From positions 1 to 64,000 of the forward strand of contig NZ_QKZK01000008.1 of NCBI RefSeq assembly GCF_003254275.1: a DNA stretch of 64,000 nucleotides, written 5' to 3'. Positions 1 to 64,000 of the stretch are shown piece after piece. Position 1 is the first letter of the stretch. Every line of letters begins with the position of its first letter. The notes below the pieces were generated by a model. That model had not been told where the DNA came from. It saw only the letters and a list, made by a program, of their open reading frames with translations, and made no database searches. The DNA comes from Breznakibacter xylanolyticus. GTDB lineage: Bacteria > Bacteroidota > Bacteroidia > Bacteroidales > Marinilabiliaceae. The position numbers and the translations under genes are program-made.

Positions 1-1
1 A

Positions 2-400
2 GGCAACACCTGTCAAGAATTTCAAAGAACTACTGCCGCAATTTATCAACAGGGACTTGATATAAATAGATGGGGTTGCTGGGGTGGATACTTTGATCCA
101 AGCGAGTTTGTACATTTTCGCAAGCGGATCGTCATAGAAGGCGCTGAAGCGTTGCTGAAAATCTCGATCCAACTCTTCGGCAGGGAGCTGGTGATGGGTG
201 ATGTGTACATCGACACCACAGTTCTGGAAAAGAACGTGACATTCCCCACTGACAGCAAGCTCTATCGAAAAGTCATCGCCCAAAGCCTTATCATCGCCAA
301 GCGTGAAGGCATCTGGCACAAATCAATCCGAATTAGCCAGCTTCGTTGTAAGCTTGGCCTTGGCCTCCTTATTTTCAAATCCTCGTTAACATGGCCTTGA
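2..400 (+). pseudogene. IS5/IS1182-like transposase fragment
   Basis: The reading frame is open from the window edge to a stop at 398-400. It contains a piece resembling the N-terminal part of IS5/IS1182-type transposases: DPSEFVHFRKRI followed about 40 residues later by YIDTTVLEKNVTFPTDSKL, which in this family holds the first catalytic Asp (the D of IDTTV). After KREGIW the similarity ends and the frame runs into unrelated sequence, so the DDE core is incomplete. The true start lies before the window. I read this as a remnant marking mobile DNA next to the toxin-antitoxin genes. The family assignment is from memory of the motif, not from a search. Confidence 0.6.
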
Positions 401-440
401 CCTTGCTATTTAGCCATCACTAATAATCCCCATCTATACT

Positions 441-578
441 ATACCCGAAAGGGTATATTCTAGTTTTTAATCAGCATTATTATACCCGAAAGGGTGCTAT
501 TGTTGCGTGCTTAGAAAAAACATACCCGAAAGGGTGTAATCTAAGATAAAAACACTATATTTACACCTTAAAGGGTAT
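441..578 (+). promoter_or_regulatory. Four-copy palindromic operator array ahead of hipB
   Basis: Four copies of ATACCC-GAAA-GGGTAT or close variants start at 441, 482, 522 and 563. The spacing is therefore 41, 40 and 41 bp, near four helical turns. The last copy (arms ACACC and GGGTAT) ends three bases before the hipB start codon. HipB proteins bind inverted repeats in their own promoter, so these are the likely autoregulatory operators, all on one face of the helix. Confidence 0.75.
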
Positions 579-581
579 AAA

Positions 582-791
582 ATGAAATTAGCACGTTTTG
601 TCAAGGAAAAGCGAAAAGCAGTGAATCTCACACAGCCTGAGCTGGCAGAAAAAGCGGGTGTAGGTTTACGTTTTGTTCGAGAATTAGAACAAGGAAAGCA
701 AAGTTTACGATTGGATAAAGTAAACCAGGTGCTGCGTTTATTTGGCTATGAAGTAGGTGCTGTTCCTGCTAAAAAGGAAAATGAACAATGA
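582..791 (+). CDS. hipB: HipB-like XRE-family antitoxin and repressor
   Basis: This 69-residue helix-turn-helix protein has the classic XRE layout (LTQPELAEKAGVG, then LRFVRELEQGKQSLR) and ends KKENEQ. Length and position ahead of HipA-like genes identify it as HipB-type. It would bind the palindromic array directly upstream and repress the operon, and perhaps bridge the two downstream proteins. Its stop overlaps the next start by 4 bp (788-791), indicating translational coupling. It is close to a minimal HTH domain, so neutralising the kinase may depend more on the following HipS-like protein. Confidence 0.85.
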   Translation: MKLARFVKEKRKAVNLTQPELAEKAGVGLRFVRELEQGKQSLRLDKVNQVLRLFGYEVGAVPAKKENEQ

Positions 792-1120
792 GAAAGGCAA
801 TGATAAAAATGGATACGCAATTGGCAGGATGGCTATCGCAAGACGATAGTGGGTATCATTTTGAATATGACAAAGCGTATCTAAGCCAACCAGAAGCAAG
901 ACCCGTAAGTTTAACGCTGCCATTGCAGGACGCTATTTATACATCGAATGTGTTGTTCCCATTTTTTGATGGATTAATTCCAGAGGGTTGGTTGTTAGAT
1001 ATTGCCGAAAAAAATTGGAAGTTAAATCCGAGAGACCGTATGGGGTTACTGCTAGCCTGCTGCAAAGATTGCATCGGAGCAGTAAGTGTAGAAGCACTAA
1101 AAGCGGAGGATATGCCATGA
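788..1120 (+). CDS. hipS: HipS-like protein (HipA N-terminal subdomain 1)
   Basis: This 110-residue protein corresponds to the N-terminal subdomain that full-length HipA kinases carry (couple_hipA). It shows VSLTLPL and the motif FFDGLIPEGWLLDIAEKNWKL, followed by DRMGLLLACCKDCIGAVSV. It overlaps hipB upstream by 4 bp and the kinase gene downstream by 4 bp (ATGA). In the described HipBST systems the separately encoded HipS, not HipB, neutralises the kinase HipT; I infer the same role here. A recent frameshift in a single hipA is less likely, because both junctions are clean ATGA overlaps. Confidence 0.8.
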   Translation: MRKAMIKMDTQLAGWLSQDDSGYHFEYDKAYLSQPEARPVSLTLPLQDAIYTSNVLFPFFDGLIPEGWLLDIAEKNWKLNPRDRMGLLLACCKDCIGAVSVEALKAEDMP

Positions 1121-2058
1121 ATAGATGTTTATTTTGCTATCAACCATTGACTGAAAAAGAATTGGACTATCATGGCTCTTGCTCAAAAAAGATATTTGGG
1201 CAGCCATCAGCCCCTCTATTGCCATACTCGGAAGCCGATTTAGAGCCTTTAGCAAAAATGGTCATACAAAGTCAAACAGCCGTGACTGGTGTTCAGGCTA
1301 AATTATCCCTTCATATAGCAAGCGGTAACAAAGATGATTCGGCGAAAAGATTTACCATCGTTGGACTATGGGGGGGATATATATTGAAACCACCAACAGA
1401 ATTATATCACCAACTGCCCGAGGTGGAAGATGTAACCATGCATTTAGCCCGTTTAGCTAAAATTAAAACGGCTCCTCATAGCCTCATTCGTTTGGCATCA
1501 GGCAACCTTGCTTACATTACCAAACGAATAGACAGAACGAAAAAAGGGAAGCTTGCAATGGAGGATATGTGCCAGTTAGCCGAGCGACTTACCGAAGATA
1601 AATACCATGGTAGCTATGAGCAGATTGGCAAAGCCATCCAGAAATATTCTGCCACTTCGGGTTTAGACGTTGTCAATTTCTTTGAGTTAGTTTTGTTTTC
1701 TTTCTTAACAGGCAATGCTGATATGCACCTCAAAAACTTTTCCTTATTGGAGCAACCGGGATTGGGTATGGTGCTATCACCAGCTTATGATTTAGTAAAT
1801 ACATCATTGGTCAATCCGGCCGATGATGAAGAGTTAGCATTAAATCTCAATGGGAAAAAAAAGAAACTAAAAAAACAAGATTTTATTGCAGCTATGACCA
1901 CATTGAAAATAAACGAAAAACAGCAACAAAATATTTTCACGAAAATGGTAAATGCGAGAGCAAAGTGGATGGAGCAAATAGACATCAGTTTTTTAAGTGA
2001 TGAATTTAAGAATCAATATAAAACAATAATAAATGAAAGGTTGAGTCGTATTGTCTGA
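1117..2058 (+). CDS. hipT: HipT-like serine/threonine kinase toxin
   Basis: This 313-residue HipA-fold kinase lacks N-terminal subdomain 1. The N-terminus has cysteines at 4, 7 and 22. The Gly-rich loop is TAVTGVQAKLS (about 54-64), where HipA/HipT kinases autophosphorylate. A lysine in YILKPP (about 91), the catalytic GNADMHLKNFSL (Asp202, Asn207) and the metal-binding PAYDL (Asp225) are all present, so the kinase looks active. The start at 1117 gives the 4-bp overlap with the preceding gene; an in-frame extension upstream would lie inside that gene and is rejected. HipA and HipT phosphorylate aminoacyl-tRNA synthetases; the target here is unknown. Confidence 0.85.
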   Translation: MNRCLFCYQPLTEKELDYHGSCSKKIFGQPSAPLLPYSEADLEPLAKMVIQSQTAVTGVQAKLSLHIASGNKDDSAKRFTIVGLWGGYILKPPTELYHQLPEVEDVTMHLARLAKIKTAPHSLIRLASGNLAYITKRIDRTKKGKLAMEDMCQLAERLTEDKYHGSYEQIGKAIQKYSATSGLDVVNFFELVLFSFLTGNADMHLKNFSLLEQPGLGMVLSPAYDLVNTSLVNPADDEELALNLNGKKKKLKKQDFIAAMTTLKINEKQQQNIFTKMVNARAKWMEQIDISFLSDEFKNQYKTIINERLSRIV

Positions 2059-2266
2059 TTCCAGATGAATGAAAATGAGGTGTTAGTTCTGTTCACTTAA
2101 TATTTAAACCGTCTCTGAGAGTTTCTCCAAAACATTCAGAGATCTTTGAAAGGCTTAAGACAAACAGTCGAAAATTTTAAGTATCTATATTTTTATATAT
2201 GATCAAATAATTCTAAATTGAGTTCATGGTTCTTGATTATTTCTAAACATTTAAACATTCCAAGTC

Positions 2267-2695
2267 ATGAACAAACTCATCATTCCTCCCGACCACCAAC
2301 GTGCTTGCCTCAATGTGTTAGAGCATGTGTCGCAAAACATGCCTTTTAAACGCGACGAATTCAAGTTGCTCGACAGTGCCATCCGATGGATGAAAAAGCC
2401 ATCGACTCGTTTCACGTTCCAATTTGGCATTCGCCTGTCGTATGGGGGCGAATCGACTTACATCGATATTGAGTATGACGGATGGTTGTTCACCATGTCG
2501 CAATGCAACGTGGCACGCTACCCCGATTCGGGCAGTGATTGGTACACTGCTTATGAATTTAAGCGTAGTCCTGATTACCAAAATGAACAGGGTGAAGTGT
2601 ACAATTGGGAAAACATGGCCATGAATTTATTGGGGTATTATGGGCAGGATGATGTGTGTGAGACGCTTGAAGTGACCATTAGTAGGGTGGGGTGA
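2267..2695 (+). CDS. Hypothetical protein
   Basis: This 142-residue soluble protein has no signal peptide or membrane segment. It is rich in Tyr and Trp (YDGWLF, DWYTAYEFKR, VYNWENMAMN) with acidic stretches and an alternating pattern suggesting a small mixed alpha/beta domain. I do not recognise the family. It sits alone between the HipBST-like operon and a degraded recombinase, with no close partner, so it may be accessory cargo. The 208 bases before it (2059-2266) are AT-rich and show nothing I can name. Confidence 0.55.
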   Translation: MNKLIIPPDHQRACLNVLEHVSQNMPFKRDEFKLLDSAIRWMKKPSTRFTFQFGIRLSYGGESTYIDIEYDGWLFTMSQCNVARYPDSGSDWYTAYEFKRSPDYQNEQGEVYNWENMAMNLLGYYGQDDVCETLEVTISRVG

Positions 2696-2820
2696 TTTAA
2701 GAATGTTTTCAGCATATGAACTCGAATAACTTTCTGTATATCCGTTGGTTTAACACGTGAATTTCTGCTAATGCCTCATTATATGAAATCTTGTGATGCG
2801 TAAATTTTCCTAATGAAAAT

Positions 2821-3882
2821 TTACAACAACGCTTTGCTCGCCTCATCCAGCACATCATTCTCAAAACTGTCCAGATAAATTTGAGTAGTGCGTTCACTGT
2901 CGTGCCCCATGGCTTCGCTGATCACCGAAGTGGAAATACCGGATCGCTTCAATACCGTTGCGTAAGAGTGACGGGCAACATAAGTGGTAAGTGGTGTCGT
3001 GATGCCTAATTGTTCACCAATGCTTTTCAAGTCTTTATTTGTTTGACCCAAAACTTTGTGTACGAGGTTTTGAATACTCACGGGGGTGTTGTGTCTATGT
3101 TCATCCAGAATGGGAAAGATGTACGAATCCTTATCTCTATAATTGCTATCTCTGTAAAAGGCGAGTATTTCAAGAGCCGGATCTAACAGCAGGATGTTGT
3201 AGTATTTATCGGTTTTCAATCGGGTATAGGTCAGTCGGTTCGCTTTGATGTTATCCCATTTGAGCATTGCTATATCCGAGAAATTTATTCCCCGATTGTA
3301 ATAACTGAATAAAAAGATGTTTTTAGAGCGGTGCAACTGACTGCCCGGTTCACATGCAAAGTTGCGAATCAATTCAATCTCTGCTTTAGAAATAGCTCGT
3401 TTAATGGTCTTTGTGCTTAGATGTGAGATCTTATAGGTGTTGAAAGGATAAATGTCTTTTTTACATGCACCTTCGGCGATAGCTCTATTAAGGACAGCCC
3501 GCAATGTTCGCATGTAAAAAGAAATCCCATTGTCAGTGGTGCCTCTCGATTTAAAATCGGCCTCATATTTCTTTAAAAACGATACAGTAATATCCCTAAA
3601 CGTCAAATCCGTTCGTCCATCTTTTAAAATGAATGTTCGTATGGAATTTTTCAAATCGAAGTAACATTTGGCAGTACCGAGTGAACCTATGCCACAGGGG
3701 CAACGGGGGCGTTGACAATCGGTTGGGCAGGCTTCTACCATGTTTCGGGTGAAAAGCGGGACGGTCTCCCTTTGTCCTCCCGATAACACGCCCATGATGA
3801 AATCACATGGTGGCACCGTTGCCGGCGCGTGGCCCATCCACCAAAGCACCAGGGTCGATGCCTCCGACATTGTGTCGAACAA
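2821..3882 (-). pseudogene. Tyrosine recombinase, N-terminally degraded
   Basis: From residue 75 onward (below about 3660) the frame reads as a Bacteroidota phage-type integrase. A SAM-like core-binding domain (FDLKNSIRTF, LRAVLNRAIAEG) is followed by the catalytic domain with Arg in YYNRGINFSD, VARHSYATVL, GHDSERTTQIYL and the nucleophilic Tyr. A Tyr in place of the first His of HxxR is common in this group. The first 74 residues are Cys/Pro-rich and unlike any integrase, so the usual N-terminal arm-binding domain has been lost or replaced. The catalytic part may fold, but an intact enzyme is doubtful. The 3883-4133 stretch has no recognisable gene. Confidence 0.7.
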
Positions 3883-4070
3883 TCCCCTCCGAACTCATCG
3901 TTGGGGGGGCGTGAGCCGGTGGCAGGGACGTATCGGTTGGCGGTGAGGACACCCTTTCGCGGAATCACATTCGTAAAAGCGCCCCGCACAACCACGATTG
4001 ACAAAACACTACGGTTTGATGACCCGGCTAAAGCATCTTCATCATCACAAGAAAAACAGAGCTTCTATCA

Positions 4071-4105
4071 AAAGAGCCGCCGGAAACACTTCCCGACGGC
4101 TCTTT
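4071..4105 (-). terminator. Terminator hairpin of the LRR-protein family
   Basis: AAAGAGCCGCCGGAAA pairs with TTCCCGACGGCTCTTT. The same hairpin recurs behind the sister genes at 6951 and 9187, and half of it survives at 13187, so gene and terminator were duplicated together. Confidence 0.75.
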
Positions 4106-4133
4106 CAATTATCAGCACAAGCGTGCGAAACCC

Positions 4134-5783
4134 TTATTTTTTAATGAGTTTCAGCACCCGCTCATTCACTTTTACCAGGTAATTGCCTTGCTTGAGGTGA
4201 CCCACAGGCACTTCGCCACCCACATCAACCGTGGTGGTAGTCACCACACGGCCGGTGAGGTCGGTGATGGTGACATCGGCAGGTTGCTCAATGCCCGATA
4301 CCCTAAAGCCATCGGGGGTGGGGTGGAGCGACAGGGGCGCAGCAGGAGGGGTGCTACCAATGTCGGTGAATGTGGTTTTAAGGGCTTTGGTTCCAGATAA
4401 TGCGGGGAAGGTGGCATTGGTCATTTCGCAATATATCTTTTCGTTTGGGATCTTCAAAAAAGTGAATATGCCTTCGTTATTGGTATAATCTTTTTCGTCT
4501 GTCAGGGTGATGCCACTCATGGTTTTCCAGGTATAAGAGGTGTAATAGTCATTGTTGAGGATTAGGCTGCTCAGGTCAATGGGAGTATCGATTTCAAACG
4601 AAGTGGCAATGTTTATTAAATTCTGAGGCGCTTAGCACACATGTGTCATCGGTGGTAAGGTGCCAAAGGTCAAATGATTAAAAGAGCAGTCTAGCCCCTC
4701 GTAGAATCTATTCGGTGCTACATTGAGCGAGGTGAGCTTGTTATGAGAACAATCGAGAGCAGCCAAAGCCACATTGTGGCGTAAATCGAGCGTGGTGAGT
4801 TGATTATAGTGGCACAATAGCCTGAATAAAGCTGTATTATGGGTCACATCCAGCGTGGTGAGCTGATTCGTGCTACATTCTAGTTCTTCTAAAACCGAAT
4901 TATGCAGCACGTCGAGCGTGGTGAGTTGATTATTGTTGCAGACCAACGTTTTCAACCCTGTATTGTATGATATGTTCAGCGTGGTGAGCTGATTAGAGCT
5001 ATAATTTAGCGCTTTCAAAGCGCTCTGATGGCTCACATCGAGCGAGGTGATATTATTATTGCTACAATCAAGTGATGACAATGCCTTCACATGGGTCAAA
5101 TCGAGCGAGGGAATACGATTGCTGCAACAGTTTAACTCTTGCAAAACTGCATTTTGGCTCACATCGAGCGAGGTAATTTTATTATAGCTACAATCAAGTG
5201 ATGACAAAGCCTTCACATGGGTCAAACCGAGCGAGGTAATACGATTGCTGTAACAGTTTAGCTCTTGCAAAACCGCATTATGGCTCACATCAAGCGAAGC
5301 GAGCTGATTCGTGTGACAGATGAGCGTTTCTAAAGCTGTATTCTTTGTGACATCGAGCAAGGTGAGCTGATTCACTTTACAATCAAGGTATGCTAAAGAG
5401 CCATTGTGGCTCACATCAAGCAACGTGAGCTGATTCGAGTAGCAGATTAGAGTTGTCAAATCAGCACTTTTTGTGACATCTAGTGCGGTTAAATTTTGGC
5501 GGCGGCAATTTAAAACACTGATAGCTGACCCATATATTTTTACAATGCGTGATCCTAAAATGGTGCCATCTATATCATTACAACATGTACTAATTGTTTT
5601 AGATACCAACTGACCATCCCCAAAATCTATCTGCACCTCAGTTGGGTCTGATTTGGTGGCCAAACTAAACCAAATGGTTTCCCCCACTTTTTTTGCCGTT
5701 GTCATGGTTATCACCGGTTCGTTGGCTAAGGCTTTTGCATTCAGGCAAATCAATGCCAGCAGCAGGAGTAACGTTTGTTTCAT
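4134..5783 (-). pseudogene. LRR surface protein with T9SS domain, broken by one stop
   Basis: A signal peptide (MKQTLLLLLALICLNAKA) is followed by about twelve 21-residue leucine-rich repeats of the LDVSHNxxLxxLxCxxNQLT type. The frame then meets TAA at 4632-4634, directly after PPMTHVC. Reading on in the same frame gives APQNLINIATSF and a typical type A T9SS sorting domain ending VLKLIKK at 4134. The paralogue at 7015-9072 has MTYFKYAPQRS at this place, so a Tyr codon has become a stop. The truncated product would be exported to the periplasm but lack its outer-membrane sorting signal. A 128-residue frame (4134-4520) covers the cut-off tail. Confidence 0.85.
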
Positions 5784-5826
5784 GCTTGTCGATTAAATTT
5801 TTTGATCATCTGTTTTGTTAAGTGTC

Positions 5827-5859
5827 GGCTAAAGTAGAAAAAAAGTTTATAACGGTTAA
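5827..5859 (-). promoter_or_regulatory. Shared upstream element of LRR gene 1
   Basis: On the minus strand this reads TTTTTTTCTACTTTAGCC preceded by TTAACCG. Near-identical blocks precede the LRR genes at 9115 and 12688. TACTTTAG resembles the Bacteroidota -7 element TAnnTTTG, so this is the probable promoter of the family. Confidence 0.5.
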
Positions 5860-5974
5860 AAGTTAAATACGTTTTAATGATTAAGTTTAACATCGGTTTT
5901 GTAAACATGCATCCGCTTTATGGTGGTTGAAGGCTGTGTACATAGGGGTTGCAGCACATTCAATGAATATAAAG

Positions 5975-6215
5975 ATGACTCATTTCGGTTTTAAATGATG
6001 TCATTTTAAGTTGAAATGACATCGTTTTAAGTTAGAACAACATCACTTTAATGGGAGATGATATCATTTCGGGTTCAAATGATATGGGTTTTAATGGAAA
6101 CCACATCATTTGAATGTCGAATGATATCATTCGGCGTTCAAACGATATCAGTCCGTAACTGTATGATATCATTTGTTGGCCGAATGATGTGGTAACGCAC
6201 TGAAATGATAAAGTT
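5975..6215. repeat. 12-unit 21-bp palindromic array
   Basis: A core of ATGATATCATT or a degenerate form of it starts at 5975, 5995, 6016, 6037, 6058, 6079, 6100, 6121, 6142, 6163, 6184 and 6205. That is eleven steps, ten of exactly 21 bp and one of 20. Several units are near-perfect palindromes (6058, 6121, 6163) and the linkers are unlike one another. The array lies between the divergent LRR pseudogene and the fibronectin-III gene. The period equals two helical turns and also seven codons. Confidence 0.9.
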
Positions 6216-6294
6216 GATGGTTAAAAGCATGCCGTTAAGAAAGAAAAATTGTATCAGCTTAATATTTTATTCACTTAATTAAATCAAATTCCTT

Positions 6295-6921
6295 ATGTCG
6301 AAAGTAAAATTGGAACTCAGCAAAAAAACAGCTGCACAAAAAATTGACCTGGGTAAAACCATTGTCTCCAAAATGACCGGCAATGCCACCTTTGCAACCC
6401 CCAATCCGCCATTGGCTGCCATAACAACGGCCATTACCAACCTGAGCGCAGCAACCGCCGAAGTGGTGGCTGCCCGCAAAACGGTTGAAGTTAAAATGAT
6501 TGCTGCTAAACTTGCTGAAAGTACGCTCGACAGCCTGTTGACACAAGAAGGCAATTATGTCGAAAACATCAGCAATGGCGACGAAGCCAAAATATTGAGT
6601 GCCGGCATGGATGTCCGAAAAGACGCCTCGGCAGCGGTTGCACTGCCCGACAAAGTGGCCTCGGTCAATGCCACCATTGGCGACAGTGCCGGCGAAATTG
6701 ACCTGTCGTGGGACAAAATTGAGGGCGCCAAAAGTTACGTGGTCGAAACTGCCCTCAGCAGCATGGATCCTCTGGAGTGGAAGCACATGGTGGTGTCGAC
6801 CCGCTCAAAAGCCGAGGTAAACACCCTCAAAAGCGGCGTTTCGTACCACTTGCGGGTGGCTGCCGTGGGGTCGGTCGGGCAGGGCCCCTGGAGCGACCCC
6901 GTGGTGAAGGTGGCTCCCTAA
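6295..6921 (+). CDS. Fibronectin type III domain protein
   Basis: This is a 208-residue protein. Residues 1-110 are Ala/Lys-rich and probably helical, with no export signal (MSKVKLELSKKTAAQKIDLG). Residues about 115-208 form a fibronectin type III domain, with GEIDLSWDKIEGAKSYVVET, then VNTLKSGVSYHLRVAAVG and a WSDPV end strand. Similar small proteins are frequent in Bacteroidota, but their job is unknown to me; binding to a partner is a guess. It is the only plus-strand gene in the surface-protein island, follows the 21-bp array and converges on the next LRR gene through a shared hairpin. Confidence 0.7.
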   Translation: MSKVKLELSKKTAAQKIDLGKTIVSKMTGNATFATPNPPLAAITTAITNLSAATAEVVAARKTVEVKMIAAKLAESTLDSLLTQEGNYVENISNGDEAKILSAGMDVRKDASAAVALPDKVASVNATIGDSAGEIDLSWDKIEGAKSYVVETALSSMDPLEWKHMVVSTRSKAEVNTLKSGVSYHLRVAAVGSVGQGPWSDPVVKVAP

Positions 6922-6950
6922 GCAATAATGCTGCCTATACATCAGATAAC

Positions 6951-6990
6951 AAAAGAGCCGCCGGATACATTTCCGGCGGCTCTTTCTTTT
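6951..6990. terminator. Bidirectional terminator
   Basis: AAAAGAGCCGCCGGA, a short loop, then TTCCGGCGGCTCTTT. It lies between the convergent fibronectin-III and LRR genes, has A and T runs on both sides and could serve both strands. Confidence 0.8.
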
Positions 6991-7014
6991 ATCATGCACA
7001 AGCGTGCGAAACCT

Positions 7015-9072
7015 TTACTTTTTAATGAGTTTCAACACCTGTTGGTTCACTTTAACCAGATAGGCTCCTGACTTGAGGGCGTTAACAGCAACATAACCAT
7101 CTATATCCACAATAGAAGTAAGTACCACACGGCCGGTGAAATCGGTGATGGTCACGATAGTTGGTTGCACAATGCCAGACACATTAAAGCCATCCTCACA
7201 AGGGTTGGGATAGATAGACAATGTAGGTGCTAAAGAGGCATCTTCAACAGCATTGGAGATGCCAATGGTGGTTAAAGTGGTTCTAAGCACATTGGAACCC
7301 GACAAATCGGGAAAAGTGGCATTGGTAATCTCGCAATAGACCTTTTGAGATGGGATGGTTATAAATGTGGTAATGCCATCGTTGATGGTATAATCGGTGC
7401 CGGCGGTTAGTGTTGTGCCGCTTTCGGTTTTCCAGGTATAGGTGGTGGTATTATTACCCACAGTGAGCTGGCTGCTTAAGTCAATGGGGGAATTGATAGC
7501 ATATGTAGTTGCAATAGTTATAGATCTCTGAGGGGCATATTTAAAATAAGTCATCGTACTGAGGGGTAAGGTTGAATAGGTGAGGTAATTGTATCTGCAT
7601 AATAAAGATGTCAAAGACGTATTCTTGGTCACATCAAGCGAGGTGAGTTGGTTTAATTCACATTGCAAGGTTGTTAATGCAGTATTACTGGTTATATCGA
7701 GAGAAGTGAGTTTGTTATTGTCGCAGTTCAAAATTTTCAATGCAATGTTCTTGGTCATATCGAGCGTGGTGAGCTGATTTCGGCAACAGTCTAAAGATGT
7801 CAAAGACGTATTCTTCGTTACATCAATGGATGTGAGTTTGTTGTGATCGCAATACAGAGTTGCCAAAGCAATGTTCTGGGTCATATCGAGTATGGTGAGC
7901 TGATTATAACTGCAGTATAAGTTTATCAAAGAGGCATTCATCAATACATCAATGGATGTGAGTATATTATTGTTGCAGTACAAATATGCTAAAGCTGTAT
8001 TTCTGGTCACATCAAGCGAGGGAAGCTGATTGTTGCTGCAGTCTAAAGTTGTCAAAGACGTATTCTTAGTCACATCGAGCGTGGTAAGTTCATTGTTGTT
8101 GCAGTACAAAGATGTCAAAACTGTATTCTGGGTCACATCGAGCGTGGTAAGCAAATTGTTGTTGCAGTACAAAGATTTCAAAGATGTATTCGTAGTCACA
8201 TCAAGCGAGGTGAGCTGGTTAGTATTGCACCACAAACGTATCAAAGCCGTATTTTGAGCTACATCGAGCGTGGAAAGCTGATTATTGTAGCAAGACAATG
8301 TTGTCAAAGCTTTACTCTTGGTCACATCGAGCGATGTGAGCTGATTATCGAAGCAATCCAAACCTTTCAAAGATGTATTCTGAGTCACATCAAGCGTGGT
8401 GAGTTGATTATGGTAACAGTCTAAATATTCCATAGATGTATTCAGTGTCACATCGAGCGTGGTGAGCTGATTATGGTGACAGGACAAAGATTTCAATGCT
8501 GTATTTTGGGTTACATCTAGTGTGGTGAGTTTGTTTGAGTAGCAGTTAAAACTTGTCAATGACGTGTTTTTGGTCAGATCGAGCGTGGTGAGCTGATTTT
8601 CATAGCAAGACAAAGAACGAAGAGTCGTATTCTGAGGCAAGTCGAGCGAGATGAGCTGATTCTCGCTGCAGGACAGTTGTTCCAATGTCATATTCTGGGT
8701 TAGATTGAGTGAGGTGAGCTGATTTTTTTCGCAGTACAAAGTTGTCAAAGTCGTATTATTCGTGACATCTATTTCTGTCAACATTTGAGAACGACAGGAT
8801 AAAACGTTGATTCCAGCCCCATATATTTTCACTGTTTGTGAACCCACAAGTGTGCCATCGATAGTTGTAAAATAAATACCAATTGTTTTATTAACCAGTG
8901 TGCCATCTCCAAAATCAACCTGAACAACAGTATTAGCATTAGTGGCACTCAAAATAAATGAAATGGATTGATTTAAACTTTTAGCCGTTGTCATGGTTAT
9001 AACAGGTTCAACAGTTTCGGCCTTAGTGGTGATGCAAATCAATGCAAATAACAGTAGTAAAGTTTGCTTCAT
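7015..9072 (-). CDS. Leucine-rich-repeat surface protein with T9SS sorting domain
   Basis: This is a 685-residue exported protein. A signal peptide (MKQTLLLLFALICITTKA) is followed by a short beta domain and about 20 tandem 21-residue LRRs (LDVTKNTSLTTLDCSNNQLT type, one Cys each). An Ig-like linker (TYTWKTESGTTL) and a type A T9SS C-terminal domain follow (YPNPCEDGFNVSG, LKSGAYLVKVNQQVLKLIKK). This architecture predicts passage through SecYEG, then T9SS export and attachment to the cell surface. Ligand unknown; such LRR proteins often bind proteins or polysaccharide. It is the intact sister of the broken gene at 4134-5783 and shares its promoter and terminator. Confidence 0.85.
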   Translation of the reverse strand: MKQTLLLLFALICITTKAETVEPVITMTTAKSLNQSISFILSATNANTVVQVDFGDGTLVNKTIGIYFTTIDGTLVGSQTVKIYGAGINVLSCRSQMLTEIDVTNNTTLTTLYCEKNQLTSLNLTQNMTLEQLSCSENQLISLDLPQNTTLRSLSCYENQLTTLDLTKNTSLTSFNCYSNKLTTLDVTQNTALKSLSCHHNQLTTLDVTLNTSMEYLDCYHNQLTTLDVTQNTSLKGLDCFDNQLTSLDVTKSKALTTLSCYNNQLSTLDVAQNTALIRLWCNTNQLTSLDVTTNTSLKSLYCNNNLLTTLDVTQNTVLTSLYCNNNELTTLDVTKNTSLTTLDCSNNQLPSLDVTRNTALAYLYCNNNILTSIDVLMNASLINLYCSYNQLTILDMTQNIALATLYCDHNKLTSIDVTKNTSLTSLDCCRNQLTTLDMTKNIALKILNCDNNKLTSLDITSNTALTTLQCELNQLTSLDVTKNTSLTSLLCRYNYLTYSTLPLSTMTYFKYAPQRSITIATTYAINSPIDLSSQLTVGNNTTTYTWKTESGTTLTAGTDYTINDGITTFITIPSQKVYCEITNATFPDLSGSNVLRTTLTTIGISNAVEDASLAPTLSIYPNPCEDGFNVSGIVQPTIVTITDFTGRVVLTSIVDIDGYVAVNALKSGAYLVKVNQQVLKLIKK

Positions 9073-9114
9073 GTTTCAGTTTTAAATTGGTTGATAGTAT
9101 GCTTAATTTAGATT

Positions 9115-9147
9115 GGCTAAAGTAGAAAAAAACATCACACAGATTAA
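9115..9147 (-). promoter_or_regulatory. Shared upstream element of LRR gene 2
   Basis: The minus strand carries TTTTTTTCTACTTTAGCC, preceded by a TTAATCTGTGTGATG block, matching the elements at 5827 and 12688 base for base over most of its length. It is the likely promoter of the 685-residue LRR gene. Confidence 0.5.
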
Positions 9148-9186
9148 AAGGAAAACACGTTATATATATAAAAAGGGAGAGAAACA

Positions 9187-9227
9187 AAAAAGAGCCGCCG
9201 GATACATTTCCGGCGGCTCTTTCTTTT
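9187..9227 (-). terminator. Terminator hairpin behind LRR gene 3
   Basis: AAAAGAGCCGCCGGA, loop, TTCCGGCGGCTCTTT, then a T-rich run. It is identical in stem to the hairpin at 6951 and lies just past the stop of the 1130-residue protein. Confidence 0.75.
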
Positions 9228-9250
9228 ATCTGCACAAGCGTGCGAAACCT

Positions 9251-12200
9251 TTACTTTTTAATGAGTTTCAACACCCGCTCATTCACTTTTACCAGGTAAG
9301 TGCCTTGTTTGAGATGACCCACAGGCACATCACCATCCACATCAACCATCGTTGTGAAAACCACACGCCCGGTGAGGTCGGTGATGGTGACATCGGCAGG
9401 TTGCTCAATGCCCGATACCCTAAAGCCATCGGTGCAGGGGTTGGGGTAAACCGACAACGAAGGTTTGCGTTCATCGGCAATGCCGGTGCTCAGGGTGATG
9501 GTAAACGAAGCCGTGGCCACGTTGCCGGCCGCATCGGTCACGGTTAACACATAGCTGCCCGAGGCATTGATGCCGGTTCCCGATGCATATGCCACAGCTG
9601 TGCCTGCATCTTTGGTGAGGGTGGCCGTGCCTTCGTTAAAGGTGGGCGATTGGGCTGAGGTGTAAGTGCCACTGTTAACAACTCCGCTGATCACAGGCGC
9701 CTCATTGTCGTAGGTACGTGTCAGCGAAGTGGCTGCCGTGCTGAGGTTGCCGGCTACATCTTGAGCCACACCGGCTGCAATGGCCACGGTGACCAAACCT
9801 TGGCCAGATGGTGTTACCGAGAAAGTATAAATAGTGCCATTTCCTGAGAAACTTCCGATAGTGCCATTGGTAAGGGTTACATCCGAATAGATAAAATTAG
9901 TTACCGCCTCGCTAAAGGTTACAGTTACAGGAATGGGCGTGGTGTAGGTGATGGCAGCTGATGTGCTTGTAATTGTTACCGTGGGCACAACGCCATCAAT
10001 CACAATGGCTTTGTTGGCACCCAGCGAGTTGGCCGCGCCGGGGCTGGGCAACGTAAGGATAGCATTGTTGCCGGCAACATCTTTGATGGTTCCTCCGGCC
10101 AGACTTAACGAGGAGATGCTTGTATAATCCAAATCGGCAATCACATGACCAGTGCCTACAGTATAGTTAAAAGTCAGCGTTGATGAGCCGCTGCCCATAC
10201 TGTAAGATGCCGTTCCTCCTGTGGCCAGTGCAAGCGTAGGCGTGCCGGTAACCCCTACAGATTCGCTGAAATTAACGGTGATGGCAATCACATCGCCAAT
10301 TTTGTAGGCCCCGTTGGCGGTCGTTGAACTTACCGAAGTCACCGTTGGCACAATGGCATCGACTTTCACTCCTGTGGTACTGCCCACACTGATTAATGTA
10401 AGGGTGGAATTGTTGCCCGAGGCATCTTTTAATGTGCCCCCATTGGCGGTGATGGCTGAACCCACTGATATGCCATCGTTATCTGCATTGCCTGATGCCA
10501 CGGTGTAACGGAATATCAATGCAGAGGTGCCGCTGCCGCTGACATAAGTAGCATTCTTCGCTCCCCCCGTGTTGAGTGTGATGGATAAATAGGGAGTGCC
10601 ACCGGCTGTGACCACCGTGATGGCTTTGTTAAAATTAACTGTGAAATTTAGATTTTGACCTGCCACATAAGTGCCATTGGAAGGAACCGATACCGATGTA
10701 ACAGCAGGCAACGCATCGGTGGTGAAGGTCAACACCGAGCCATATACCACACCTTCTGAATTGATGGCGTAAGCTCTGACCGAATAGCCGGTATTAGGTG
10801 TTAACCCTGACACCGATTCACTAAACAGCCCCAAGCCATTACCATTTGTGTCTTGCGTAACGCCAGTTCCGCCAATGGTTGGGTTGGCATTAACGTTTGT
10901 TTGGGCATAAACAACCCCTCGACCGGTCACGGTGGCTCCGCCTGTGGCCGTCACGTTACCGCCCAAAGTCGCCGTTGTGGTTCTAAAGGTGGCAATGGTA
11001 CTGGTACTAACGGTGGGAGCGTCCAAATTATTGATGGTAATGGTAAAGGCTTTCTCGAAATACAAGCTGCCCTGATCGGTGGTGCGCACCCTTACCGAGT
11101 AGCTGTTTTTGGCTTCGAAGTCGGGACTGTTGGTAATGCGCAAATTGGAGCCACTGATGTTGAACGAAGCATTGTCGGTGTCTCCCGTACCCGCAACCAG
11201 AGTGTAGGTAAAGGTGTTGCCCGCATTGGGGTCGGAAGAACTAAGGGTTCCCACGGTACTGTTGCCCGCCACGTTCTCGTTGATGGTGGTGGCCGACAAT
11301 GAGATATTGGTAGGTGTTTCGTTTAAAACGACAATGGTGGTTAATGTGGTACTAAGCGACAAATTGGGGTATGTGCCATTGGTCATTTCGCAATAGACCT
11401 TTTGGGCTGGGACTTTAACAAAAGTGGTAATGCCACCACTGATGGTATAATCGGTGCCAACGGCTAAAGTGTAACCGCTCGCTGTTTTCCAGGTGTAGGT
11501 GGTGGTGGTACCATCAATGGTGAACTGACTGCTTAGGTCAACCAAACTGCCGGTGTTAATGGTAGCGGGGATGGTGAGATTAGCTTGGGGGGCGTAATTA
11601 TAGACGGTCCATGTTGATTGTTTAGTGGGAAGCGATGCAAAATTGAGTTGGTTACTGTAACAATTGAGTGTTGTCAGCGCGGTGCACTTGGTCACGTCAA
11701 GCGCTGTTAATTGGTTGTATTCACAGGAAAGATCTGTCAGCGCAGTGCACTGGGTCACGTCAAGCACTGTTAATTGGTTGTTTACGCAGGAAAGATCTGT
11801 CAGCGCAGTGCATTGGGTCACGTCAAGCACCTTCAATTGGTTGCTCCTACAAGCGAGATCTGTCAACTTGGTGCAGGAGGTCACTACAAGCGACTTCAGT
11901 TGGTTGTAGCTGCAGTTCAAAGTTGTCAAGGCGGTGCAGGGGGTCATATCAAGCGCAGTCAGTTGGTTGATGCCGCATTCGAGATATGTCAGTGCAGTGC
12001 AGGGGGTCACGTTAAGCGACTTCAGTTGGTTAGCGTTGCAGCTAAGATATTTCAGCGCGGTGCATTGGGTCACGTCAAGAGTAGTCAGTTGGTTTTTGCC
12101 ACAGGAAAGAGTTGTCAGCGCAGTGCAGGGAGTCACATCAAGCGCAGTCAGTTGGTTGTTATTGCAGAAGAGGGATGTCAGTGCGGTGCATTGGGTCACG

Positions 12201-12643
12201 TCAAGCGCCTTCAGTTGGTTGTTGTCGCAACTGAGATATTTCAGCAGGGGACAGGGAGTCACATCAAGCAATGTCAGTTTGTTACTGCCGCAACCGAGAG
12301 TTATCAGCGTGTTACAAGAGGTCACGTCAAGCGCAGTCAGTTGGATGCCGCCGCAGTAGAGAAAAACAATGCCGCTTCCATAAATTTTTATTGTCTGAGA
12401 ACCGATTAAGGTTCCTGTAATCGTAGAAGAAGCCTGATCAACATATGCGATTATGGTTTTATTAACCTTGTTGCCATCTCCAAAGTCTACCTGAACAGGG
12501 GTGTTTGCACTTTGAGCAGCTAAATAAAACGTAATGCTTTGCCCAACAGCCTTCGTCGTTGTCATAGTAATGGCCGGTACTGGATCTGCAGCCTTAGCGT
12601 AAAGGCAAATCACTGCCAACAGTAAGAGTAAAGTTTGTTTCAT
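9251..12643 (-). CDS. Large LRR, cadherin-like and Ig-like adhesin with T9SS domain
   Basis: This is a 1130-residue exported protein. Signal peptide MKQTLLLLLAVICLYAKA; about 12 LRRs in which TPCTALT or TQCTALT replaces the NTSLT of the sisters (residues about 75-330); an Ig-like block; a cadherin-like domain (FTYTLVAGTGDTDNASFNIS, DFEAKNSYSVRVRTTDQG); several bacterial Ig-like domains with VTVTFSEAVT and YTVGTGHV motifs; and a type A T9SS domain (SVYPNPCTDGFRVSG ... VLKLIKK). It looks like a mosaic: the front belongs to the LRR sisters, while the back half is nearly the same as the protein at 13167-16526. Predicted role: surface adhesion. Confidence 0.85.
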   Translation of the reverse strand: MKQTLLLLLAVICLYAKAADPVPAITMTTTKAVGQSITFYLAAQSANTPVQVDFGDGNKVNKTIIAYVDQASSTITGTLIGSQTIKIYGSGIVFLYCGGIQLTALDVTSCNTLITLGCGSNKLTLLDVTPCPLLKYLSCDNNQLKALDVTQCTALTSLFCNNNQLTALDVTPCTALTTLSCGKNQLTTLDVTQCTALKYLSCNANQLKSLNVTPCTALTYLECGINQLTALDMTPCTALTTLNCSYNQLKSLVVTSCTKLTDLACRSNQLKVLDVTQCTALTDLSCVNNQLTVLDVTQCTALTDLSCEYNQLTALDVTKCTALTTLNCYSNQLNFASLPTKQSTWTVYNYAPQANLTIPATINTGSLVDLSSQFTIDGTTTTYTWKTASGYTLAVGTDYTISGGITTFVKVPAQKVYCEMTNGTYPNLSLSTTLTTIVVLNETPTNISLSATTINENVAGNSTVGTLSSSDPNAGNTFTYTLVAGTGDTDNASFNISGSNLRITNSPDFEAKNSYSVRVRTTDQGSLYFEKAFTITINNLDAPTVSTSTIATFRTTTATLGGNVTATGGATVTGRGVVYAQTNVNANPTIGGTGVTQDTNGNGLGLFSESVSGLTPNTGYSVRAYAINSEGVVYGSVLTFTTDALPAVTSVSVPSNGTYVAGQNLNFTVNFNKAITVVTAGGTPYLSITLNTGGAKNATYVSGSGTSALIFRYTVASGNADNDGISVGSAITANGGTLKDASGNNSTLTLISVGSTTGVKVDAIVPTVTSVSSTTANGAYKIGDVIAITVNFSESVGVTGTPTLALATGGTASYSMGSGSSTLTFNYTVGTGHVIADLDYTSISSLSLAGGTIKDVAGNNAILTLPSPGAANSLGANKAIVIDGVVPTVTITSTSAAITYTTPIPVTVTFSEAVTNFIYSDVTLTNGTIGSFSGNGTIYTFSVTPSGQGLVTVAIAAGVAQDVAGNLSTAATSLTRTYDNEAPVISGVVNSGTYTSAQSPTFNEGTATLTKDAGTAVAYASGTGINASGSYVLTVTDAAGNVATASFTITLSTGIADERKPSLSVYPNPCTDGFRVSGIEQPADVTITDLTGRVVFTTMVDVDGDVPVGHLKQGTYLVKVNERVLKLIKK

Positions 12644-12687
12644 GTTTTTATGATTAAAGAGTTTGATAATCTGTTATATTAAGTGTT

Positions 12688-12720
12688 GGCTAAAGTAGAA
12701 AAAAAACATCAAACAGGTTA
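12688..12720 (-). promoter_or_regulatory. Shared upstream element of LRR gene 3
   Basis: Third copy of the CTACTTTAGCC block with its TTAACCTGTTTGATG flank on the minus strand. The adjacent TTAA is the point where the defective insertion sequence at 12718-13098 entered. Confidence 0.5.
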
Positions 12721-13098
12721 ACCCATCTTGCAGCTTTCCATCCAAAATTCATTAAAAAAACACCTTTTTTCACCTCAAAATAGGCTCTTTTGCTCTATTT
12801 GCTTTTGTAATACATTGATAATCAGTGTCTGAATTTTCGAAAAATCATTTGTAGTACACAAGGGGGTATTGTATATCAGCGGTTTACATGTTTACTTTGG
12901 GGCATGTATTTCAAAGTATCCATGCGCACCAACCCCGAAACGGGAATCTATAGCGGTTATTACCGTGTTTAGTGGAGAGCTAGCGTCATTACGCTACCTT
13001 TACAAAGCGAAAATCTGTAGTACACAAATCCGAACTCGAAAATGAACAATTCATTGAAATACAGGCGCTGGCTTTAGGATAGCTGCAAAATGGGTTAA
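12718..13098. mobile_element. Internally deleted IS1634-like element with intact ends
   Basis: Inverted ends CCCATCTTGCAGCT (12722-12735) and AGCTGCAAAATGGG (13081-13094) differ by one base and are flanked by TTAA on both sides. Inside, 12904-12972 encodes MYFKVSMRTNPETG and then stops, which resembles an IS1634-type transposase start. The end of the element encodes KRKSVVHKSELENEQ, stopping at 13080-13082 inside the right end, which resembles the transposase C-terminus. The middle is missing. The related segment near 9139 (GATTAAAAGG) shows the empty site. Only about 381 bp remain, so the element could move only with help from a complete relative. Confidence 0.75.
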
Positions 13099-13166
13099 TA
13101 GGCAAACACGTTATATATACAAATGGGAAGAGAACTGAGGTAAATATAAAACGATGTAGCATCCCG

Positions 13167-16100
13167 CTACGCCGAAAATTCAACAAAAGAGCCGCCGGAA
13201 AAAACAAAAATGAGTTTCAACACCCGCTCATTCACTTTTACCAGGTAAGTGCCTTGTTTGAGATGACCCACAGGCACATCGCCATCCACATCAACCATCG
13301 TTTTTAAAACCACACGCCCGGTGAGGTCGGTGATGGTGACATCGGCAGGTTGCTCAATGCCCGATACTCTAAAGCTATCGGTGCAGGGGTTGGGGTAAAC
13401 CGACAACGAAGGTTTGCGTTCATCGGCAATGCCGGTGCTCAGGGTGATGGTAAACGATGCCGTGGCCAGGTTTCCGGCCGCATCGGTCACGGTTAACACA
13501 TAGCTGCCCGAGGCATTGATGGCGGTTCCCGATGCATATGCCACAGCCGTGCCTGCATCTTTGGCCAGGGTGGCACGCGATTGGGCTGAGGTGTAAGTGC
13601 CACTGTTAACAACTCCGCTGATCACAGGCGCCTCATTGTCGTAGGTGCGTGTGAGCGAAGTGGCTGCAGTGCAGAGGTTGCCGGCTGCATCTTGAGCCAC
13701 ACCGGCTGCAATGGCCACGGTGACCAGGCCTTGTCCCGATGGGGCGATGTTAACGGTATAGGTGGTTCCCGTTCCGGAGATTACACTGTATGTTCCGTTG
13801 GTCACCGTCAGGTCGCCAACCTCAAAGCCGGTGACCGATTCACTAAAGGTGATGGTGACAGGGATGGTTGATGCATTGGTTGAACTGTTCGATGCAGAAG
13901 TGATGCTAACCGTGGGCGACACATTGTCGAAGGTACGGGTGAGCGAAGTGGCTGCCGCGCTGAGGTTGCCGACCGCATCCTGCGCCACACCGGCTGCAAT
14001 GGCCACGGTAACCAGGCCTTGTCCCACTGGGACGATGTTAACGGTATAAGTGGTTCCCGAACCTGCGAATCCGGAGGCCGTTCCGTTGGTCACCGTCAGA
14101 TCGCCAGCAATAAAGCCAGTGACCGATTCACTAAAGGTGATGGTGACAGGGATGGTTGATGCATTGGTTGAACTGTTCGATGCAGAAGTGATGCTAACCG
14201 TGGGCGACACGTTGTCGTAGGTACGGGTGAGCGAAGTGGCTGCCGTGCTGAGGTTGCCGGCCGCATCCTGCGCCACACCGGCTGCAACGGCAACGGTGAC
14301 CAAGCCTTGTCCCGATGGGGCGATGTTAACGGTATAAGTGGTTCCCGAACCTGCGAATCCGGATGCCGTTCCATTGGTCAACGTCAGGTCACCAACCACA
14401 AAGCCGGAAACCGATTCACTAAACGTGATGGTGACAGCAATGGGCGATGCATTGGTTGCACTGTTTGATGCAGAAGTGATGCTAACCGAAGGCGACCCAG
14501 TGTCGTAGGTGAAGTTCAGTTGGTTAGATGCCACATTGCCCAATTGCGCCACATCGAGTGCCGAAGCGTTGGGCAACGAAATGGATACAGCGCCTTGCGC
14601 TGATGGGGTTGCCGTAAGGGTGTACGTTTTTCCACTACCTGATAACGCGCTTAGGGTTGCATTGGTAACACTGAAATCGGACAGTGATAAACCGGTCACA
14701 TCTTCACTAAAAGTCACCGTCACCGGAATGGCCGCGTTGGTGGTTGAAGGAGCTGTTGTGGAGAGAACAACGGTTGGGTTCACACTGTCGAAGGTGCGGG
14801 TCAACGAAGTGGCTGCCGTGCTAAGGTTGCCGGCTGCATCTTGCGCCACACCGGCTGCAATAGCTACGGTTACCAAACCTTGGCCAGATGGTGTTACCGA
14901 GAAAGTATAAGTAGTGCCACTTCCTGAGAAACTTCCGATAGTGCCATTGGTAAGGGTTACATCCGAAGAGATAAAATTAGTTACCGCCTCGCTAAAGGTT
15001 ACAGTTACAGGAATGGGCGTGGTGTACGTGATGGCAGCTGATGTGCTTGTAATCGTTACCGTGGGCACAACGCCATCAATCACAATGGCTTTGTTGGCAC
15101 CCAACGAATTGGCCGCGCCGGGGCTGGCCAACGTAAGGCTGGCATTGTTGCCGGCCACATCTTTAATGGTTCCTCCGGCCAGACTTAACGAGGAGGTGCT
15201 GGTATAATCCAAATCGGCACTTACATGACCAGTGCCTACAGTGTAACTGAAAGTCAGCGTTGATGAGCCGCTGCCCGAACTGTACGCTGCCGTCCCACCG
15301 GTGGCCAGTGCAAGCGTGGGGGTGCCGGTGACCACCACCGACTCGGAGAACTGAACCGTGATGGCAATCACATCGCCTATCTTATATGAACCATTGGCGG
15401 TCGATGCGCTCACTGTTGTGACCGAGGGCTCAACGCCATCCACTTTCACCCCGGCAGTGCTGCTCACGCTGTTCAAGGTCAGCGTGGCATTGTTGCCCGA
15501 TCCGTCTTTTAATGTGCCCCCATTGGCGGTGATGGCCGATCCCACGCTCACGCCATCGGCATCGTTGTTGCCTGCTGCAACCGTGTAACGGAACGTCAGA
15601 GCTGAGGTGCCGCTGCCACTGTTGTATGCAGCATTCACCGTGCCGCCGGTATTCAGCGTGATGGGGAGGTAAGGCGTGCCTCCGGTGGCGTTCACCGTGA
15701 TGGCTTTGTTAAAGTTAACCGTGAAATCGAGATTTTGACCGACCCCATAGGTGGCGTTGGCAGGCACTGCCACCGAGGTCACCATGGGGATAGTCCAATA
15801 GGTGTACTGATTGGCAGCACCGATGGTACTGGTTCCGCCTGCGGTGGTTACCGTTACGTTTACATTCCCGGCCGAACCCGCAGGGGCAGTGGCCGTGATT
15901 TGGGTGGTAGAATTAACTGTAAAACCGGTGGCTGCGGTTGAACCAAATTGAACCGCTGTTACTCCCGTAAAGTCGGTTCCGGTAATAGTGACAGATGTTC
16001 CTCCGCCTGCTGGACCACTGGTGGGTGAAATGCCGGAAACTGAAGGAGCTGCAAAATAGGCAACCGTTGGTGCAGTATTTCCAACTTCAACTTTCCATCC

Positions 16101-16526
16101 TGTGGTTGGAACGTTTGTTGATGTACTTTCGTTATAAAACCGCACGGTTCCTGTTCCACCCCGATCCGTCGATTCCCAAATTTCCCACTCTTCGCCATAG
16201 CTTGGATTATTGCGATATTCAAGCCGAAAAGTACTACCAGCCTTGTCGTAAAAGGCTCGGGTGGTTCCCGAAACAGTGGTTGTCCCGGCATAGGTATAGG
16301 TTCCGTTGGGTTCAGAACCGGTAGCTACACCCCCCGAGACAACAACCGTTTGGGCTAAAATCGTCCCGCTGGTAAGCAACAAAAGAACCAGCAGCGTGAA
16401 AAAGATTTTAATGGATTGCAAGCGTGAAAGGTGCGTCATTGCTTTGGGATGATTGTTACACCCCGGGAGATGATGATTTTGATTCCCGGGAGATTTGAAC
16501 TGTTGAGAAGTAGTTGTGTCTTTCAT
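13167..16526 (-). CDS. Ig-like repeat adhesin with altered T9SS C-terminus
   Basis: This is a 1119-residue exported protein. A signal peptide (FFTLLVLLLLTSGTILAQ) follows either the first Met or, more plausibly, the Met at 16439 (MTHLSRLQ). Next come a beta domain, an IPT/TIG domain (ISPTSGPAGGGTSVTITGTD), and at least seven bacterial Ig-like repeats of the IPVTITFSESVTGF type, several nearly identical. A T9SS type A domain (YPNPCTDSFRVSG) ends abnormally: VLKLI is followed by FVFSGGSFVEFSA instead of KK and a stop. A deletion has joined the gene to half of its own terminator. Whether T9SS still sorts it is uncertain. Predicted role: adhesion. Confidence 0.8.
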   Translation of the reverse strand: MKDTTTSQQFKSPGNQNHHLPGCNNHPKAMTHLSRLQSIKIFFTLLVLLLLTSGTILAQTVVVSGGVATGSEPNGTYTYAGTTTVSGTTRAFYDKAGSTFRLEYRNNPSYGEEWEIWESTDRGGTGTVRFYNESTSTNVPTTGWKVEVGNTAPTVAYFAAPSVSGISPTSGPAGGGTSVTITGTDFTGVTAVQFGSTAATGFTVNSTTQITATAPAGSAGNVNVTVTTAGGTSTIGAANQYTYWTIPMVTSVAVPANATYGVGQNLDFTVNFNKAITVNATGGTPYLPITLNTGGTVNAAYNSGSGTSALTFRYTVAAGNNDADGVSVGSAITANGGTLKDGSGNNATLTLNSVSSTAGVKVDGVEPSVTTVSASTANGSYKIGDVIAITVQFSESVVVTGTPTLALATGGTAAYSSGSGSSTLTFSYTVGTGHVSADLDYTSTSSLSLAGGTIKDVAGNNASLTLASPGAANSLGANKAIVIDGVVPTVTITSTSAAITYTTPIPVTVTFSEAVTNFISSDVTLTNGTIGSFSGSGTTYTFSVTPSGQGLVTVAIAAGVAQDAAGNLSTAATSLTRTFDSVNPTVVLSTTAPSTTNAAIPVTVTFSEDVTGLSLSDFSVTNATLSALSGSGKTYTLTATPSAQGAVSISLPNASALDVAQLGNVASNQLNFTYDTGSPSVSITSASNSATNASPIAVTITFSESVSGFVVGDLTLTNGTASGFAGSGTTYTVNIAPSGQGLVTVAVAAGVAQDAAGNLSTAATSLTRTYDNVSPTVSITSASNSSTNASTIPVTITFSESVTGFIAGDLTVTNGTASGFAGSGTTYTVNIVPVGQGLVTVAIAAGVAQDAVGNLSAAATSLTRTFDNVSPTVSITSASNSSTNASTIPVTITFSESVTGFEVGDLTVTNGTYSVISGTGTTYTVNIAPSGQGLVTVAIAAGVAQDAAGNLCTAATSLTRTYDNEAPVISGVVNSGTYTSAQSRATLAKDAGTAVAYASGTAINASGSYVLTVTDAAGNLATASFTITLSTGIADERKPSLSVYPNPCTDSFRVSGIEQPADVTITDLTGRVVLKTMVDVDGDVPVGHLKQGTYLVKVNERVLKLIFVFSGGSFVEFSA

Positions 16527-16643
16527 TTTTACTGATTATATGGTAAATAATATCATTAATAACTCAAAAATGAACGGATGGGTTGAACTAATTGAACAAA
16601 TATCGCCCCATCCTTCATCATATTATCTGATAAAAGACTCCTT

Positions 16644-17171
16644 TTAAGGTCTTACCGGGAAAAGACCTTGCCAACAAATAATATAGTTGAGACCCAGGGT
16701 GGGTTGCATGTTGTTGACAGGAGCACCGGTTCCGGTGGCACCAATGGCCTGCGCATTCATTTGCACATCGGTAGTAGCGGCATAATTACCACTGGTATCC
16801 TGATTAGGTGCCGGATAGTTGTTCTGAGGGGTCGCCACAATGTTTCGCCCGGTTGCGCTGGCATTGGCATTTAATGGGTGATTATGCGCCGGTAGCTGAG
16901 CGGTTGTTAAGGTATTGGTGTTGGTGCCTGTTTTCACTCCCAAATTAATGAGGGTTAATCCAGTTCCCTGGCGAGGTCCGGCAGGCACTCTTCCCCGAAG
17001 ATCAGGCAAGGCAAAAGTGTTTCTTCCATCACCACCGTAAGTAACACCTATTACTGCATACAATGTCTGATATTGATTAACAGGGAGTAATTGACCGTCG
17101 CAAAAAAGCCATCCCTCAGGGGCAAAGTTGCCTGCAAAAAGTACGATTGATCCAACGAAAGCATCTTCCAT
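16644..17171 (-). CDS. Phage tail-collar domain protein, copy A
   Basis: This is a 175-residue microcystin-dependent-protein/tail-collar family member. It opens with the typical VGSIVLFAGNFAPEGWLFCDGQLL, continues YGGDGRNTFALPDLRGRVPAG and LPAHNHPLNA, and ends NMQPTLGLNYIICWQGLFP. There is no signal peptide. Free-standing genes of this family occur widely in Bacteroidota outside prophages, and no other phage structural gene is present here. A close paralogue follows 115 bp upstream on the same strand. Function unknown; a trimeric fibre-like tip or carbohydrate-binding role is inferred from phage relatives. Confidence 0.85.
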   Translation of the reverse strand: MEDAFVGSIVLFAGNFAPEGWLFCDGQLLPVNQYQTLYAVIGVTYGGDGRNTFALPDLRGRVPAGPRQGTGLTLINLGVKTGTNTNTLTTAQLPAHNHPLNANASATGRNIVATPQNNYPAPNQDTSGNYAATTDVQMNAQAIGATGTGAPVNNMQPTLGLNYIICWQGLFPVRP

Positions 17172-17286
17172 AATTGAAAAGATTTAAGATAAATGAATTA
17201 TAAAATAGTTCAAAGGAAGGTATGTACAAGGGCTTCCCAACCTAAGAAGTGGCACTAAACCATAAAGAGTGTGCCAGTCAATGAAA

Positions 17287-17820
17287 TCAAGGACGTGCCG
17301 GGTAAAGCCCCTGGCAACAAATAATATAGTTGAGACCCAGGGTGGGTTGCATGTTGTTAACGGGTGCGGGTGTCGCTGTTCCTGCAATACCAATTGCCTG
17401 TGCATTCATTTGCACATCGGCTGTTGCGGCATAATTGCCACTGGTATCCTGATTCGGTGCCAAATAGTTGTTCTGAGGGGTCGGCACTATGTTTCGCCCG
17501 GTTGCGCTGGCATTGGCATTTAATGGGTGATTATGCGCCGGTAACTGAGAGGTTGTTAAGGTAATGGTGTTTGATCCCAATGCCTGACCTAAATTGATGG
17601 GTATTAAGCCATTTCCCTGGCGAGGTCCGGCAGGTACTCTTCCACGAAGGTCTGGCAAGGCAAATGTGGTGGTTCCGTTACCACCATAAGTAGTCCCAAG
17701 GAGTGAGAACAACGCATTATACTGATTAATATTCAGTATTTGACCATCGCAAAACATCCATCCCATTGGGGCGTAATTGCCTGCAAAAAGTACGATTGTT
17801 CCAAGATAAGCTTCATCCAT
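17287..17820 (-). CDS. Phage tail-collar domain protein, copy B
   Basis: This 177-residue paralogue of the preceding entry has the same framework: LGTIVLFAGNYAPMGWMFCD, FALPDLRGRVPAGPRQGNG, LPAHNHPLNANASATGRN and TLGLNYIICCQGLYPARP. Differences cluster in the first third and in a short insert (GIAGTATPAP). The two genes are a tandem duplication, probably co-transcribed with the methyltransferase fragments just upstream, as is often seen for this family. No catalytic residues are expected. Confidence 0.85.
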   Translation of the reverse strand: MDEAYLGTIVLFAGNYAPMGWMFCDGQILNINQYNALFSLLGTTYGGNGTTTFALPDLRGRVPAGPRQGNGLIPINLGQALGSNTITLTTSQLPAHNHPLNANASATGRNIVPTPQNNYLAPNQDTSGNYAATADVQMNAQAIGIAGTATPAPVNNMQPTLGLNYIICCQGLYPARP

Positions 17821-17854
17821 GATTTGTTGAATTAAAAAGGTTTAACAATTGATT

Positions 17855-18379
17855 TTATTTAAAGTAAAAAACTTCTTTTTGTCCGGAGAGTTCCATCACT
17901 TCGGTGCTTCCTTCTACTTGCATGACAACATTGGGCAAATCGACCTGTTCATACCAAAAATGGAGCATTTGTCCCCACTGACAGGTAATGTCACACACTT
18001 TTAGGGGCATATTGAGTGAGCAGTCACCATCGCCCAGCTTATGCCCATTGTACACATCAATGGAGGTGTGTAACTGCAACAGATTGGCATCACAGGGTAA
18101 AGCGGGCAGCGATAGCGAGGCCGTAAAGTGATGCAAATGATTGGCATCAACCCGCATGGCTTCGCCTAAAGGGATGCGCACCACATTATCATATGTGTAG
18201 GTTTCGTCATTCCATTTCCCCCGCGATGAAAGAATGGCATTAATGGTGATGCGTTGTGGAATAAAAATGCCATGCGAAGGCATCTGTGGAATCAGATTTT
18301 GCATAATGGCCACCTGTGGCTCCTTTTTGAGGGCGGCCTGCATGGTTTCGGAAATCACCAGGTCGTACGGGTGCTTCAC
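17855..18379 (-). pseudogene. Methyltransferase-like protein, C-terminal fragment
   Basis: A 174-residue frame opening at a GTG codon with KHPYDLVISETMQAAL, which reads like the strand-4 region of a class I SAM-dependent methyltransferase, then LIPQMPSHGIFIPQRI and a beta-rich tail. It begins where the preceding frame stops (GTGA overlap, 18376-18379), and the pair together has the length and motif order of one enzyme. A two-base shift around AAGTGAAG would rejoin them. The simplest reading is a frameshifted gene; programmed frameshifting or coupled translation of two pieces is possible. Substrate unknown. Confidence 0.6.
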
Positions 18380-18867
18380 TTATAGGTCGATGCATCGGCC
18401 AGGTGCACTTCGCCCACAAAACCGCTCAGTCCCAGTTTCATCAGTACATCGGCAGTCGATTGCAATGATACCGGGTTGATGTCCATTAAATCGACCGTTA
18501 GTTCCCGGGGATTTAAATCAATGAGTAACGGGGTGATGAGAGCAGCATAGGGCCCTGTGCCGGCATACAACACCCTGATGGGGCGATGTGCATGAGTGGA
18601 AAGCTGATGGGCAATGGCCTGGTGGATGCCCCTGAGGAAGATGGCCGTTCGCTTCATCTCCAACAAACAATGGGCGGCTTGCGATGGGGAAATGGCCTTG
18701 CCCGATGGCAGATAAATATTGGCGTCGTTTTGATCGGTAATGGTGACCGGCGATAGTGATGTGTAAACCCGGTACATCGTGTCGACTGCCTGTTTCATGC
18801 AGGCAATGTCGTTGTGGCAATGCAGAATGAGATTTCTTGCCTGCTTTAATGCGTCAATCATTGGCAA
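18376..18867 (-). pseudogene. Methyltransferase-like protein, N-terminal fragment
   Basis: A 163-residue frame with a helical N-terminal half and a SAM-binding motif I, RVLYAGTGPYAALITPL (about residues 97-113), then an acidic VDLMDINPVSL loop (motif II) and a terminal LADASTYK. It lacks the remaining strands of the Rossmann fold, which lie in the next frame (17855-18379). It is the first gene of a minus-strand set leading into the two tail-collar genes. The 171 bases upstream show no gene. Confidence 0.6.
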
Positions 18868-19038
18868 TCGAATAAGGGTATTGTGGTGGTTTTAAGTCAT
18901 GTAAAGAAAATGATTAAATATTAAACAATTGTTGTTTGTGAATTTTTTTTTGAATCAATGTGTCAAAAAATCAAAAGGCGTTGTGGCGAGCGGGAGGTGT
19001 TGTCTTTCATACAGATGGAGGTGAATTTCTGCCCCTCT

Positions 19039-19743
19039 TCACGCCAACCTGTATTGCTGCCTCCCAAGTTCGTTCATCGCAAATATTTCCCCCGGCGCCC
19101 CTCGGTTAATGACTCTTCCCTGGCGCAGGTGCAGCACGTGCGAAGCCAGGCGGCACACTTCGGCCGGGTCGTGGCTCACCATTAGGGTGATGGTGCCCAG
19201 CAGGCGGTGGGCTTTGGCGATTTCGTCCTGCAGCGACAGGCGCATGTCGTAGTCGAGGGCCGACAGGGGTTCGTCGAGCAGTAACAGGTGGGGCTGCGAG
19301 GCCAGAGCACGAGCCAGAGCCACGCGTTGTTTTTGTCCACCCGAGAGCTGATGCGGCTTGCGATTGGCCAATGCCCCCAGTTCAAAGCAGTCGATGAGGT
19401 GTTGCGCCGATGGTAGGTGGGGTGTGCGCTGGCCAAAGCGGATGTTCTCGAGCACCGTCATGTTGGGAAACAGGGCGTAGTCCTGAAACATGTAGCCCAC
19501 ATTGCGTTGCTGCGGGGGCAGGTGGATGCCCCGCCCGGCATCGAACCACACTGTGCCGTTGAATTCGATGCGCCCGGCATCGGGGCGGGTGAGGCCGGCC
19601 AAAATGCGCAGCAGGGTGGTTTTGCCCGATCCCGAATGGCCAAACAGTGCCGTGAGGCTGTGGGGGGCAATGGATTCGCAAATCCTCAGCGGGCGAATGC
19701 CCTCGGAGGTCATCATGTTTCGGTGAATGTCGATGTGTAGCAT
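19039..19743 (-). CDS. modC: Molybdate ABC transporter ATP-binding protein ModC
   Basis: A 234-residue ABC ATPase with Walker A GHSGSGKTT (35-43), signature LSGGQKQRVALARAL, Walker B LLLLDEPLSALD and the switch His in MVSHD. At 234 residues it lacks the C-terminal TOBE/mop domain of many ModC proteins, so it should not itself sense molybdate. It lies downstream of modB and modA on the same strand and beside nitrogenase genes, which fixes the substrate as most likely molybdate. The 193-bp gap to modB is filled by a dispersed hairpin repeat. Confidence 0.9.
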   Translation of the reverse strand: MLHIDIHRNMMTSEGIRPLRICESIAPHSLTALFGHSGSGKTTLLRILAGLTRPDAGRIEFNGTVWFDAGRGIHLPPQQRNVGYMFQDYALFPNMTVLENIRFGQRTPHLPSAQHLIDCFELGALANRKPHQLSGGQKQRVALARALASQPHLLLLDEPLSALDYDMRLSLQDEIAKAHRLLGTITLMVSHDPAEVCRLASHVLHLRQGRVINRGAPGEIFAMNELGRQQYRLA

Positions 19744-19769
19744 AGCAGTGAGGGATGGGGATTAACGAT

Positions 19770-19930
19770 TCAATGTCGTTGAGTTAGTGCGATTCATAGA
19801 TGAGACAAGAAGATGATTAGACCAAAGACAGATAGATTAGACTGAAGAGACGAAGAGAACGGATTTATATATCTGTTTTGATCTCATCATCTGTTTCATT
19901 GTCTGACATCTTTTTCTCTTCACTAAACGG
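19770..19930. repeat. Dispersed AGACAGAT/GAGAC hairpin repeat, copy in the mod operon
   Basis: Complementary arms rich in AGACAGATAGATTAGACT and TCATCATCTGTTT blocks lie between modB and modC. The block at about 19773-19796 (CAATGTCGTTGAGTTAGTGC) reappears inverted at about 57488-57512. It is the same family as at 27855, 41771, 57410, 59213 and 63570. Confidence 0.7.
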
Positions 19931-19936
19931 CATTGA

Positions 19937-20614
19937 TTAACGATTCTCTTTTTTGTGCATGGCGTTGATGCTGTAAATAACCGTGAGCAGCACCAGCGAG
20001 GCCACAAAGAGCACCAGTGAGTAGCGGTTAGCGCCGGCAAAGTTGAGGGTTTGCACCTCGTCGTAAATGGCGATGGAGGCCACGCGGGTTTCGCCCGGCA
20101 TGTTGCCCCCCACCATAATCACCACGCCAAATTCGCCAATGCAGTGGGCAAAAGTCATGGCCACGGCGGTGATGAGCGACGGCTTAATGTTGGGCAGGAT
20201 GACCCTGAAGAAGGTGGTCAGTCTCGATTTTCCCAGTGTGTAGGCGGCTTCGCGCAGACTCACGGGCAGTGCCGCCAGCCCGTTTTGCAGGGGCTGAATC
20301 ATAAAGGGCAGGCTAAACAGGACACTGGCAATGAGCACTCCCTCGAAGGTGAAGGCCAAGCGAATGTCGAACTGCTGTTGCAGCCAACGGCCGGGTGCAT
20401 GGTCGGGGCTGTAGGCCGTGAGCAGGTAAAAGCCCAGCACGGTGGGGGGCAGCACCATGGGCATGCTGATGAGTGCCTCAACCAGCGGTTTGAGGCGGAA
20501 GTTATAAAACGCCAGCAGGCAGGCCACCGTCATGCCCACCACCAGCAGGATGGCGGTGGTGAGCAGGGCCAGTTGACCCGTCAGGGCAAGGGTGTCGACA
20601 AATGCAGTGTCCAT
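19937..20614 (-). CDS. modB: Molybdate ABC transporter permease ModB
   Basis: A 225-residue inner-membrane permease with about five hydrophobic segments. The EAA loop that docks on the ATPase reads SLREAAYTLGKSRLTTFFRVILP. MPMVLPPTVLGFYLL is typical of ModB. The order modA-modB-modC on the minus strand and the 24-bp gap after modA indicate one transcript. It supplies molybdate for FeMo-cofactor. Confidence 0.92.
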   Translation of the reverse strand: MDTAFVDTLALTGQLALLTTAILLVVGMTVACLLAFYNFRLKPLVEALISMPMVLPPTVLGFYLLTAYSPDHAPGRWLQQQFDIRLAFTFEGVLIASVLFSLPFMIQPLQNGLAALPVSLREAAYTLGKSRLTTFFRVILPNIKPSLITAVAMTFAHCIGEFGVVIMVGGNMPGETRVASIAIYDEVQTLNFAGANRYSLVLFVASLVLLTVIYSINAMHKKENR

Positions 20615-20638
20615 GCGGTGGGGGTTTAAATGGGGTGA

Positions 20639-21382
20639 TTAGTGAGGCGTGGTGTAGCCGTATTTTTCCCAAAGGGGCTTCATCTTCGGGGAGAGCACGT
20701 ATTGAATAAATCGTTGCGTCTCGGGGTTGGCCACCGGGGTTTTGATGCGTACCAGCGACTGTTCGATGGGGGAGTGCAGCGACGTGTCAATCAGGTAATA
20801 GCGACCCTTGGCAGCCATCTCGGGCGAGAGCGCCAGCGATAGGGCAATGAAACCCACCTCGGCGTTGCCCGTGTAGGCAAATTGTGCTGTTTGGGTAATG
20901 TTTTCGCCATACACAATTTTGCCGGCCAGGCGTGTCATCAGGTTTTGCGCGGTGAACAGCTCGATGGTGCGGGTGCCGTAGGTGGCCACGTCGGGATTGG
21001 CCACAGCAATTTTTTTCACCCGGGTATCATCCAGCAGTGCCAGTCCTTTGCTTACATCCAGGGTGGTGCTGTACATCACCAGTTTGCCTTTGGCGTAAAT
21101 GATGGCATCGCCCACCGTAGCGCCACGTTGTTTGAGTTTGGCGGGGAAGTCGGTGTCGGCGCTCATAAACAGGTCGAAGGCCGCCCCGTTGAGGATTTGT
21201 TGCGACAGCTTGCCCGAACTGCCATAGGTAATCAGGATGTTGGTTTTGGGATGTTCAGCCAGGTAGGCGGTTTTAATGTCGTCCAACACAAATTTGAGGT
21301 TGGCCGCTGCGGCAATGTTCAGTTTTTGTGCCTGGGTGGTTATCCCAATGGCGATGAGGATGATGGTGATGATGGTTTTCAT
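20639..21382 (-). CDS. modA: Molybdate-binding protein ModA
   Basis: A 247-residue periplasmic solute-binding protein. I place the start at 21382 because MKTIITIILIAIGITTQAQ is a clean signal peptide there; the open frame upstream runs through a 28-bp palindromic repeat and is not coding. Family features: LNIAAAANLKFVLDDI, ITYGSSGKLSQQILNGAAFD and DLFMSADTDFP, the loops that cradle the oxyanion. It is first in the modABC operon and lies directly downstream of the ModE-like regulator gene. Confidence 0.9.
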   Translation of the reverse strand: MKTIITIILIAIGITTQAQKLNIAAAANLKFVLDDIKTAYLAEHPKTNILITYGSSGKLSQQILNGAAFDLFMSADTDFPAKLKQRGATVGDAIIYAKGKLVMYSTTLDVSKGLALLDDTRVKKIAVANPDVATYGTRTIELFTAQNLMTRLAGKIVYGENITQTAQFAYTGNAEVGFIALSLALSPEMAAKGRYYLIDTSLHSPIEQSLVRIKTPVANPETQRFIQYVLSPKMKPLWEKYGYTTPH

Positions 21383-21413
21383 GTTTGATGGTTTTTGTTT
21401 TGTTTTTTGGGGC

Positions 21414-21441
21414 GTAGAGACAGGGCATGCCCTGTCTCTAC
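21414..21441. repeat. 28-bp perfect palindrome (copy 1)
   Basis: The left half GTAGAGACAGGGCA is followed by its exact reverse complement. Identical copies occur at 32153 and 32437, and variant-core versions at 34021 and 36844. It sits in the modA leader. Confidence 0.9.
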
Positions 21442-21533
21442 ACCCCCCGCAACGCAATGCCCCCGTTATCAACCCAACAGAATAACGAATGATGAAAAAA
21501 AATGACCGTTGGGTCATTGATGAATGTTGCCTG

Positions 21534-21926
21534 TTATGAAAACAGGCAGTTGTTGAGTTGCCGGTTGCATTCCCTGAAGAATTCCATCAGTTCAATTTCC
21601 TTTTGGGCGTAGGTGTTGAGCAGTCGCAGCCCGTAAGAGCTTAGTTGGCATCCGCCGCCGTCGCGACCGCCTTTTTGCCGCAGCACAATGGGCATGGGCG
21701 AGAGGTGGTTCATGCGGTTGATGAGCGTCCAGGCGTGCTGGTACGACATTTTGAGGTTGCGAGCCGCTGCATTGATGGAGCCGTCCACAACAATTTGGTT
21801 GAGCAACCGATATTGTGTAGCCCCCATCAACAGTTCGTCTTTGCAGTAGATGGTGATAGAGCCATCCATGTTAAAGGCTTGTCGTTTGGTGCCGGGGGGG
21901 GTGAGGGGCTGGGGGTGTGCATTCAT
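21534..21926 (-). CDS. modE: ModE-like winged-helix regulator without molybdate-binding domain
   Basis: A 130-residue protein matching only the N-terminal LysR-type winged helix of ModE: INAAARNLKMSYQHAWTLINRMN, then LRQKGGRDGGGCQLSSYG. The molybdate-binding TOBE repeats are absent. The stretch before MDGSITIYC (Met at 21869) is low in complexity, and that Met may be the real start. It lies just upstream of modA on the same strand, so it probably regulates mod genes, perhaps by sensing through a partner. Confidence 0.8.
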   Translation of the reverse strand: MNAHPQPLTPPGTKRQAFNMDGSITIYCKDELLMGATQYRLLNQIVVDGSINAAARNLKMSYQHAWTLINRMNHLSPMPIVLRQKGGRDGGGCQLSSYGLRLLNTYAQKEIELMEFFRECNRQLNNCLFS

Positions 21927-22386
21927 GGTGGGGCGATGTTGGGTTTACACGTGGGGCGCTCATTAGTGGAGTCCTTGAGGTGGTGATGAATGTATTTCAA
22001 AGGGTGTGCCTTTTTGTTTAACTGTCATGAAATGAATGGCGTGGTAGTGTATGTGGTGGAACTAAGTGGACGGTGCATGCTACGTATAGGTAGGATTTTT
22101 GGGCCTGTCTACATTTTTGTGGGTTTTTGATGCTGCGGTGGGATGTGCGACATGGGGGGGAATGGGAGATAATTGGTTTTTGATGGATGGTTTGAGGTGG
22201 GGTGGGTATGAGGCGTGTTTTTTTTGGGTGGAGATGTGTGTTTTGAGGGGGTGTAATCTAAAATCATTATAAATTTCCCATAAAGCCCGGGTGTGGTGGT
22301 GGGGTTGTTTTGATTTGATATAGTTTTGTGATGTAGAGTTTCTTTTTGAAAGTAAAAGAAAGTTAAAAGCATTAAAATTGTAAATC
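21927..22386. other. Intergenic region ahead of nifA
   Basis: 460 bases between the divergent modE-like and nifA genes. The stretch is G-rich on the plus strand (runs such as TGGGGGGGAATGG) with an AT-rich last 60 bases. I see no open gene, no clear sigma54 element and no hairpin terminator. It should hold the promoters of both regulators. Confidence 0.5.
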
Positions 22387-23958
22387 ATGCCCGATTTTTT
22401 TGAACCTGTTGATGAGAATTGTTATGGGGTGAAGGAGTTGAACCTCTTGCTCGAGTTTAGCGATTTGCTGAGCAATAAGGAGATTGATCTGAACCGGGTC
22501 ATCGGGCTGTTGGGGCAACACATCATGGCCGAGCGGATGATTTTAACCATCCTCAATCGCGAGAGCGCCCGCATCTTTATCGAGGGCACTTATGGCATCC
22601 CCGAGAGCGAAACCGCCGAAGTAATTTACAAGCTGGGCGAGGGGGTGGTCGGGTCGGTGATTAAAACCGGCGAAACGGTGTTTATTCCCAGTATTGCCGA
22701 TTCCAAACTGTTTCTCAATCGCACGCACTCACCCACCTCGGTCGATGGGGTGGCCGTATCGTTTGTGTGTGTGCCCATTCGTTATAAAGATGAGGTGATT
22801 GGCACCCTCAGTTTTCATAAGGCCTACAGGCGGCTGCAGGCTTATGCCGAACATGCCCGTTTGCTCAAAATTGTGGGGTCGATGATTGGTCGTGCCGTGC
22901 GACGCAAGCAGGAGTATGCCGAGGAGATGGAGCAGCTGCGCTCGGAGAACAGCCAGTTGCGCGGTCAGCTTAAGGAGCGCATCAAGCCCGACTACATCAA
23001 GGGCAACTCGGGTAAGATGAACGAGGTGTTTGCACTCATCGACAGCGTGGCCTCCACCGATGCCACGGTGCTCATTCGCGGCGAGAGTGGGGTGGGAAAG
23101 GAGCTCATTGCCGATGCCATTCATTATAATAGCACGCGCAAGGCCATGCCGTTCATCAAGGTGAATTGTGCGGCATTGCCCGAGAACCTGATCGAGAGTG
23201 AGCTCTTTGGGCACGAAAAGGGTGCGTTTACGGGTGCTAGCAACGTGCGCATTGGTCGTTTTGAAGCGGCCGATGGTGGCACCATTTTCCTTGACGAATT
23301 TGGCGAGATTCCCCTCTCCACCCAGGTGAAGCTGTTGCGGGTGTTGCAACAGCGCGAAATTGAGCGCGTGGGCAGCACCAAGCCCATTCTGGTGAATGTG
23401 CGCATCATCTGCGCCACCAACCGCAACCTCGAAAAGCTCATTGCCAGCGGAGAGTTTCGCGAGGATTTGTATTATCGCATCAACGTGTTTCCGTTGTATG
23501 TGCCCTCGTTGCGCGAGCGCATCAACGACATTCCCGTGCTCACCGATTTCTTTATCGACAAATTCAACAAACGTCACGGCAAAAACATCAAGCGCATCAC
23601 TTCTATGGCCATCGACATGCTGATGGTGTATCACTGGCCGGGCAACATCCGCGAACTGGAGAACTGCGTTGAACGAGCTTGCATTCTGTGCAACGATGGC
23701 GTCATCAGGGCGCACAACCTGCCGCCCACGCTGCAAACGGCCGCATCGAGCAAGACGGGCGAAACCGGAACGCTGGAAATGATTCTCGAGAAACACGAAA
23801 AGCAAATCATCATCGACGCCCTGGTGTCGACCAAGGGCAACATGGTGAAGGCCGCCACCCTGCTGGGCATCACTGAGCGAATGATGGGCATCCGCATCAA
23901 AAAATATGACATCGACCCCAAGCGCTTCAAGACCAAACATATCGAGGAGGGGGGCTGA
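22387..23958 (+). CDS. nifA: NifA-type sigma54-dependent activator
   Basis: A 523-residue activator. GAF domain (about 20-165), short coiled linker ([15 protein letters not shown]), then the AAA+ domain with Walker A GESGVGKE (232-239), the sigma54-contacting loop GAFTGA (279-284) and Walker [10 protein letters not shown] Fis-type HTH at the end ([19 protein letters not shown]) binds enhancers. It would switch on the nif promoters with -24/-12 elements listed below. Cysteines at CVERACILC just after the AAA+ core are noteworthy but do not match the classic oxygen-sensing spacing. Position beside mod and nif genes supports NifA over other enhancer-binding proteins. Confidence 0.88.
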
Positions 23959-24093
23959 TTTTTTGTGTCCGCCGGCTAAAGCTGGCGGCAATTCATCTGG
24001 CGACAATTCATCTGACTATTTGTCTAAATGCTTTTTTCAGATGTTGAATGAATCTTACCTTTGCCATTCTTCCAGGCTCGGGATGATGCTATA

Positions 24094-24140
24094 AAGTCTT
24101 GCGTCTTGATACTTATGTCTTGATACTCCCATCTTAATAC
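24094..24140. repeat. TTGATACT-type dispersed repeat
   Basis: CTTGCGTCTTGATACTTATG and a following TCTTGATACTC block. A longer inverted counterpart lies at 35462-35556 between nifN and nifB. Confidence 0.6.
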
Positions 24141-24149
24141 AACTACACA

Positions 24150-24620
24150 ATGCCCCTCATTGACTTTCTGTTTTGCGACTACGAAAATCCCACGCATTTG
24201 CAAGAGCTGGCGCGCATGCTCAATCACTACATGGCCGACCCCATGGGCGGGGCCGAGCCACTCAATAAACTTCAACAGCTGCGCCTGGTAGATGGGCTGG
24301 CCAATCATCCGGCGTCGTTTGTGTTGTTTGTCACGGTTGATGATCAAGTCGCCGGCATGGCCACATGTTTTATCAATTTTTCCACCTTTAGGGTCAAACC
24401 CTACATCAATGTGCACGACATTGTGGTGGATACCCGTTATCGTGGTCAGGGGTTGGGACGGCAACTGATGCAGCGCATCATCGACATTGCCGCCGAGCGC
24501 GACTATTGCAAGGTGACCCTCGAAGTGCGCGACGACAATTTCGTGGCTCAGTCGCTCTATCGCAGCCTGGGGTTTGATGAGTGTGAGCCCAGAATGTATT
24601 TTTGGCAGAAGGTGCTGTAG
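24150..24620 (+). CDS. GNAT-family N-acetyltransferase
   Basis: A 156-residue single GNAT domain. The acetyl-CoA pyrophosphate-binding motif A is VVDTRYRGQGLGRQLMQRII (Q/RxxGxG/A form), preceded by beta strands INVHDIVV and followed by CKVTLEVRDDNFVAQSLYRSLGF, the motif B region. No membrane segment or fused domain. It lies between nifA and the nif accessory operon but has no obvious nif-type promoter; the substrate cannot be read from sequence. Confidence 0.85.
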   Translation: MPLIDFLFCDYENPTHLQELARMLNHYMADPMGGAEPLNKLQQLRLVDGLANHPASFVLFVTVDDQVAGMATCFINFSTFRVKPYINVHDIVVDTRYRGQGLGRQLMQRIIDIAAERDYCKVTLEVRDDNFVAQSLYRSLGFDECEPRMYFWQKVL

Positions 24621-24904
24621 TGAAGCAAAGTCCCCTGAAAGCCCCCCTAAATCCCCTGAAGGGGGACTTTGGGTTTGTTTCGTCTTTAATTGCTTTATTA
24701 GGTTTGTTTTGCACTTCTTTCCTCAGGCACTTTGTCGCTTTCTTCCTTTGCTGCTTCTCTTTTGCACTCTCCTCCTTTGCCACTTTGCTACTTTCCTCCT
24801 TTCCCCCCTCCCCGTCATTTTTACTCATTTTTCCCTACCTAAATGTAGTGCGTAAGATGAGGGGGTGTTTGTTAAGTGGTAGACATTCAGGTGTTAGTGT
24901 GTTG
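24621..24904. repeat. Intergenic low-complexity repeats
   Basis: CCCCCTAAATCCCCTGAAGG with its complementary GGGGGACTTT (a C/G hairpin also seen near 46090), then a pyrimidine-rich run of TTTGCCACTTTGCTACTTTCC-type words to about 24835. Relatives of that run occur at 41907 and 46150. No gene is supported here. Confidence 0.6.
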
Positions 24905-24920
24905 TGGTACGGCGTTTGTT
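24905..24920 (+). promoter_or_regulatory. Sigma54 promoter of the nif accessory operon
   Basis: TGGTACG-GCGT-TTGTT fits the -24/-12 pattern TGGCACG-N4-TTGCW closely and lies 34 bp before the start at 24954. It is the best -12 element of the four found in this window. Confidence 0.65.
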
Positions 24921-24953
24921 TTATCGGCATCAGTAACCCTAAAGCACGAAATT

Positions 24954-25355
24954 ATGAAAGTCGTTATTCCCGTCATCGACAAAAATGCCCAGCGATACAC
25001 CATTGCCGATGGTTTTAGCGAAACCGAGTGCATCTGTATTTACGACACGCACGACAATGATGTGGTGTGGCTCGAGAAGCGCTCCATCAGTCAGGACATG
25101 AGCGAGCTGCTGCCCGAGCTGGCACGCAACCAAATGACTCACATCATCACCCGATCGGTGCAGCCCATGGCTTTGAGTGTGCTTACGCGCAGTGGTTTCT
25201 CGGTGTTCAAGTCGATGGGCGACAACTTGTTTCTCAATCTCGAGTTGTTCAATCGTGAGTGTCTGCCCATTTTCAATATGAACGCGGCGATGCTCAATGC
25301 TTCGTCATGTGGCGGCGCCTGCAGTACCTGCCGGTCGGCCGACTGTAAAAACTGA
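24954..25355 (+). CDS. NifX/NafY-type FeMo-cofactor-binding protein with Cys-rich tail
   Basis: A 133-residue single-domain member of the dinitrogenase iron-molybdenum cofactor family (NifX, NafY and the NifB C-terminus): MKVVIPVIDKNAQRYTIADG, then YDTHDNDVVW and IITRSVQPMALSVLTRSG. The Met at 24954 is chosen because the family starts with this strand and a sigma54 element lies just upstream. The tail SSCGGACSTCRSADC has four cysteines in 13 residues and could hold a metal cluster; that tail is not part of the usual domain. Likely role: binding or carrying NifB-co or FeMo-co. Confidence 0.8.
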   Translation: MKVVIPVIDKNAQRYTIADGFSETECICIYDTHDNDVVWLEKRSISQDMSELLPELARNQMTHIITRSVQPMALSVLTRSGFSVFKSMGDNLFLNLELFNRECLPIFNMNAAMLNASSCGGACSTCRSADCKN

Positions 25356-25382
25356 TTGAACCACCTTAAAAACCATTTCACC

Positions 25383-25622
25383 ATGTCCATTGCCAATGCC
25401 ATGACGTTCATTAAGAATGTCGAAACCAACAAGTCGCTGCGCAAGGCTTGCTATGCCTGCAAAAGCAAAGATGAGTTGCTGGCCATGCTGGCCGGCCAAA
25501 AAATGGCCTTCTCGCAGTTTGAGTTCGATGAGGCCGTGAATGTGATGCTTTTTAAGTGTCAAAGTTACGAGCAGGCCGACTCGGTGAAGCAGACCGAGGT
25601 TTGGTTCAGCCTTTTTAGATGA
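25383..25622 (+). CDS. Nif11-like domain protein
   Basis: A 79-residue protein starting at 25383 (MSIANAMTFIKNVETNKSLR). The pattern (small start, hydrophobic helix, LRKACYACKSKDELLAMLAG, EFDEAVNVM) matches the Nif11 domain, named for a small nitrogen-fixation protein and also used as a leader in some RiPP precursors. No core peptide follows the domain, and no RiPP enzyme is nearby, so the ancestral nif-associated role is more likely. It starts 27 bp after the NifX-like gene and probably shares its transcript. Confidence 0.65.
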   Translation: MSIANAMTFIKNVETNKSLRKACYACKSKDELLAMLAGQKMAFSQFEFDEAVNVMLFKCQSYEQADSVKQTEVWFSLFR

Positions 25623-25655
25623 ATGCCATCCATCCATCCATTAAAATCAACTCTC

Positions 25656-26006
25656 ATGATACACGACACATTATCTGCCGCACCCCTTTCGGGGCAACCG
25701 GTTCGCTTTAATAACCTCGACAAGGTTCGCTTTATCATCAAAGATGCCACCAGCCTGGATGTGGCTTATGCTTACGACGATTTGGTGTTTGCCGAAAATG
25801 CCGTCTTCATCCTGCAATTCGACCCGCTGGATACCCGTGCCTATTTTTGCTATTTCAATGCCGACTGTCATGAGGCCAATCGGGTGGCCTTGATGGCCAG
25901 TCTGCATGCTTCGGCCGAGCTTAACGCCGCATCTATCACTTATAAGGGGCAGTTTGAGCTGTTGATGAACGGGCAGGAGGATACTTTTGGTGTGCGCTTT
26001 TTTTAA
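25656..26006 (+). CDS. Conserved-looking nif-island protein of unknown function
   Basis: A 116-residue soluble protein from the Met at 25656 (MIHDTLSAAPL). It is third in the sigma54-driven operon, 33 bp after the Nif11-like gene. It looks like a compact alpha/beta domain with alternating strands (VRFIIKDAT, AVFILQFDPLD, RAYFCYFNADC) and a final strand EDTFGVRFF. Two cysteines (YFCYFNADC) are close together. I do not recognise the family; operon position suggests a role tied to nitrogenase maturation or control. Confidence 0.65.
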   Translation: MIHDTLSAAPLSGQPVRFNNLDKVRFIIKDATSLDVAYAYDDLVFAENAVFILQFDPLDTRAYFCYFNADCHEANRVALMASLHASAELNAASITYKGQFELLMNGQEDTFGVRFF

Positions 26007-26032
26007 TATGAATGTTTGAATATTTGCCGTTG

Positions 26033-26064
26033 AAAAAGGGTGCCGCATGCGGCACCCTTTTTTT
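26033..26064. terminator. Strong bidirectional terminator
   Basis: AAAAAGGGTGCCGCATGC and its mirror form a perfect stem closing the accessory operon, followed by T8. It lies between convergent genes and could stop both transcripts. Confidence 0.85.
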
Positions 26065-26080
26065 GTTGTTGATTTGGTTT

Positions 26081-26113
26081 AAACCTTCGGGGTTTTTAAA
26101 ACCCCGAAGGTTT
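26081..26113. repeat. Intergenic palindrome
   Basis: AAACCTTCGGGGTTT, a five-base loop, then ACCCCGAAGGTTT. A second hairpin next to the terminator at 26033. Confidence 0.7.
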
Positions 26114-26128
26114 GAACCATCAATGCAA

Positions 26129-26551
26129 TTAACCCAATGAATTTATTCTTTTTTCGACCAACGCTTTTATTTCGCCAATGCCGGTGATCATTTGTTCGAT
26201 GTCGGCATCGGTGGGGGTGCGGTAGCCAAAGCCTTCGAGAGAGCAGATGGCTTCAAATTTGCCCACCAAAATGCAGGTTTGTTTCATGGTGTCGGTCAGT
26301 TCGGGCTCCACGGCTTTAGTTTCGTTGAACAGGGCTTGCGGCATGTGGTGTTCGGCGTGTTGGTCGTAGCTGGCCAGCAGACCCACGAAGTATTTCTCAA
26401 CGCACATCACGGCCATGTTGTAGCGCAAATCGTTGTTGAATCGTTTGGAGCTGGTGAGGCCGCGCAGCAGAGCCATGTAGTAGCCGTTGGCATATTCTAT
26501 GCAGTCGGTGGCCAGTTTTTTCATTTCGAGGTCTGTGGTGAGTGTTTCCAT
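26129..26551 (-). CDS. HEPN-like nif-associated protein
   Basis: A 140-residue all-helical protein (METLTTDLEMKKLATDCIEY). The pattern YNMAVMCVEKYFVGLLASYD, then HAEHHMPQAL and KFEAICSLEGFGYRTPTDAD resembles HEPN-fold domains, but the RNase motif RxxxxH typical of HEPN toxins is not evident. It lies alone on the minus strand between the accessory operon and nifH, with a sigma54-like element about 218 bp upstream facing it. A small-molecule-binding or cell-size role is only a guess; the promoter argues it is expressed with nif genes. Confidence 0.6.
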   Translation of the reverse strand: METLTTDLEMKKLATDCIEYANGYYMALLRGLTSSKRFNNDLRYNMAVMCVEKYFVGLLASYDQHAEHHMPQALFNETKAVEPELTDTMKQTCILVGKFEAICSLEGFGYRTPTDADIEQMITGIGEIKALVEKRINSLG

Positions 26552-26768
26552 AATTGTGCGTTTTAGTAGGTGAATGATGCGTCAGGGGAAAGCCTGTGAG
26601 GGCATCAATGCAAATGGCATACCGAAAACAGGATGGCGGTGTGTTTGTGTGGGGGTGCCCTCTTGTTTGTGAGGGGGTAATGTGTGGTAAATGTGTGTCT
26701 ATTGCGCACTTGACCCTGTATTGATAAGGGTGATTGGTTGAAATTAACTTGAAATGACCGATGATGCC

Positions 26769-26784
26769 AAAAAATACCGTGCCA
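26769..26784 (-). promoter_or_regulatory. Sigma54-like promoter facing the HEPN-like gene
   Basis: On the minus strand TGGCACG-GTAT-TTTTT: a perfect -24 half with a weak -12 half. It leaves a leader of roughly 200 bases before the gene at 26551. Confidence 0.45.
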
Positions 26785-26966
26785 AACTTCTCTTGTAAAG
26801 CTACATTAATGTAGGACACCCCCCGGGGAGGTACATATTTGTAAAGGTTTGAAATCCCTTAGTACCCCCATTAGATTATAATCATTCTTGATAAAAAACA
26901 TATAAATCTGAAAAAGAACCCCTTTGATGATGGGGTGGTGTGAATTTGAAAAGGTGTATTTCGGTT

Positions 26967-26982
26967 TGGCATGGTTGTTTCT
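26967..26982 (+). promoter_or_regulatory. Sigma54-like promoter of nifH
   Basis: TGGCATG-GTTG-TTTCT, ending 39 bases before the nifH start. The -24 half is good and the -12 half weak. The TGTGTGGTAAATGT word at 26680-26693 recurs at 32587 just above the nifE promoter and could be an activator site. The rest of 26552-27021 has no gene. Confidence 0.5.
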
Positions 26983-27000
26983 ATACCCTTGTCAGGTTAA

Positions 27001-27846
<846 letters not shown>

Positions 27847-27854
27847 CAAACGGC

Positions 27855-27958
27855 GAAGAGCGATGATTGGGTTCCGGACAGACGGACAAGACAAAAAAAC
27901 GGATGCTCTATTCTTGATTTATCTTCTCTGTCTGTTTTCCGCGCCAATCATCGTCTTC
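27855..27958. repeat. Long hairpin between nifH and nifI1
   Basis: GAAGAGCGATGATTGG (27855-27870) pairs with CCAATCATCGTCTTC (27944-27958) apart from one bulge, enclosing GACAGACGG and CTGTCTG blocks of the dispersed AGACAGAT family. On the transcript it could cap the nifH message and make it outlast the downstream genes. Confidence 0.7.
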
Positions 27959-27996
27959 CCTCACAATCATCAATTCATTGTCCATAAAAAGTAAAA

Positions 27997-28008
27997 GGAG
28001 GAAACCCT
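27997..28008 (+). promoter_or_regulatory. Strong Shine-Dalgarno of nifI1
   Basis: AAAGGAGG followed by AAACCCT and ATG. Canonical spacing; unusual because the surface and housekeeping genes of this window largely lack such sites. Confidence 0.75.
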
Positions 28009-28335
28009 ATGTTTTTATTAAGAGCCATTGTACGTCCCGAAAAATCACCCGTGGTGATGAAAGCGTTGTTCGATGCCGGTTTTCCGGCGGTAACCAAAAG
28101 CTCCGTGTTTGGTCGCGGTAAGCAGCGTGGTCTTAAGGTTGGCAACGTCACCTACGACGAACTGCCCAAAGACCTGTTGATGATCATGATTAACGAAAAG
28201 GACAAGGACTTTGTGGTGGAAACCATCATGAATGCGGCTCGCTCGGGCGAGAACGGTCAGTTTGGCGACGGTAAAATCTTTGTCACTCCGGTGGTAGAGT
28301 CATACACCATCTCAAGCGGTAAAAAGGAAATTTAA
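28009..28335 (+). CDS. nifI1: Nitrogenase-regulating PII-like protein NifI1
   Basis: A 108-residue GlnB-family trimer subunit. Family features: FLLRAIVRPEKSPVVMKALF at the start, the T-loop VFGRGKQRGLKVGNVTYDEL, and GDGKIFVTPVVESYTI near the end. In archaea and anaerobic bacteria NifI1 and NifI2 form a complex that binds NifDK and blocks electron transfer when ammonium rises, sensing 2-oxoglutarate and ATP. The position between nifH and nifD is the hallmark of that system. Confidence 0.93.
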   Translation: MFLLRAIVRPEKSPVVMKALFDAGFPAVTKSSVFGRGKQRGLKVGNVTYDELPKDLLMIMINEKDKDFVVETIMNAARSGENGQFGDGKIFVTPVVESYTISSGKKEI

Positions 28336-28583
28336 CCAGCGGGGAGTCTTGGTGTGGGGCTTAACACAGAGTCAGAATAAACGCAAAGGCGCGAAGGCGC
28401 TGAGTTATTTTGTTGCGCCATGCGTTTAAATAACAAAGCAGATAACTCAAAAGAGTTATATAATAGATGTTAAGATACAGAGGGAGAATCGGAGTTCCTG
28501 TGTCAGGCATTGAAAACTCTGTGCCTCTGTGTTCATTGAAAACTCGGTGTCGAGAAATCAGTTTCACATTAAAATCTATCATC
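28336..28583. repeat. Spacer with CACAGAG-type dispersed repeat
   Basis: The nifI1-nifI2 spacer contains TTAACACAGAGTCAG near its start and CTCTGTGCCTCTGTGTTCA near its end, complementary in part. A relative lies at about 57525-57565. No gene is supported. Confidence 0.55.
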
Positions 28584-28949
28584 ATGAAGTTAATACTTGC
28601 CATCATACGCATCGCTAAGATGCAGGAGACCAAGGAGGCCCTCTCGGCCGTTGATCTCCCATCTTTCACCGCCATGTCGGTGCTCGGGCGGGGTAACGGC
28701 CACGGCGACCTCGAAAAGGCTGCCGAAGTGAGCGCCCAGTACCACGAGCTCATCACCGACATGCCACGTCTCAAATCCAAACGGATGATCACCCTGGTGG
28801 TCACCGACGACAAAAAAGATTTGGCCGTGCAAACCATTATTAAAGCCAATCAAACCGGCAAAAGCGGCGACGGGAAAATCATTGTGGTCAATGCCACCGA
28901 TTCTATCCGCGTGCGCACCGGCGAACGAGGCGATTCGACACTTGATTAA
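28584..28949 (+). CDS. nifI2: Nitrogenase-regulating PII-like protein NifI2
   Basis: A 121-residue GlnB-family partner of NifI1. I start it at the Met at 28584 (MKLILAIIRIAKMQETKEAL), where PII similarity begins; codons upstream lie in a dispersed repeat. The NifI2-type T-loop is SVLGRGNGHGDLEKAAEVS, and GDGKIIVVNATDSIRVRTGE closes the fold. There is no Tyr51 uridylylation site of GlnB. It ends 17 bp before nifD. Together with NifI1 it gives reversible ammonium switch-off without ADP-ribosylation. Confidence 0.93.
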   Translation: MKLILAIIRIAKMQETKEALSAVDLPSFTAMSVLGRGNGHGDLEKAAEVSAQYHELITDMPRLKSKRMITLVVTDDKKDLAVQTIIKANQTGKSGDGKIIVVNATDSIRVRTGERGDSTLD

Positions 28950-28966
28950 TTGAGGAGGACAATACT

Positions 28967-30604
28967 ATGGGCGACAAAAAGAAAGTGGACTTGACGACCT
29001 TTAAGGACGCAGTCCTGGATAAATACCCCAAAAAAGTGGGGAAAAAACGGGCCAAGGCCATCATCAATAACGACCCCGACAATATGCCGGTCATTCAGGC
29101 CAACATCCGCACCATCCCCGGCATCATCACCCAGCGCGGGTGTACTTACGCCGGTTGTAAAGGGGTGGTGCTCGGGCCTACCCGTGACATTGTGAACATC
29201 ACGCACGGCCCCATCGGTTGCGGTTTTTACTCGTGGCTCACTCGACGCAACCAAACTAAAACAGAAAGCGATCAGGATGCCAACTTCATCCCTTACTGCT
29301 TCAGCACCGATATGCAGGACAGCAATATCGTGTTTGGCGGAGAGGAAAAACTGAAACAAGCCATCCGCGAAGCCCGCGAACTCTTCAATCCCAAGGCCAT
29401 TGCCATTTTTTCGACCTGCCCCGTGGGGTTGATTGGTGACGATGTGCACCGTGTGGCCCGACAAATGAAAGAGGAGTTCAACAACGAGGTCAACATTTTT
29501 GGGTTCTCGTGTGAAGGTTACCGCGGTGTGTCACAAAGTGCCGGTCACCACATTGCTAACAACCAGTTGTACAAAAACCTTATTGGCAACGACGACAACG
29601 TCACGCCCAAATCAAAGTTCCGCGTCAACCTGTTGGGCGAGTACAACATTGGCGGCGATGCTTTCGAAATTGAACGCATCTTTGAGAAATGCGGCGTTGA
29701 GCTGGTCTCTACCTTCTCGGGCAACTCCACCGTGTCGTCGTTTGAGCAGGCTCACACGGCCGACCTCACCCTGGTGATGTGTCACCGTTCTATCAACTAT
29801 GTGGCCGAAATGTTGGAGACCTCCTTTGGGATACCCTGGTTCAAGGTGAGTTTCATTGGCGCACAGGCATCGGCCAAGGCCATGCGCAAGGTGGCCGCTT
29901 ATTTCAACGATCCCGAGCTCACCGAGCGCATCGAAAAAGTGATTGCCGAAGAACTCAAAATTGTTGAAGCCGCTCGCCAGGTGGCGCTGCCCAAAACCAA
30001 TGGCAAAACGGCCATGCTTTTCGTAGGCGGATCGCGGGCTCACCATTATCAGGATCTGTTTGAAGAATTGGGCGTGACCACCCTCTCGGCCGGTTACGAA
30101 TTCGGTCACCGCGACGATTACGAAGGACGCCGCGTGATCCCAACCATCCAAATTGATGCCGACAGCCGCAACATCGAGGAAATCACTGTCACCAAAGACG
30201 AAGCCCGCTTTAAGGAGCGCATGACCCCCGATGTCCTCAAGAAAATGGAAGACGCCCTGGGCAAAGACGAAGTGGAATACAACGACTACAACGGTCTCAT
30301 GGCTCAAATCGGCAAAGGAGCCCTGGTGATTGACGACCTCAGCCACTACGAAATGGAAAAACTCATCGAGCTCTACCATCCCGACATCTTCTGTGCCGGT
30401 ATCAAAGAGAAGTATGCTGTGCAAAAAATGGGCATCCCTCTCAAACAGCTGCACAACTACGATTCGGGCGGCCCTTATGCCGGATTCCAAGGCGCCATGA
30501 ACTTTTACAACGACATCGCCATGATGGTTTCTACCTCCATCTTCAAGGAAATCAAAGCCCCCTGGGAGCGCGAAGAAGTCGTGGAAGCTTCCTATGTCTA
30601 TTGA
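28967..30604 (+). CDS. nifD: Nitrogenase MoFe protein alpha chain NifD
   Basis: The 545-residue chain binds FeMo-cofactor and half of the P-cluster. P-cluster cysteines: Cys59 (RGCTYAG), Cys85 (HGPIGC), Cys151 (STCPVG). FeMo-cofactor ligands: Cys272 (VMCHRSINY) and His496 (QLHNYDSGGPY). The catalytic His lies in VSQSAGHHIAN, and GVVLGP carries the Val at the substrate channel. An insert of about 50 residues near 395-455 is the mark of the clostridial and anaerobe NifD lineage. No anfG or vnfG gene follows, so this is a Mo enzyme. It has a strong Shine-Dalgarno sequence (GAGGAGG). Confidence 0.97.
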   Translation: MGDKKKVDLTTFKDAVLDKYPKKVGKKRAKAIINNDPDNMPVIQANIRTIPGIITQRGCTYAGCKGVVLGPTRDIVNITHGPIGCGFYSWLTRRNQTKTESDQDANFIPYCFSTDMQDSNIVFGGEEKLKQAIREARELFNPKAIAIFSTCPVGLIGDDVHRVARQMKEEFNNEVNIFGFSCEGYRGVSQSAGHHIANNQLYKNLIGNDDNVTPKSKFRVNLLGEYNIGGDAFEIERIFEKCGVELVSTFSGNSTVSSFEQAHTADLTLVMCHRSINYVAEMLETSFGIPWFKVSFIGAQASAKAMRKVAAYFNDPELTERIEKVIAEELKIVEAARQVALPKTNGKTAMLFVGGSRAHHYQDLFEELGVTTLSAGYEFGHRDDYEGRRVIPTIQIDADSRNIEEITVTKDEARFKERMTPDVLKKMEDALGKDEVEYNDYNGLMAQIGKGALVIDDLSHYEMEKLIELYHPDIFCAGIKEKYAVQKMGIPLKQLHNYDSGGPYAGFQGAMNFYNDIAMMVSTSIFKEIKAPWEREEVVEASYVY

Positions 30605-30614
30605 TATTTCTCAT

Positions 30615-30641
30615 CCTGTCAGGGTGTGAAACCCTGACAGG
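30615..30641. repeat. Hairpin between nifD and nifK
   Basis: CCTGTCAGGGT, loop GTGAA, ACCCTGACAGG. It is a perfect stem without a T run, so it is more likely a dispersed repeat or processing site than a terminator. Confidence 0.7.
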
Positions 30642-30678
30642 GTCAGAAAAAATTGAAACAATTTAAAACATCATTCCC

Positions 30679-32058
30679 ATGCTACTACGTCACACAACCC
30701 CCAAAGAAATAGACCGGCAGGCCCTTACCATCAACCCCGCCAAGACCTGTCAGCCCATCGGTGCCATGTACGCCGCCTTAGGATTGCACGGATGCCTGCC
30801 CCACAGCCACGGCTCGCAAGGTTGCTGCTCTTACCATCGAAGCGCCCTGACCCGCCATTTCAAAGAGCCCGTGATGGCCGCTACCAGCTCCTTCTCCGAA
30901 GGCTCTTCGGTGTTTGGCGGTTCGGCCAACCTCGTGCAGGCCATCGACACCATCTTTACCGTCTATAACCCCGACATCATTGCCGCCCACACCACCTGCC
31001 TGAGCGAAACCATTGGTGATGACATGACCCAAATCGTGTCCAAAGCCCACGAAGACGGTGTGGTACCCGAAGGCAAGCACGTCATCTATTGCAACACCCC
31101 CAGCTACGTGGGAACCCACGTCACCGGATACGCCAACCAGGTGACCGCTTTTGTCAAATTCTTCTCAAAGGCCACGCCCAAAAAACGCAACGTCGTGAAC
31201 CTGGTGGCCGGATGGATGGAACCCGCCGACATGCGCGAAATCAAACGCATGGCCAACGTCCTGGAAGCCCGCACCATCATGTTCCCCGACATGTCCGACG
31301 TGCTCGACGCGCCTCTCGACGGCAAGCACCACATGTACCCCAAGGGTGGTACCACCATCCCCGACATGGTGGCCACCGGCGACAGCAAGTTCTCCATCGG
31401 ATTGGGCAAATACACCACCGAAGATGCCTGCATCCTGCTCGACAACAAGTGCAAGGTTAAATTCGAAGTGGTCGATATCCCCATCGGCCTCAAGGCCACC
31501 GACCGATTCATCACTTCGCTCAGTCGTCATGCCAACGTGCCCGTGCCCGATGCCATCACCGACGAACGCGGCCGTCTCATCGACTTCATTGCCGACAACC
31601 ACGGCCACTTCTATGGCAAACGCGTGGCGCTGTGGGGCGATCCCGACACCCTCATCCCGCTGTGCGAGTTCCTCGTTTCCATGGACATGCGTCCCGTGTA
31701 CATCGTCACCGGAACTCCCGGAAAACCCTTCGACGAGCGCATGGCCGCCATCCTCAAGGACATCCCCGAGGTTAAGTTCATGAGCGGCGAACGCGCCGAC
31801 ATGTTCCGCATGCACCAGTGGATTAAGCAAGAAGGCGTCGACCTGCTCATCGGAAACACCTATGGCAAGTACATTGCCCGCGACGAGAACACCCCCTTCG
31901 TGCGACTGGGATTCCCCATCGCCGACCGTGCCGGACACAACTTCAACCCCAAAACCGGCTACGTGGGCGCCACCAACCTGGCCATCGACATCCTAAACGC
32001 ACTGCTCGATCACCGCGACCGCACATGCGCCGAGGAAAAATTCGAATTCCAACTATAG
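30679..32058 (+). CDS. nifK: Nitrogenase MoFe protein beta chain NifK
   Basis: The 459-residue chain completes the P-cluster in the NifDK tetramer. The cysteines are Cys24 (AKTCQPIGA), Cys49 (GSQGCCSYHR) and Cys107 (HTTCLSETIGDD), with the P-cluster Ser in NTPSYVGTHV. It lacks the roughly 50-residue N-terminal arm of the Azotobacter protein, as in other anaerobes with an insert-bearing NifD; the two traits go together. The operon hairpin at 30615 separates it from nifD by 74 bp. Confidence 0.97.
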   Translation: MLLRHTTPKEIDRQALTINPAKTCQPIGAMYAALGLHGCLPHSHGSQGCCSYHRSALTRHFKEPVMAATSSFSEGSSVFGGSANLVQAIDTIFTVYNPDIIAAHTTCLSETIGDDMTQIVSKAHEDGVVPEGKHVIYCNTPSYVGTHVTGYANQVTAFVKFFSKATPKKRNVVNLVAGWMEPADMREIKRMANVLEARTIMFPDMSDVLDAPLDGKHHMYPKGGTTIPDMVATGDSKFSIGLGKYTTEDACILLDNKCKVKFEVVDIPIGLKATDRFITSLSRHANVPVPDAITDERGRLIDFIADNHGHFYGKRVALWGDPDTLIPLCEFLVSMDMRPVYIVTGTPGKPFDERMAAILKDIPEVKFMSGERADMFRMHQWIKQEGVDLLIGNTYGKYIARDENTPFVRLGFPIADRAGHNFNPKTGYVGATNLAIDILNALLDHRDRTCAEEKFEFQL

Positions 32059-32152
32059 TCTCTCTCTTCTGTATCGCGTTTTTTTCAACCCTGCCCCAAC
32101 GTTTTGTTGGGGTGGGGTTTTGTGCGTTCCGTCCGTTTTGTCCGTTTCGTCC

Positions 32153-32180
32153 GTAGAGACAGGGCATGCCCTGTCTCTAC
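32153..32180. repeat. 28-bp perfect palindrome (copy 2)
   Basis: Same sequence as at 21414. It is preceded by short CGTCCGTTTTGTCCGTTTCG repeats and lies just after nifK. Confidence 0.9.
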
Positions 32181-32246
32181 CTGCATGTCGTGCCGGCAAT
32201 GCCCCCCTAAAAATGTTACAACCCGAAATTTCGCCTCCGTTTTTTG

Positions 32247-32390
32247 CTGCAAACGTGCAGCAGCCTAAAATTCCTCGTGGATAGCTCCTGCACGTCTGCA
32301 GCAGCCTAAAATTCCGCGTGGTTTGCTCCTGCACGTCTGCGGCGACCTAAAATTCCGCATTTTGACCTGCTGCACGTCTGCGGCTGGCCG
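32247..32390. repeat. 41-bp tandem repeat between nifK and nifE
   Basis: CTGCACGTCTGCAGCAGCC or a close variant starts at 32247, 32288, 32329 and 32370, exactly 41 bp apart. Three full units and part of a fourth are present, each with CTAAAATTCC in the middle. CTGCACGTCTGCAG is itself near-palindromic. The 32059-32691 interval holds this array, two palindromes and the nifE promoter but no gene. Confidence 0.9.
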
Positions 32391-32436
32391 TCGTGTCGGA
32401 ATGGCGGTCGTCGTTATCGTCATTGTCATCGTCATC

Positions 32437-32464
32437 GTAGAGACAGGGCATGCCCTGTCTCTAC
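32437..32464. repeat. 28-bp perfect palindrome (copy 3)
   Basis: Identical to the copies at 21414 and 32153. It follows a short run of GTCATCGTCATCGT repeats. Confidence 0.9.
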
Positions 32465-32613
32465 CCCCCCCCGCCCAATCCTACCCAAACGTAACATTCC
32501 CCCCATAACCCCACCCCGATGTACCCCTTTTCAACGCCCCTGTTTTAGGGTGCGAAAATTATCCCGCACACCATCAGTTGGTTATGTGTGTGGTAAATGT
32601 TAAAATCCAGGCG

Positions 32614-32629
32614 TGGCACGGTTTTTAGA
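32614..32629 (+). promoter_or_regulatory. Sigma54-like promoter of nifE
   Basis: TGGCACG-GTTT-TTAGA: a perfect -24 half and a weak -12 half, with TGTGTGGTAAATGT 14 bases upstream (32587-32600). nifE starts at 32692 behind a strong Shine-Dalgarno sequence (GAGGAGGGTGA). Confidence 0.55.
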
Positions 32630-32691
32630 TATCCTTCATCACGCAATACAGTCATACAATCGTCAAACCAACGATAGAGGAGGGTGAACCG

Positions 32692-34017
32692 ATGAGCTAC
32701 ATTCTGAACGAGAGAAAAAATCAAGTGTCACACGCCGGCATCAACGCCGACACCGTGGCCTGCAACAAGCCCAGCCTGGCCGGAAGCGTGAGTCAGCGCG
32801 CCTGCGTGTTTTGCGGCTCCCGCGTGGTGCTGTACCCCATTGCCGATGCTCTGCACCTCATTCACGGCCCCATTGGCTGCGCGGCCTACACCTGGGACAT
32901 CCGCGGATCCATGTCGTCGGGCCCCGAGTTGCACCGCATGAGCTTCTCAACCGACCTGCACGAAAAAGAAGTCATTTTTGGCGGCGAGCCCAAACTTTAT
33001 GCCTCCCTCATCGAGCTCATCGACAAGTACCAGCCCAAGGCCGCCTTCGTTTACACCACTTGCATTGTGGGCGTCATTGGCGACGACGTGGAGCGCATTT
33101 GCCGACAAGTGACCCGTGAAAAAGGCATCCCCGTGCTTCCTGTGCAGGCTCCCGGATTCCAGGGTTCAAAAAAGGATGGATATAAGGTGGCCTGCGAAAC
33201 CCTTTTCAACCTGGTGGGAACCCTTAATCTGCCCACCCCTAAGTACAGCATCAACATCCTGGGCGACTTCAACCTGGCCGGAGAGCTGTGGATATTGCTC
33301 GATTACTACAAGCGAATGGGGGTGCACGTCAATGCCACCATCACCGGCGACGGCCGTGTCGATGCCATCCGCAACGCTCACAACGCCGCCCTCAACGTGG
33401 TGCAATGCTCCGGATCGATGAACTATCTGGCAAAAATGATGAAGGACACCTACGGCATTCCCTCCATGCGTGTCTCCTACTTTGGTATCGAGGACATGAG
33501 CGACGCCCTTTACGATGTGGCTCGTTTTTTCAAAAGCGATGAAATGATGGACAAAGCCCGTGATCTCGTCCGCGACGAGTTTCAGCGTCTGATGCCTGCC
33601 CTGGCCTGGTATCGTGAGCGACTGCAGGGCAAAAAAGCCGCTATTTACGTTGGTGGTGCCTTCAAGGCCATCTCGCTCATCAAAGCGCTGCGGCTCATTG
33701 GCGTGCAGTCGGTCATCGTGGGCTCGCAAACCGGCACCCCCGAAGATTACGAGCTCATCAAACAGCTCTGCGATGAGGGAACCATCATTGTCGATGACTC
33801 CAACCCTGTGGAGCTCTCCAATTTTGTGAAGGAAAAGGAGGCCGACATTTTCATTGGCGGCGTCAAGGAACGACCCATCGCCCACAAAATTGGCCTCGGG
33901 TTTTGCGACCACAACCACGAGCGCAAAGAGCCTCTGGCCGGTTACGAAGGCATGATGAATTTCGCCAAAGAGATATACGCCACCGCCATGAGCCCCGTGT
34001 GGCGATTCACCAAATAA
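32692..34017 (+). CDS. nifE: FeMo-cofactor scaffold subunit NifE
   Basis: The 441-residue NifD paralogue forms the NifEN scaffold on which the cofactor precursor from NifB receives Mo and homocitrate. It shows RACVFCGSRV and LIHGPIGCAAYTWDIRG (cluster cysteines), TTCIVGVIGDDVE, and VPVQAPGFQGSKKDGYK. The active-site His ligand region of NifD is not kept in the same form, as expected for a scaffold. It is the first gene of a nifE-nifN transcript with its own sigma54-like element. Confidence 0.95.
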   Translation: MSYILNERKNQVSHAGINADTVACNKPSLAGSVSQRACVFCGSRVVLYPIADALHLIHGPIGCAAYTWDIRGSMSSGPELHRMSFSTDLHEKEVIFGGEPKLYASLIELIDKYQPKAAFVYTTCIVGVIGDDVERICRQVTREKGIPVLPVQAPGFQGSKKDGYKVACETLFNLVGTLNLPTPKYSINILGDFNLAGELWILLDYYKRMGVHVNATITGDGRVDAIRNAHNAALNVVQCSGSMNYLAKMMKDTYGIPSMRVSYFGIEDMSDALYDVARFFKSDEMMDKARDLVRDEFQRLMPALAWYRERLQGKKAAIYVGGAFKAISLIKALRLIGVQSVIVGSQTGTPEDYELIKQLCDEGTIIVDDSNPVELSNFVKEKEADIFIGGVKERPIAHKIGLGFCDHNHERKEPLAGYEGMMNFAKEIYATAMSPVWRFTK

Positions 34018-34020
34018 TTG

Positions 34021-34046
34021 TAGAGACAGCCCATGGGCTGTCTCTA
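34021..34046. repeat. Variant palindrome between nifE and nifN
   Basis: TAGAGACAGCCCA followed by its exact reverse complement. It belongs to the family at 21414, but the core is AGCCCATGGGCT instead of AGGGCATGCCCT. Symmetry is kept although the core has changed. Confidence 0.85.
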
Positions 34047-34068
34047 TCCATCAAAAAAACAAAAAAAT

Positions 34069-35442
34069 ATGAAACCCACATACACCTCCACCCGCAACGC
34101 CTGCAAACTGTGTGCTCCCCTGGGCGCCTCGCTGGTATTCAAAGGCATCGAAGGCTGCGTGCCCCTCATTCACGGGTCACAGGGCTGTGCCACCTACATT
34201 CGCCGGTACATGATCAGCCACTACAAAGAACCGGTGGACATCGCCTCGTCCAACTTTAGCGAAGAGACCACCGTGTTTGGCGGCAACAAAAACTTCATCA
34301 CCGGCATCAATAACATCCGCTCACAATATCATCCCGATGTGGTGGGCATCGCTTCCACCTGTTTGAGTGAGACCATCGGGGAAGATGTGCCCGGGCTGAT
34401 CCGAGAGTATGGCGAAGTGAATGCCGGGACGCACATCCCCCGATTTGTCAACGCCTCCACCCCCAGCTATTGCGGTACCCACATGGATGGCTTTCATCAC
34501 ACCGTCACTGCCACCCTCAAAGCCATGGCTCAGGCCGGAACCCAAGGGGAGCACATCAACATTCTGCCCGGGTTTGTGTCGCCGGCCGACCTCCGCTATC
34601 TCAAAGAGGTGCTCGAAGATTTTGGCATCGACTACGTGTTGTTTCCCGATTACTCCGAGAGTCTCGATAACGTGCACACCCGCGAGTACCAGCTCATTCC
34701 CTCGGGTGGCACACCGGTGCGGCGCATCGAAATGACCGGAACAGCCAAGGCCACCATCGAGTTTGGTACCGTGTTCAACAAAGGCGCCGTGCGCACCAAG
34801 GGACCCAATCACATCGAGAGCGCCGGCGAATATCTTCAACGCGCCTTCGACGTGCCCAACCATCAGATGCGCATGCCCATTGGCATTGATGCTTCCGACA
34901 AGTTTTTCGACACGCTGGCCACCCTCAGTGGTCGTCCTGTGCCCGAGAAGTATCAAAAGGAACGCGGCCGCCTGATTGATGCCTATGTGGATGCTCACAA
35001 GTACGTCTTTGGCAAACGGGCAGCCCTGTACGGCGAAGAAGATCTGGTGCTGGGAATGGTGGGTTTCTTCGAGGAGATTGGCGTGCACACCGTGTTGGCC
35101 TCTTCGGGCGGCGAAAGCGGCTTGCTCAAGCGTGAGGTCGATAAGCTGCTGCAAACCGACAACGACACCCGGGTGGTCAATGGCATGGACTTCGCCTCCA
35201 TCCGCGAAGAGGTGAAGGCGCTTGCCCCCGACTTCCTCATCGGCAACAGCAAAGGTTACTACATCAGCCGCGAGCTGCAAATCCCCCTGGTGCGCATCGG
35301 TTTCCCCATTCATGATCGTTTTGGCGCTGCCCGCATACACCACATCGGCTACCGCGGCACCCAGGAGTTGTTCGACCGCGTGGTCAACGCCATCATCGAA
35401 TACAAGCAAGACCATGCTTCGGTAGCTTACAAATACATTTAG
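34069..35442 (+). CDS. nifN: FeMo-cofactor scaffold subunit NifN
   Basis: The 457-residue NifK paralogue and partner of NifE. The start at 34069 (MKPTYTSTRNACKLCAPLGA) aligns with the family; the few codons upstream lie in the palindrome. Visible: NACKLCAPLGA, IHGSQGCATYIRRYM, STCLSETIGEDV and ASTPSYCGTHMDGFH, paralleling the P-cluster positions of NifK. SNFSEETTVFGG is typical of NifN. Gap to nifE is 51 bp, all palindrome, so the two should be translated from one message. Confidence 0.94.
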   Translation: MKPTYTSTRNACKLCAPLGASLVFKGIEGCVPLIHGSQGCATYIRRYMISHYKEPVDIASSNFSEETTVFGGNKNFITGINNIRSQYHPDVVGIASTCLSETIGEDVPGLIREYGEVNAGTHIPRFVNASTPSYCGTHMDGFHHTVTATLKAMAQAGTQGEHINILPGFVSPADLRYLKEVLEDFGIDYVLFPDYSESLDNVHTREYQLIPSGGTPVRRIEMTGTAKATIEFGTVFNKGAVRTKGPNHIESAGEYLQRAFDVPNHQMRMPIGIDASDKFFDTLATLSGRPVPEKYQKERGRLIDAYVDAHKYVFGKRAALYGEEDLVLGMVGFFEEIGVHTVLASSGGESGLLKREVDKLLQTDNDTRVVNGMDFASIREEVKALAPDFLIGNSKGYYISRELQIPLVRIGFPIHDRFGAARIHHIGYRGTQELFDRVVNAIIEYKQDHASVAYKYI

Positions 35443-35461
35443 GTGAATTGATGTGAGATAT

Positions 35462-35556
35462 AAGACACAAGTATCAAGACACAAGTATCAAGACGCAAGA
35501 TGAATTTAGTAGAGATTTAGGATGCTTGATACTCACATCTTGATACTTGATACTCG
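35462..35556. repeat. AGTATCAAGACACA-type dispersed repeat
   Basis: Tandem AAGTATCAAGACACA words followed by inverted TTGATACTCACATCTTGATA. It is the counterpart of the block at 24094 and fills the nifN-nifB gap. Confidence 0.65.
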
Positions 35557-35581
35557 AAAATTAAATTTAAAACCAACAGCC

Positions 35582-36844
35582 ATGACAACCACCACCGCAC
35601 AACACCCCTGTTTTGACGAGAGCGCCAAGCACACCCATGCCCGGGTGCATCTGCCAGTGGCGCCGCAGTGCAACATTCAGTGCAACTACTGCAACCGCAA
35701 GTTCGATTGTGTCAACGAGAGCCGTCCCGGGGTGACCTCGTCGGTGCTGGCGCCTTTTCAGGCGGTGGCGTACCTCAAGGCGTTAGACGAGCGCATTGAG
35801 AACCTCTCGGTCATTGGCATTGCCGGCCCTGGCGACCCGTTTGCCAACCCCAAAGAGACCATCGAGACCATGCGGCTGGTGAAGGCTGAGTTCCCCGATA
35901 AAATCTTTTGTCTCTCGACCAACGGGCTTAATTTGGAGCCTTACATCGACGAGATTGCCGCTCTAGGCGTTACTCACGTTACCATCACCATCAACGCCAT
36001 CGACCCCGAAATCACTGCTAAGGTGTATCGCTGGGTGCGGTTCGAGAAAAAGGTGTATCGCGGAGTTGAAGGAGCGCGGTTGCTGCTCGAACGTCAGCTG
36101 GCCTGCATCCCCAAGCTCAAGGCACATGGCATCACCGTGAAGATCAACAGCATCATCATGCCCGGCATCAACGAGGATCACATTGTGGAGGTGGCCAAAC
36201 ACTGCGCTTCGCTCGGAGCCGATGTCATCAACTGCATCCCCATCATCCCCACGGCCGAAACCGAGTTTCAGGACATGCCCAAGCCCGATAGCAAGATGGT
36301 GTTCAAAACCCGTCTGCAAGCCGGCGAATACCTCAAGCCCATGAACCACTGCGCCCGTTGTCGCGCCGATGCGGCCGGCTTGCTGGGGCAGGATTTGAGC
36401 GACACCCATGTGCTGCTCAAGGAGTACGCCTCGCGCCCCAAAGTGGATGCTTCCGATCGTCCCTACGTGGCCGTGGCTACCAACGAAGGTTTGCTGGTGA
36501 ACATGCACATGGGCGAGGTGAGGGACATCTACATCTTTAAGCAGTCGCCCAAGGGATTCCAGTTTGTCGAAACCCGCAAGGCGCCCAAGGCCGGTGGCGG
36601 CGATGCCCGATGGGTGGAGCTGGCGCGACTGCTAAGTGACTGCCGGGCCATGCTGGTGTCGGGCGTGGGCGAAACCCCCAGATCGATTCTCGACAACTGC
36701 GGTGTGCGCGTGGTTGAAATGACCGGCCTTATCGACGAGGGGCTCGAGGGCATTTATCACAATAAACCCATCAAGAGCATTGCCAAACCCGATGCCTTTA
36801 AATGCGGAAGCGGATGCAAAGGAAATGCACAGGGGTGCGCGTAG
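35582..36844 (+). CDS. nifB: FeMo-cofactor biosynthesis radical SAM protein NifB
   Basis: The 420-residue enzyme makes NifB-co, the 8Fe-9S-C core of the cofactor. The radical SAM motif is Cys30-x3-Cys34-x2-Cys37 (CNIQCNYC), after the NifB-specific HTHARVHLPVAP. Another cysteine pair, CARCRADAAG, marks the accessory clusters. A C-terminal NifX-like domain (about 300-400; AVATNEGLLVNMHMGEV) is fused, followed by a Cys-rich end (SGCKGNAQGC). The start at 35582 avoids codons that lie in the repeat upstream. A separate NifX-like gene at 24954 gives the window two such domains. Confidence 0.96.
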   Translation: MTTTTAQHPCFDESAKHTHARVHLPVAPQCNIQCNYCNRKFDCVNESRPGVTSSVLAPFQAVAYLKALDERIENLSVIGIAGPGDPFANPKETIETMRLVKAEFPDKIFCLSTNGLNLEPYIDEIAALGVTHVTITINAIDPEITAKVYRWVRFEKKVYRGVEGARLLLERQLACIPKLKAHGITVKINSIIMPGINEDHIVEVAKHCASLGADVINCIPIIPTAETEFQDMPKPDSKMVFKTRLQAGEYLKPMNHCARCRADAAGLLGQDLSDTHVLLKEYASRPKVDASDRPYVAVATNEGLLVNMHMGEVRDIYIFKQSPKGFQFVETRKAPKAGGGDARWVELARLLSDCRAMLVSGVGETPRSILDNCGVRVVEMTGLIDEGLEGIYHNKPIKSIAKPDAFKCGSGCKGNAQGCA

Positions 36845-36871
36845 TAGATACGCCATTAATGGCGTATCTAC
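36844..36871. repeat. Variant 28-bp palindrome after nifB
   Basis: GTAGATACGCCATT and its exact reverse complement, starting in the nifB stop codon. It has the same length and ends as the 21414 family, with a quite different but still self-complementary core. Confidence 0.85.
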
Positions 36872-36935
36872 CGCCCCCCATAAAATGGCGTCTCTACCGC
36901 CTAAAAATACCATTTTATAATTCAATCTATCTGTC

Positions 36936-37244
36936 ATGAAAAAACCAACTTATCACATTTTGGTGTGCAACTCGTTTCGGGTTGCCGGCGATGCGCAAGG
37001 CGCGTGTAACAAAAAAGGGGCAACCAACCTGCTGCAGTACCTTACTGAGGAGTGTTCCGACCGGGGCATTGACGTGGCTGTGTCGTGCACGGCTTGTTTG
37101 AACGTCTGTTCTGAAGGGCCGGTAATTGTCATCCACCCCAACAACTTTTGGTATGGCAAGGTGAACGGCGAAGAGGCCATCGACGAAATCCTTGATGCCC
37201 TCGAAAACAACGAGCCTTGCGAAAAGTACCTGATCTCGAATTGA
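36936..37244 (+). CDS. Nif-associated thioredoxin-fold [2Fe-2S] ferredoxin
   Basis: A 102-residue protein of the shethna/NuoE-like 2Fe-2S ferredoxin type. Cluster ligands are probably Cys11 (LVCNSFR), Cys24 (QGACNKKG), and Cys54 and Cys58 (CTACLNVCSEGP). The end CSEGPVIVIHPNNFWYGKV is the family signature. Homologues are commonly encoded beside nifB or nifEN and can bind or protect nitrogenase or donate electrons. It follows nifB by 91 bp and precedes nifV, so it is likely part of the same expression unit. Confidence 0.9.
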   Translation: MKKPTYHILVCNSFRVAGDAQGACNKKGATNLLQYLTEECSDRGIDVAVSCTACLNVCSEGPVIVIHPNNFWYGKVNGEEAIDEILDALENNEPCEKYLISN

Positions 37245-37461
37245 AAGACACTCTCTTCTGCTCCTCTCTGAAAACGATCACTTGATTCTTGTTCTGAGCA
37301 GATGCCTTTGCGGCTTGCGCCGGTGCTGTTTATTTCTCTCTCTCTCCTCTACCGCCACGGAGTGTTTTGCTAAACGTAGTTCTCTCGCTCCGGTTCTTTG
37401 CACCGCGCGCAAGCGCAAAGGCTTTTAATGAATGATTTGACCACTTGTAACATCTGTTGCC

Positions 37462-38664
37462 ATGACTGCTTCCGCTGCCCCTTATTTTATCGACACCACT
37501 CTTCGCGATGGCGAACAAGCCCCGGGTGTGGTGTTTGGGTTGAACGACAAGATTGAAATTTGTCGCCTGCTCGACCGCATTGGTATTCCCGAGATTGAAA
37601 TCGGAACGCCGGCCATGGGCGACCGTGAGGTGAACGACATTAGGGCGTTGGGCAAAATGAATTTTGGCTTTAAAACTCTGGCGTGGTGTCGTGCCAATAA
37701 GGGCGACATACGTTTGGCCACCCGCAGCGGCACCCATGGGGTACACTTGTCGTTTCCGGTGTCGGAGGTGTTGTTGCAGGCCATGCACAAAGATCGGGCA
37801 TGGGTGACCCAAAGCATGAAAGAGTTGATGGATTTTGCCCGTTCGTATTTCGACTATGTGACGGTGGGCGCCCAGGATGCTTCGCGTGCCGAACCGGCTT
37901 TTCTTAACGACTTCATTGGGATGGCCATCAGCCATGGTGCCTCCCGCATCCGCCTGGCCGACACGGTTGGCATTCTCAACCCCCTCACCACCGACATGCT
38001 TATTCGCGGGGTGCGCGCCGTGCATCCTCACATCCCCATCGAGTTTCATGCCCATAACGATCTGGGCATGGCCAATGCCAACGCTCTGACGGCTTACCTG
38101 GCCGGGGCGCAATGCCTGAGCGTGACCGTCAACGGGCTGGGCGAACGTGCCGGCAACGCTGCCCTTGAGGAGTTGGCGATGGCTTTTGAATTGAGCGCTA
38201 ACATCAGTTGCGGGCTTAAAACCGAGGTGTTCGCCCCCCTGTCGCAGCTGGTAGCCGGGCTGTCGAACCGTCCTTTACATGCTTCCAAGCCGGTGACCGG
38301 CCATATGGTGTTGTCGCACGAATCGGGCATACACACCAATTGCCTGCACAACAACCGTCAGAGCTATCAAATTATTGAGGCTCGCAAGGTGGGGCTGGCC
38401 GAGAAGCCCTTCGTTTTTGGCAAACACAGTGGATGCAAAAGCCTGGTGCATTTTTTTGCCAAGCACAACCTGCCCATGACCAAGGAGGTGTGCGATCAAT
38501 TGTTGGCTCGTCTCAAGCAGCAGTCTGAAATGTTAAAGCGCTCACTTACCGAGGGCGAGTTGCGCGAGCTGTATGTTGATATCCGAAAAGAAATTTCACT
38601 TGCCGATGCCCGTCCCGGACGCAAAGCGGTGGGGCGGGTTGTGCCGGCATCGGCGGGGTTATAA
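37462..38664 (+). CDS. nifV: Homocitrate synthase NifV
   Basis: A 400-residue enzyme that condenses acetyl-CoA and 2-oxoglutarate to homocitrate, the organic ligand of FeMo-cofactor. It has the DRE-TIM signature DTTLRDGEQAPGVVF (Arg15, Asp16, Glu18) and metal-binding His196 and His198 in EFHAHNDLGMANAN, followed by the GxGERAGNA motif (NGLGERAGNA). The C-terminal helices contain HESGIHTN and VFGKHSG. There is no regulatory LeuA domain, as expected for NifV. It is last in the nif island. The 217 bases before it show no gene. Confidence 0.92.
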   Translation: MTASAAPYFIDTTLRDGEQAPGVVFGLNDKIEICRLLDRIGIPEIEIGTPAMGDREVNDIRALGKMNFGFKTLAWCRANKGDIRLATRSGTHGVHLSFPVSEVLLQAMHKDRAWVTQSMKELMDFARSYFDYVTVGAQDASRAEPAFLNDFIGMAISHGASRIRLADTVGILNPLTTDMLIRGVRAVHPHIPIEFHAHNDLGMANANALTAYLAGAQCLSVTVNGLGERAGNAALEELAMAFELSANISCGLKTEVFAPLSQLVAGLSNRPLHASKPVTGHMVLSHESGIHTNCLHNNRQSYQIIEARKVGLAEKPFVFGKHSGCKSLVHFFAKHNLPMTKEVCDQLLARLKQQSEMLKRSLTEGELRELYVDIRKEISLADARPGRKAVGRVVPASAGL

Positions 38665-38679
38665 GCATTGAGGCATGGC

Positions 38680-39624
38680 TCATCGTCCATGCATGATGGC
38701 CTCCATCTCCATGAACGTTTGGTTTTGAAGCGTTTTGTCGTGCTCCGAAACGTTGTTGCTGCCTTTCAGATAAGTAAACACATGCAGATCTGAATCGACC
38801 ATTTTTACGGTCGGTTTGCCGGCCGAAGTGCTGATTCCCTTGTAGAGCAGCAGGGCGCTGACGGGGTCGGCTGAGGCATCGCGCAATGATTTGTAAACCG
38901 TGAGTGTCGTGCCGGGAGGCAGGGTGATGTCGTCCTCCAAATCATGGCGCACACGGTCGGTCAGTCGCAGTAGTTGATTGAGCGCTTCATGCGGTCGGTA
39001 TTTGTAATAATGGCCGTTTTCGGCTTCATCGAGCGGCGTTTCAACAAATCCCATTATCGGCCCCACGAATCCAACCAGTGATAGAAATTTATTGGACGGA
39101 ATGATGATAGGGTCAATCATGATGATGCTTTCAGGACGTTGACTTCCCGCGAGTTTGCCCGAGGCCATCAGTTCCAGAATGAGTGTGGCACCCGTGGATG
39201 ACCCTGCCAGATACAAGTGTTTGTAGCCCATGGCCTCCAGTCGTTGGTATTCCTCCAAAATGGGGCGTTGCCATTCGCCCCATGACGCCGTTTTAAATGC
39301 CTGGTAGTCGATGCCGTGCCCGCCCAGCAACACTTGTGAGGTGAGCAATTGTCCCCGGTCGTGGCTCCACTGGCAAAACTCGTCCCACTCCCAGGTGCTG
39401 GCGCTAAATCCGTGCACGGTAATGGCCACCGGCAGGTTAAGTTGGTCGGAGGTAGGCGCCGGGTGCTGGTACGACAACAGGTATTGCTCGGGATGTGCCA
39501 GCGACGGGTCATATATCTGTGTTCCGTCCAGGTCAATGGCATCGTCGATGTCGGGTGAAAGGTTGCAGGCTGTTGTCAGCCATAGCAGGGCAATAAACCC
39601 CAGTGTTTTAAAATGCAAAGGCAT
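38680..39624 (-). CDS. Alpha/beta-hydrolase lipoprotein
   Basis: A 314-residue protein with a lipoprotein signal (FIALLWLTTAC, lipobox Cys at about 20) and an alpha/beta-hydrolase core. It shows VAITVHGFSAST (oxyanion strand), the nucleophile elbow LAGSSTGATL with Ser at the centre, and a late His in DSDLHVFTYLKG. Substrate unknown; an esterase or peptidase anchored to a membrane is likely. The start overlaps the end of the next gene upstream by 17 bp, so the two are translationally linked. Confidence 0.8.
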   Translation of the reverse strand: MPLHFKTLGFIALLWLTTACNLSPDIDDAIDLDGTQIYDPSLAHPEQYLLSYQHPAPTSDQLNLPVAITVHGFSASTWEWDEFCQWSHDRGQLLTSQVLLGGHGIDYQAFKTASWGEWQRPILEEYQRLEAMGYKHLYLAGSSTGATLILELMASGKLAGSQRPESIIMIDPIIIPSNKFLSLVGFVGPIMGFVETPLDEAENGHYYKYRPHEALNQLLRLTDRVRHDLEDDITLPPGTTLTVYKSLRDASADPVSALLLYKGISTSAGKPTVKMVDSDLHVFTYLKGSNNVSEHDKTLQNQTFMEMEAIMHGR

Positions 39625-40174
39625 ACGTCATGGTGATTTGATAAAAGATCGGATAGAGTGTACCCGGCCCTGAAATGCCATCGCCGGTAATGAAGTTATA
39701 CCCCAACGAGGGGGCGACCCTTAGTGGTGTGCGGAAGCGGAGCCTGATGCCACATTCGGCCGACAACAAGAGAGACTGATGTGGCAGTACTTCAAAAATG
39801 GCCTCTTCCATGTCGGCCCAAAAGTAACCTGTGTTTGCTCTGATAAAGGGTTGCCATCTTTTTTCATGTCTGAAGTAGTAGGTTCCCGAAAGCAGGTATT
39901 GATCCTGCCGGATGGCGTTGGAGTGCCATGCCGATCCCCAACGGCTGGTGGCGTAGGTGAGCCCTGCGTGCAGGTCGCCACGCAGCACTCCTGTATGGGC
40001 ATAGTGAAGGGTGAATCCGTTTTCCCAATAAAGATGCAGGCTCTTTTGAAGGCGCACGCCCACGTTTATTTCGTGCGATTGCGCCCAAACCATGCCCGGC
40101 CAAAGGGGCATCCACAGCACGAGTAGGATGGAGCAGAGGGGGTGACGATGTTTGATGTTGAGGTCTCTTTGCAT
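39608..40174 (-). CDS. Putative outer-membrane beta-barrel protein
   Basis: A 188-residue protein with a signal peptide (LLVLWMPLWPGMVWAQ). Its mature part has amphipathic strands with aromatic ends (FTLHYAHTGVLRGDLHAGLTY, YYFRHEKRWQPFIRANTGYFW), ending QITMTYAFAF with the C-terminal Phe usual for outer-membrane barrels. It probably forms an eight-strand barrel. It shares an operon with the lipoprotein hydrolase; a joint envelope function is inferred. Confidence 0.7.
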   Translation of the reverse strand: MQRDLNIKHRHPLCSILLVLWMPLWPGMVWAQSHEINVGVRLQKSLHLYWENGFTLHYAHTGVLRGDLHAGLTYATSRWGSAWHSNAIRQDQYLLSGTYYFRHEKRWQPFIRANTGYFWADMEEAIFEVLPHQSLLLSAECGIRLRFRTPLRVAPSLGYNFITGDGISGPGTLYPIFYQITMTYAFAF

Positions 40175-40429
40175 GGTGAGGATTGGGCAACATTCATAGG
40201 AGTGTCTTAAGGTAGCTGTATTGTTGGGCTGTTGTCAAGATGTTTTTATGAGTGGTTGAACCTGTTAACAACACTTTTTGGTTATTTGTGTGCACACATT
40301 GGTTGGTAGGTTTAAATCAAAGGATGAAGAAGTATTGGCAGAATTGAGTGTTTTTCGGTCTTCAAAATATTTCCCTTACCCGTTGAAAATTATAAATTTG
40401 TGCCCTCATGGGTCTCAAATCTTTTTTTT

Positions 40430-41602
40430 ATGCATAAAAAAATTATGTTGCTGGGTTCCGGCGAGTTAGGTAAAGAATTTGTGATCGCGGCCAAACGGTT
40501 GGGACAGACCGTTATTGCCGTCGATCGGTATGCCGGGGCGCCGGCCATGCAGGTGGCCGATGCGTTTGAGGTGATTAATATGCTCGATGGTGATGCGTTG
40601 GATCGCATTGTGGAGAAGCATCGTCCCGACTTGATTGTGCCCGAGATTGAAGCCATTCGCACCGAACGTTTTTACGACTACGAAAAGGCCGGCATCCGCG
40701 TGGTGCCTTCGGCCAAAGCTGCCAATTATACCATGAACCGCAAGGCCATACGTGACCTGGCGGCCAAAGAACTGGGTTTGAAAACGGCCAATTATCGTTA
40801 CGCCACATCCTTTGACGAGCTCAAGGCTGCCGTGGCTCAGGTGGGCATCCCCTGCGTGGTGAAGCCCCTGATGTCGTCGTCGGGCAAAGGACAATCGACG
40901 GTGAAGGCCGAGGCCGACATCGAAAAGGCCTGGCAAATAGCCGCCGACAAGGGACGGGGTGATGTGGCCGAGGTCATTGTGGAGGCATTTGTGCCCTTTG
41001 TGAGTGAAATTACGCTGCTCACCGTTACTCAGATGGATGGCCCTACGCTCTTTTGTGCGCCCATTGGCCACCGACAGGAGCGCGGCGATTACCAGGAGAG
41101 CTGGCAGCCGGTATTGTTGCCCGATGGTTTTCTGGAGCAGGCGCAAGAGATGGCTGATAAGGTAACTCGCGCATTGGGCGGTGCCGGAATTTTTGGGGTG
41201 GAATTTTTCATCACCCGCGAAGGGGTGGTTTTCTCCGAACTTTCGCCCCGTCCCCACGATACCGGCATGGTGACCCTGGCCGGGACTCAAAATTTCAACG
41301 AATTTGAATTGCATTGCCGCGCTGTGTTGGGCTTGCCCATTCCCGAAATCCGGCAGGAACGCCCAGGTGCCAGCGCTGTGGTGCTTTCATCCATCGATAC
41401 CATGCATCCCGTGTACACCGGCCTCGAGAAGGTGTGTGCCCATCCCCGTGCCGACATTAAACTTTTCGGAAAAGAAGAAGCACGCCAGTATCGCCGCATG
41501 GGCGTGGTTGTGCTCAATGCCGAGCCCGGTGCCGATGTGCTGGCGCTGCAAAAAGAAGCTCGACAACTGGCCGATCTCATTGAAGTAAAAGTACCCAAAT
41601 AA
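40430..41602 (+). CDS. purT: Formate-dependent GAR transformylase PurT
   Basis: A 390-residue ATP-grasp enzyme: formate plus ATP plus glycinamide ribonucleotide gives formyl-GAR in purine synthesis. The start at 40430 ([17 protein letters not shown]) places the Rossmann loop correctly. Also visible: [15 protein letters not shown] (ATP-binding loop), [15 protein letters not shown], and [20 protein letters not shown], the hallmark of PurT/PurK. TAAATTTG at 40393-40400 fits the Bacteroidota -7 element TAnnTTTG, giving a short leader. It is followed by a clear terminator. Confidence 0.95.
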
Positions 41603-41668
41603 TTGTAGGATTGTTCGTTTTGGTGTGAGCGGAATTGTTTTGATTCCGATACTTATAAATTTGAACGA

Positions 41669-41713
41669 AACAGGCGGAAGTCACCCTTTGGTGAGCCTTC
41701 CGCCTGTTTTTTG
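41669..41713 (+). terminator. purT terminator
   Basis: AACAGGCGGAAG and CTTCCGCCTGTT separated by a loop that itself contains TCACC/GGTGA, followed by T6. Confidence 0.85.
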
Positions 41714-41966
41714 TGTTTCAAAATTCTAAAGCACGTCCGTATTTTCAATGTCGTTTGGGCTGTTGTATCTGGATAAAAGACAGGAAGATCTTTAGACGTC
41801 AGACAGACAGATTAGACTAAAACGACAAAGAATCCATCTGCAAAATCTTCCTTTATCTTATCATCTGTCTAATAATCTAATGTCTTTTTCTCTAAATTAA
41901 ATTACTTTTTCACTTCCGCACTTTTGTACTTTCTCACTCTTGCACTCTTGTCTTCTTGCACTTTTC
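41714..41966. repeat. Dispersed AGACAGAT hairpin repeat and CACTTTTGTAC run
   Basis: At 41771-41893 CAGACAGACAGATTAGACT pairs with TAATCTAATGTCTTT-type words (same family as 19770). It is followed to 41966 by CACTTTTGTACTTTCTCACT words related to those at 46150. No gene. Confidence 0.6.
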
Positions 41967-44900
41967 TCAATTGCCCTTCAACAGATCCAGCAAATCGGCC
42001 GTTGACAATTTGGCGCTTTGGTCGGTTCCGTCCAGCAGGCTGTCGGCCATGTCGCGTTTGGTGGCGTGTAGTTTCACTATTTTTTCTTCGATGGTGTTTT
42101 TAGCCACCAGTCGGTAGATGGTCACCGGGCGTGTTTGCCCCATGCGGTGGGCACGGTCGCTGGCCTGATCTTCAATGGCCGGGTTCCACCACGGATCCAT
42201 GTGCAACACGTAGTCGGCGGCCGTGAGGTTGAGTCCCAATCCCCCTGCTTTCAGGCTGATGAGAAACACATCGCCCTTGCCGCTTTGAAAGGCTTTGACG
42301 GCCGCTTGGCGATCGGCAATGGGAGTGGAGCCGTCGAGGTATTGATAGGCAATGCCCTCCTTGTCGAGCGCTTGCCGCACGATGGACAGATGACCCACAA
42401 ACTGGCTGAAGACCAGAGCCCGGTGTTTGTTCTCGCGTAGTTCGTTGATGATGTCAAAAAAAGCCTCGAGTTTCGAAGAGGGGAGCTGAATGTCGTTGCG
42501 AACCAGTGAGGTGTTGCAACACGCCAGACGCAGTTTGGTGATTTCGGCCAGTGCCTGCAGGTGTTGCTGACCGTTGTTGCCCTCGCCGTTTTCGAGGTTC
42601 TCGATGGCTTGTTGGCGCAATGCTTCGTAGAAGGCCATTTCGGCTTCGCTCAATTCTACCGTGTGGGTGATTTCGGTTTTGGCAGGCAGTTCGTCCAGAA
42701 CCTTGTTTTTAGTACGGCGCAGGATGAAGGGCGAGATGATTTTCTTGAGATGTGCCTTTTGTGCCGGGTTGTCGTTTTTCACGTAACGATCGGTGAAGGC
42801 CTGATGTGAGCCCAACAACCCCGGGTTGCAAAAGTTGAACAGGTTCCACAGTTCGCCCAGATGGTTTTGCAGGGGCGTACCGGTGAGTGCCAGTCGGAAG
42901 TCGGCCTGGATGCTCATGGCCGCTTTCGACGATTTGGTTTGCGTGTTTTTGATGGCATGCGCTTCGTCGAGCACGGCTACGGCCCAGTTGACGGCACTCA
43001 CCCGCTGTTCCTCGGTTTGCAGCAAGCCGTAGGTGATCACCAGAACGTCAAAGGGAGCTAGGTTGGTAAACACTTCTTCGCGGTGACTTGGTCGCAGCAC
43101 AATGGGGTTGAGCGTGGGGGCGAATTTTTGCAGTTCGTTGCACCAGTTGGGAACCACCGAGGCGGGGCATACCACCATGCTGGGCCCTGCTTCGGCTTTG
43201 TGAAGCATCATGGCAATGGCTTGCAGAGTCTTGCCCAAACCCATGTCGTCGGCCAGGCATGCGCCGCTGCCCCAGGCATTGAGGCGCACCATCCATCGAA
43301 AGCCTTCTTCCTGATAGGGGCGCAGTTCGGCATCGAGGGTGGCAGGCACGTCAATGTTCAGCTTGTCTGCTTCAGCAATGCGTTTCTGAAGGTCTTTCCA
43401 TCCTTTGTCGCCCTTGAAGGAGGCAGCTTTTTGGGTGATTTCATCCAGCGCATGAATGGCGAAGGAGTTGATTTTGACTCCGTTTTTGTCGGTGGTGGCG
43501 ATGGCCTGCAGGTCGTCGAGTTGTTTTTTCAGCTCTTGCGAAATGGCCAGGAATTCTCCATCGGAGAGTTCGATGAATCGTCCCTTGCTCTTGGCCGATC
43601 GGGTGAGCAATTCTTTGAGGGAGATCACGGTTTTTGGGTCAATGGTGAGCTCTCCTTCTATGTCGAACCATTGTCCTTTACCTTTTGCGCGTAGCGAAAG
43701 GTCTTTGAATGATGCCGATCGTTTGAGGCGGAAGCGTTCACCCTCGGGCCATTCCACCACGGCAATATCGTGGTGACGACCAATGGTTTCGAGCAGTTCT
43801 AAGCATTGATACGGATCTTCAAACATCACGGCATCGTTCTCTAGGTCGGCGTCAATGGTTTGAGACAGGTCGTTGGTGATGCGCTGGGCGTATTCGTTTT
43901 CTGTTTTGAGCGGTCTGACGGCCTGGGCTTTTTCTCCGTCAATGGTGCCATACATCACTTTGCCGCCTTTGCCGGGTTTGGCGTAAGGGGGAACGGTGTT
44001 GAAGGGTTTGACGAACATCTCGGCTTTGAGGCCATCGCCAATGGGCAGTATTTGAATGCGAATGCGCGCATCTGCCTCCACGACCGGCAGTTGGCTGTTT
44101 TCCTCCTCCAAGTCGGATTGCACGTTCATCAGGTGGCTCAATCCTGCCACGGTTTTCATTAGTTTATCTCTGCCGCTTTCAGGAATGGTGAGCCCGTTGT
44201 TGAGCATGCGGATGACTTTGCGTTGCGCCTCGTTGAGAGGGATGACCTTGTAGCGCGTTTGGGTTTCTTTGACGATGATGACATCATCGGAATCATCGTC
44301 CTTGATGTTGGTTTTGAGGCAGATGCCGTTTTTAGTTTTTTCGGTGATGAGTTCGGGCTGTCCCTTAATGAGTTCGAGGGCAATGTCGGGCTGATTGGAC
44401 AAAAACAGGTAAGGATGGCCACACAACTCAGTGATGGCTTGGGCAAAGTCGATGTACCAATCGTTGTTGCCGTAGTAGCCTCTCGAATAGGAGGTGATGG
44501 CTTTTGTCACCCGAATGTCCTGCTCGGTCATGCCTTCCACTTCCCGCTCCTTGAACCGTTTGAGGGCGATGTTGCGGCCACCGGTCCAGCCCCGTGCTGT
44601 TCGGGTTTGCAGGATGGGTTGGATGTATTTGTTATTTAGGTTGATGTGATAGCAGATGCGCGAGGTGTTCTCATCTTTACTTTTTGATTTGGTTGTGCTT
44701 GAGCCCGATAGCATGAGCAACCCTTCGAGGGTTTGTTCCCATTTTTCCTGCTTGACCAGTCGCGAGAACAGGGGGGAGGGGAAATCCTTGGGGATGGCAT
44801 TTTTGAGTTGTGACGGGAGTTTGGCGCCCGATTGGGTGAGGATGTACAGCAACTCGTTGAGATAGAATAAAAAACCATCCAATTGCAGATTCTGTGCCAG

Positions 44901-46070
44901 GGAAATGCCCTTGGATAGGTCGTTGTTGTTGAGTTTACCGCTAATCAGGTATTCGTTGAGCAATTGATAAAAGGCATGCGCCTGCATTTGGACGCTAAAT
45001 TTGTTCATCGCCTTATAATTGTTGTGATAACTTTCGGCTTCCTCAAATTCGTTTTTAATAAAATGGAGTAGAGGAATCGTCACTCTTCCGGGGACGAAAC
45101 TCGATTTTCTGAGCTTACGATTAAAGGTGTCGGCTTTTTTGATGAAATTATCCCGCTGCCACAATGCAAAAGTGAACCAGTAGAAGTATTCGTGAAAATA
45201 TTCAAAGTCTTGTTTGGTTATTTTGTCCTCATTCATGTCGCTCGTTCTGGCCAAATCGAACAGGGAGACTGCCATGGGGTAATCCCCTTTGCTGAGGTTG
45301 AGTAACGATTTGCAGATCAGTGCCTGAGTGTTGTTGAGATTGAGGCTGAGTTGATGAGCCTGTTCAAAACGCCCTTTCATGAGCGCATTGTGGGCTAACC
45401 AAGTGTTGGCATAATGGCTGATTTGGGACGGGAGTGGGTTGCGTTGAAAAAATTGTTCCAGAATCGCGTAGTTATCCAGCAATTGGTGGTTAGTCCAAAT
45501 GATGTGATGGATTAATGGAGTGGTTAGTAAGGGGTCAATTTTCCAAAATGAATCCCACTCCGGCATATCCATCATGGCTATTAAGGTCGGGTAAAGTTGA
45601 TGCGCATTTGATGTGATGCGATTGTATTCCCAAGAAGTGAATTTTTTGGCAGGCGAATCGGGGTATAGCAGTAATTTTCTGAAAGTGTTTTGCCATTCGG
45701 CGTCGTAGGAGTATGCCGGAACGTGGGAGGTGGCAATGTCTTTGGCAGTTTTTTGGCCTTCGGGGGTTTGCAAGGCCTTGGCAATGAGATGCATTTTCAG
45801 GCTGGGCACCACTTCGGTCTGATAGGCTGAACTAATTACCAGCCCCTTATCTTTTAAGCTTTTAAGGATGTTCCCGATCATCTTAGCGGTCATCGGCATC
45901 GGCAGGTAGTCTTTAATGGCCGAGTCGAAGCGTTTGGTACTGTCGAAATACAGCAGGGCTGAGGTTTCCAGAACCATTTTTTCGTCTCCGGTAAGCGTTT
46001 CGTATTTTTTTTGTAGTTCGATGGTGGTTGAATTCATTGGTGTTTGCTTTAGTCCCCTCAATTGCCCCAA
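41967..46070 (-). CDS. Large SNF2-family helicase-like ATPase
   Basis: A 1367-residue protein. The last 550 residues are a SNF2/RapA-type translocase: DDMGLGKTLQAIAMML (Walker A), LDEAHAIKN (DEAH), TGTPLQNHLGELW, FSQFVGHLS, and GGLGLNLTAADYVLHMD with DRAHRMGQTRPV (motifs V and VI). The first 800 residues have helical TPR-like stretches and a beta-rich segment; they resemble the long N-terminal extensions of other bacterial SNF2 proteins. Probable role: remodelling DNA-protein or RNA polymerase complexes. It stands alone; low-complexity repeats flank both ends. Confidence 0.9.
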   Translation of the reverse strand: MGQLRGLKQTPMNSTTIELQKKYETLTGDEKMVLETSALLYFDSTKRFDSAIKDYLPMPMTAKMIGNILKSLKDKGLVISSAYQTEVVPSLKMHLIAKALQTPEGQKTAKDIATSHVPAYSYDAEWQNTFRKLLLYPDSPAKKFTSWEYNRITSNAHQLYPTLIAMMDMPEWDSFWKIDPLLTTPLIHHIIWTNHQLLDNYAILEQFFQRNPLPSQISHYANTWLAHNALMKGRFEQAHQLSLNLNNTQALICKSLLNLSKGDYPMAVSLFDLARTSDMNEDKITKQDFEYFHEYFYWFTFALWQRDNFIKKADTFNRKLRKSSFVPGRVTIPLLHFIKNEFEEAESYHNNYKAMNKFSVQMQAHAFYQLLNEYLISGKLNNNDLSKGISLAQNLQLDGFLFYLNELLYILTQSGAKLPSQLKNAIPKDFPSPLFSRLVKQEKWEQTLEGLLMLSGSSTTKSKSKDENTSRICYHINLNNKYIQPILQTRTARGWTGGRNIALKRFKEREVEGMTEQDIRVTKAITSYSRGYYGNNDWYIDFAQAITELCGHPYLFLSNQPDIALELIKGQPELITEKTKNGICLKTNIKDDDSDDVIIVKETQTRYKVIPLNEAQRKVIRMLNNGLTIPESGRDKLMKTVAGLSHLMNVQSDLEEENSQLPVVEADARIRIQILPIGDGLKAEMFVKPFNTVPPYAKPGKGGKVMYGTIDGEKAQAVRPLKTENEYAQRITNDLSQTIDADLENDAVMFEDPYQCLELLETIGRHHDIAVVEWPEGERFRLKRSASFKDLSLRAKGKGQWFDIEGELTIDPKTVISLKELLTRSAKSKGRFIELSDGEFLAISQELKKQLDDLQAIATTDKNGVKINSFAIHALDEITQKAASFKGDKGWKDLQKRIAEADKLNIDVPATLDAELRPYQEEGFRWMVRLNAWGSGACLADDMGLGKTLQAIAMMLHKAEAGPSMVVCPASVVPNWCNELQKFAPTLNPIVLRPSHREEVFTNLAPFDVLVITYGLLQTEEQRVSAVNWAVAVLDEAHAIKNTQTKSSKAAMSIQADFRLALTGTPLQNHLGELWNLFNFCNPGLLGSHQAFTDRYVKNDNPAQKAHLKKIISPFILRRTKNKVLDELPAKTEITHTVELSEAEMAFYEALRQQAIENLENGEGNNGQQHLQALAEITKLRLACCNTSLVRNDIQLPSSKLEAFFDIINELRENKHRALVFSQFVGHLSIVRQALDKEGIAYQYLDGSTPIADRQAAVKAFQSGKGDVFLISLKAGGLGLNLTAADYVLHMDPWWNPAIEDQASDRAHRMGQTRPVTIYRLVAKNTIEEKIVKLHATKRDMADSLLDGTDQSAKLSTADLLDLLKGN

Positions 46071-46409
46071 GGAGGTCTTTGGTTTAATTTAGCCCCCTCA
46101 TCCCCAAAAGGGGGACGTTGAGCCGTATCTTTAAATATGATTGCGTTCTCGTTCTTTCGTACTTTTGTACTTCTTCACTTTGCCGCTCTGTTGCTTTCTT
46201 TGCTATGCAAAGCGACTTCGTCGATTAGCCGCTTAGCTGCTAACTCTATTTCTCTCTTCTTTCCATCGGCATGTCTCCGTTGTATGTTCTTCTGATTTGG
46301 ATGCAAAGATAATCGACTTGTATATTGGCAGTTCATTTATGGGGTGCCCTTATGCTGATTTCTTGCCCGGTTGCGTTATTTTTGCCCATCATCAAAACCC
46401 CGTCGTGTT
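46071..46409. other. Intergenic region between SNF2 gene and ung
   Basis: Contains AGCCCCCTCATCCCCAAAAG with GGGGG (family seen at 24630) and a CTTTCGTACTTTTGTACTTC run. At about 46305 the minus strand has TATCTTTG, a -7-like element that could serve the SNF2 gene. No gene. Confidence 0.5.
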
Positions 46410-47072
46410 ATGGAAGTTCGTATGGAAGCCGGATGGCAACAATTGTTGCAGCCCGAATTTGAGAAAGAATATTTTAAACGTTTGACCGATTTTGTCAATC
46501 ACGAGTACCGAACTGAGGAGGTGTTTCCCCCTGAAGGGTTTGTTTTCAACGCTTTCAATTTATGCCCGCTCGCCCAAACGCGTGTCGTCATCCTGGGGCA
46601 GGATCCATATCACGATGTGAATCAAGCTCACGGCCTCTGTTTTTCGGTAAATGAGGGGGTAAAGGTGCCGCCCTCGCTGGTGAATATTTATAAAGAGATT
46701 GAAGCCGACCTGGGGCGCCAATGCCCGGCAAGCGGCAATCTGGAGCGATGGGCGCGTCAAGGGGTGTTGCTGCTCAATGCCACCCTTACCGTAAGGGCTC
46801 ATAAGGCCGGATCCCATCAAAAAAAGGGATGGGAACAGTTCACCGATGCCGTCATCCGCCTGCTGGCTTCTGAAAAGGAAAATCTGGTGTTTTTGCTTTG
46901 GGGTAACTACGCCATCAAAAAGACGCAACTGATTGATGCCAGTCGTCATTGCATTCTCACATCGGTGCATCCGTCGCCCCTGTCTGCTCATCGGGGGTTT
47001 TTTGGGTGCCGTCATTTTAGCAAGACCAATGGTTATTTGAAGGAGAAGGGATTGGAGGAGATAGAGTGGTGA
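46410..47072 (+). CDS. ung: Uracil-DNA glycosylase
   Basis: A 220-residue family 1 enzyme that removes uracil from DNA. Catalytic Asp65 sits in ILGQDPYHD (water-activating loop), with FSVNEGVKVPPSL (uracil pocket), LLNATLTV, and the leucine-intercalation loop HPSPLSAHRGFFG containing the catalytic His. The start at 46410 (MEVRMEAGWQQLL) is nearest to the usual family start. Complete; single gene. Confidence 0.95.
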   Translation: MEVRMEAGWQQLLQPEFEKEYFKRLTDFVNHEYRTEEVFPPEGFVFNAFNLCPLAQTRVVILGQDPYHDVNQAHGLCFSVNEGVKVPPSLVNIYKEIEADLGRQCPASGNLERWARQGVLLLNATLTVRAHKAGSHQKKGWEQFTDAVIRLLASEKENLVFLLWGNYAIKKTQLIDASRHCILTSVHPSPLSAHRGFFGCRHFSKTNGYLKEKGLEEIEW

Positions 47073-47088
47073 TTGGGGGTGTTGGTGG

Positions 47089-47500
47089 TCAGATGATTTT
47101 TTTCTTGGAATTCGCTTTAAATTCAGAGAGTATCATGACTGAAATTTTGGGGAAATCAACTGTTTGCAAAATGTTGAAATGATTGTCATTCGATGCCAGG
47201 CAATATGTGTTTGCAGAAATTGTACAATTTATAAATTTGTTGTCGTCTTCGTCTCTTTTATTAGATGCCAATGGAAAAAAATATCAACCCATAGAACATT
47301 AGGGGATGATAGGAGAAAACTGACAATGTTCCGTGCAATCTCCTTGTTGGTTTTTTGAGTAAGTATTTCTTCGTATTCTAATAAAATGTCACTGCTAATA
47401 CACAATCTGAAGATGCCATTTCTTTTTTATATAAAATCCATCTGTTAGGGGATTTGTTTCCCTATATCGTGATGAATATGTTGGTGTCAAGGATGATTTT
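47089..47500 (-). pseudogene. PIN-domain (VapC-like) toxin, multiply frameshifted
   Basis: The minus strand encodes in successive frames KIILDTNIFITI (start of a PIN fold, first Asp), then SDILLEYEEILTQKTNKEI, then RDEDDNKFINCTISANTYCLASNDNHF (PIN acidic residues) and LQTVDFPKISVMILSEF. These pieces in order make one PIN_3/COG1569-type toxin, but at least two frameshifts and a stop separate them, so no active ribonuclease can be made. Its antitoxin gene lies directly upstream. Confidence 0.75.
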
Positions 47501-47706
47501 TTATGCCTGTTGTGCTCATTCGTCCATTGCTTCATGGTGTTATTGTTCCAGTCGTTTACCTCCCATAGCCTGGCAATTTCATGACCTGCTTTTTCGGCGA
47601 AATAATCACTCAGCAGTTTCTTTATCTCGAGTAATTGCTCTTCGGGAATGTTGGTGGAAAAAAATTTTAATAATTCTTGTTGTATGTTGCTGAGGGCGAT
47701 GCTCAT
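47395..47706 (-). CDS. Antitoxin-like protein paired with the dead PIN toxin
   Basis: From the Met at 47706 (MSIALSNIQQELLKFFS) this helical protein reads IPEEQLLEIKKLLSDYFAEK and ends with a VNDWNNNTMKQWTNEHNR segment that resembles the toxin-binding tail of small Bacteroidota antitoxins. Past HNRHKK the frame continues over the start of the toxin gene in the wrong register to a stop at 47395-47397, so about 36 extra residues have been added by frameshift. The normal protein was probably about 70 residues. It may persist as an antidote against related toxins. Confidence 0.6.
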   Translation of the reverse strand: MSIALSNIQQELLKFFSTNIPEEQLLEIKKLLSDYFAEKAGHEIARLWEVNDWNNNTMKQWTNEHNRHKKSSLTPTYSSRYRETNPLTDGFYIKKKWHLQIVY

Positions 47707-47810
47707 GATTCTGTTTTTTACAAAAAAAAGCAAATTATGAAGGGAATGCGTTTTTTTGTGCTTGTTGGTTGATTTCGGGTGGTGATGATTAATGGGGGCG
47801 CATAAAAAAA

Positions 47811-47835
47811 GCGGGCACCCACACCGGGTACCCGC
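47811..47835 (-). terminator. Terminator of the DUF4914 gene
   Basis: On the minus strand GCGGGTACCC and GGGTGCCCGC form the stem, followed by T7. It sits 35 bp past the stop at 47870. Confidence 0.8.
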
Positions 47836-47869
47836 TTCGATATTAAAAACTTGACTATTGGCTTTAACC

Positions 47870-49765
47870 TTATTCCACTCTTGCCGGGAATACAGCCACG
47901 TAGTCCTCGAGGGAACCATCGTGCAGGCACACGTTAATGATGTCGCGGCCAATGGGGCTCAATTCTGGGGTCATAAATTTCTTCACCTCACGCTTGAAGA
48001 AGTCCGACAGCATTTTGGCTCCCGCATCGTAACCGGCTTCGCCAACTTCGGGCTGACGGTACACTTTGAGGAAACGGCTGGGGATTTTCGAACCCTCGAT
48101 GGTCAGGTAGTTGAGTTCGTAACCCAACAATGGGCAACGGGCCGACTGGTATTGGTCTTCGCGCAGTCGGAGACTTCCTCGACGGGTGAGGTATTCGCGC
48201 ATGAGCAACTGGGGTTTAAAGCCCACCTTCCAGGCACCGATGTGCTGGTTGGGCGTCAGCGTGTAGCTCACGCGGGGTGTGCTCATGATTTGGTGCAGCA
48301 GCATGTTGGCATGGTGCACCTGCTTGCCGGTGGCAAAGGGCCAGTATGAACCCACACCCTCGCTGTCCATGTCACCAGAGCTTACGATGCTTGGGTTGGC
48401 ATAACCGCGTGGAGCCACCAGGCGCCACAGCCAGGCCAGTGCCGGGGGCAGGATGTGAAATACACCCACGATGCTGTATGAGGGTTTCTCGGACAGGAAT
48501 GGCGGGGTGCGCACCCCAAAGCTACGCACGTCAACCGAAACAGGCTTGTCAATCACGTCGGGCATGATGTCGCGCGGAACCACCACGCGGGGGTTTGGAC
48601 AAGCCTTGCCGGGAGCATCTTCGATGTGATCCCAAATAAGGGCTGTACTGCCCGGCTCAGCATCGATGTTGAGGAACAACAGCGGCTTGGACGGGTTGAT
48701 GGTCACTTTTTCCAAATCGGGCTCGCTGCCGTATTGTTTAATGCCGTCGGTACGGATAAACCATCCGTTTTCGGCGTCAATCACGCGCAGTTTACCGTTG
48801 TTTTTTTGCAACGATGTGTGGCAGATGGCCATATCGTCGGTCACAGGGGCGAACTTGCAGAACTTGGGGATGTTGATAAAACGCTTTTCACCATTGTTGA
48901 TGTTCTCGCCAATGAGGATTTCGCCATCGGCCTCGCGCACGATGTTTTGAAGCATCTCGCTTTTGCCGCCACCACTGGCACCTTCGTGCATAAAAGTCAT
49001 GGTGTTGTCGTAAGGGCTGATCACCCGCACGGTCGAACAGTGGGTGGTAATCCAGTTCTCCTTTTCGCCTTTGTCGAGCAGGGCGCTGTAAACCCCTTTC
49101 TTGGCACTGGGGCCGGGATAGAGGTTGAACGAGAAAATCTCGTGTATTTTTTTAGTACGATTGTGTACCACCACCTGTTTGCCGTCGAAATGGGTGTGAC
49201 GGAAAGGGGGAGCCACAAAAATGATGGATTCAAGGTCGTAGTAGTGAGGCAGGTTGTTGCTGTCGAGCATCGATTGCAACATGGCCAGACCCAGGGCAAA
49301 GAATGCCGCGTTGGCTGGTACGATGGCCATGCCACCCAGTCCCACGCCGTGATGCCCGGCCCAAAACAAAAACACGCCCAAATCTTGTTGCTTCAACCAG
49401 TCGTAAGTTTCCTTTTTCAGTTGGCCGAACTCGTAGCCCATCTTGTCCTTAAACAAGGGTTTGTCGGTGGGCAGTTCATCGGCAATGAGCATGGTGTTTG
49501 GATCCCGACGACGCATGTAGGGTTCGGTAAAATTGGCTGCGATGCCATTTTTTACTTTATGCACCACCACTTCGGTGACTTCGCCCTTGCCTGGTACATT
49601 GTATTTGACATCAAATACTTTGTTGTCGGGGCCATTGGTAGAGGCATCTACCAACTCCTGAACCGTGTTGAACACCCGGCAGCTTTTGGCCTGAGTGAGC
49701 AGCTCAATAATCTCGGCGGGAAGCTCTACGTTCCGGCCTTTCAAAATCGACACTAAATCCTTCAT
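47870..49765 (-). CDS. DUF4914 family protein with a PEPCK-like kinase fold
   Basis: A 631-residue protein. Its N-terminal half has RRRDPNTMLIADELPTDKP and FRHTHFDGKQVVVHNR. The middle contains MHEGASGGGKSEML, a phosphate-binding loop like kinase motif 1a of phosphoenolpyruvate carboxykinases. The C-terminal part has ALAWLWRLVAPRGYANPSI and SEGVGSYWPFATGKQV. I recognise this as DUF4914, common in Bacteroidota, related to PEPCK but without its known PEP-site layout. An ATP- or GTP-using enzyme is likely; the substrate is unknown. It should not be called pckA or pckG from this sequence alone. Confidence 0.75.
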   Translation of the reverse strand: MKDLVSILKGRNVELPAEIIELLTQAKSCRVFNTVQELVDASTNGPDNKVFDVKYNVPGKGEVTEVVVHKVKNGIAANFTEPYMRRRDPNTMLIADELPTDKPLFKDKMGYEFGQLKKETYDWLKQQDLGVFLFWAGHHGVGLGGMAIVPANAAFFALGLAMLQSMLDSNNLPHYYDLESIIFVAPPFRHTHFDGKQVVVHNRTKKIHEIFSFNLYPGPSAKKGVYSALLDKGEKENWITTHCSTVRVISPYDNTMTFMHEGASGGGKSEMLQNIVREADGEILIGENINNGEKRFINIPKFCKFAPVTDDMAICHTSLQKNNGKLRVIDAENGWFIRTDGIKQYGSEPDLEKVTINPSKPLLFLNIDAEPGSTALIWDHIEDAPGKACPNPRVVVPRDIMPDVIDKPVSVDVRSFGVRTPPFLSEKPSYSIVGVFHILPPALAWLWRLVAPRGYANPSIVSSGDMDSEGVGSYWPFATGKQVHHANMLLHQIMSTPRVSYTLTPNQHIGAWKVGFKPQLLMREYLTRRGSLRLREDQYQSARCPLLGYELNYLTIEGSKIPSRFLKVYRQPEVGEAGYDAGAKMLSDFFKREVKKFMTPELSPIGRDIINVCLHDGSLEDYVAVFPARVE

Positions 49766-50183
49766 TCTTAATTCTGTTTTTATTTCTATTTAATTCATCC
49801 GGTTAATGGGCGCTCTTGGCGCGTTTGCATTTTCTTCATTGCTCTATTTATTTACTTCCTCATTCTTAAAAGGGGGAATGAGGGATGTATTGAATGTTTG
49901 TTTGTTGTCAGCGAACTTTTGCACGCTTGCGGTACCTCAATTTCCTCATGTCGCCCATTGGTGACATGAATGGTTTTAATGCAAGATGTTTGTTCGGGCT
50001 GTCATTTTAATAACAGCACCTTTTTGTAAAAAGTTCTGCGTTGCTAAGATAATTGTATGTGGTGTAAAAACAATAGTTTGCCTTGTAATTATCTGAATAA
50101 TAATCGTTTCGATGTGTGAATATCCTATAAAACCCCCTTTTTTGTTAAAGTCTGATTTCGGAGTAGGGGAGGATGATAAAAAT
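49766..50183. other. Intergenic region upstream of the DUF4914 gene
   Basis: AT-rich; apart from the promoter at 50044 and an AAAGGGGGAATGAGGG word near 49870, I see no gene, repeat array or terminator. Confidence 0.45.
50044..50074 (-). promoter_or_regulatory. Candidate Bacteroidota promoter of the DUF4914 gene
   Basis: On the minus strand TTG, a 19-base spacer, then TATCTTAG, close to the TTTG-N19-TAnnTTTG consensus of the main Bacteroidota sigma factor. The leader would be about 270 bases. Confidence 0.4.
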
Positions 50184-50969
50184 TTAACGCGTCAACGAAG
50201 AGGGTGTTTGTTGATTTTGCAAAAAGCGGGGATAAATTACTTCAGAGATCCGCTTAAAGTGGGGTTCGTGGGCGATGATTTTGAGATAGATGCGGTTGGC
50301 TTGTGCGCTTTGATCGGCCGTTTCGCATGCACCGGCCCATAACGTGAGTGTGTGAAGGTAGTACCAGTGTCGTTGTTGATGGGCTTTTTCGAATGCGGCC
50401 ACCGCCTGTCCGTATCGTTTTAGAGCCTGCTCGCGGTCACCGCCTGCCATCGCTGGAGCGTGCCACAGGTAGAGGGCGCGTTCGGTCAGGCAATAGGCAT
50501 CGGTGGGTGATAACGCCATGGAGCGACGACTGGCTGATACCAGTTTCCATCCGTACCAAGCGGCCTGATAGGGCGATAAGGCCATCTCCAGTTCGTAATA
50601 GGCACCTTGCAGGGCACTGGTTTTGCCCGATTGGGGCCATTGTTTTGCCAGCATCTCTACCAATGGCCATCCGGCATCCATGTGAGCCCGGGCATCCTCC
50701 TTCTGTTTGTGTTCGATGCAGTAGCCGGCGTAACCATATCTCCCTAGGGCTTCTTCAAATAATGTGTCGAAGGTCGGCGACTTGGCGTTGACCGCCGACA
50801 GTTGCTCGAGCGCCTTTCGCCAGTGTGCCATCTCGCCACTCACATACGACCGGTACATCAACTGTTGAGGGGATGCGGATTGTGCGTGAATGAATTGGCA
50901 TGTGCCCCCTAGCAACCACAGGGTCGCAAGGAGTTGAATTACGATAAAATGTTGCAGGGATGCCTTCAA
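50184..50969 (-). CDS. Exported TPR-like protein
   Basis: A 261-residue protein with a signal peptide (FIVIQLLATLWLLGGTCQFIHAQ). The rest is helical with Ala/Leu spacing of TPR or Sel1-like repeats: EEALGRYGYAGYCIEHKQKE, YELEMALSPYQAAWYGWKLV, and a stretch LKRYGQAVAAFEKAHQQRHW near the C-terminus. It is likely periplasmic and involved in protein contact. No partner gene is adjacent; it is divergent from ppc. Confidence 0.65.
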   Translation of the reverse strand: MKASLQHFIVIQLLATLWLLGGTCQFIHAQSASPQQLMYRSYVSGEMAHWRKALEQLSAVNAKSPTFDTLFEEALGRYGYAGYCIEHKQKEDARAHMDAGWPLVEMLAKQWPQSGKTSALQGAYYELEMALSPYQAAWYGWKLVSASRRSMALSPTDAYCLTERALYLWHAPAMAGGDREQALKRYGQAVAAFEKAHQQRHWYYLHTLTLWAGACETADQSAQANRIYLKIIAHEPHFKRISEVIYPRFLQNQQTPSSLTR

Positions 50970-51075
50970 AACAATCCATTTTCAGGCGAAAGTATCAAAA
51001 AAATATCGTTCAACCGGTTTTTCCATTAGTTTTGAGACGCCAATAAACAGGGTGGGTTGAAACAAACCCATTTTT

Positions 51076-53673
51076 GTGATGTTATTGGTGAAAACACAGC
51101 CACTTTATCAATTGACAGACGATATGAATTCACAAGACGCTTTTGAGCAGTATGTCCGGCTCAAGTATCAGTTGTTCAACAGCCTGTTCATCACCTTGCC
51201 TTTTGAGGAAACTCGCAATACCGGCCATTTTTTACCTCTGTTGGCCGGGAAATGTGCCGAGGGGATGAAGCAGGAGGCCACGCCCGCCGAAATTATCGAG
51301 GCCTTTTTTCGTGATAATTATGCCGACCTGGAACTCGGTGACCGGGTCGATTTGCTGTTCCGTTTCGTGCAGTACATCGAGCGGCAGGTGGTGCTTTTTG
51401 ATGCCATTGAGGATGCAGCCTTCAAAAAGGTGACCGACATTCGGGGCAAAGGAACGTTTCACCACCTGTTGACCAAAATCAACACGCAGGAACAGAAACA
51501 GCGCTTCGTGGAGAAGCTTAACGATTTTGGCATCCGAGTGGTGCTCACAGCTCACCCCACGCAGTTTTATCCCGGCAATGTGCTATCCATCATCACCGAT
51601 CTGGAGCAAGCCATCCGACACAACAATGTGCAGGAGATTAATCTGCTCATTCAGCAGTTGGGGCTCACGCCCATGTATCGACGCAAAAAACCCACGCCCC
51701 TCGATGAGGCCATCGCCCTTATCTGGTACCTGGAAAATATTTTTTATCAAACCGTTGGTGACATCATTGGTGATCTCAAAAATCGTTTTCCCGGTGTGGA
51801 GGTCAATCCTTCGCTCATCCGACTGGGCTTTTGGCCGGGCGGCGACCGTGATGGCAATCCCTTTGTGACGGCCGACACGACTCTTACTACTGCACGCAAG
51901 CTCAAGGAGTCGGTGGTGCGTGCTTATCTGGCCGATGTGCGCGACCTCAAACGCAAGCTGACGTTTCCCGAGACCGATGGTGCCATTCGCCGCATCGAAA
52001 ATAAGTTGCAAACCACCATTTATCGTCACGATGATCAGTATTATGCTTCAGCCGATGAGTTGGTTACCGATCTTGAGCTGATACGTCTCAAGTTGGTGAA
52101 CGACTACCGGGGCATCCATGCCGATTTGTTGCAGGCGCTCATTGACCGCGTGCGGGCTTTTGGATTTTTCTTTGCCGAGATGGACATTCGTCAGGACAGC
52201 CGTGTGCACCGCAAAATTGTGTCCGATATTTTGACTGCTACCGGCAATCAGGCTCAGTACGAAGCTTGTAGCACGCTGGCTGCGAAGGCCGATTTCTGGG
52301 CGAATCTGAATGTGAATGATCTTCATCCCGGAGCCTTTGAGGGCATCACCTCTGATAGCATCCGCACCATTGAGGTGTTGCGAACCATTCATCACGAGAA
52401 TGGTAGCGAGGCTTGCCACCGTTACATCATCTCCAACACCCGTAATGCCGAGGATTTGTTTATTCTTCATTTCCTCTTCAGGGCATCGGGATGGGAAGGT
52501 CAATTGCCCTTCGACCTGGTGCCGCTGTTCGAGACCATCGACGACCTGGAAGCATCTTCCGAAATCATGGAATTCCTTTACACGCATCCATTTTATAAAG
52601 CCCATTTGGCGCAGCGTGGCAACAAGCAAACCATCATGCTTGGTTTTAGCGACGGCACCAAGGATGGCGGTTACGTGGCGGCCAACTGGAGCATTTTTAA
52701 AGCCAAAAAACATCTCACCGAGCTGAGCCGGAAATACGACGTGAAGGTGCTCTTTTTTGACGGTCGCGGCGGACCTCCGGCACGCGGGGGGGGCGATACT
52801 CACGACTATTATGCAGCCCACGGTCGCAGTGTTGAGAATCACGAGATTCAGCTCACCATTCAGGGGCAGACCATCTCGTCGAAATTCGGCAACCACGAGT
52901 CGGCGCGTTACAACATGGAACAGTTGCTTACGGCCGGACTGGGTAACCACGTGTTTCAGAGTGATAAACAGGAGTTGACGCCTGAACAGGAGGCGCTGAT
53001 GGATGAGCTGGGACAATTGAGTCTTGACGCATACACCCGCCTGAAGGAACATCCCAAATTCATCGATTACCTCGACCAGGTGACCGTGCTCAACTTTTAC
53101 GGCGAAACCAACGTGGGATCACGCCCCAGCAAGCGCAGTGCCGGTGGAAAGCTCAACCTCGACGACCTGCGAGCCATCCCCTTTGTGGGTGCCTGGGCCC
53201 AGATGAAGCAGAACGTTCCCGGCTACTACGGTTTTGGCGACGCATTGCGTGCGGTGGAGGCATCCGGCCGGGGTGCACAACTGAGGGAGCTTTACGGCAA
53301 GTCGCTTTTCTTCCGTGCTTTGATATACAATAGCATGCAGGCGCTGGCCAAAACGCGTTTTGAGCTCACTTCATATTTAAAACACAACCCCGAGTTTGGC
53401 GAGTTCTGGACGCTGCTCAAGCAGGAAACCGACCTCACCGTTGAGTATCTGCTACAGCTGTCGGGGTACGACCGACTGCTGCAAGAAGCGCCCGTGAACC
53501 TGAGTTCCATTGGCATGCGCGAGGAGATTGTGCTGCCTCTGCTGGTGATTCAGCAATATGCCCTTAACGAGTACCGACAGGCCATTGCCCGTGGTGAGGA
53601 CGGCGAATTGTGGAAAAAAATGGTGGTGCGTTGTTTCTTTGGAAACATCAATGCCAGCCGAAATTCGGCATAG
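51076..53673 (+). CDS. ppc: Phosphoenolpyruvate carboxylase
   Basis: Up to 865 residues; the Met at 51124 ([16 protein letters not shown]) is a plausible alternative start giving 849. It adds bicarbonate to PEP to form oxaloacetate. Catalytic His160 lies in [13 protein letters not shown], the Mg/PEP residues follow in [15 protein letters not shown], and the flexible glycine loop is [14 protein letters not shown]. RKSxRAGGKL-type sequence [19 protein letters not shown] and the Asn at the C-terminus (NINASRNSA) are intact. It supplies oxaloacetate for the 2-oxoglutarate and succinate branches, and 2-oxoglutarate feeds NifV. Confidence 0.94.
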
Positions 53674-53701
53674 GTCGTTTGAGTTTATTTTTTTGATAAT
53701 G

Positions 53702-53740
53702 AAAAAGCGAGGGGATGAAAATCTGCCTCGCTTTTCGTTT
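53702..53740 (+). terminator. ppc terminator
   Basis: AAAAGCGAGG, loop, CCTCGCTTTT then T-rich sequence. Confidence 0.75.
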
Positions 53741-53920
53741 TTTATGACCAATTCTTCATCAAGATCACGTGAAATGACTTGGAGGTTCTATCATCAATTA
53801 TTATGGATGGCAACAAATAATTCAGGTATTTGCATGTGTATGCAAGCTTTGATTGGTTTTGAGTTCCCGGGCTTGGTTTTACCAATGTGGTTAGTTGCCT
53901 GTTGATGCCACTCGAAAAAG

Positions 53921-54208
53921 TTGACGTGCATAAAGCTGTTTTATATTGCATTAGCTGCCATTTCTCTTTACCTTGGGATTGTTGCCGAGTTACCAACCAC
54001 GCCTTTTCTGCAACGGATAGCTTCGTTGTATCTCAATAGTTCCAATCGTCTTTATCCGAATCGTTGGGTTGACAAGTGCTTGGTGCAACCATCAAGCGGT
54101 ATCGCGTTAGCGGGGTATGACATTTTGGTTAAAACTTTAATCAAAGAAGTGGTTGTTTGGCGGGATTGGTGGGTGTTATGCCCAAAACTTTTGACAAATA
54201 ATTGTTAA
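53921..54208 (+). pseudogene. DUF454 (YbaN-like) membrane protein remnant
   Basis: The 95-residue frame begins with a hydrophobic helix (FYIALAAISLYLGIVAELP) followed by PTTPFLQRIASLYLNSSNRLY, which closely follows the DUF454 signature LPTTPFLLLA-x-RSSxRLY. After the next residues the similarity is lost (KCLVQPSSGIALAGYD), and the second half of the family is absent. It ends 17 bp before katG. I read it as a decayed gene; no function is assigned. Confidence 0.45.
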
Positions 54209-54225
54209 TCTCAAATAATGACTGA

Positions 54226-56433
<2,208 letters not shown>

Positions 56434-56545
56434 CGCCTGCCGTATTTCACTTTTTGTGCATGTCATTGGGGTGATCCGATAGTGGCGTATATTACAAGCG
56501 TCATATCGGACACTCTTTTTAACCTCAATATTTTATATCAGATTT

Positions 56546-57046
56546 ATGAAGGAAAAAAGCATTGAGTTTTTAAACAAAGCCATTGCCGACGAACTGTCGG
56601 CCGTTCATCAGTACATGTATTTTCATTTCAGGTGCGATGATTTGGGTTACGACCTGATTTCGAACCTCTTTAAGCGGACGGCCATCGAAGAGATGATGCA
56701 CGTGGAGCGTCTGGCCGAGCGCATCTTGTTTCTCAAAGGTGAGGTGGAGATGCAAGTGGGGCACCCGGTGCAAAAAATTCACGACGTGAAGAAGATGCTC
56801 GAGCTGGCCTCCGAAATGGAAACGCAAAGCGCCCGTGACTATAACCTGTGGGCCAACGAGTGTTCGCAAAATGCCGATTCGGCCACCAAAAAAATCTTTG
56901 AATCGCTGGTGGATGACGAGGAACGCCACTTCGATCAATACGACAAGGAGATGGAAAACCTCATTAAGTTTGGCGATAACTATCTGGCGCTTCAGTCCAT
57001 TGAGCATAGCAAAAACGTAGCTTCGGGGCGTCCGTCCGAAACCTGA
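56546..57046 (+). CDS. bfr: Bacterioferritin
   Basis: A 166-residue four-helix ferritin. Di-iron ligands are visible as Glu16 (ADELSAVHQY), Glu49-x2-His52 (EEMMHVERLAER), Glu92 (SEMETQSAR) and Glu125-x2-His128 (DDEERHFDQY). Met50, two residues before His52, matches the haem-binding Met52 of E. coli Bfr, so a haem-bound 24-mer is likely. It stores iron and oxidises ferrous iron with peroxide. It lies 112 bp after katG on the same strand. Confidence 0.9.
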   Translation: MKEKSIEFLNKAIADELSAVHQYMYFHFRCDDLGYDLISNLFKRTAIEEMMHVERLAERILFLKGEVEMQVGHPVQKIHDVKKMLELASEMETQSARDYNLWANECSQNADSATKKIFESLVDDEERHFDQYDKEMENLIKFGDNYLALQSIEHSKNVASGRPSET

Positions 57047-57593
57047 TGGTTCCAATTCGCAGTTGATGTATCCTATCCTGCGATGTACACACGCCACAGC
57101 GCAACGTCGGTTTCAACAATGGGTTGAGATGGCGACGTTGCGTGGTGGCGTTTTTTTTGATGGAAAAGTACAGTTTGTAAAGGCTACTAAATAATGTCGA
57201 TGTAAGGTTGCGATTGTTATCGACTGCTTTAAATAAGGACACACAAATAATCTCAGGGAAAGACAAAAGAGATGTTGGCTTTGATATGACCAGGGGGGTA
57301 TTATAAATTTCCCCGTAGGGGAAAAAGATCGGTAGTAAATAACATTGATTAGCTCTTTTGCCCCGGATGGGGCAAGACAAAACGATATTCTCCTTCCTTT
57401 ATGACGAGCTTTCGATGAGATGAAAACAGATGTTTAAATGGGTTCTCTTCGTCTCTTTAGTCTAATCATCTTCTTGTCTCTTTTGTGAATCGCACTAACT
57501 TAACGACATTGCATCATTCATAAAAAATCTCTGTGTCTCCGTGCCTCTGTGTTTTTTTTTTCTCTGTGTGCCCTTACCCAATTCATGTGTGTT
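57047..57593. other. Terminator and dispersed repeats after bfr
   Basis: ACGCCACAGCGCAACGTCG (from about 57090) pairs with CGACGTTGCGTGGTGGCGT then T8, a strong terminator ending near 57160. Then come a TTTCCCCGTAGGGGAAA hairpin at about 57309, the AGACAGAT family (57410-57515) and a CTCTGTGTCTCCGTGCCTC word at about 57528. No gene is supported. Confidence 0.7.
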
Positions 57594-58454
57594 TTACAAG
57601 GTGGTTGCAATCAGCACCTCCTGATCGACGCCTTTTTTTGTGTGTTGAATGAGTTGGATGAGTTGCTGCACCTCGGGCTGAGGGTTTTGTGTGGTGGCGG
57701 CATGCAGGGTTTGTTGGGTGTAGCGCTCTTTGTTCCCGTATTTTTCGAACAGCAGTTCAACGTTGTCGGGCACGAAGAAGTGTGCCCGTTCGGCCAGGTG
57801 TTGGTAATATTCTGTGTGGTAAATGTTGAGGCCGGCAGCATCCAAATCGCCAAAATGGAGGTAGGGATTGGGGAGGGTTTGCAGCCATTGGCGCAAATCG
57901 TTGCTTTGCGGGTATCGGCTCACAAACAAGGGGCGGAGTTGGTCAAACAGATGCGCCTGTGCGGCCACGTGAAAGAAATTCTCGGCATTTTCAACGCCCA
58001 CCACGGTCACGTCGTGAGGAATTTCAAAGGAATGAAAATCGGAGATGAAGGTGCAAGCACCCTTGATGGGCATGAGCGTGAAGGGTTGGGCATGGAGTTG
58101 GCACGTGAGCGGAAGCAGCACATTGACTGGGAATCCCCTGAACGATCGGTGGTTTCCCGATTTTGAGTCGCCGGTCGCTTGCGCCATTTGTGCCCGGGAA
58201 TTGGCTCCGTGGCTGAGAACGGCACTGAGTTCTTCAAGGTTGTTGGCCAGTCCTTGTCCTTTTAAGTAGGTGTTGAGTGCCTCGGGACGGGGCAGTCGAA
58301 GGCTTTTGCGCATGCCCGAGGTGACCACCTCCAGCACCTCGTCGGCCAGGAGTTTGCTGCGCAAATGCCCGGGCAGGTCGCTGTACGGAAGCGAGTGACC
58401 CTGCTTGAGGTGCAGCAGCTTTTGAACCTGAATGGCGGTGAGGTGGCGTGGCAT
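57594..58454 (-). CDS. jetD: JetD/MksG-like TOPRIM nuclease subunit (DUF7281/DUF2220 type)
   Basis: A 286-residue protein. The C-terminal half has a TOPRIM-like core: VVGVENAENFFHV (Glu155), YLHFGDLDAAGLNIY (Asp203, Asp205) and KKGVDQEVLI (Glu279), the acidic residues that bind metal in JetD, MksG and topoisomerase VI A. The N-terminal half is helical and probably a winged helix. At 286 residues it is shorter than the JetD of model Wadjet systems (about 400). In Wadjet the JetD nuclease cuts plasmids handed over by the JetABC motor. It is on the same strand as jetC but 888 bp away. CATCTTTG near 58490 on the minus strand may be its own -7 element. Confidence 0.7.
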   Translation of the reverse strand: MPRHLTAIQVQKLLHLKQGHSLPYSDLPGHLRSKLLADEVLEVVTSGMRKSLRLPRPEALNTYLKGQGLANNLEELSAVLSHGANSRAQMAQATGDSKSGNHRSFRGFPVNVLLPLTCQLHAQPFTLMPIKGACTFISDFHSFEIPHDVTVVGVENAENFFHVAAQAHLFDQLRPLFVSRYPQSNDLRQWLQTLPNPYLHFGDLDAAGLNIYHTEYYQHLAERAHFFVPDNVELLFEKYGNKERYTQQTLHAATTQNPQPEVQQLIQLIQHTKKGVDQEVLIATTL

Positions 58455-58571
58455 GGTATCAGATGGTTTTGACAGAACTGATTTCAGGCAAAGATGGTAA
58501 GAGAAACTGAATTTTTAAAGGCAGTGCCGTGATTCATTCATCGACAGGAAACAATGGCGTGTCCATTCTGA

Positions 58572-58798
58572 GGGCAGGGGGGGGTACCCTAAATGTAGAC
58601 GCATCCGCATATTTTGCGCATCGATGCGCAAAATATGCGGACCGATGCGCAAAAAATGCGCATTGATGCGCAAAAAATGCGCAACGATGCACAAAAAATG
58701 CGCATCGTTGCGCATTTTTGGTACCCCCCCCTGCCCAAAATGCGCATCGTCGCGCAAATTATGCGCGTCATCGTTCAAAATGGGTACCCCCCCCTTGG
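58572..58798. repeat. 21-bp heptad-coding array with G8/C8 inverted flanks
   Basis: GATGCGCAAAAAATGCGCA-type units start at 58623, 58644, 58665, 58686 and 58707, all 21 bp apart, and a further unit at 58749 is in phase. The array is bracketed by a perfect 17-bp inverted repeat (GGGCAGGGGGGGGTACC at 58572 and its complement at 58720), with another GGTACCCCCCCC at 58783. Both strands stay open and would read as heptads such as MRIDAQK, but I do not call a gene. Confidence 0.85.
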
Positions 58799-58949
58799 TT
58801 TTTGGTCAGTCATGCCGGGGGTGGGAATTTATTTCAATGTCATTGATACAAGAGAAGAAGACGAGGAGACCGATGATCAGATGAAAAAAGAGGCTCTATA
58901 TCGAATCCTGTGGGTAAACAAAATATGGAAGCACGAAATTAACACAAGG

Positions 58950-59130
58950 TAACTAAGCCGCCTTCGGAAAATGGCGTTAAAAAAATCATAGGCCTGAGCG
59001 TTAAAAAATATGCGCTGTTTGAGCTTGCGAGTTCGCAGATTTTAGCGAGGGCCTATGATTTTTAGCCATTTTACGTCAGCGGCGGCCTTTTTTGCTTACT
59101 TTTTGGGGCTGTAGCCAAAAAGTAAGAGCC
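58950..59130. repeat. Bacteroidota intergenic repeat with two nested hairpins
   Basis: AAAAAATCATAGGCC (about 58979) pairs with GGCCTATGATTTTTA (about 59050), enclosing TTGAGCTTGCGAGTTCGC. Then CTTACTTTTTGG (59095) pairs with CCAAAAAGTAAG (59115). I recall similar elements between genes in other Bacteroidota. A piece of the AGACAGAT family follows at 59213-59300. The whole 58455-59342 gap holds repeats only. Confidence 0.7.
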
Positions 59131-59342
59131 CGCCCGGCTAGAGGGCACGAAATATAGGTTTGAGTGAATACATACTTATAATTACCCATATGAATCAGAA
59201 TAGAGCCAAAAAAGATATTCATATCTGTTCTCATCCTCTCATTCGTCTCATCTATCTGTCTGAAGTCTAATTATCGTCTTGTCTTTTGTCCAATGGGATT
59301 GTTAAACGGCATTGAATGCGCGTTTCAATATTCCCGGGTTTG

Positions 59343-62300
59343 TTAAGCGTCTTTGGTGTATTGGGTAATCAAACGTTTTACAATGGTGACGCTGTTGGGA
59401 TCTTTTTCCAGTTTGTAGATGTGGCGATAGGCCAGGGCATCGTTTTCGGTGGGTGATCCGTTGATGAGCAGGATGTTGCGGTCGTTGGCAAATTTGAGGA
59501 TGCCGCGCACGTTGGCCGGGTGCAGCTTGCCGATTTCGTCCATCATGCAATGCAGGCGAAACTCCTTGAAGCGTTTGGAGGCGCCTTCTTTAAACACGTT
59601 GAGAAGCATGATGTTGATCATGGCCTTCACCAGCACATCGGTTCCGTCGGAGCCCACATTCGAGAGTTTTTCGACCCAGCCGGTGTCGTTGTTGTTCTCC
59701 ACTATGCGGAACTGAAGTTCAAAGGTGTGCGACAGCGAGATGTAATCGTTGCGGAAGTCGTGAATGGCCTTTACCATCTGCCGCAGCAGTTCCACGGCCT
59801 TTTGGTTCTTCACCTGCTGGTCGTGACGCGAAAAGAGGTTGGTTTCGCCCAGTCCCATGCCGTGCTCGTCGTTAAATTTTTTCACGTCGAGCAGCAGACG
59901 CACCACAGAGTTGGCGCTTTGTTCCATGCGCAGCTCAATGTTTTTGATCACCCCGGCAAAGTTACGTTCCTTAAAGTCGCGGTTGATGTCGTTGATCACG
60001 CGCTGTATCTCGCCCTCCTTCGACACCAGAATGGCCGTGTCGTGGCCAATGAGCTTGATGATGTCGGCAAAGCGCTCGTTAAAGCGTTTTTCAAATTCGG
60101 CAATCTTGTTGAAGGCCACAAAGTCGGTGAGTTCGTCGGCAAACTGCAGGTACTCGGTGCGCTCCACCAGGTTGGTTTTGAAGTTGAAGATGTTGTGCGA
60201 CGAGAAAATGCCCAGAAAGGTATTCACCGCCTCGCGCAGTTCATCTACACGGTTGATGCTTTTGTAGTAGGCATCGGTGAGCTCGCCCACCAGTTGTTTG
60301 GTGCGTTTGGGGGTTTCATCACCCGCGTTGCCCTCGTCGAGCCGTTCGGCCACGCGTTGAAAGGCATCGGTTTTGCAAAAGTTGTGAAACTCCTTCAGGT
60401 CGTCGGCAATCCAGTCGAGTTCTCGTTGAATGGCTGCCAGCGTTTGGCGCAGCTCATCGATCTCGGTGAGTCGTTCCTGTTTTTTTTGCAAATGCTTATG
60501 CTCCTCTTGTTGCAACTGGCGCTCCAGCAGGTTTTTGTTGGCCTTGAATTCGTCCACGCGATCCAGCAGCTCGCGCTTGTCCTTGTTGTAGTCGGCCAGG
60601 GTGTCACGTTTTTGGTCGATGAAAATCAGCTCGGCATCAATGAGGGTCAGACGCTTGTCAATGGCGGCAATGCGCTCGGTGTCGGCGCCTTCGTTGGTGA
60701 GTTGTTTGCGCTTTTGTTGCTCTAATTCGGCCAGACGGCTTTGGTGGGTCAGGCGCAGATTTTTGAGGGTCACTTCAATTTCGGCCTGTTTGGCCATCAG
60801 GGTGGCCTGGCCTTCTTCTATCTTTTTGTCGCGTTCGTTTTCTTTGTTTTTGATTTGACGTTTGATCGATTCGCCGGCTTTGCGCAGGTTGTCGTTGGCC
60901 ACCAGCAGTTCGTTGTTGGCTTTGTTGATGGCCTCATCCACCCCCTTCATTTGCTCCTGTTTTTCGCCGGCGGCACGTTGGGTCAAATCGTTGAGGCGCA
61001 GCGTCACGGTGTCGCTTTTTGTGGCGCATTGTTGCGACTTGTACTCCTGTTCGCGGATGTTTTCCTTGATGTCCTTGATTTTTTGCTGGTAGCGTTTTTT
61101 AATTTTTTCCGATTCATCGTTAAACAGGTCAAAGAGTTTGGCAATATCGGCCTGATATTGTTCTTCTTCCTTTTGCAGGGTGGCCATTTCGGCCTGATAA
61201 TCGGCCACCGTCTTCACGTTCTTGGCGATGTCGTTCAGGTCAATGTCCACGCCGTAAAACGAGTCGAAGGCCTTTTCGGAGAGGGCGGGCGAGAGGTTTT
61301 TGCTAAAGAGGATCTCCTCGTCGCACACGCGCCCGATGGTCTCTTCCCAGCCGGGTTTTTGCTCGTTGAGCCATCCGTAAAACGACTCTTTGCTGTTGTC
61401 GATTTTTTGTTGGATGCCCTTGATGTGTTGGCGGCAGCGCACAATTTTCTCCTCCAGGCGTTCGCGGTCGCGGCCGTAGATGGCTTTGCGGCCATTTTCT
61501 TCGGTCTCCCACTGTTTCTGGATGGTTTGCACCTGTTGGCGCAGGTGCTCGGTTTGGTTGTCGGCGCGGTTTTTATCGTTGCGCAGGCGGGCGAGTTCTT
61601 CTTTGAGCTCGTCAATTTCCTTTTCGTAAAGGCGCTGGTGGCGGATGCCTTCTTTGCGAATGCGCAGTTCGCTCAGGGCGTTTTTGCACTCGTCGGCCAC
61701 CTGACGTGCCTGTTTCATCTCTTCGTCGAGCAGCTTGTTGAAGTCGTCGATGAGTTTTTTGTAATCGGTCACCAGCTTCTCCTTCATCGACAAAAAGTCG
61801 TCTTTGAGTGCCAGTTTGGTGTTTTGGGCATCGTTTTCCTGCTCCTTCATGCGGTTTTGGGCGTCGCGTTCCAGGGCTTCAAAGCGGGCGGCGATTTCCT
61901 TAAAGCGGGCCGTGAGCAGCTCGCGCTCGTTGAGCAGGGCGGTGCGTTCCTTGTCGAGTGCCGGCTTTTGGGCGATGCGGGCAATGATGTCGCCAATGTT
62001 GAGCTTGGCGTAATAGTCCTGACGCTCGTGGGCGCGTCGGATGTCGCTCTCCACAATGCCGATATCTTTTTGCCACTTTTCTTTTTTCTCCTGAAAACGG
62101 GCTTCCATGTCGGTCACCTGGGTTTCGCGGGCGGTGAGCTGCCCCTGGTGTAGTTCGAGCGACTTCTCGAGTTCGGGCTGGTGGTTGGCGGCTTTGCGGT
62201 GTGCCCACACCAGATGGTTGCCCAGCTGGTCAATCTCGTTGTTGAGGTATTTGATGGCCGAGTGCAGTTCGGCAATGCGCTCGGATGCCGCGCGTGTTCG

Positions 62301-63026
62301 CGGGTCATTGAATCGCTTGATGTCGGCCAGCTGCGGTTCAAAGTCGCGCAGGTGATGCAGGTAGTTGGTGAGGTCGATGCGGATGTCTTCCTCGTTGAGC
62401 GACATGATGATGGTTTGTTTGATGAACTCGGCTTCGAGTTTCGAGTTCAGCAGCACGTTTTGAATGGTTCGGGGGATGTTTTGGTATTGCCGGCTTTCGA
62501 TGATGGCGAACTGTTTCATCTCCTTTTTGCCCTGGGTGTTGCCGTAAATGATGTCGCGATACTCTTCAAAGCGGTCAATCTTGCGGGTGAAGGCCACGTT
62601 GTCGGCATCCATGGCCACGCGGCATTTTTCCCATTTGTCGTGCGCCAGGCCATCGGCGTTGATGTAGTGATGGCGCTGGTAGGGGCCTTCGATAAATCGG
62701 AAGCACACCTTGCCCTGGCTCTTGAAGGTCATCACGCAAAAGGGGCCGGTTTCGCGCACCACTTCGTACACCACGTACGAGTTGGCGTAGGGAAAGTAAT
62801 ACTCGGCATAGCTTTTTTTCTCCTTCGACAAGCCCAGGCGGAGGGCGTCGGCATTGTAAAAGAAGAGCACCGAGCGCAACAGGGTGCTTTTGCCCACGCC
62901 CTGGGTGCCGATGAAGTGGATGTTTCCGTCGAGCTGCACCTCGGCGTACTTGACCGAGGCGCTGTTAATCATCACAATTTTATTCAGATATCTCATGGAT
63001 GGCGTCTTCTTGGATGTGGATAGCAA
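59343..63026 (-). CDS. jetC: JetC/MksB-like SMC ATPase
   Basis: A 1227-residue SMC-class protein. N-terminal Walker A GTQGVGKST (40-48); two long coiled-coil arms with a central hinge-like segment near 600; C-terminal signature-like NVGSDGTDVLVKAM and Walker B HCMMDEIGKLHPANVRG. It belongs to the MukB/MksB/JetC branch. The JetABC motor extrudes small circular DNA until JetD cleaves it, so the locus would limit plasmids. The start could also be the Met at 62996 (MRYLNKIVMI), cutting the overlap with jetB from 47 to 17 bp. A stretch from 61000 to 62100 has many Lys/Glu repeats. Confidence 0.88.
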   Translation of the reverse strand: MLSTSKKTPSMRYLNKIVMINSASVKYAEVQLDGNIHFIGTQGVGKSTLLRSVLFFYNADALRLGLSKEKKSYAEYYFPYANSYVVYEVVRETGPFCVMTFKSQGKVCFRFIEGPYQRHHYINADGLAHDKWEKCRVAMDADNVAFTRKIDRFEEYRDIIYGNTQGKKEMKQFAIIESRQYQNIPRTIQNVLLNSKLEAEFIKQTIIMSLNEEDIRIDLTNYLHHLRDFEPQLADIKRFNDPRTRAASERIAELHSAIKYLNNEIDQLGNHLVWAHRKAANHQPELEKSLELHQGQLTARETQVTDMEARFQEKKEKWQKDIGIVESDIRRAHERQDYYAKLNIGDIIARIAQKPALDKERTALLNERELLTARFKEIAARFEALERDAQNRMKEQENDAQNTKLALKDDFLSMKEKLVTDYKKLIDDFNKLLDEEMKQARQVADECKNALSELRIRKEGIRHQRLYEKEIDELKEELARLRNDKNRADNQTEHLRQQVQTIQKQWETEENGRKAIYGRDRERLEEKIVRCRQHIKGIQQKIDNSKESFYGWLNEQKPGWEETIGRVCDEEILFSKNLSPALSEKAFDSFYGVDIDLNDIAKNVKTVADYQAEMATLQKEEEQYQADIAKLFDLFNDESEKIKKRYQQKIKDIKENIREQEYKSQQCATKSDTVTLRLNDLTQRAAGEKQEQMKGVDEAINKANNELLVANDNLRKAGESIKRQIKNKENERDKKIEEGQATLMAKQAEIEVTLKNLRLTHQSRLAELEQQKRKQLTNEGADTERIAAIDKRLTLIDAELIFIDQKRDTLADYNKDKRELLDRVDEFKANKNLLERQLQQEEHKHLQKKQERLTEIDELRQTLAAIQRELDWIADDLKEFHNFCKTDAFQRVAERLDEGNAGDETPKRTKQLVGELTDAYYKSINRVDELREAVNTFLGIFSSHNIFNFKTNLVERTEYLQFADELTDFVAFNKIAEFEKRFNERFADIIKLIGHDTAILVSKEGEIQRVINDINRDFKERNFAGVIKNIELRMEQSANSVVRLLLDVKKFNDEHGMGLGETNLFSRHDQQVKNQKAVELLRQMVKAIHDFRNDYISLSHTFELQFRIVENNNDTGWVEKLSNVGSDGTDVLVKAMINIMLLNVFKEGASKRFKEFRLHCMMDEIGKLHPANVRGILKFANDRNILLINGSPTENDALAYRHIYKLEKDPNSVTIVKRLITQYTKDA

Positions 63027-63552
63027 GGATGAATTGTTCGAGGTACTTGAATGAGGTCAGCACCTTGTAGGTCATCGAGATTTCGTTTTCGAGCTCGATG
63101 TAGTTGTCGCGGCTCAACAGGTCGAGGAGCTTTCGCACGCTGTCGTCGAAACGTTCCTGTTGGGTGTATCGTTTGAGGCCTTCGAGCTTGGCCTTGAGTT
63201 CGGCATCGACGTTGAGCCGCACCAGAATGTCGCTGGGCGTGAATCGGTAGCCGGGACCAAAGGAGTGATCCACGGTTTTGAAAAAGTCCACAATGTCGAT
63301 CCATCGGAAGGCCGCTTCGAGCTTGCGTTCCAAATCGACCCGGGCCTCACCGCGTGTGAAGTAAAAAAACTCGTCGCCCTTTTCGAGCGAAAAGTTGATG
63401 GCCGCAAAGTAGTCGTGCAGCGCCTCAAAGTTCTCGTCAATGACGTCGTACAGCTTGGCTGTGGCCTCGTTGGGACTGTTGGAACAGATGAACTGCCCCT
63501 TGCTGAGGAGTTCGAATATGTCGGAGGTTTGTTTGGGGATGTTCATGGTCAA
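62980..63552 (-). CDS. jetB: JetB/MksE-like KITE subunit
   Basis: A 190-residue protein of the MksE/JetB type: tandem winged-helix fold with SDIFELLSKGQFICSNSPNE at the start and RFDDSVRKLLDLLSRDNYIE in the second domain. KITE dimers bridge kleisin and DNA in Mks and Wadjet complexes. The end of its frame overlaps the jetC start, an arrangement usual for these operons. The 129-bp gap to jetA is filled by an inverted AGACAGAT repeat. Confidence 0.82.
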   Translation of the reverse strand: MTMNIPKQTSDIFELLSKGQFICSNSPNEATAKLYDVIDENFEALHDYFAAINFSLEKGDEFFYFTRGEARVDLERKLEAAFRWIDIVDFFKTVDHSFGPGYRFTPSDILVRLNVDAELKAKLEGLKRYTQQERFDDSVRKLLDLLSRDNYIELENEISMTYKVLTSFKYLEQFILAIHIQEDAIHEISE

Positions 63553-63569
63553 TGATGATTATATTTTAG

Positions 63570-63681
63570 AGAAGAAGATTTTTAGATATCAGACAGATAG
63601 ATGAGACTTAGGAGATTTTTAAATGTCTAAGCATCTCTTCAGTCTCATCTGTCTGTCTAAATGTCTCTTCGTCTTCCTCTC
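63570..63681. repeat. AGACAGAT hairpin repeat between jetA and jetB
   Basis: ATCAGACAGATAGATGAGACT pairs with AGTCTCATCTGTCTGTCT, forming a long stem between two genes of one operon. Same family as 19770 and 27855. Confidence 0.75.
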
Positions 63682-64000
63682 TTATCCAGGATACACTACC
63701 GCAAATTCAATCTCCTGATGTTGCATGAATTTGTCGGTGACATTAAAATCGTTTTCGTAGAGCGAGAGCATTTGGCAAAAAATGGTGACGCGCTCGGCAA
63801 AGGGCACTTCCTTGGGGAACTGGTACCGCATTACAAAGTCGAACAGGTGATGGCCCGATGCTTCAAAGCCGTTTTTCACTTCTTCGAGGTTGATGTGTAT
63901 CTCCTCCAGTGTGTGACCCATGATGTATTCGGTGGCGATGGATCCGGCCGATGGCAGCCGCGGTCGCAGTCCCACTTTGAGTTTTCGGTTCACCTTGGCA
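63682..64000 (-). CDS. jetA: JetA/MksF-like kleisin, C-terminal part only
   Basis: The last 106 residues of a protein whose start is outside the window. The frame is open to base 64000 (AKVNRKLKVGLRPRLPSAGS). The segment ATEYIMGHTLEEIHINLEEV and HHLFDFVMRYQFPKEVPFAERV is consistent with the helical end of a JetA/MksF kleisin, but the fragment is too short to prove it by itself. Assignment rests mainly on gene order: jetA-jetB-jetC on one strand. Confidence 0.6.
   Translation of the reverse strand, partial: AKVNRKLKVGLRPRLPSAGSIATEYIMGHTLEEIHINLEEVKNGFEASGHHLFDFVMRYQFPKEVPFAERVTIFCQMLSLYENDFNVTDKFMQHQEIEFAVVYPG

Follow-up and report, generated by a model that had tools for sequence, protein, structure and literature searches.

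The NifX fold is shared by the nitrogenase proteins NifX, NafY and NifY and the C-terminal domain of NifB (PF02579), and also by the orange protein ORP, which carries a Mo-Cu cluster. In Azotobacter vinelandii, residue 35 of NifX is reported to bind NifB-co (PMC13128457). The N-terminal domain of AnfO is described as NifX-like and as binding the apo-FeFe protein, not FeMo-co, a tethered second domain then capturing the cofactor (PMC11938142). IssA, another protein of this fold, is reported to handle iron and sulfide and to carry a tail of 70 residues that is rich in glycine, aromatic and cationic residues and contains one cysteine (PMC5524996). NifO has been tied in A. vinelandii to nitrate and to the sharing of molybdenum (PMC5249018), and a 2026 catalogue of the nitrogen-fixation machinery, in its available text, places NifO under 'unknown' (PMC12903952). 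The nitrogenases of Bacteroidales are assigned to group III, and a survey of nif clusters in this order names, in its available text, nifHDKENB, a glnB-like gene, ferredoxin, nifA and mod genes (PMC4356463); the three genes that concern us here are not among them. Nor did we find a description of this trio, or a mutant phenotype for it, in the titles and abstracts of the literature searched, a scope that mostly left subscription papers outside.

We have analysed a stretch of 64,000 nucleotides from Breznakibacter xylanolyticus, referred to below as the window, in which three small genes (P1, P2 and P3) lie beside a nif cluster. The features that matter for the argument are as follows.

22387 to 23958, + strand: NifA-type sigma-54 activator with GAF, AAA+ and Fis HTH parts; 512.4 bits against TIGR01817, narrowly missing the cut-off of 528.85.
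24150 to 24620, + strand: GNAT acetyltransferase; the order NifA-GNAT-P1-P2 is retained in several relatives.
24870 to 24885, + strand: TGT-N10-ACA, a possible but weak NifA upstream site that few relatives carry.
24905 to 24920, + strand: sigma-54 -24/-12-like element TGGTACGGCGTTTGTT, 2 mismatches to TGGCACN5TTGCW.
24954 to 25355, + strand: P1, 133 aa; NifX-fold protein with the cofactor histidine replaced and a C-terminal cysteine tail (C119, C123, C126, C131).
25383 to 25622, + strand: P2, 79 aa; N-terminal half a Nif11 domain, C-terminal half conserved with KCQ.
25656 to 26006, + strand: P3, 116 aa; small alpha/beta protein outside known families with a YAYDDLVF core, linked to NifO in Chlorobi and deltaproteobacteria.
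26032 to 26063, + strand: intrinsic terminator, a 14-pair stem followed by a T run.
26129 to 26551, - strand: P4, a predicted HEPN-fold protein convergent with P3; in relatives it lies 3' of nifV and adjoins P3.
27022 to 38664, + strand: nifH, nifI1, nifI2, nifD, nifK, nifE, nifN, nifB, ferredoxin and nifV, the nif cluster beside the trio.

An earlier reading made from the sequence alone had described three small genes with short gaps ahead of a strong terminator, and the open reading frames bear this out: the intergenic spacings are 27 and 33 nt, and the stem of the terminator is the longest among 14 matches between 22000 and 28500. The names within the nif cluster, nifH excepted, were assigned by eye and from the identical gene order in relatives, and mod-type transport genes were also recognised by eye in the window. 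We note that the window further contains, again by eye, two adjacent and similar phage tail-collar-like proteins (16644-17820, - strand) and a long protein built of many similar repeated domains and probably secreted (13167-16526, - strand).

That the trio would form an undescribed nif accessory operon was the central proposal of the sequence-only reading, which had named in advance a lack of co-conservation with nif as one finding that would count against it. Among 149 genomes of the order, queried with the window proteins for P1 and P3, with the family profile for P2 and with TIGR01287 at E<=1e-80 for nifH, we find nifH in 11, P1 in 7, P2 in 9 and P3 in 8, and every genome with P1, P2 or P3 is nifH-positive (Fisher 1e-9 to 7e-13). 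The eight P3 genomes are spread over eight families, and in three of these families a nifH-less relative among those searched (G143, G004 and G018) also has no P3. P3 is on a different contig from nifH in G042, G096, G037 and G132, with no nif gene recognised around it; in G064 some 250 kb separate it from nifH, and in G123 its contig differs from that of nifH but bears a nifV-like gene. Because P3 is unlinked to nif in several genomes, the co-occurrence is not due to proximity alone. Losses are also seen, since one nifH-positive genome of 1.2 Mb (G091) is without P1, P2 and P3, another (G078) has P1 only, G029 has no P3, and P1 is absent from G118, G037 and G123. No part of the trio is universal among nifH-positive genomes, and so none can be required for nitrogen fixation everywhere.

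The association extends beyond the order. In a phylum set of 345 genomes, the P3 profile finds 73 genomes and nifH is present in 77, with both in 71. One family, apparently Chlorobiaceae as judged from contigs shared with the scan described next, dominates these counts, which are therefore not independent. nifH occurs without P3 in six (G385, G269, G333, G395, G411 and G431) and P3 without nifH in G454, which is 85% complete, and in G239, where the match is weak and partial. Scanned with a single peptide pattern, the GTDB 220 species set yielded 184 P3-coding stretches, the best 80 of which were kept; 17 Chlorobi records were left out of the resulting count of 63 loci and of the nifH search, the Chlorobiales record L201 staying in. 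Core nif genes flank P3 in 16 of these 63 loci, and 44 of the other 47 are in nifH-positive genomes (both counts from the best 80 of 184). L132 gave no nifH match, yet has nifB, nifV and nifA in its flank; L130 gave none either and has a nifV-like gene in the flank, and L137 has neither a nifH match nor a nif gene within its short flank. Order set and scan overlap, as L158, L159, L165, L170 and L193 are apparently G123, G042, G096, G037 and G132. The records with P3, among the best 80 of 184, are titled Paludibacter, Draconibacterium, Maribellus, Mangrovibacterium, Sunxiuqinia and Lutibacter, and further Chlorobium, several deltaproteobacteria, Pontiella, a spirochaete and an Opitutales MAG, many of them being MAGs whose titles and binning may be wrong. 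In the class of strain NaphS2 (85 genomes), P3 occurs in 3 and nifH above cut-off in 5, the two coinciding in 2; G604 carries P3 but gave no nifH match, and G560, G563 and G572 have nifH without P3. In G604 and the nifH-positive G605 (L226 and L227), P3 has a TRAP-type transporter on one side and a GTPase-like gene on the other, as judged by eye, and is outside any nif context. The check for co-conservation thus comes out in favour of the proposal: across lineages the genes occur with nif, including where they are distant from it, the exceptions being G604, G454, L137 and the weak match in G239, and co-occurrence in the order, phylum and scan sets lends good support to a putative nif accessory operon. 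That P1-P2-P3 form a nif accessory module we regard as almost certain. The patchy distribution agrees with a mixed origin in which P3 predates P1 and P2 and is more widespread than they are.

The arrangement of the module varies among relatives. Within 2.5 kb of P3 at the 63 scan loci (from the best 80 of 184), the types are P1-P2-P3 at 17, P1-P3 at 7, P2-P3 at 8 and P1-P2 convergent to P3 at 10, with only an inverted weak P2 match at one and neither P1 nor P2 at 20. The convergent type sets nifB-ferredoxin-nifV-P4-P3 against NifA-GNAT-P1-P2, and at L177, L187 and L195 a nifHDK run is followed by P3. In Chlorobi, P3 is a lone gene or comes directly after NifO, and is distant from nif in most loci mapped. 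P4 adjoins P3 or nifV in several diazotrophs, for which reason it is likely a fourth member of the module, as far as gene order tells; at L134 a P4-like gene (21% identity to P4) lies between P3 and NifO. The predicted P4 model (pLDDT 90) gives six top structural matches with Z of 13.6 to 14.6, rmsd of 2.5 to 3.9 and 112 to 126 aligned residues, against a caution level of 13 for helical models, and five of the six are titled HEPN. Two side observations may be recorded here: in a spirochaete MAG, a small protein that looks FeoC-like by eye, with a C-x3-C-x2-C-x2-C motif of its own, follows P3 (L181:8281-8529); and G064 holds, at L049 (G064:C5), a second nifH together with nifB, a stand-alone NifX-like gene and genes that are only 21-25% identical to nifK and nifE of the window, a divergent nitrogenase-like cluster.

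The sequence-only reading had also placed the trio under sigma-54 control, behind what it called the best sigma-54 element in the window. TGGTACGGCGTTTGTT lies 49 nt 5' of the P1 start and scores 26/30 (p=0.017, in a test confined to the 250 nt before P1) by a weighted -24/-12 matrix, with weights entered by hand, that gives the nifH site 25. It is not literally the best, as a site with 1 mismatch exists at 10661-10676, among the 200 of 361 matches listed in the window; and consensus matches with up to 3 mismatches number 361 window-wide against 368 expected, which is no excess over chance, so that TGGTACGGCGTTTGTT by itself proves little. Relatives are more informative. The best sigma-54 site has p<0.05 at 23 of 39 P1 heads and at 12 of 170 control genes drawn from 55 scan loci (Fisher 4e-12, a value that serves as a guide because the relatives are not independent; 2 of 41 P1 heads were too short and were dropped), and 19 of those 23 sites sit 37-100 nt ahead of the start codon. 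Sites scoring >=23 at 35-105 nt ahead of the start are present at 19 of 39 P1 heads, a figure counted by hand, and at 8 of 170 controls; all 9 nifH heads score in the test. In the Chlorobi-rich phylum set, sites were found ahead of P3 or NifO-P3 at 2 of 29 heads and we claim none there, so the proposed control gains support from the Bacteroidales relatives and not from that set. TGT-N10-ACA, the possible NifA upstream site, precedes P1 in 5 of 39 cases and nifH in 2 of 9; these counts have no shuffle control and are unused as evidence.

P1 joins a NifX-like domain to a cysteine tail. Taken alone, the window protein falls under the PF02579 cut-off (19.4 against 26.3 bits); its family reaches PF02579 at E<=1 in 26 of 27 members, the best value being 9e-7, and the family profile matches solved NifX-fold proteins, among them 1rdu_A at 6e-13, MTH1175 and others. 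The four tail cysteines do fall within 13 residues, as had been noted from the sequence alone, and are conserved in 39, 39, 39 and 38 of 40 sequences; these and the other column counts cover 40 of 41 sequences, L130 being omitted because its reading frame is cut. Cys28 is conserved in 35 of 40; 40 of 41 sequences carry C-x2-4-C-x2-C-x2-6-C and 38 of 41 carry C-x3-C-x2-C. A second P1 copy in G029 (L037:6407-6814) has a single tail cysteine left and is the sole P1 without either pattern. The histidine of the HFG motif of stand-alone NifX aligns with His35 of the A. vinelandii protein (9ian_E), and at the corresponding position P1 has Gly in 23, Ser in 9 and Asp in 6 of 40 sequences (one of the three in 38/40). 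A histidine two residues beyond this position is found in 19 of 40 relatives and is absent from the window P1. In a tree, the P1 sequences group as one clade of 28 (support 0.59) to which neither NifX nor the NifB C-terminal domain belongs. There is no NifX model among the NCBIfam matches of P1; the best named subfamilies, both weak, are MrpORP (10 of 27 members, best 3.9e-4) and AnfO (9 of 27, best E 0.01). By these comparisons P1 makes up a subfamily of its own within the NifX fold. The domain had earlier been called cofactor-binding; the NifX-like fold stands, and the replacement of the cofactor histidine makes a NifX-type carrier role less likely. A derivation of P1 from the C-terminal domain of NifB was also considered and rejected, as profile comparison gave a probability of 3.6% (E 0.012) for that domain against 60% (8.5e-5) for stand-alone NifX. 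As a separate matter, NifB of the window (35522-36844) and of relatives ends in a CGxxC...GC tail, a second cysteine-rich end on a NifX-like domain.

In the phylum set of 345 genomes, the P1 profile has matches at E<=1e-4 in 25, and the strong matches (E<1e-30) are in G000 and G385 only, both nifH-positive. Of 20 loci examined, 18 besides the window and G385 have weaker matches; all 18 are without the four-cysteine tail and were for that reason excluded from the P1 counts, and in 14 of the 18 the frame that matches best contains HFG. For Chlorobi, the profile matches and loci examined include no true P1. P2 narrowly exceeds the cut-off of the Pfam Nif11 model (PF07862; 24.3 against 23.8 bits) and falls under that of the RiPP-leader model TIGR03798 (25.9 against 32.3 bits). 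The KCQ segment of its C-terminal half is conserved, being altered in L158 and L160, and the best match of its profile to PDB sequences has an E of 0.52, regarded as chance.

P3 was said from the outset to belong to no recognised family, and our searches agree: it has zero matches in Pfam at E<=10 and in NCBIfam just two tryptophanase models far under cut-off (16.5 bits against 285). A Pfam scan of 17 family members gave 8 families, each in a single member, which we regard as chance, as we do the best match of the P3 profile to PDB sequences (E 0.061). The predicted model (pLDDT 87) has the element order H-EEEE-H-EE; Foldseek finds no match for it in the PDB below E 0.001 (best E 0.13), and in structural comparison the best Z is 5.7 (rmsd 2.7, 72 aligned), with unrelated entries tied. 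The element order had raised the suspicion of a class I chaperone-like topology; no such structural match is listed, and nothing is excluded thereby. The family has no invariant Cys or His.

The strongest clue to P3 is its genetic linkage to NifO. In the draft genome of NaphS2, a single open reading frame of 253 residues fuses NifO (TIGR01616, 1.8e-50) to P3; we saw no other such fusion. At 14 of the 29 loci from the phylum set, a NifO-type gene is directly 5' of P3, every one of them within the 27 Chlorobi-family loci, with a gap of 3-4 nt in 12 of the 14, one of which is a partial reading frame; most of these calls come from a profile built from three NifO sequences, TIGR01616 having been checked for G204 and a few others. 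Three deltaproteobacterial MAGs (L134, L154 and L186) have NifO 3' of P3, and G064 (L041) has it 5' of P1-P2. The NifO-like proteins examined have one cysteine in common, in a PGCxN motif, and as a putative partner of NifO P3 points to Mo or thiol chemistry. However, of 33 genomes searched, only 5 have NifO above cut-off (in the two Chlorobi-type families, 1 of 11), and no match was found in the genome of B. xylanolyticus, so P3 cannot depend on NifO always.

These findings suggest that the trio probably takes part in providing nitrogenase with metal or cofactor. As our main reading, P1-P2-P3 would be a nitrogenase module, controlled in Bacteroidales by NifA and sigma-54, for the supply of metal or cofactor or the fidelity of that supply. 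The histidine-less NifX-type domain of P1 would dock on immature nitrogenase or its scaffold (apo-NifDK or NifEN), by analogy with the AnfO N-terminal domain on the apo-FeFe protein, and its tethered four-cysteine tail would carry or capture a metal or Fe-S species; P3 would be the partner of NifO, an ArsC/Spx-like nitrogenase-associated protein, and P2 a small adaptor, the three jointly supplying metal or cofactor or keeping the supply faithful. A histidine-less NifX-like domain with a tethered cysteine tail agrees with docking together with the handling of metals or clusters, and we put the probability of this mechanism as proposed at about 0.45. A more specific version, in which P3 and NifO (or another thiol protein where NifO is absent) form a two-part thiol and metal trafficking complex of anaerobic nitrogenases that hands a Mo or Fe-S unit to P1 docked on NifDK or NifEN, is speculative and unlikely to hold in full.

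Several other explanations draw on the same observations. P1 might sit on apo-nitrogenase as a gatekeeper, its cysteine tail stripping wrong metals or damaged clusters and NifO-P3 acting as thiol partner, with no delivery at all; AnfO offers a precedent for this too, the single common cysteine of NifO-like proteins agrees with it, and loss of the trio from some diazotrophs is consistent with an optional fidelity role. The similarity between P1 and AnfO is weak, though, and we think this reading rather unlikely. In line with the storage or delivery role that the sequence-only reading had called possible, P1 could be a carrier of NifX/NafY type for NifB-co or FeMo-co, for which the fold (PF02579 in 26/27 at E<=1; solved structures at 6e-13) and the linkage to nif speak; this is quite improbable given Gly, Ser or Asp at the His35 position in 38 of 40 P1 sequences, a nearby histidine in just 19 of 40 and not in the window P1, and a tree position outside both NifX and the C-terminal domain of NifB (support 0.59).

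Storage of Fe-S or metal, as thioferrate in the manner of IssA or as in ORP, would be in keeping with the shared fold superfamily and with the MrpORP matches in 10 of 27 members (best 3.9e-4); a tail of 70 residues and one cysteine in IssA against about 15 residues and four cysteines in P1 leaves this very unlikely. Nif11-derived RiPP precursors are known (PMC2887384), and the Nif11 domain of P2 could accordingly mean that the operon makes a modified peptide, but P2 is under the TIGR03798 cut-off, its C-terminal half is conserved and shows no variable core, and no modifying enzyme was noticed by eye in the open reading frame lists of the window, all of which makes this reading hard to credit. 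Equally implausible is that the trio are chance neighbours of nif with no role in nitrogen fixation: P3 does lie by a TRAP-type transporter in two NaphS2-class genomes, one without a nifH match, but the co-occurrence persists where the genes are unlinked, across eight families of one order, and P3 and nifH occur together in records titled as several phyla (among the best 80 of 184).

Group III nitrogenases are far less studied than the Azotobacter nitrogenase, and genes required for full nitrogenase activity matter for the transfer of nitrogenase to new hosts. Since P3 tracks nif across lineages and is fused once to NifO, it offers a concrete handle on NifO. If true, a P3-NifO-P1 relay would be a cofactor supply route that we have not found described for any nitrogenase.

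Lastly, the module can be set beside the known systems. P2 has its N-terminal half in common with the Nif11 family (PF07862, TIGR03798), and the KCQ-bearing C-terminal half is extra. NifO (TIGR01616) is a genetic partner of P3 and a separate protein, and we saw no match that relates P3 to it. Monothiol glutaredoxin-BolA pairs, which join a single-cysteine thioredoxin-fold protein to a small alpha/beta partner, may be an analogy for how NifO and P3 work, the BolA fold being set beside P3 by description only; P3 differs in its modelled element order and in having no invariant Cys or His. P1 resembles NifX, NafY, NifY and the NifB C-terminal domain in fold and nif context, and differs from the NifX/NafY/NifY group as a clade of its own with a conserved Cys28 and a four-cysteine tail; NifY and NafX are reported to lack the cofactor histidine as well (PMC13128457). 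With IssA and ORP it shares the NifX-fold domain, whereas the type of tail and the linkage to nif differ, the Gly-rich cationic tail of IssA being replaced by a short, cysteine-rich one. P1 fails the AnfO model (TIGR02940; 14.2 bits, cut-off 129.15), and where AnfO has a C-terminal domain the single-domain P1 has a short cysteine tail. AnfO offers the best precedent for the mechanism of P1, by analogy: in both, a NifX-like domain that does not bind the cofactor, or in P1 lacks the histidine for doing so, is tethered to a second element, which in P1 would be the cysteine tail.
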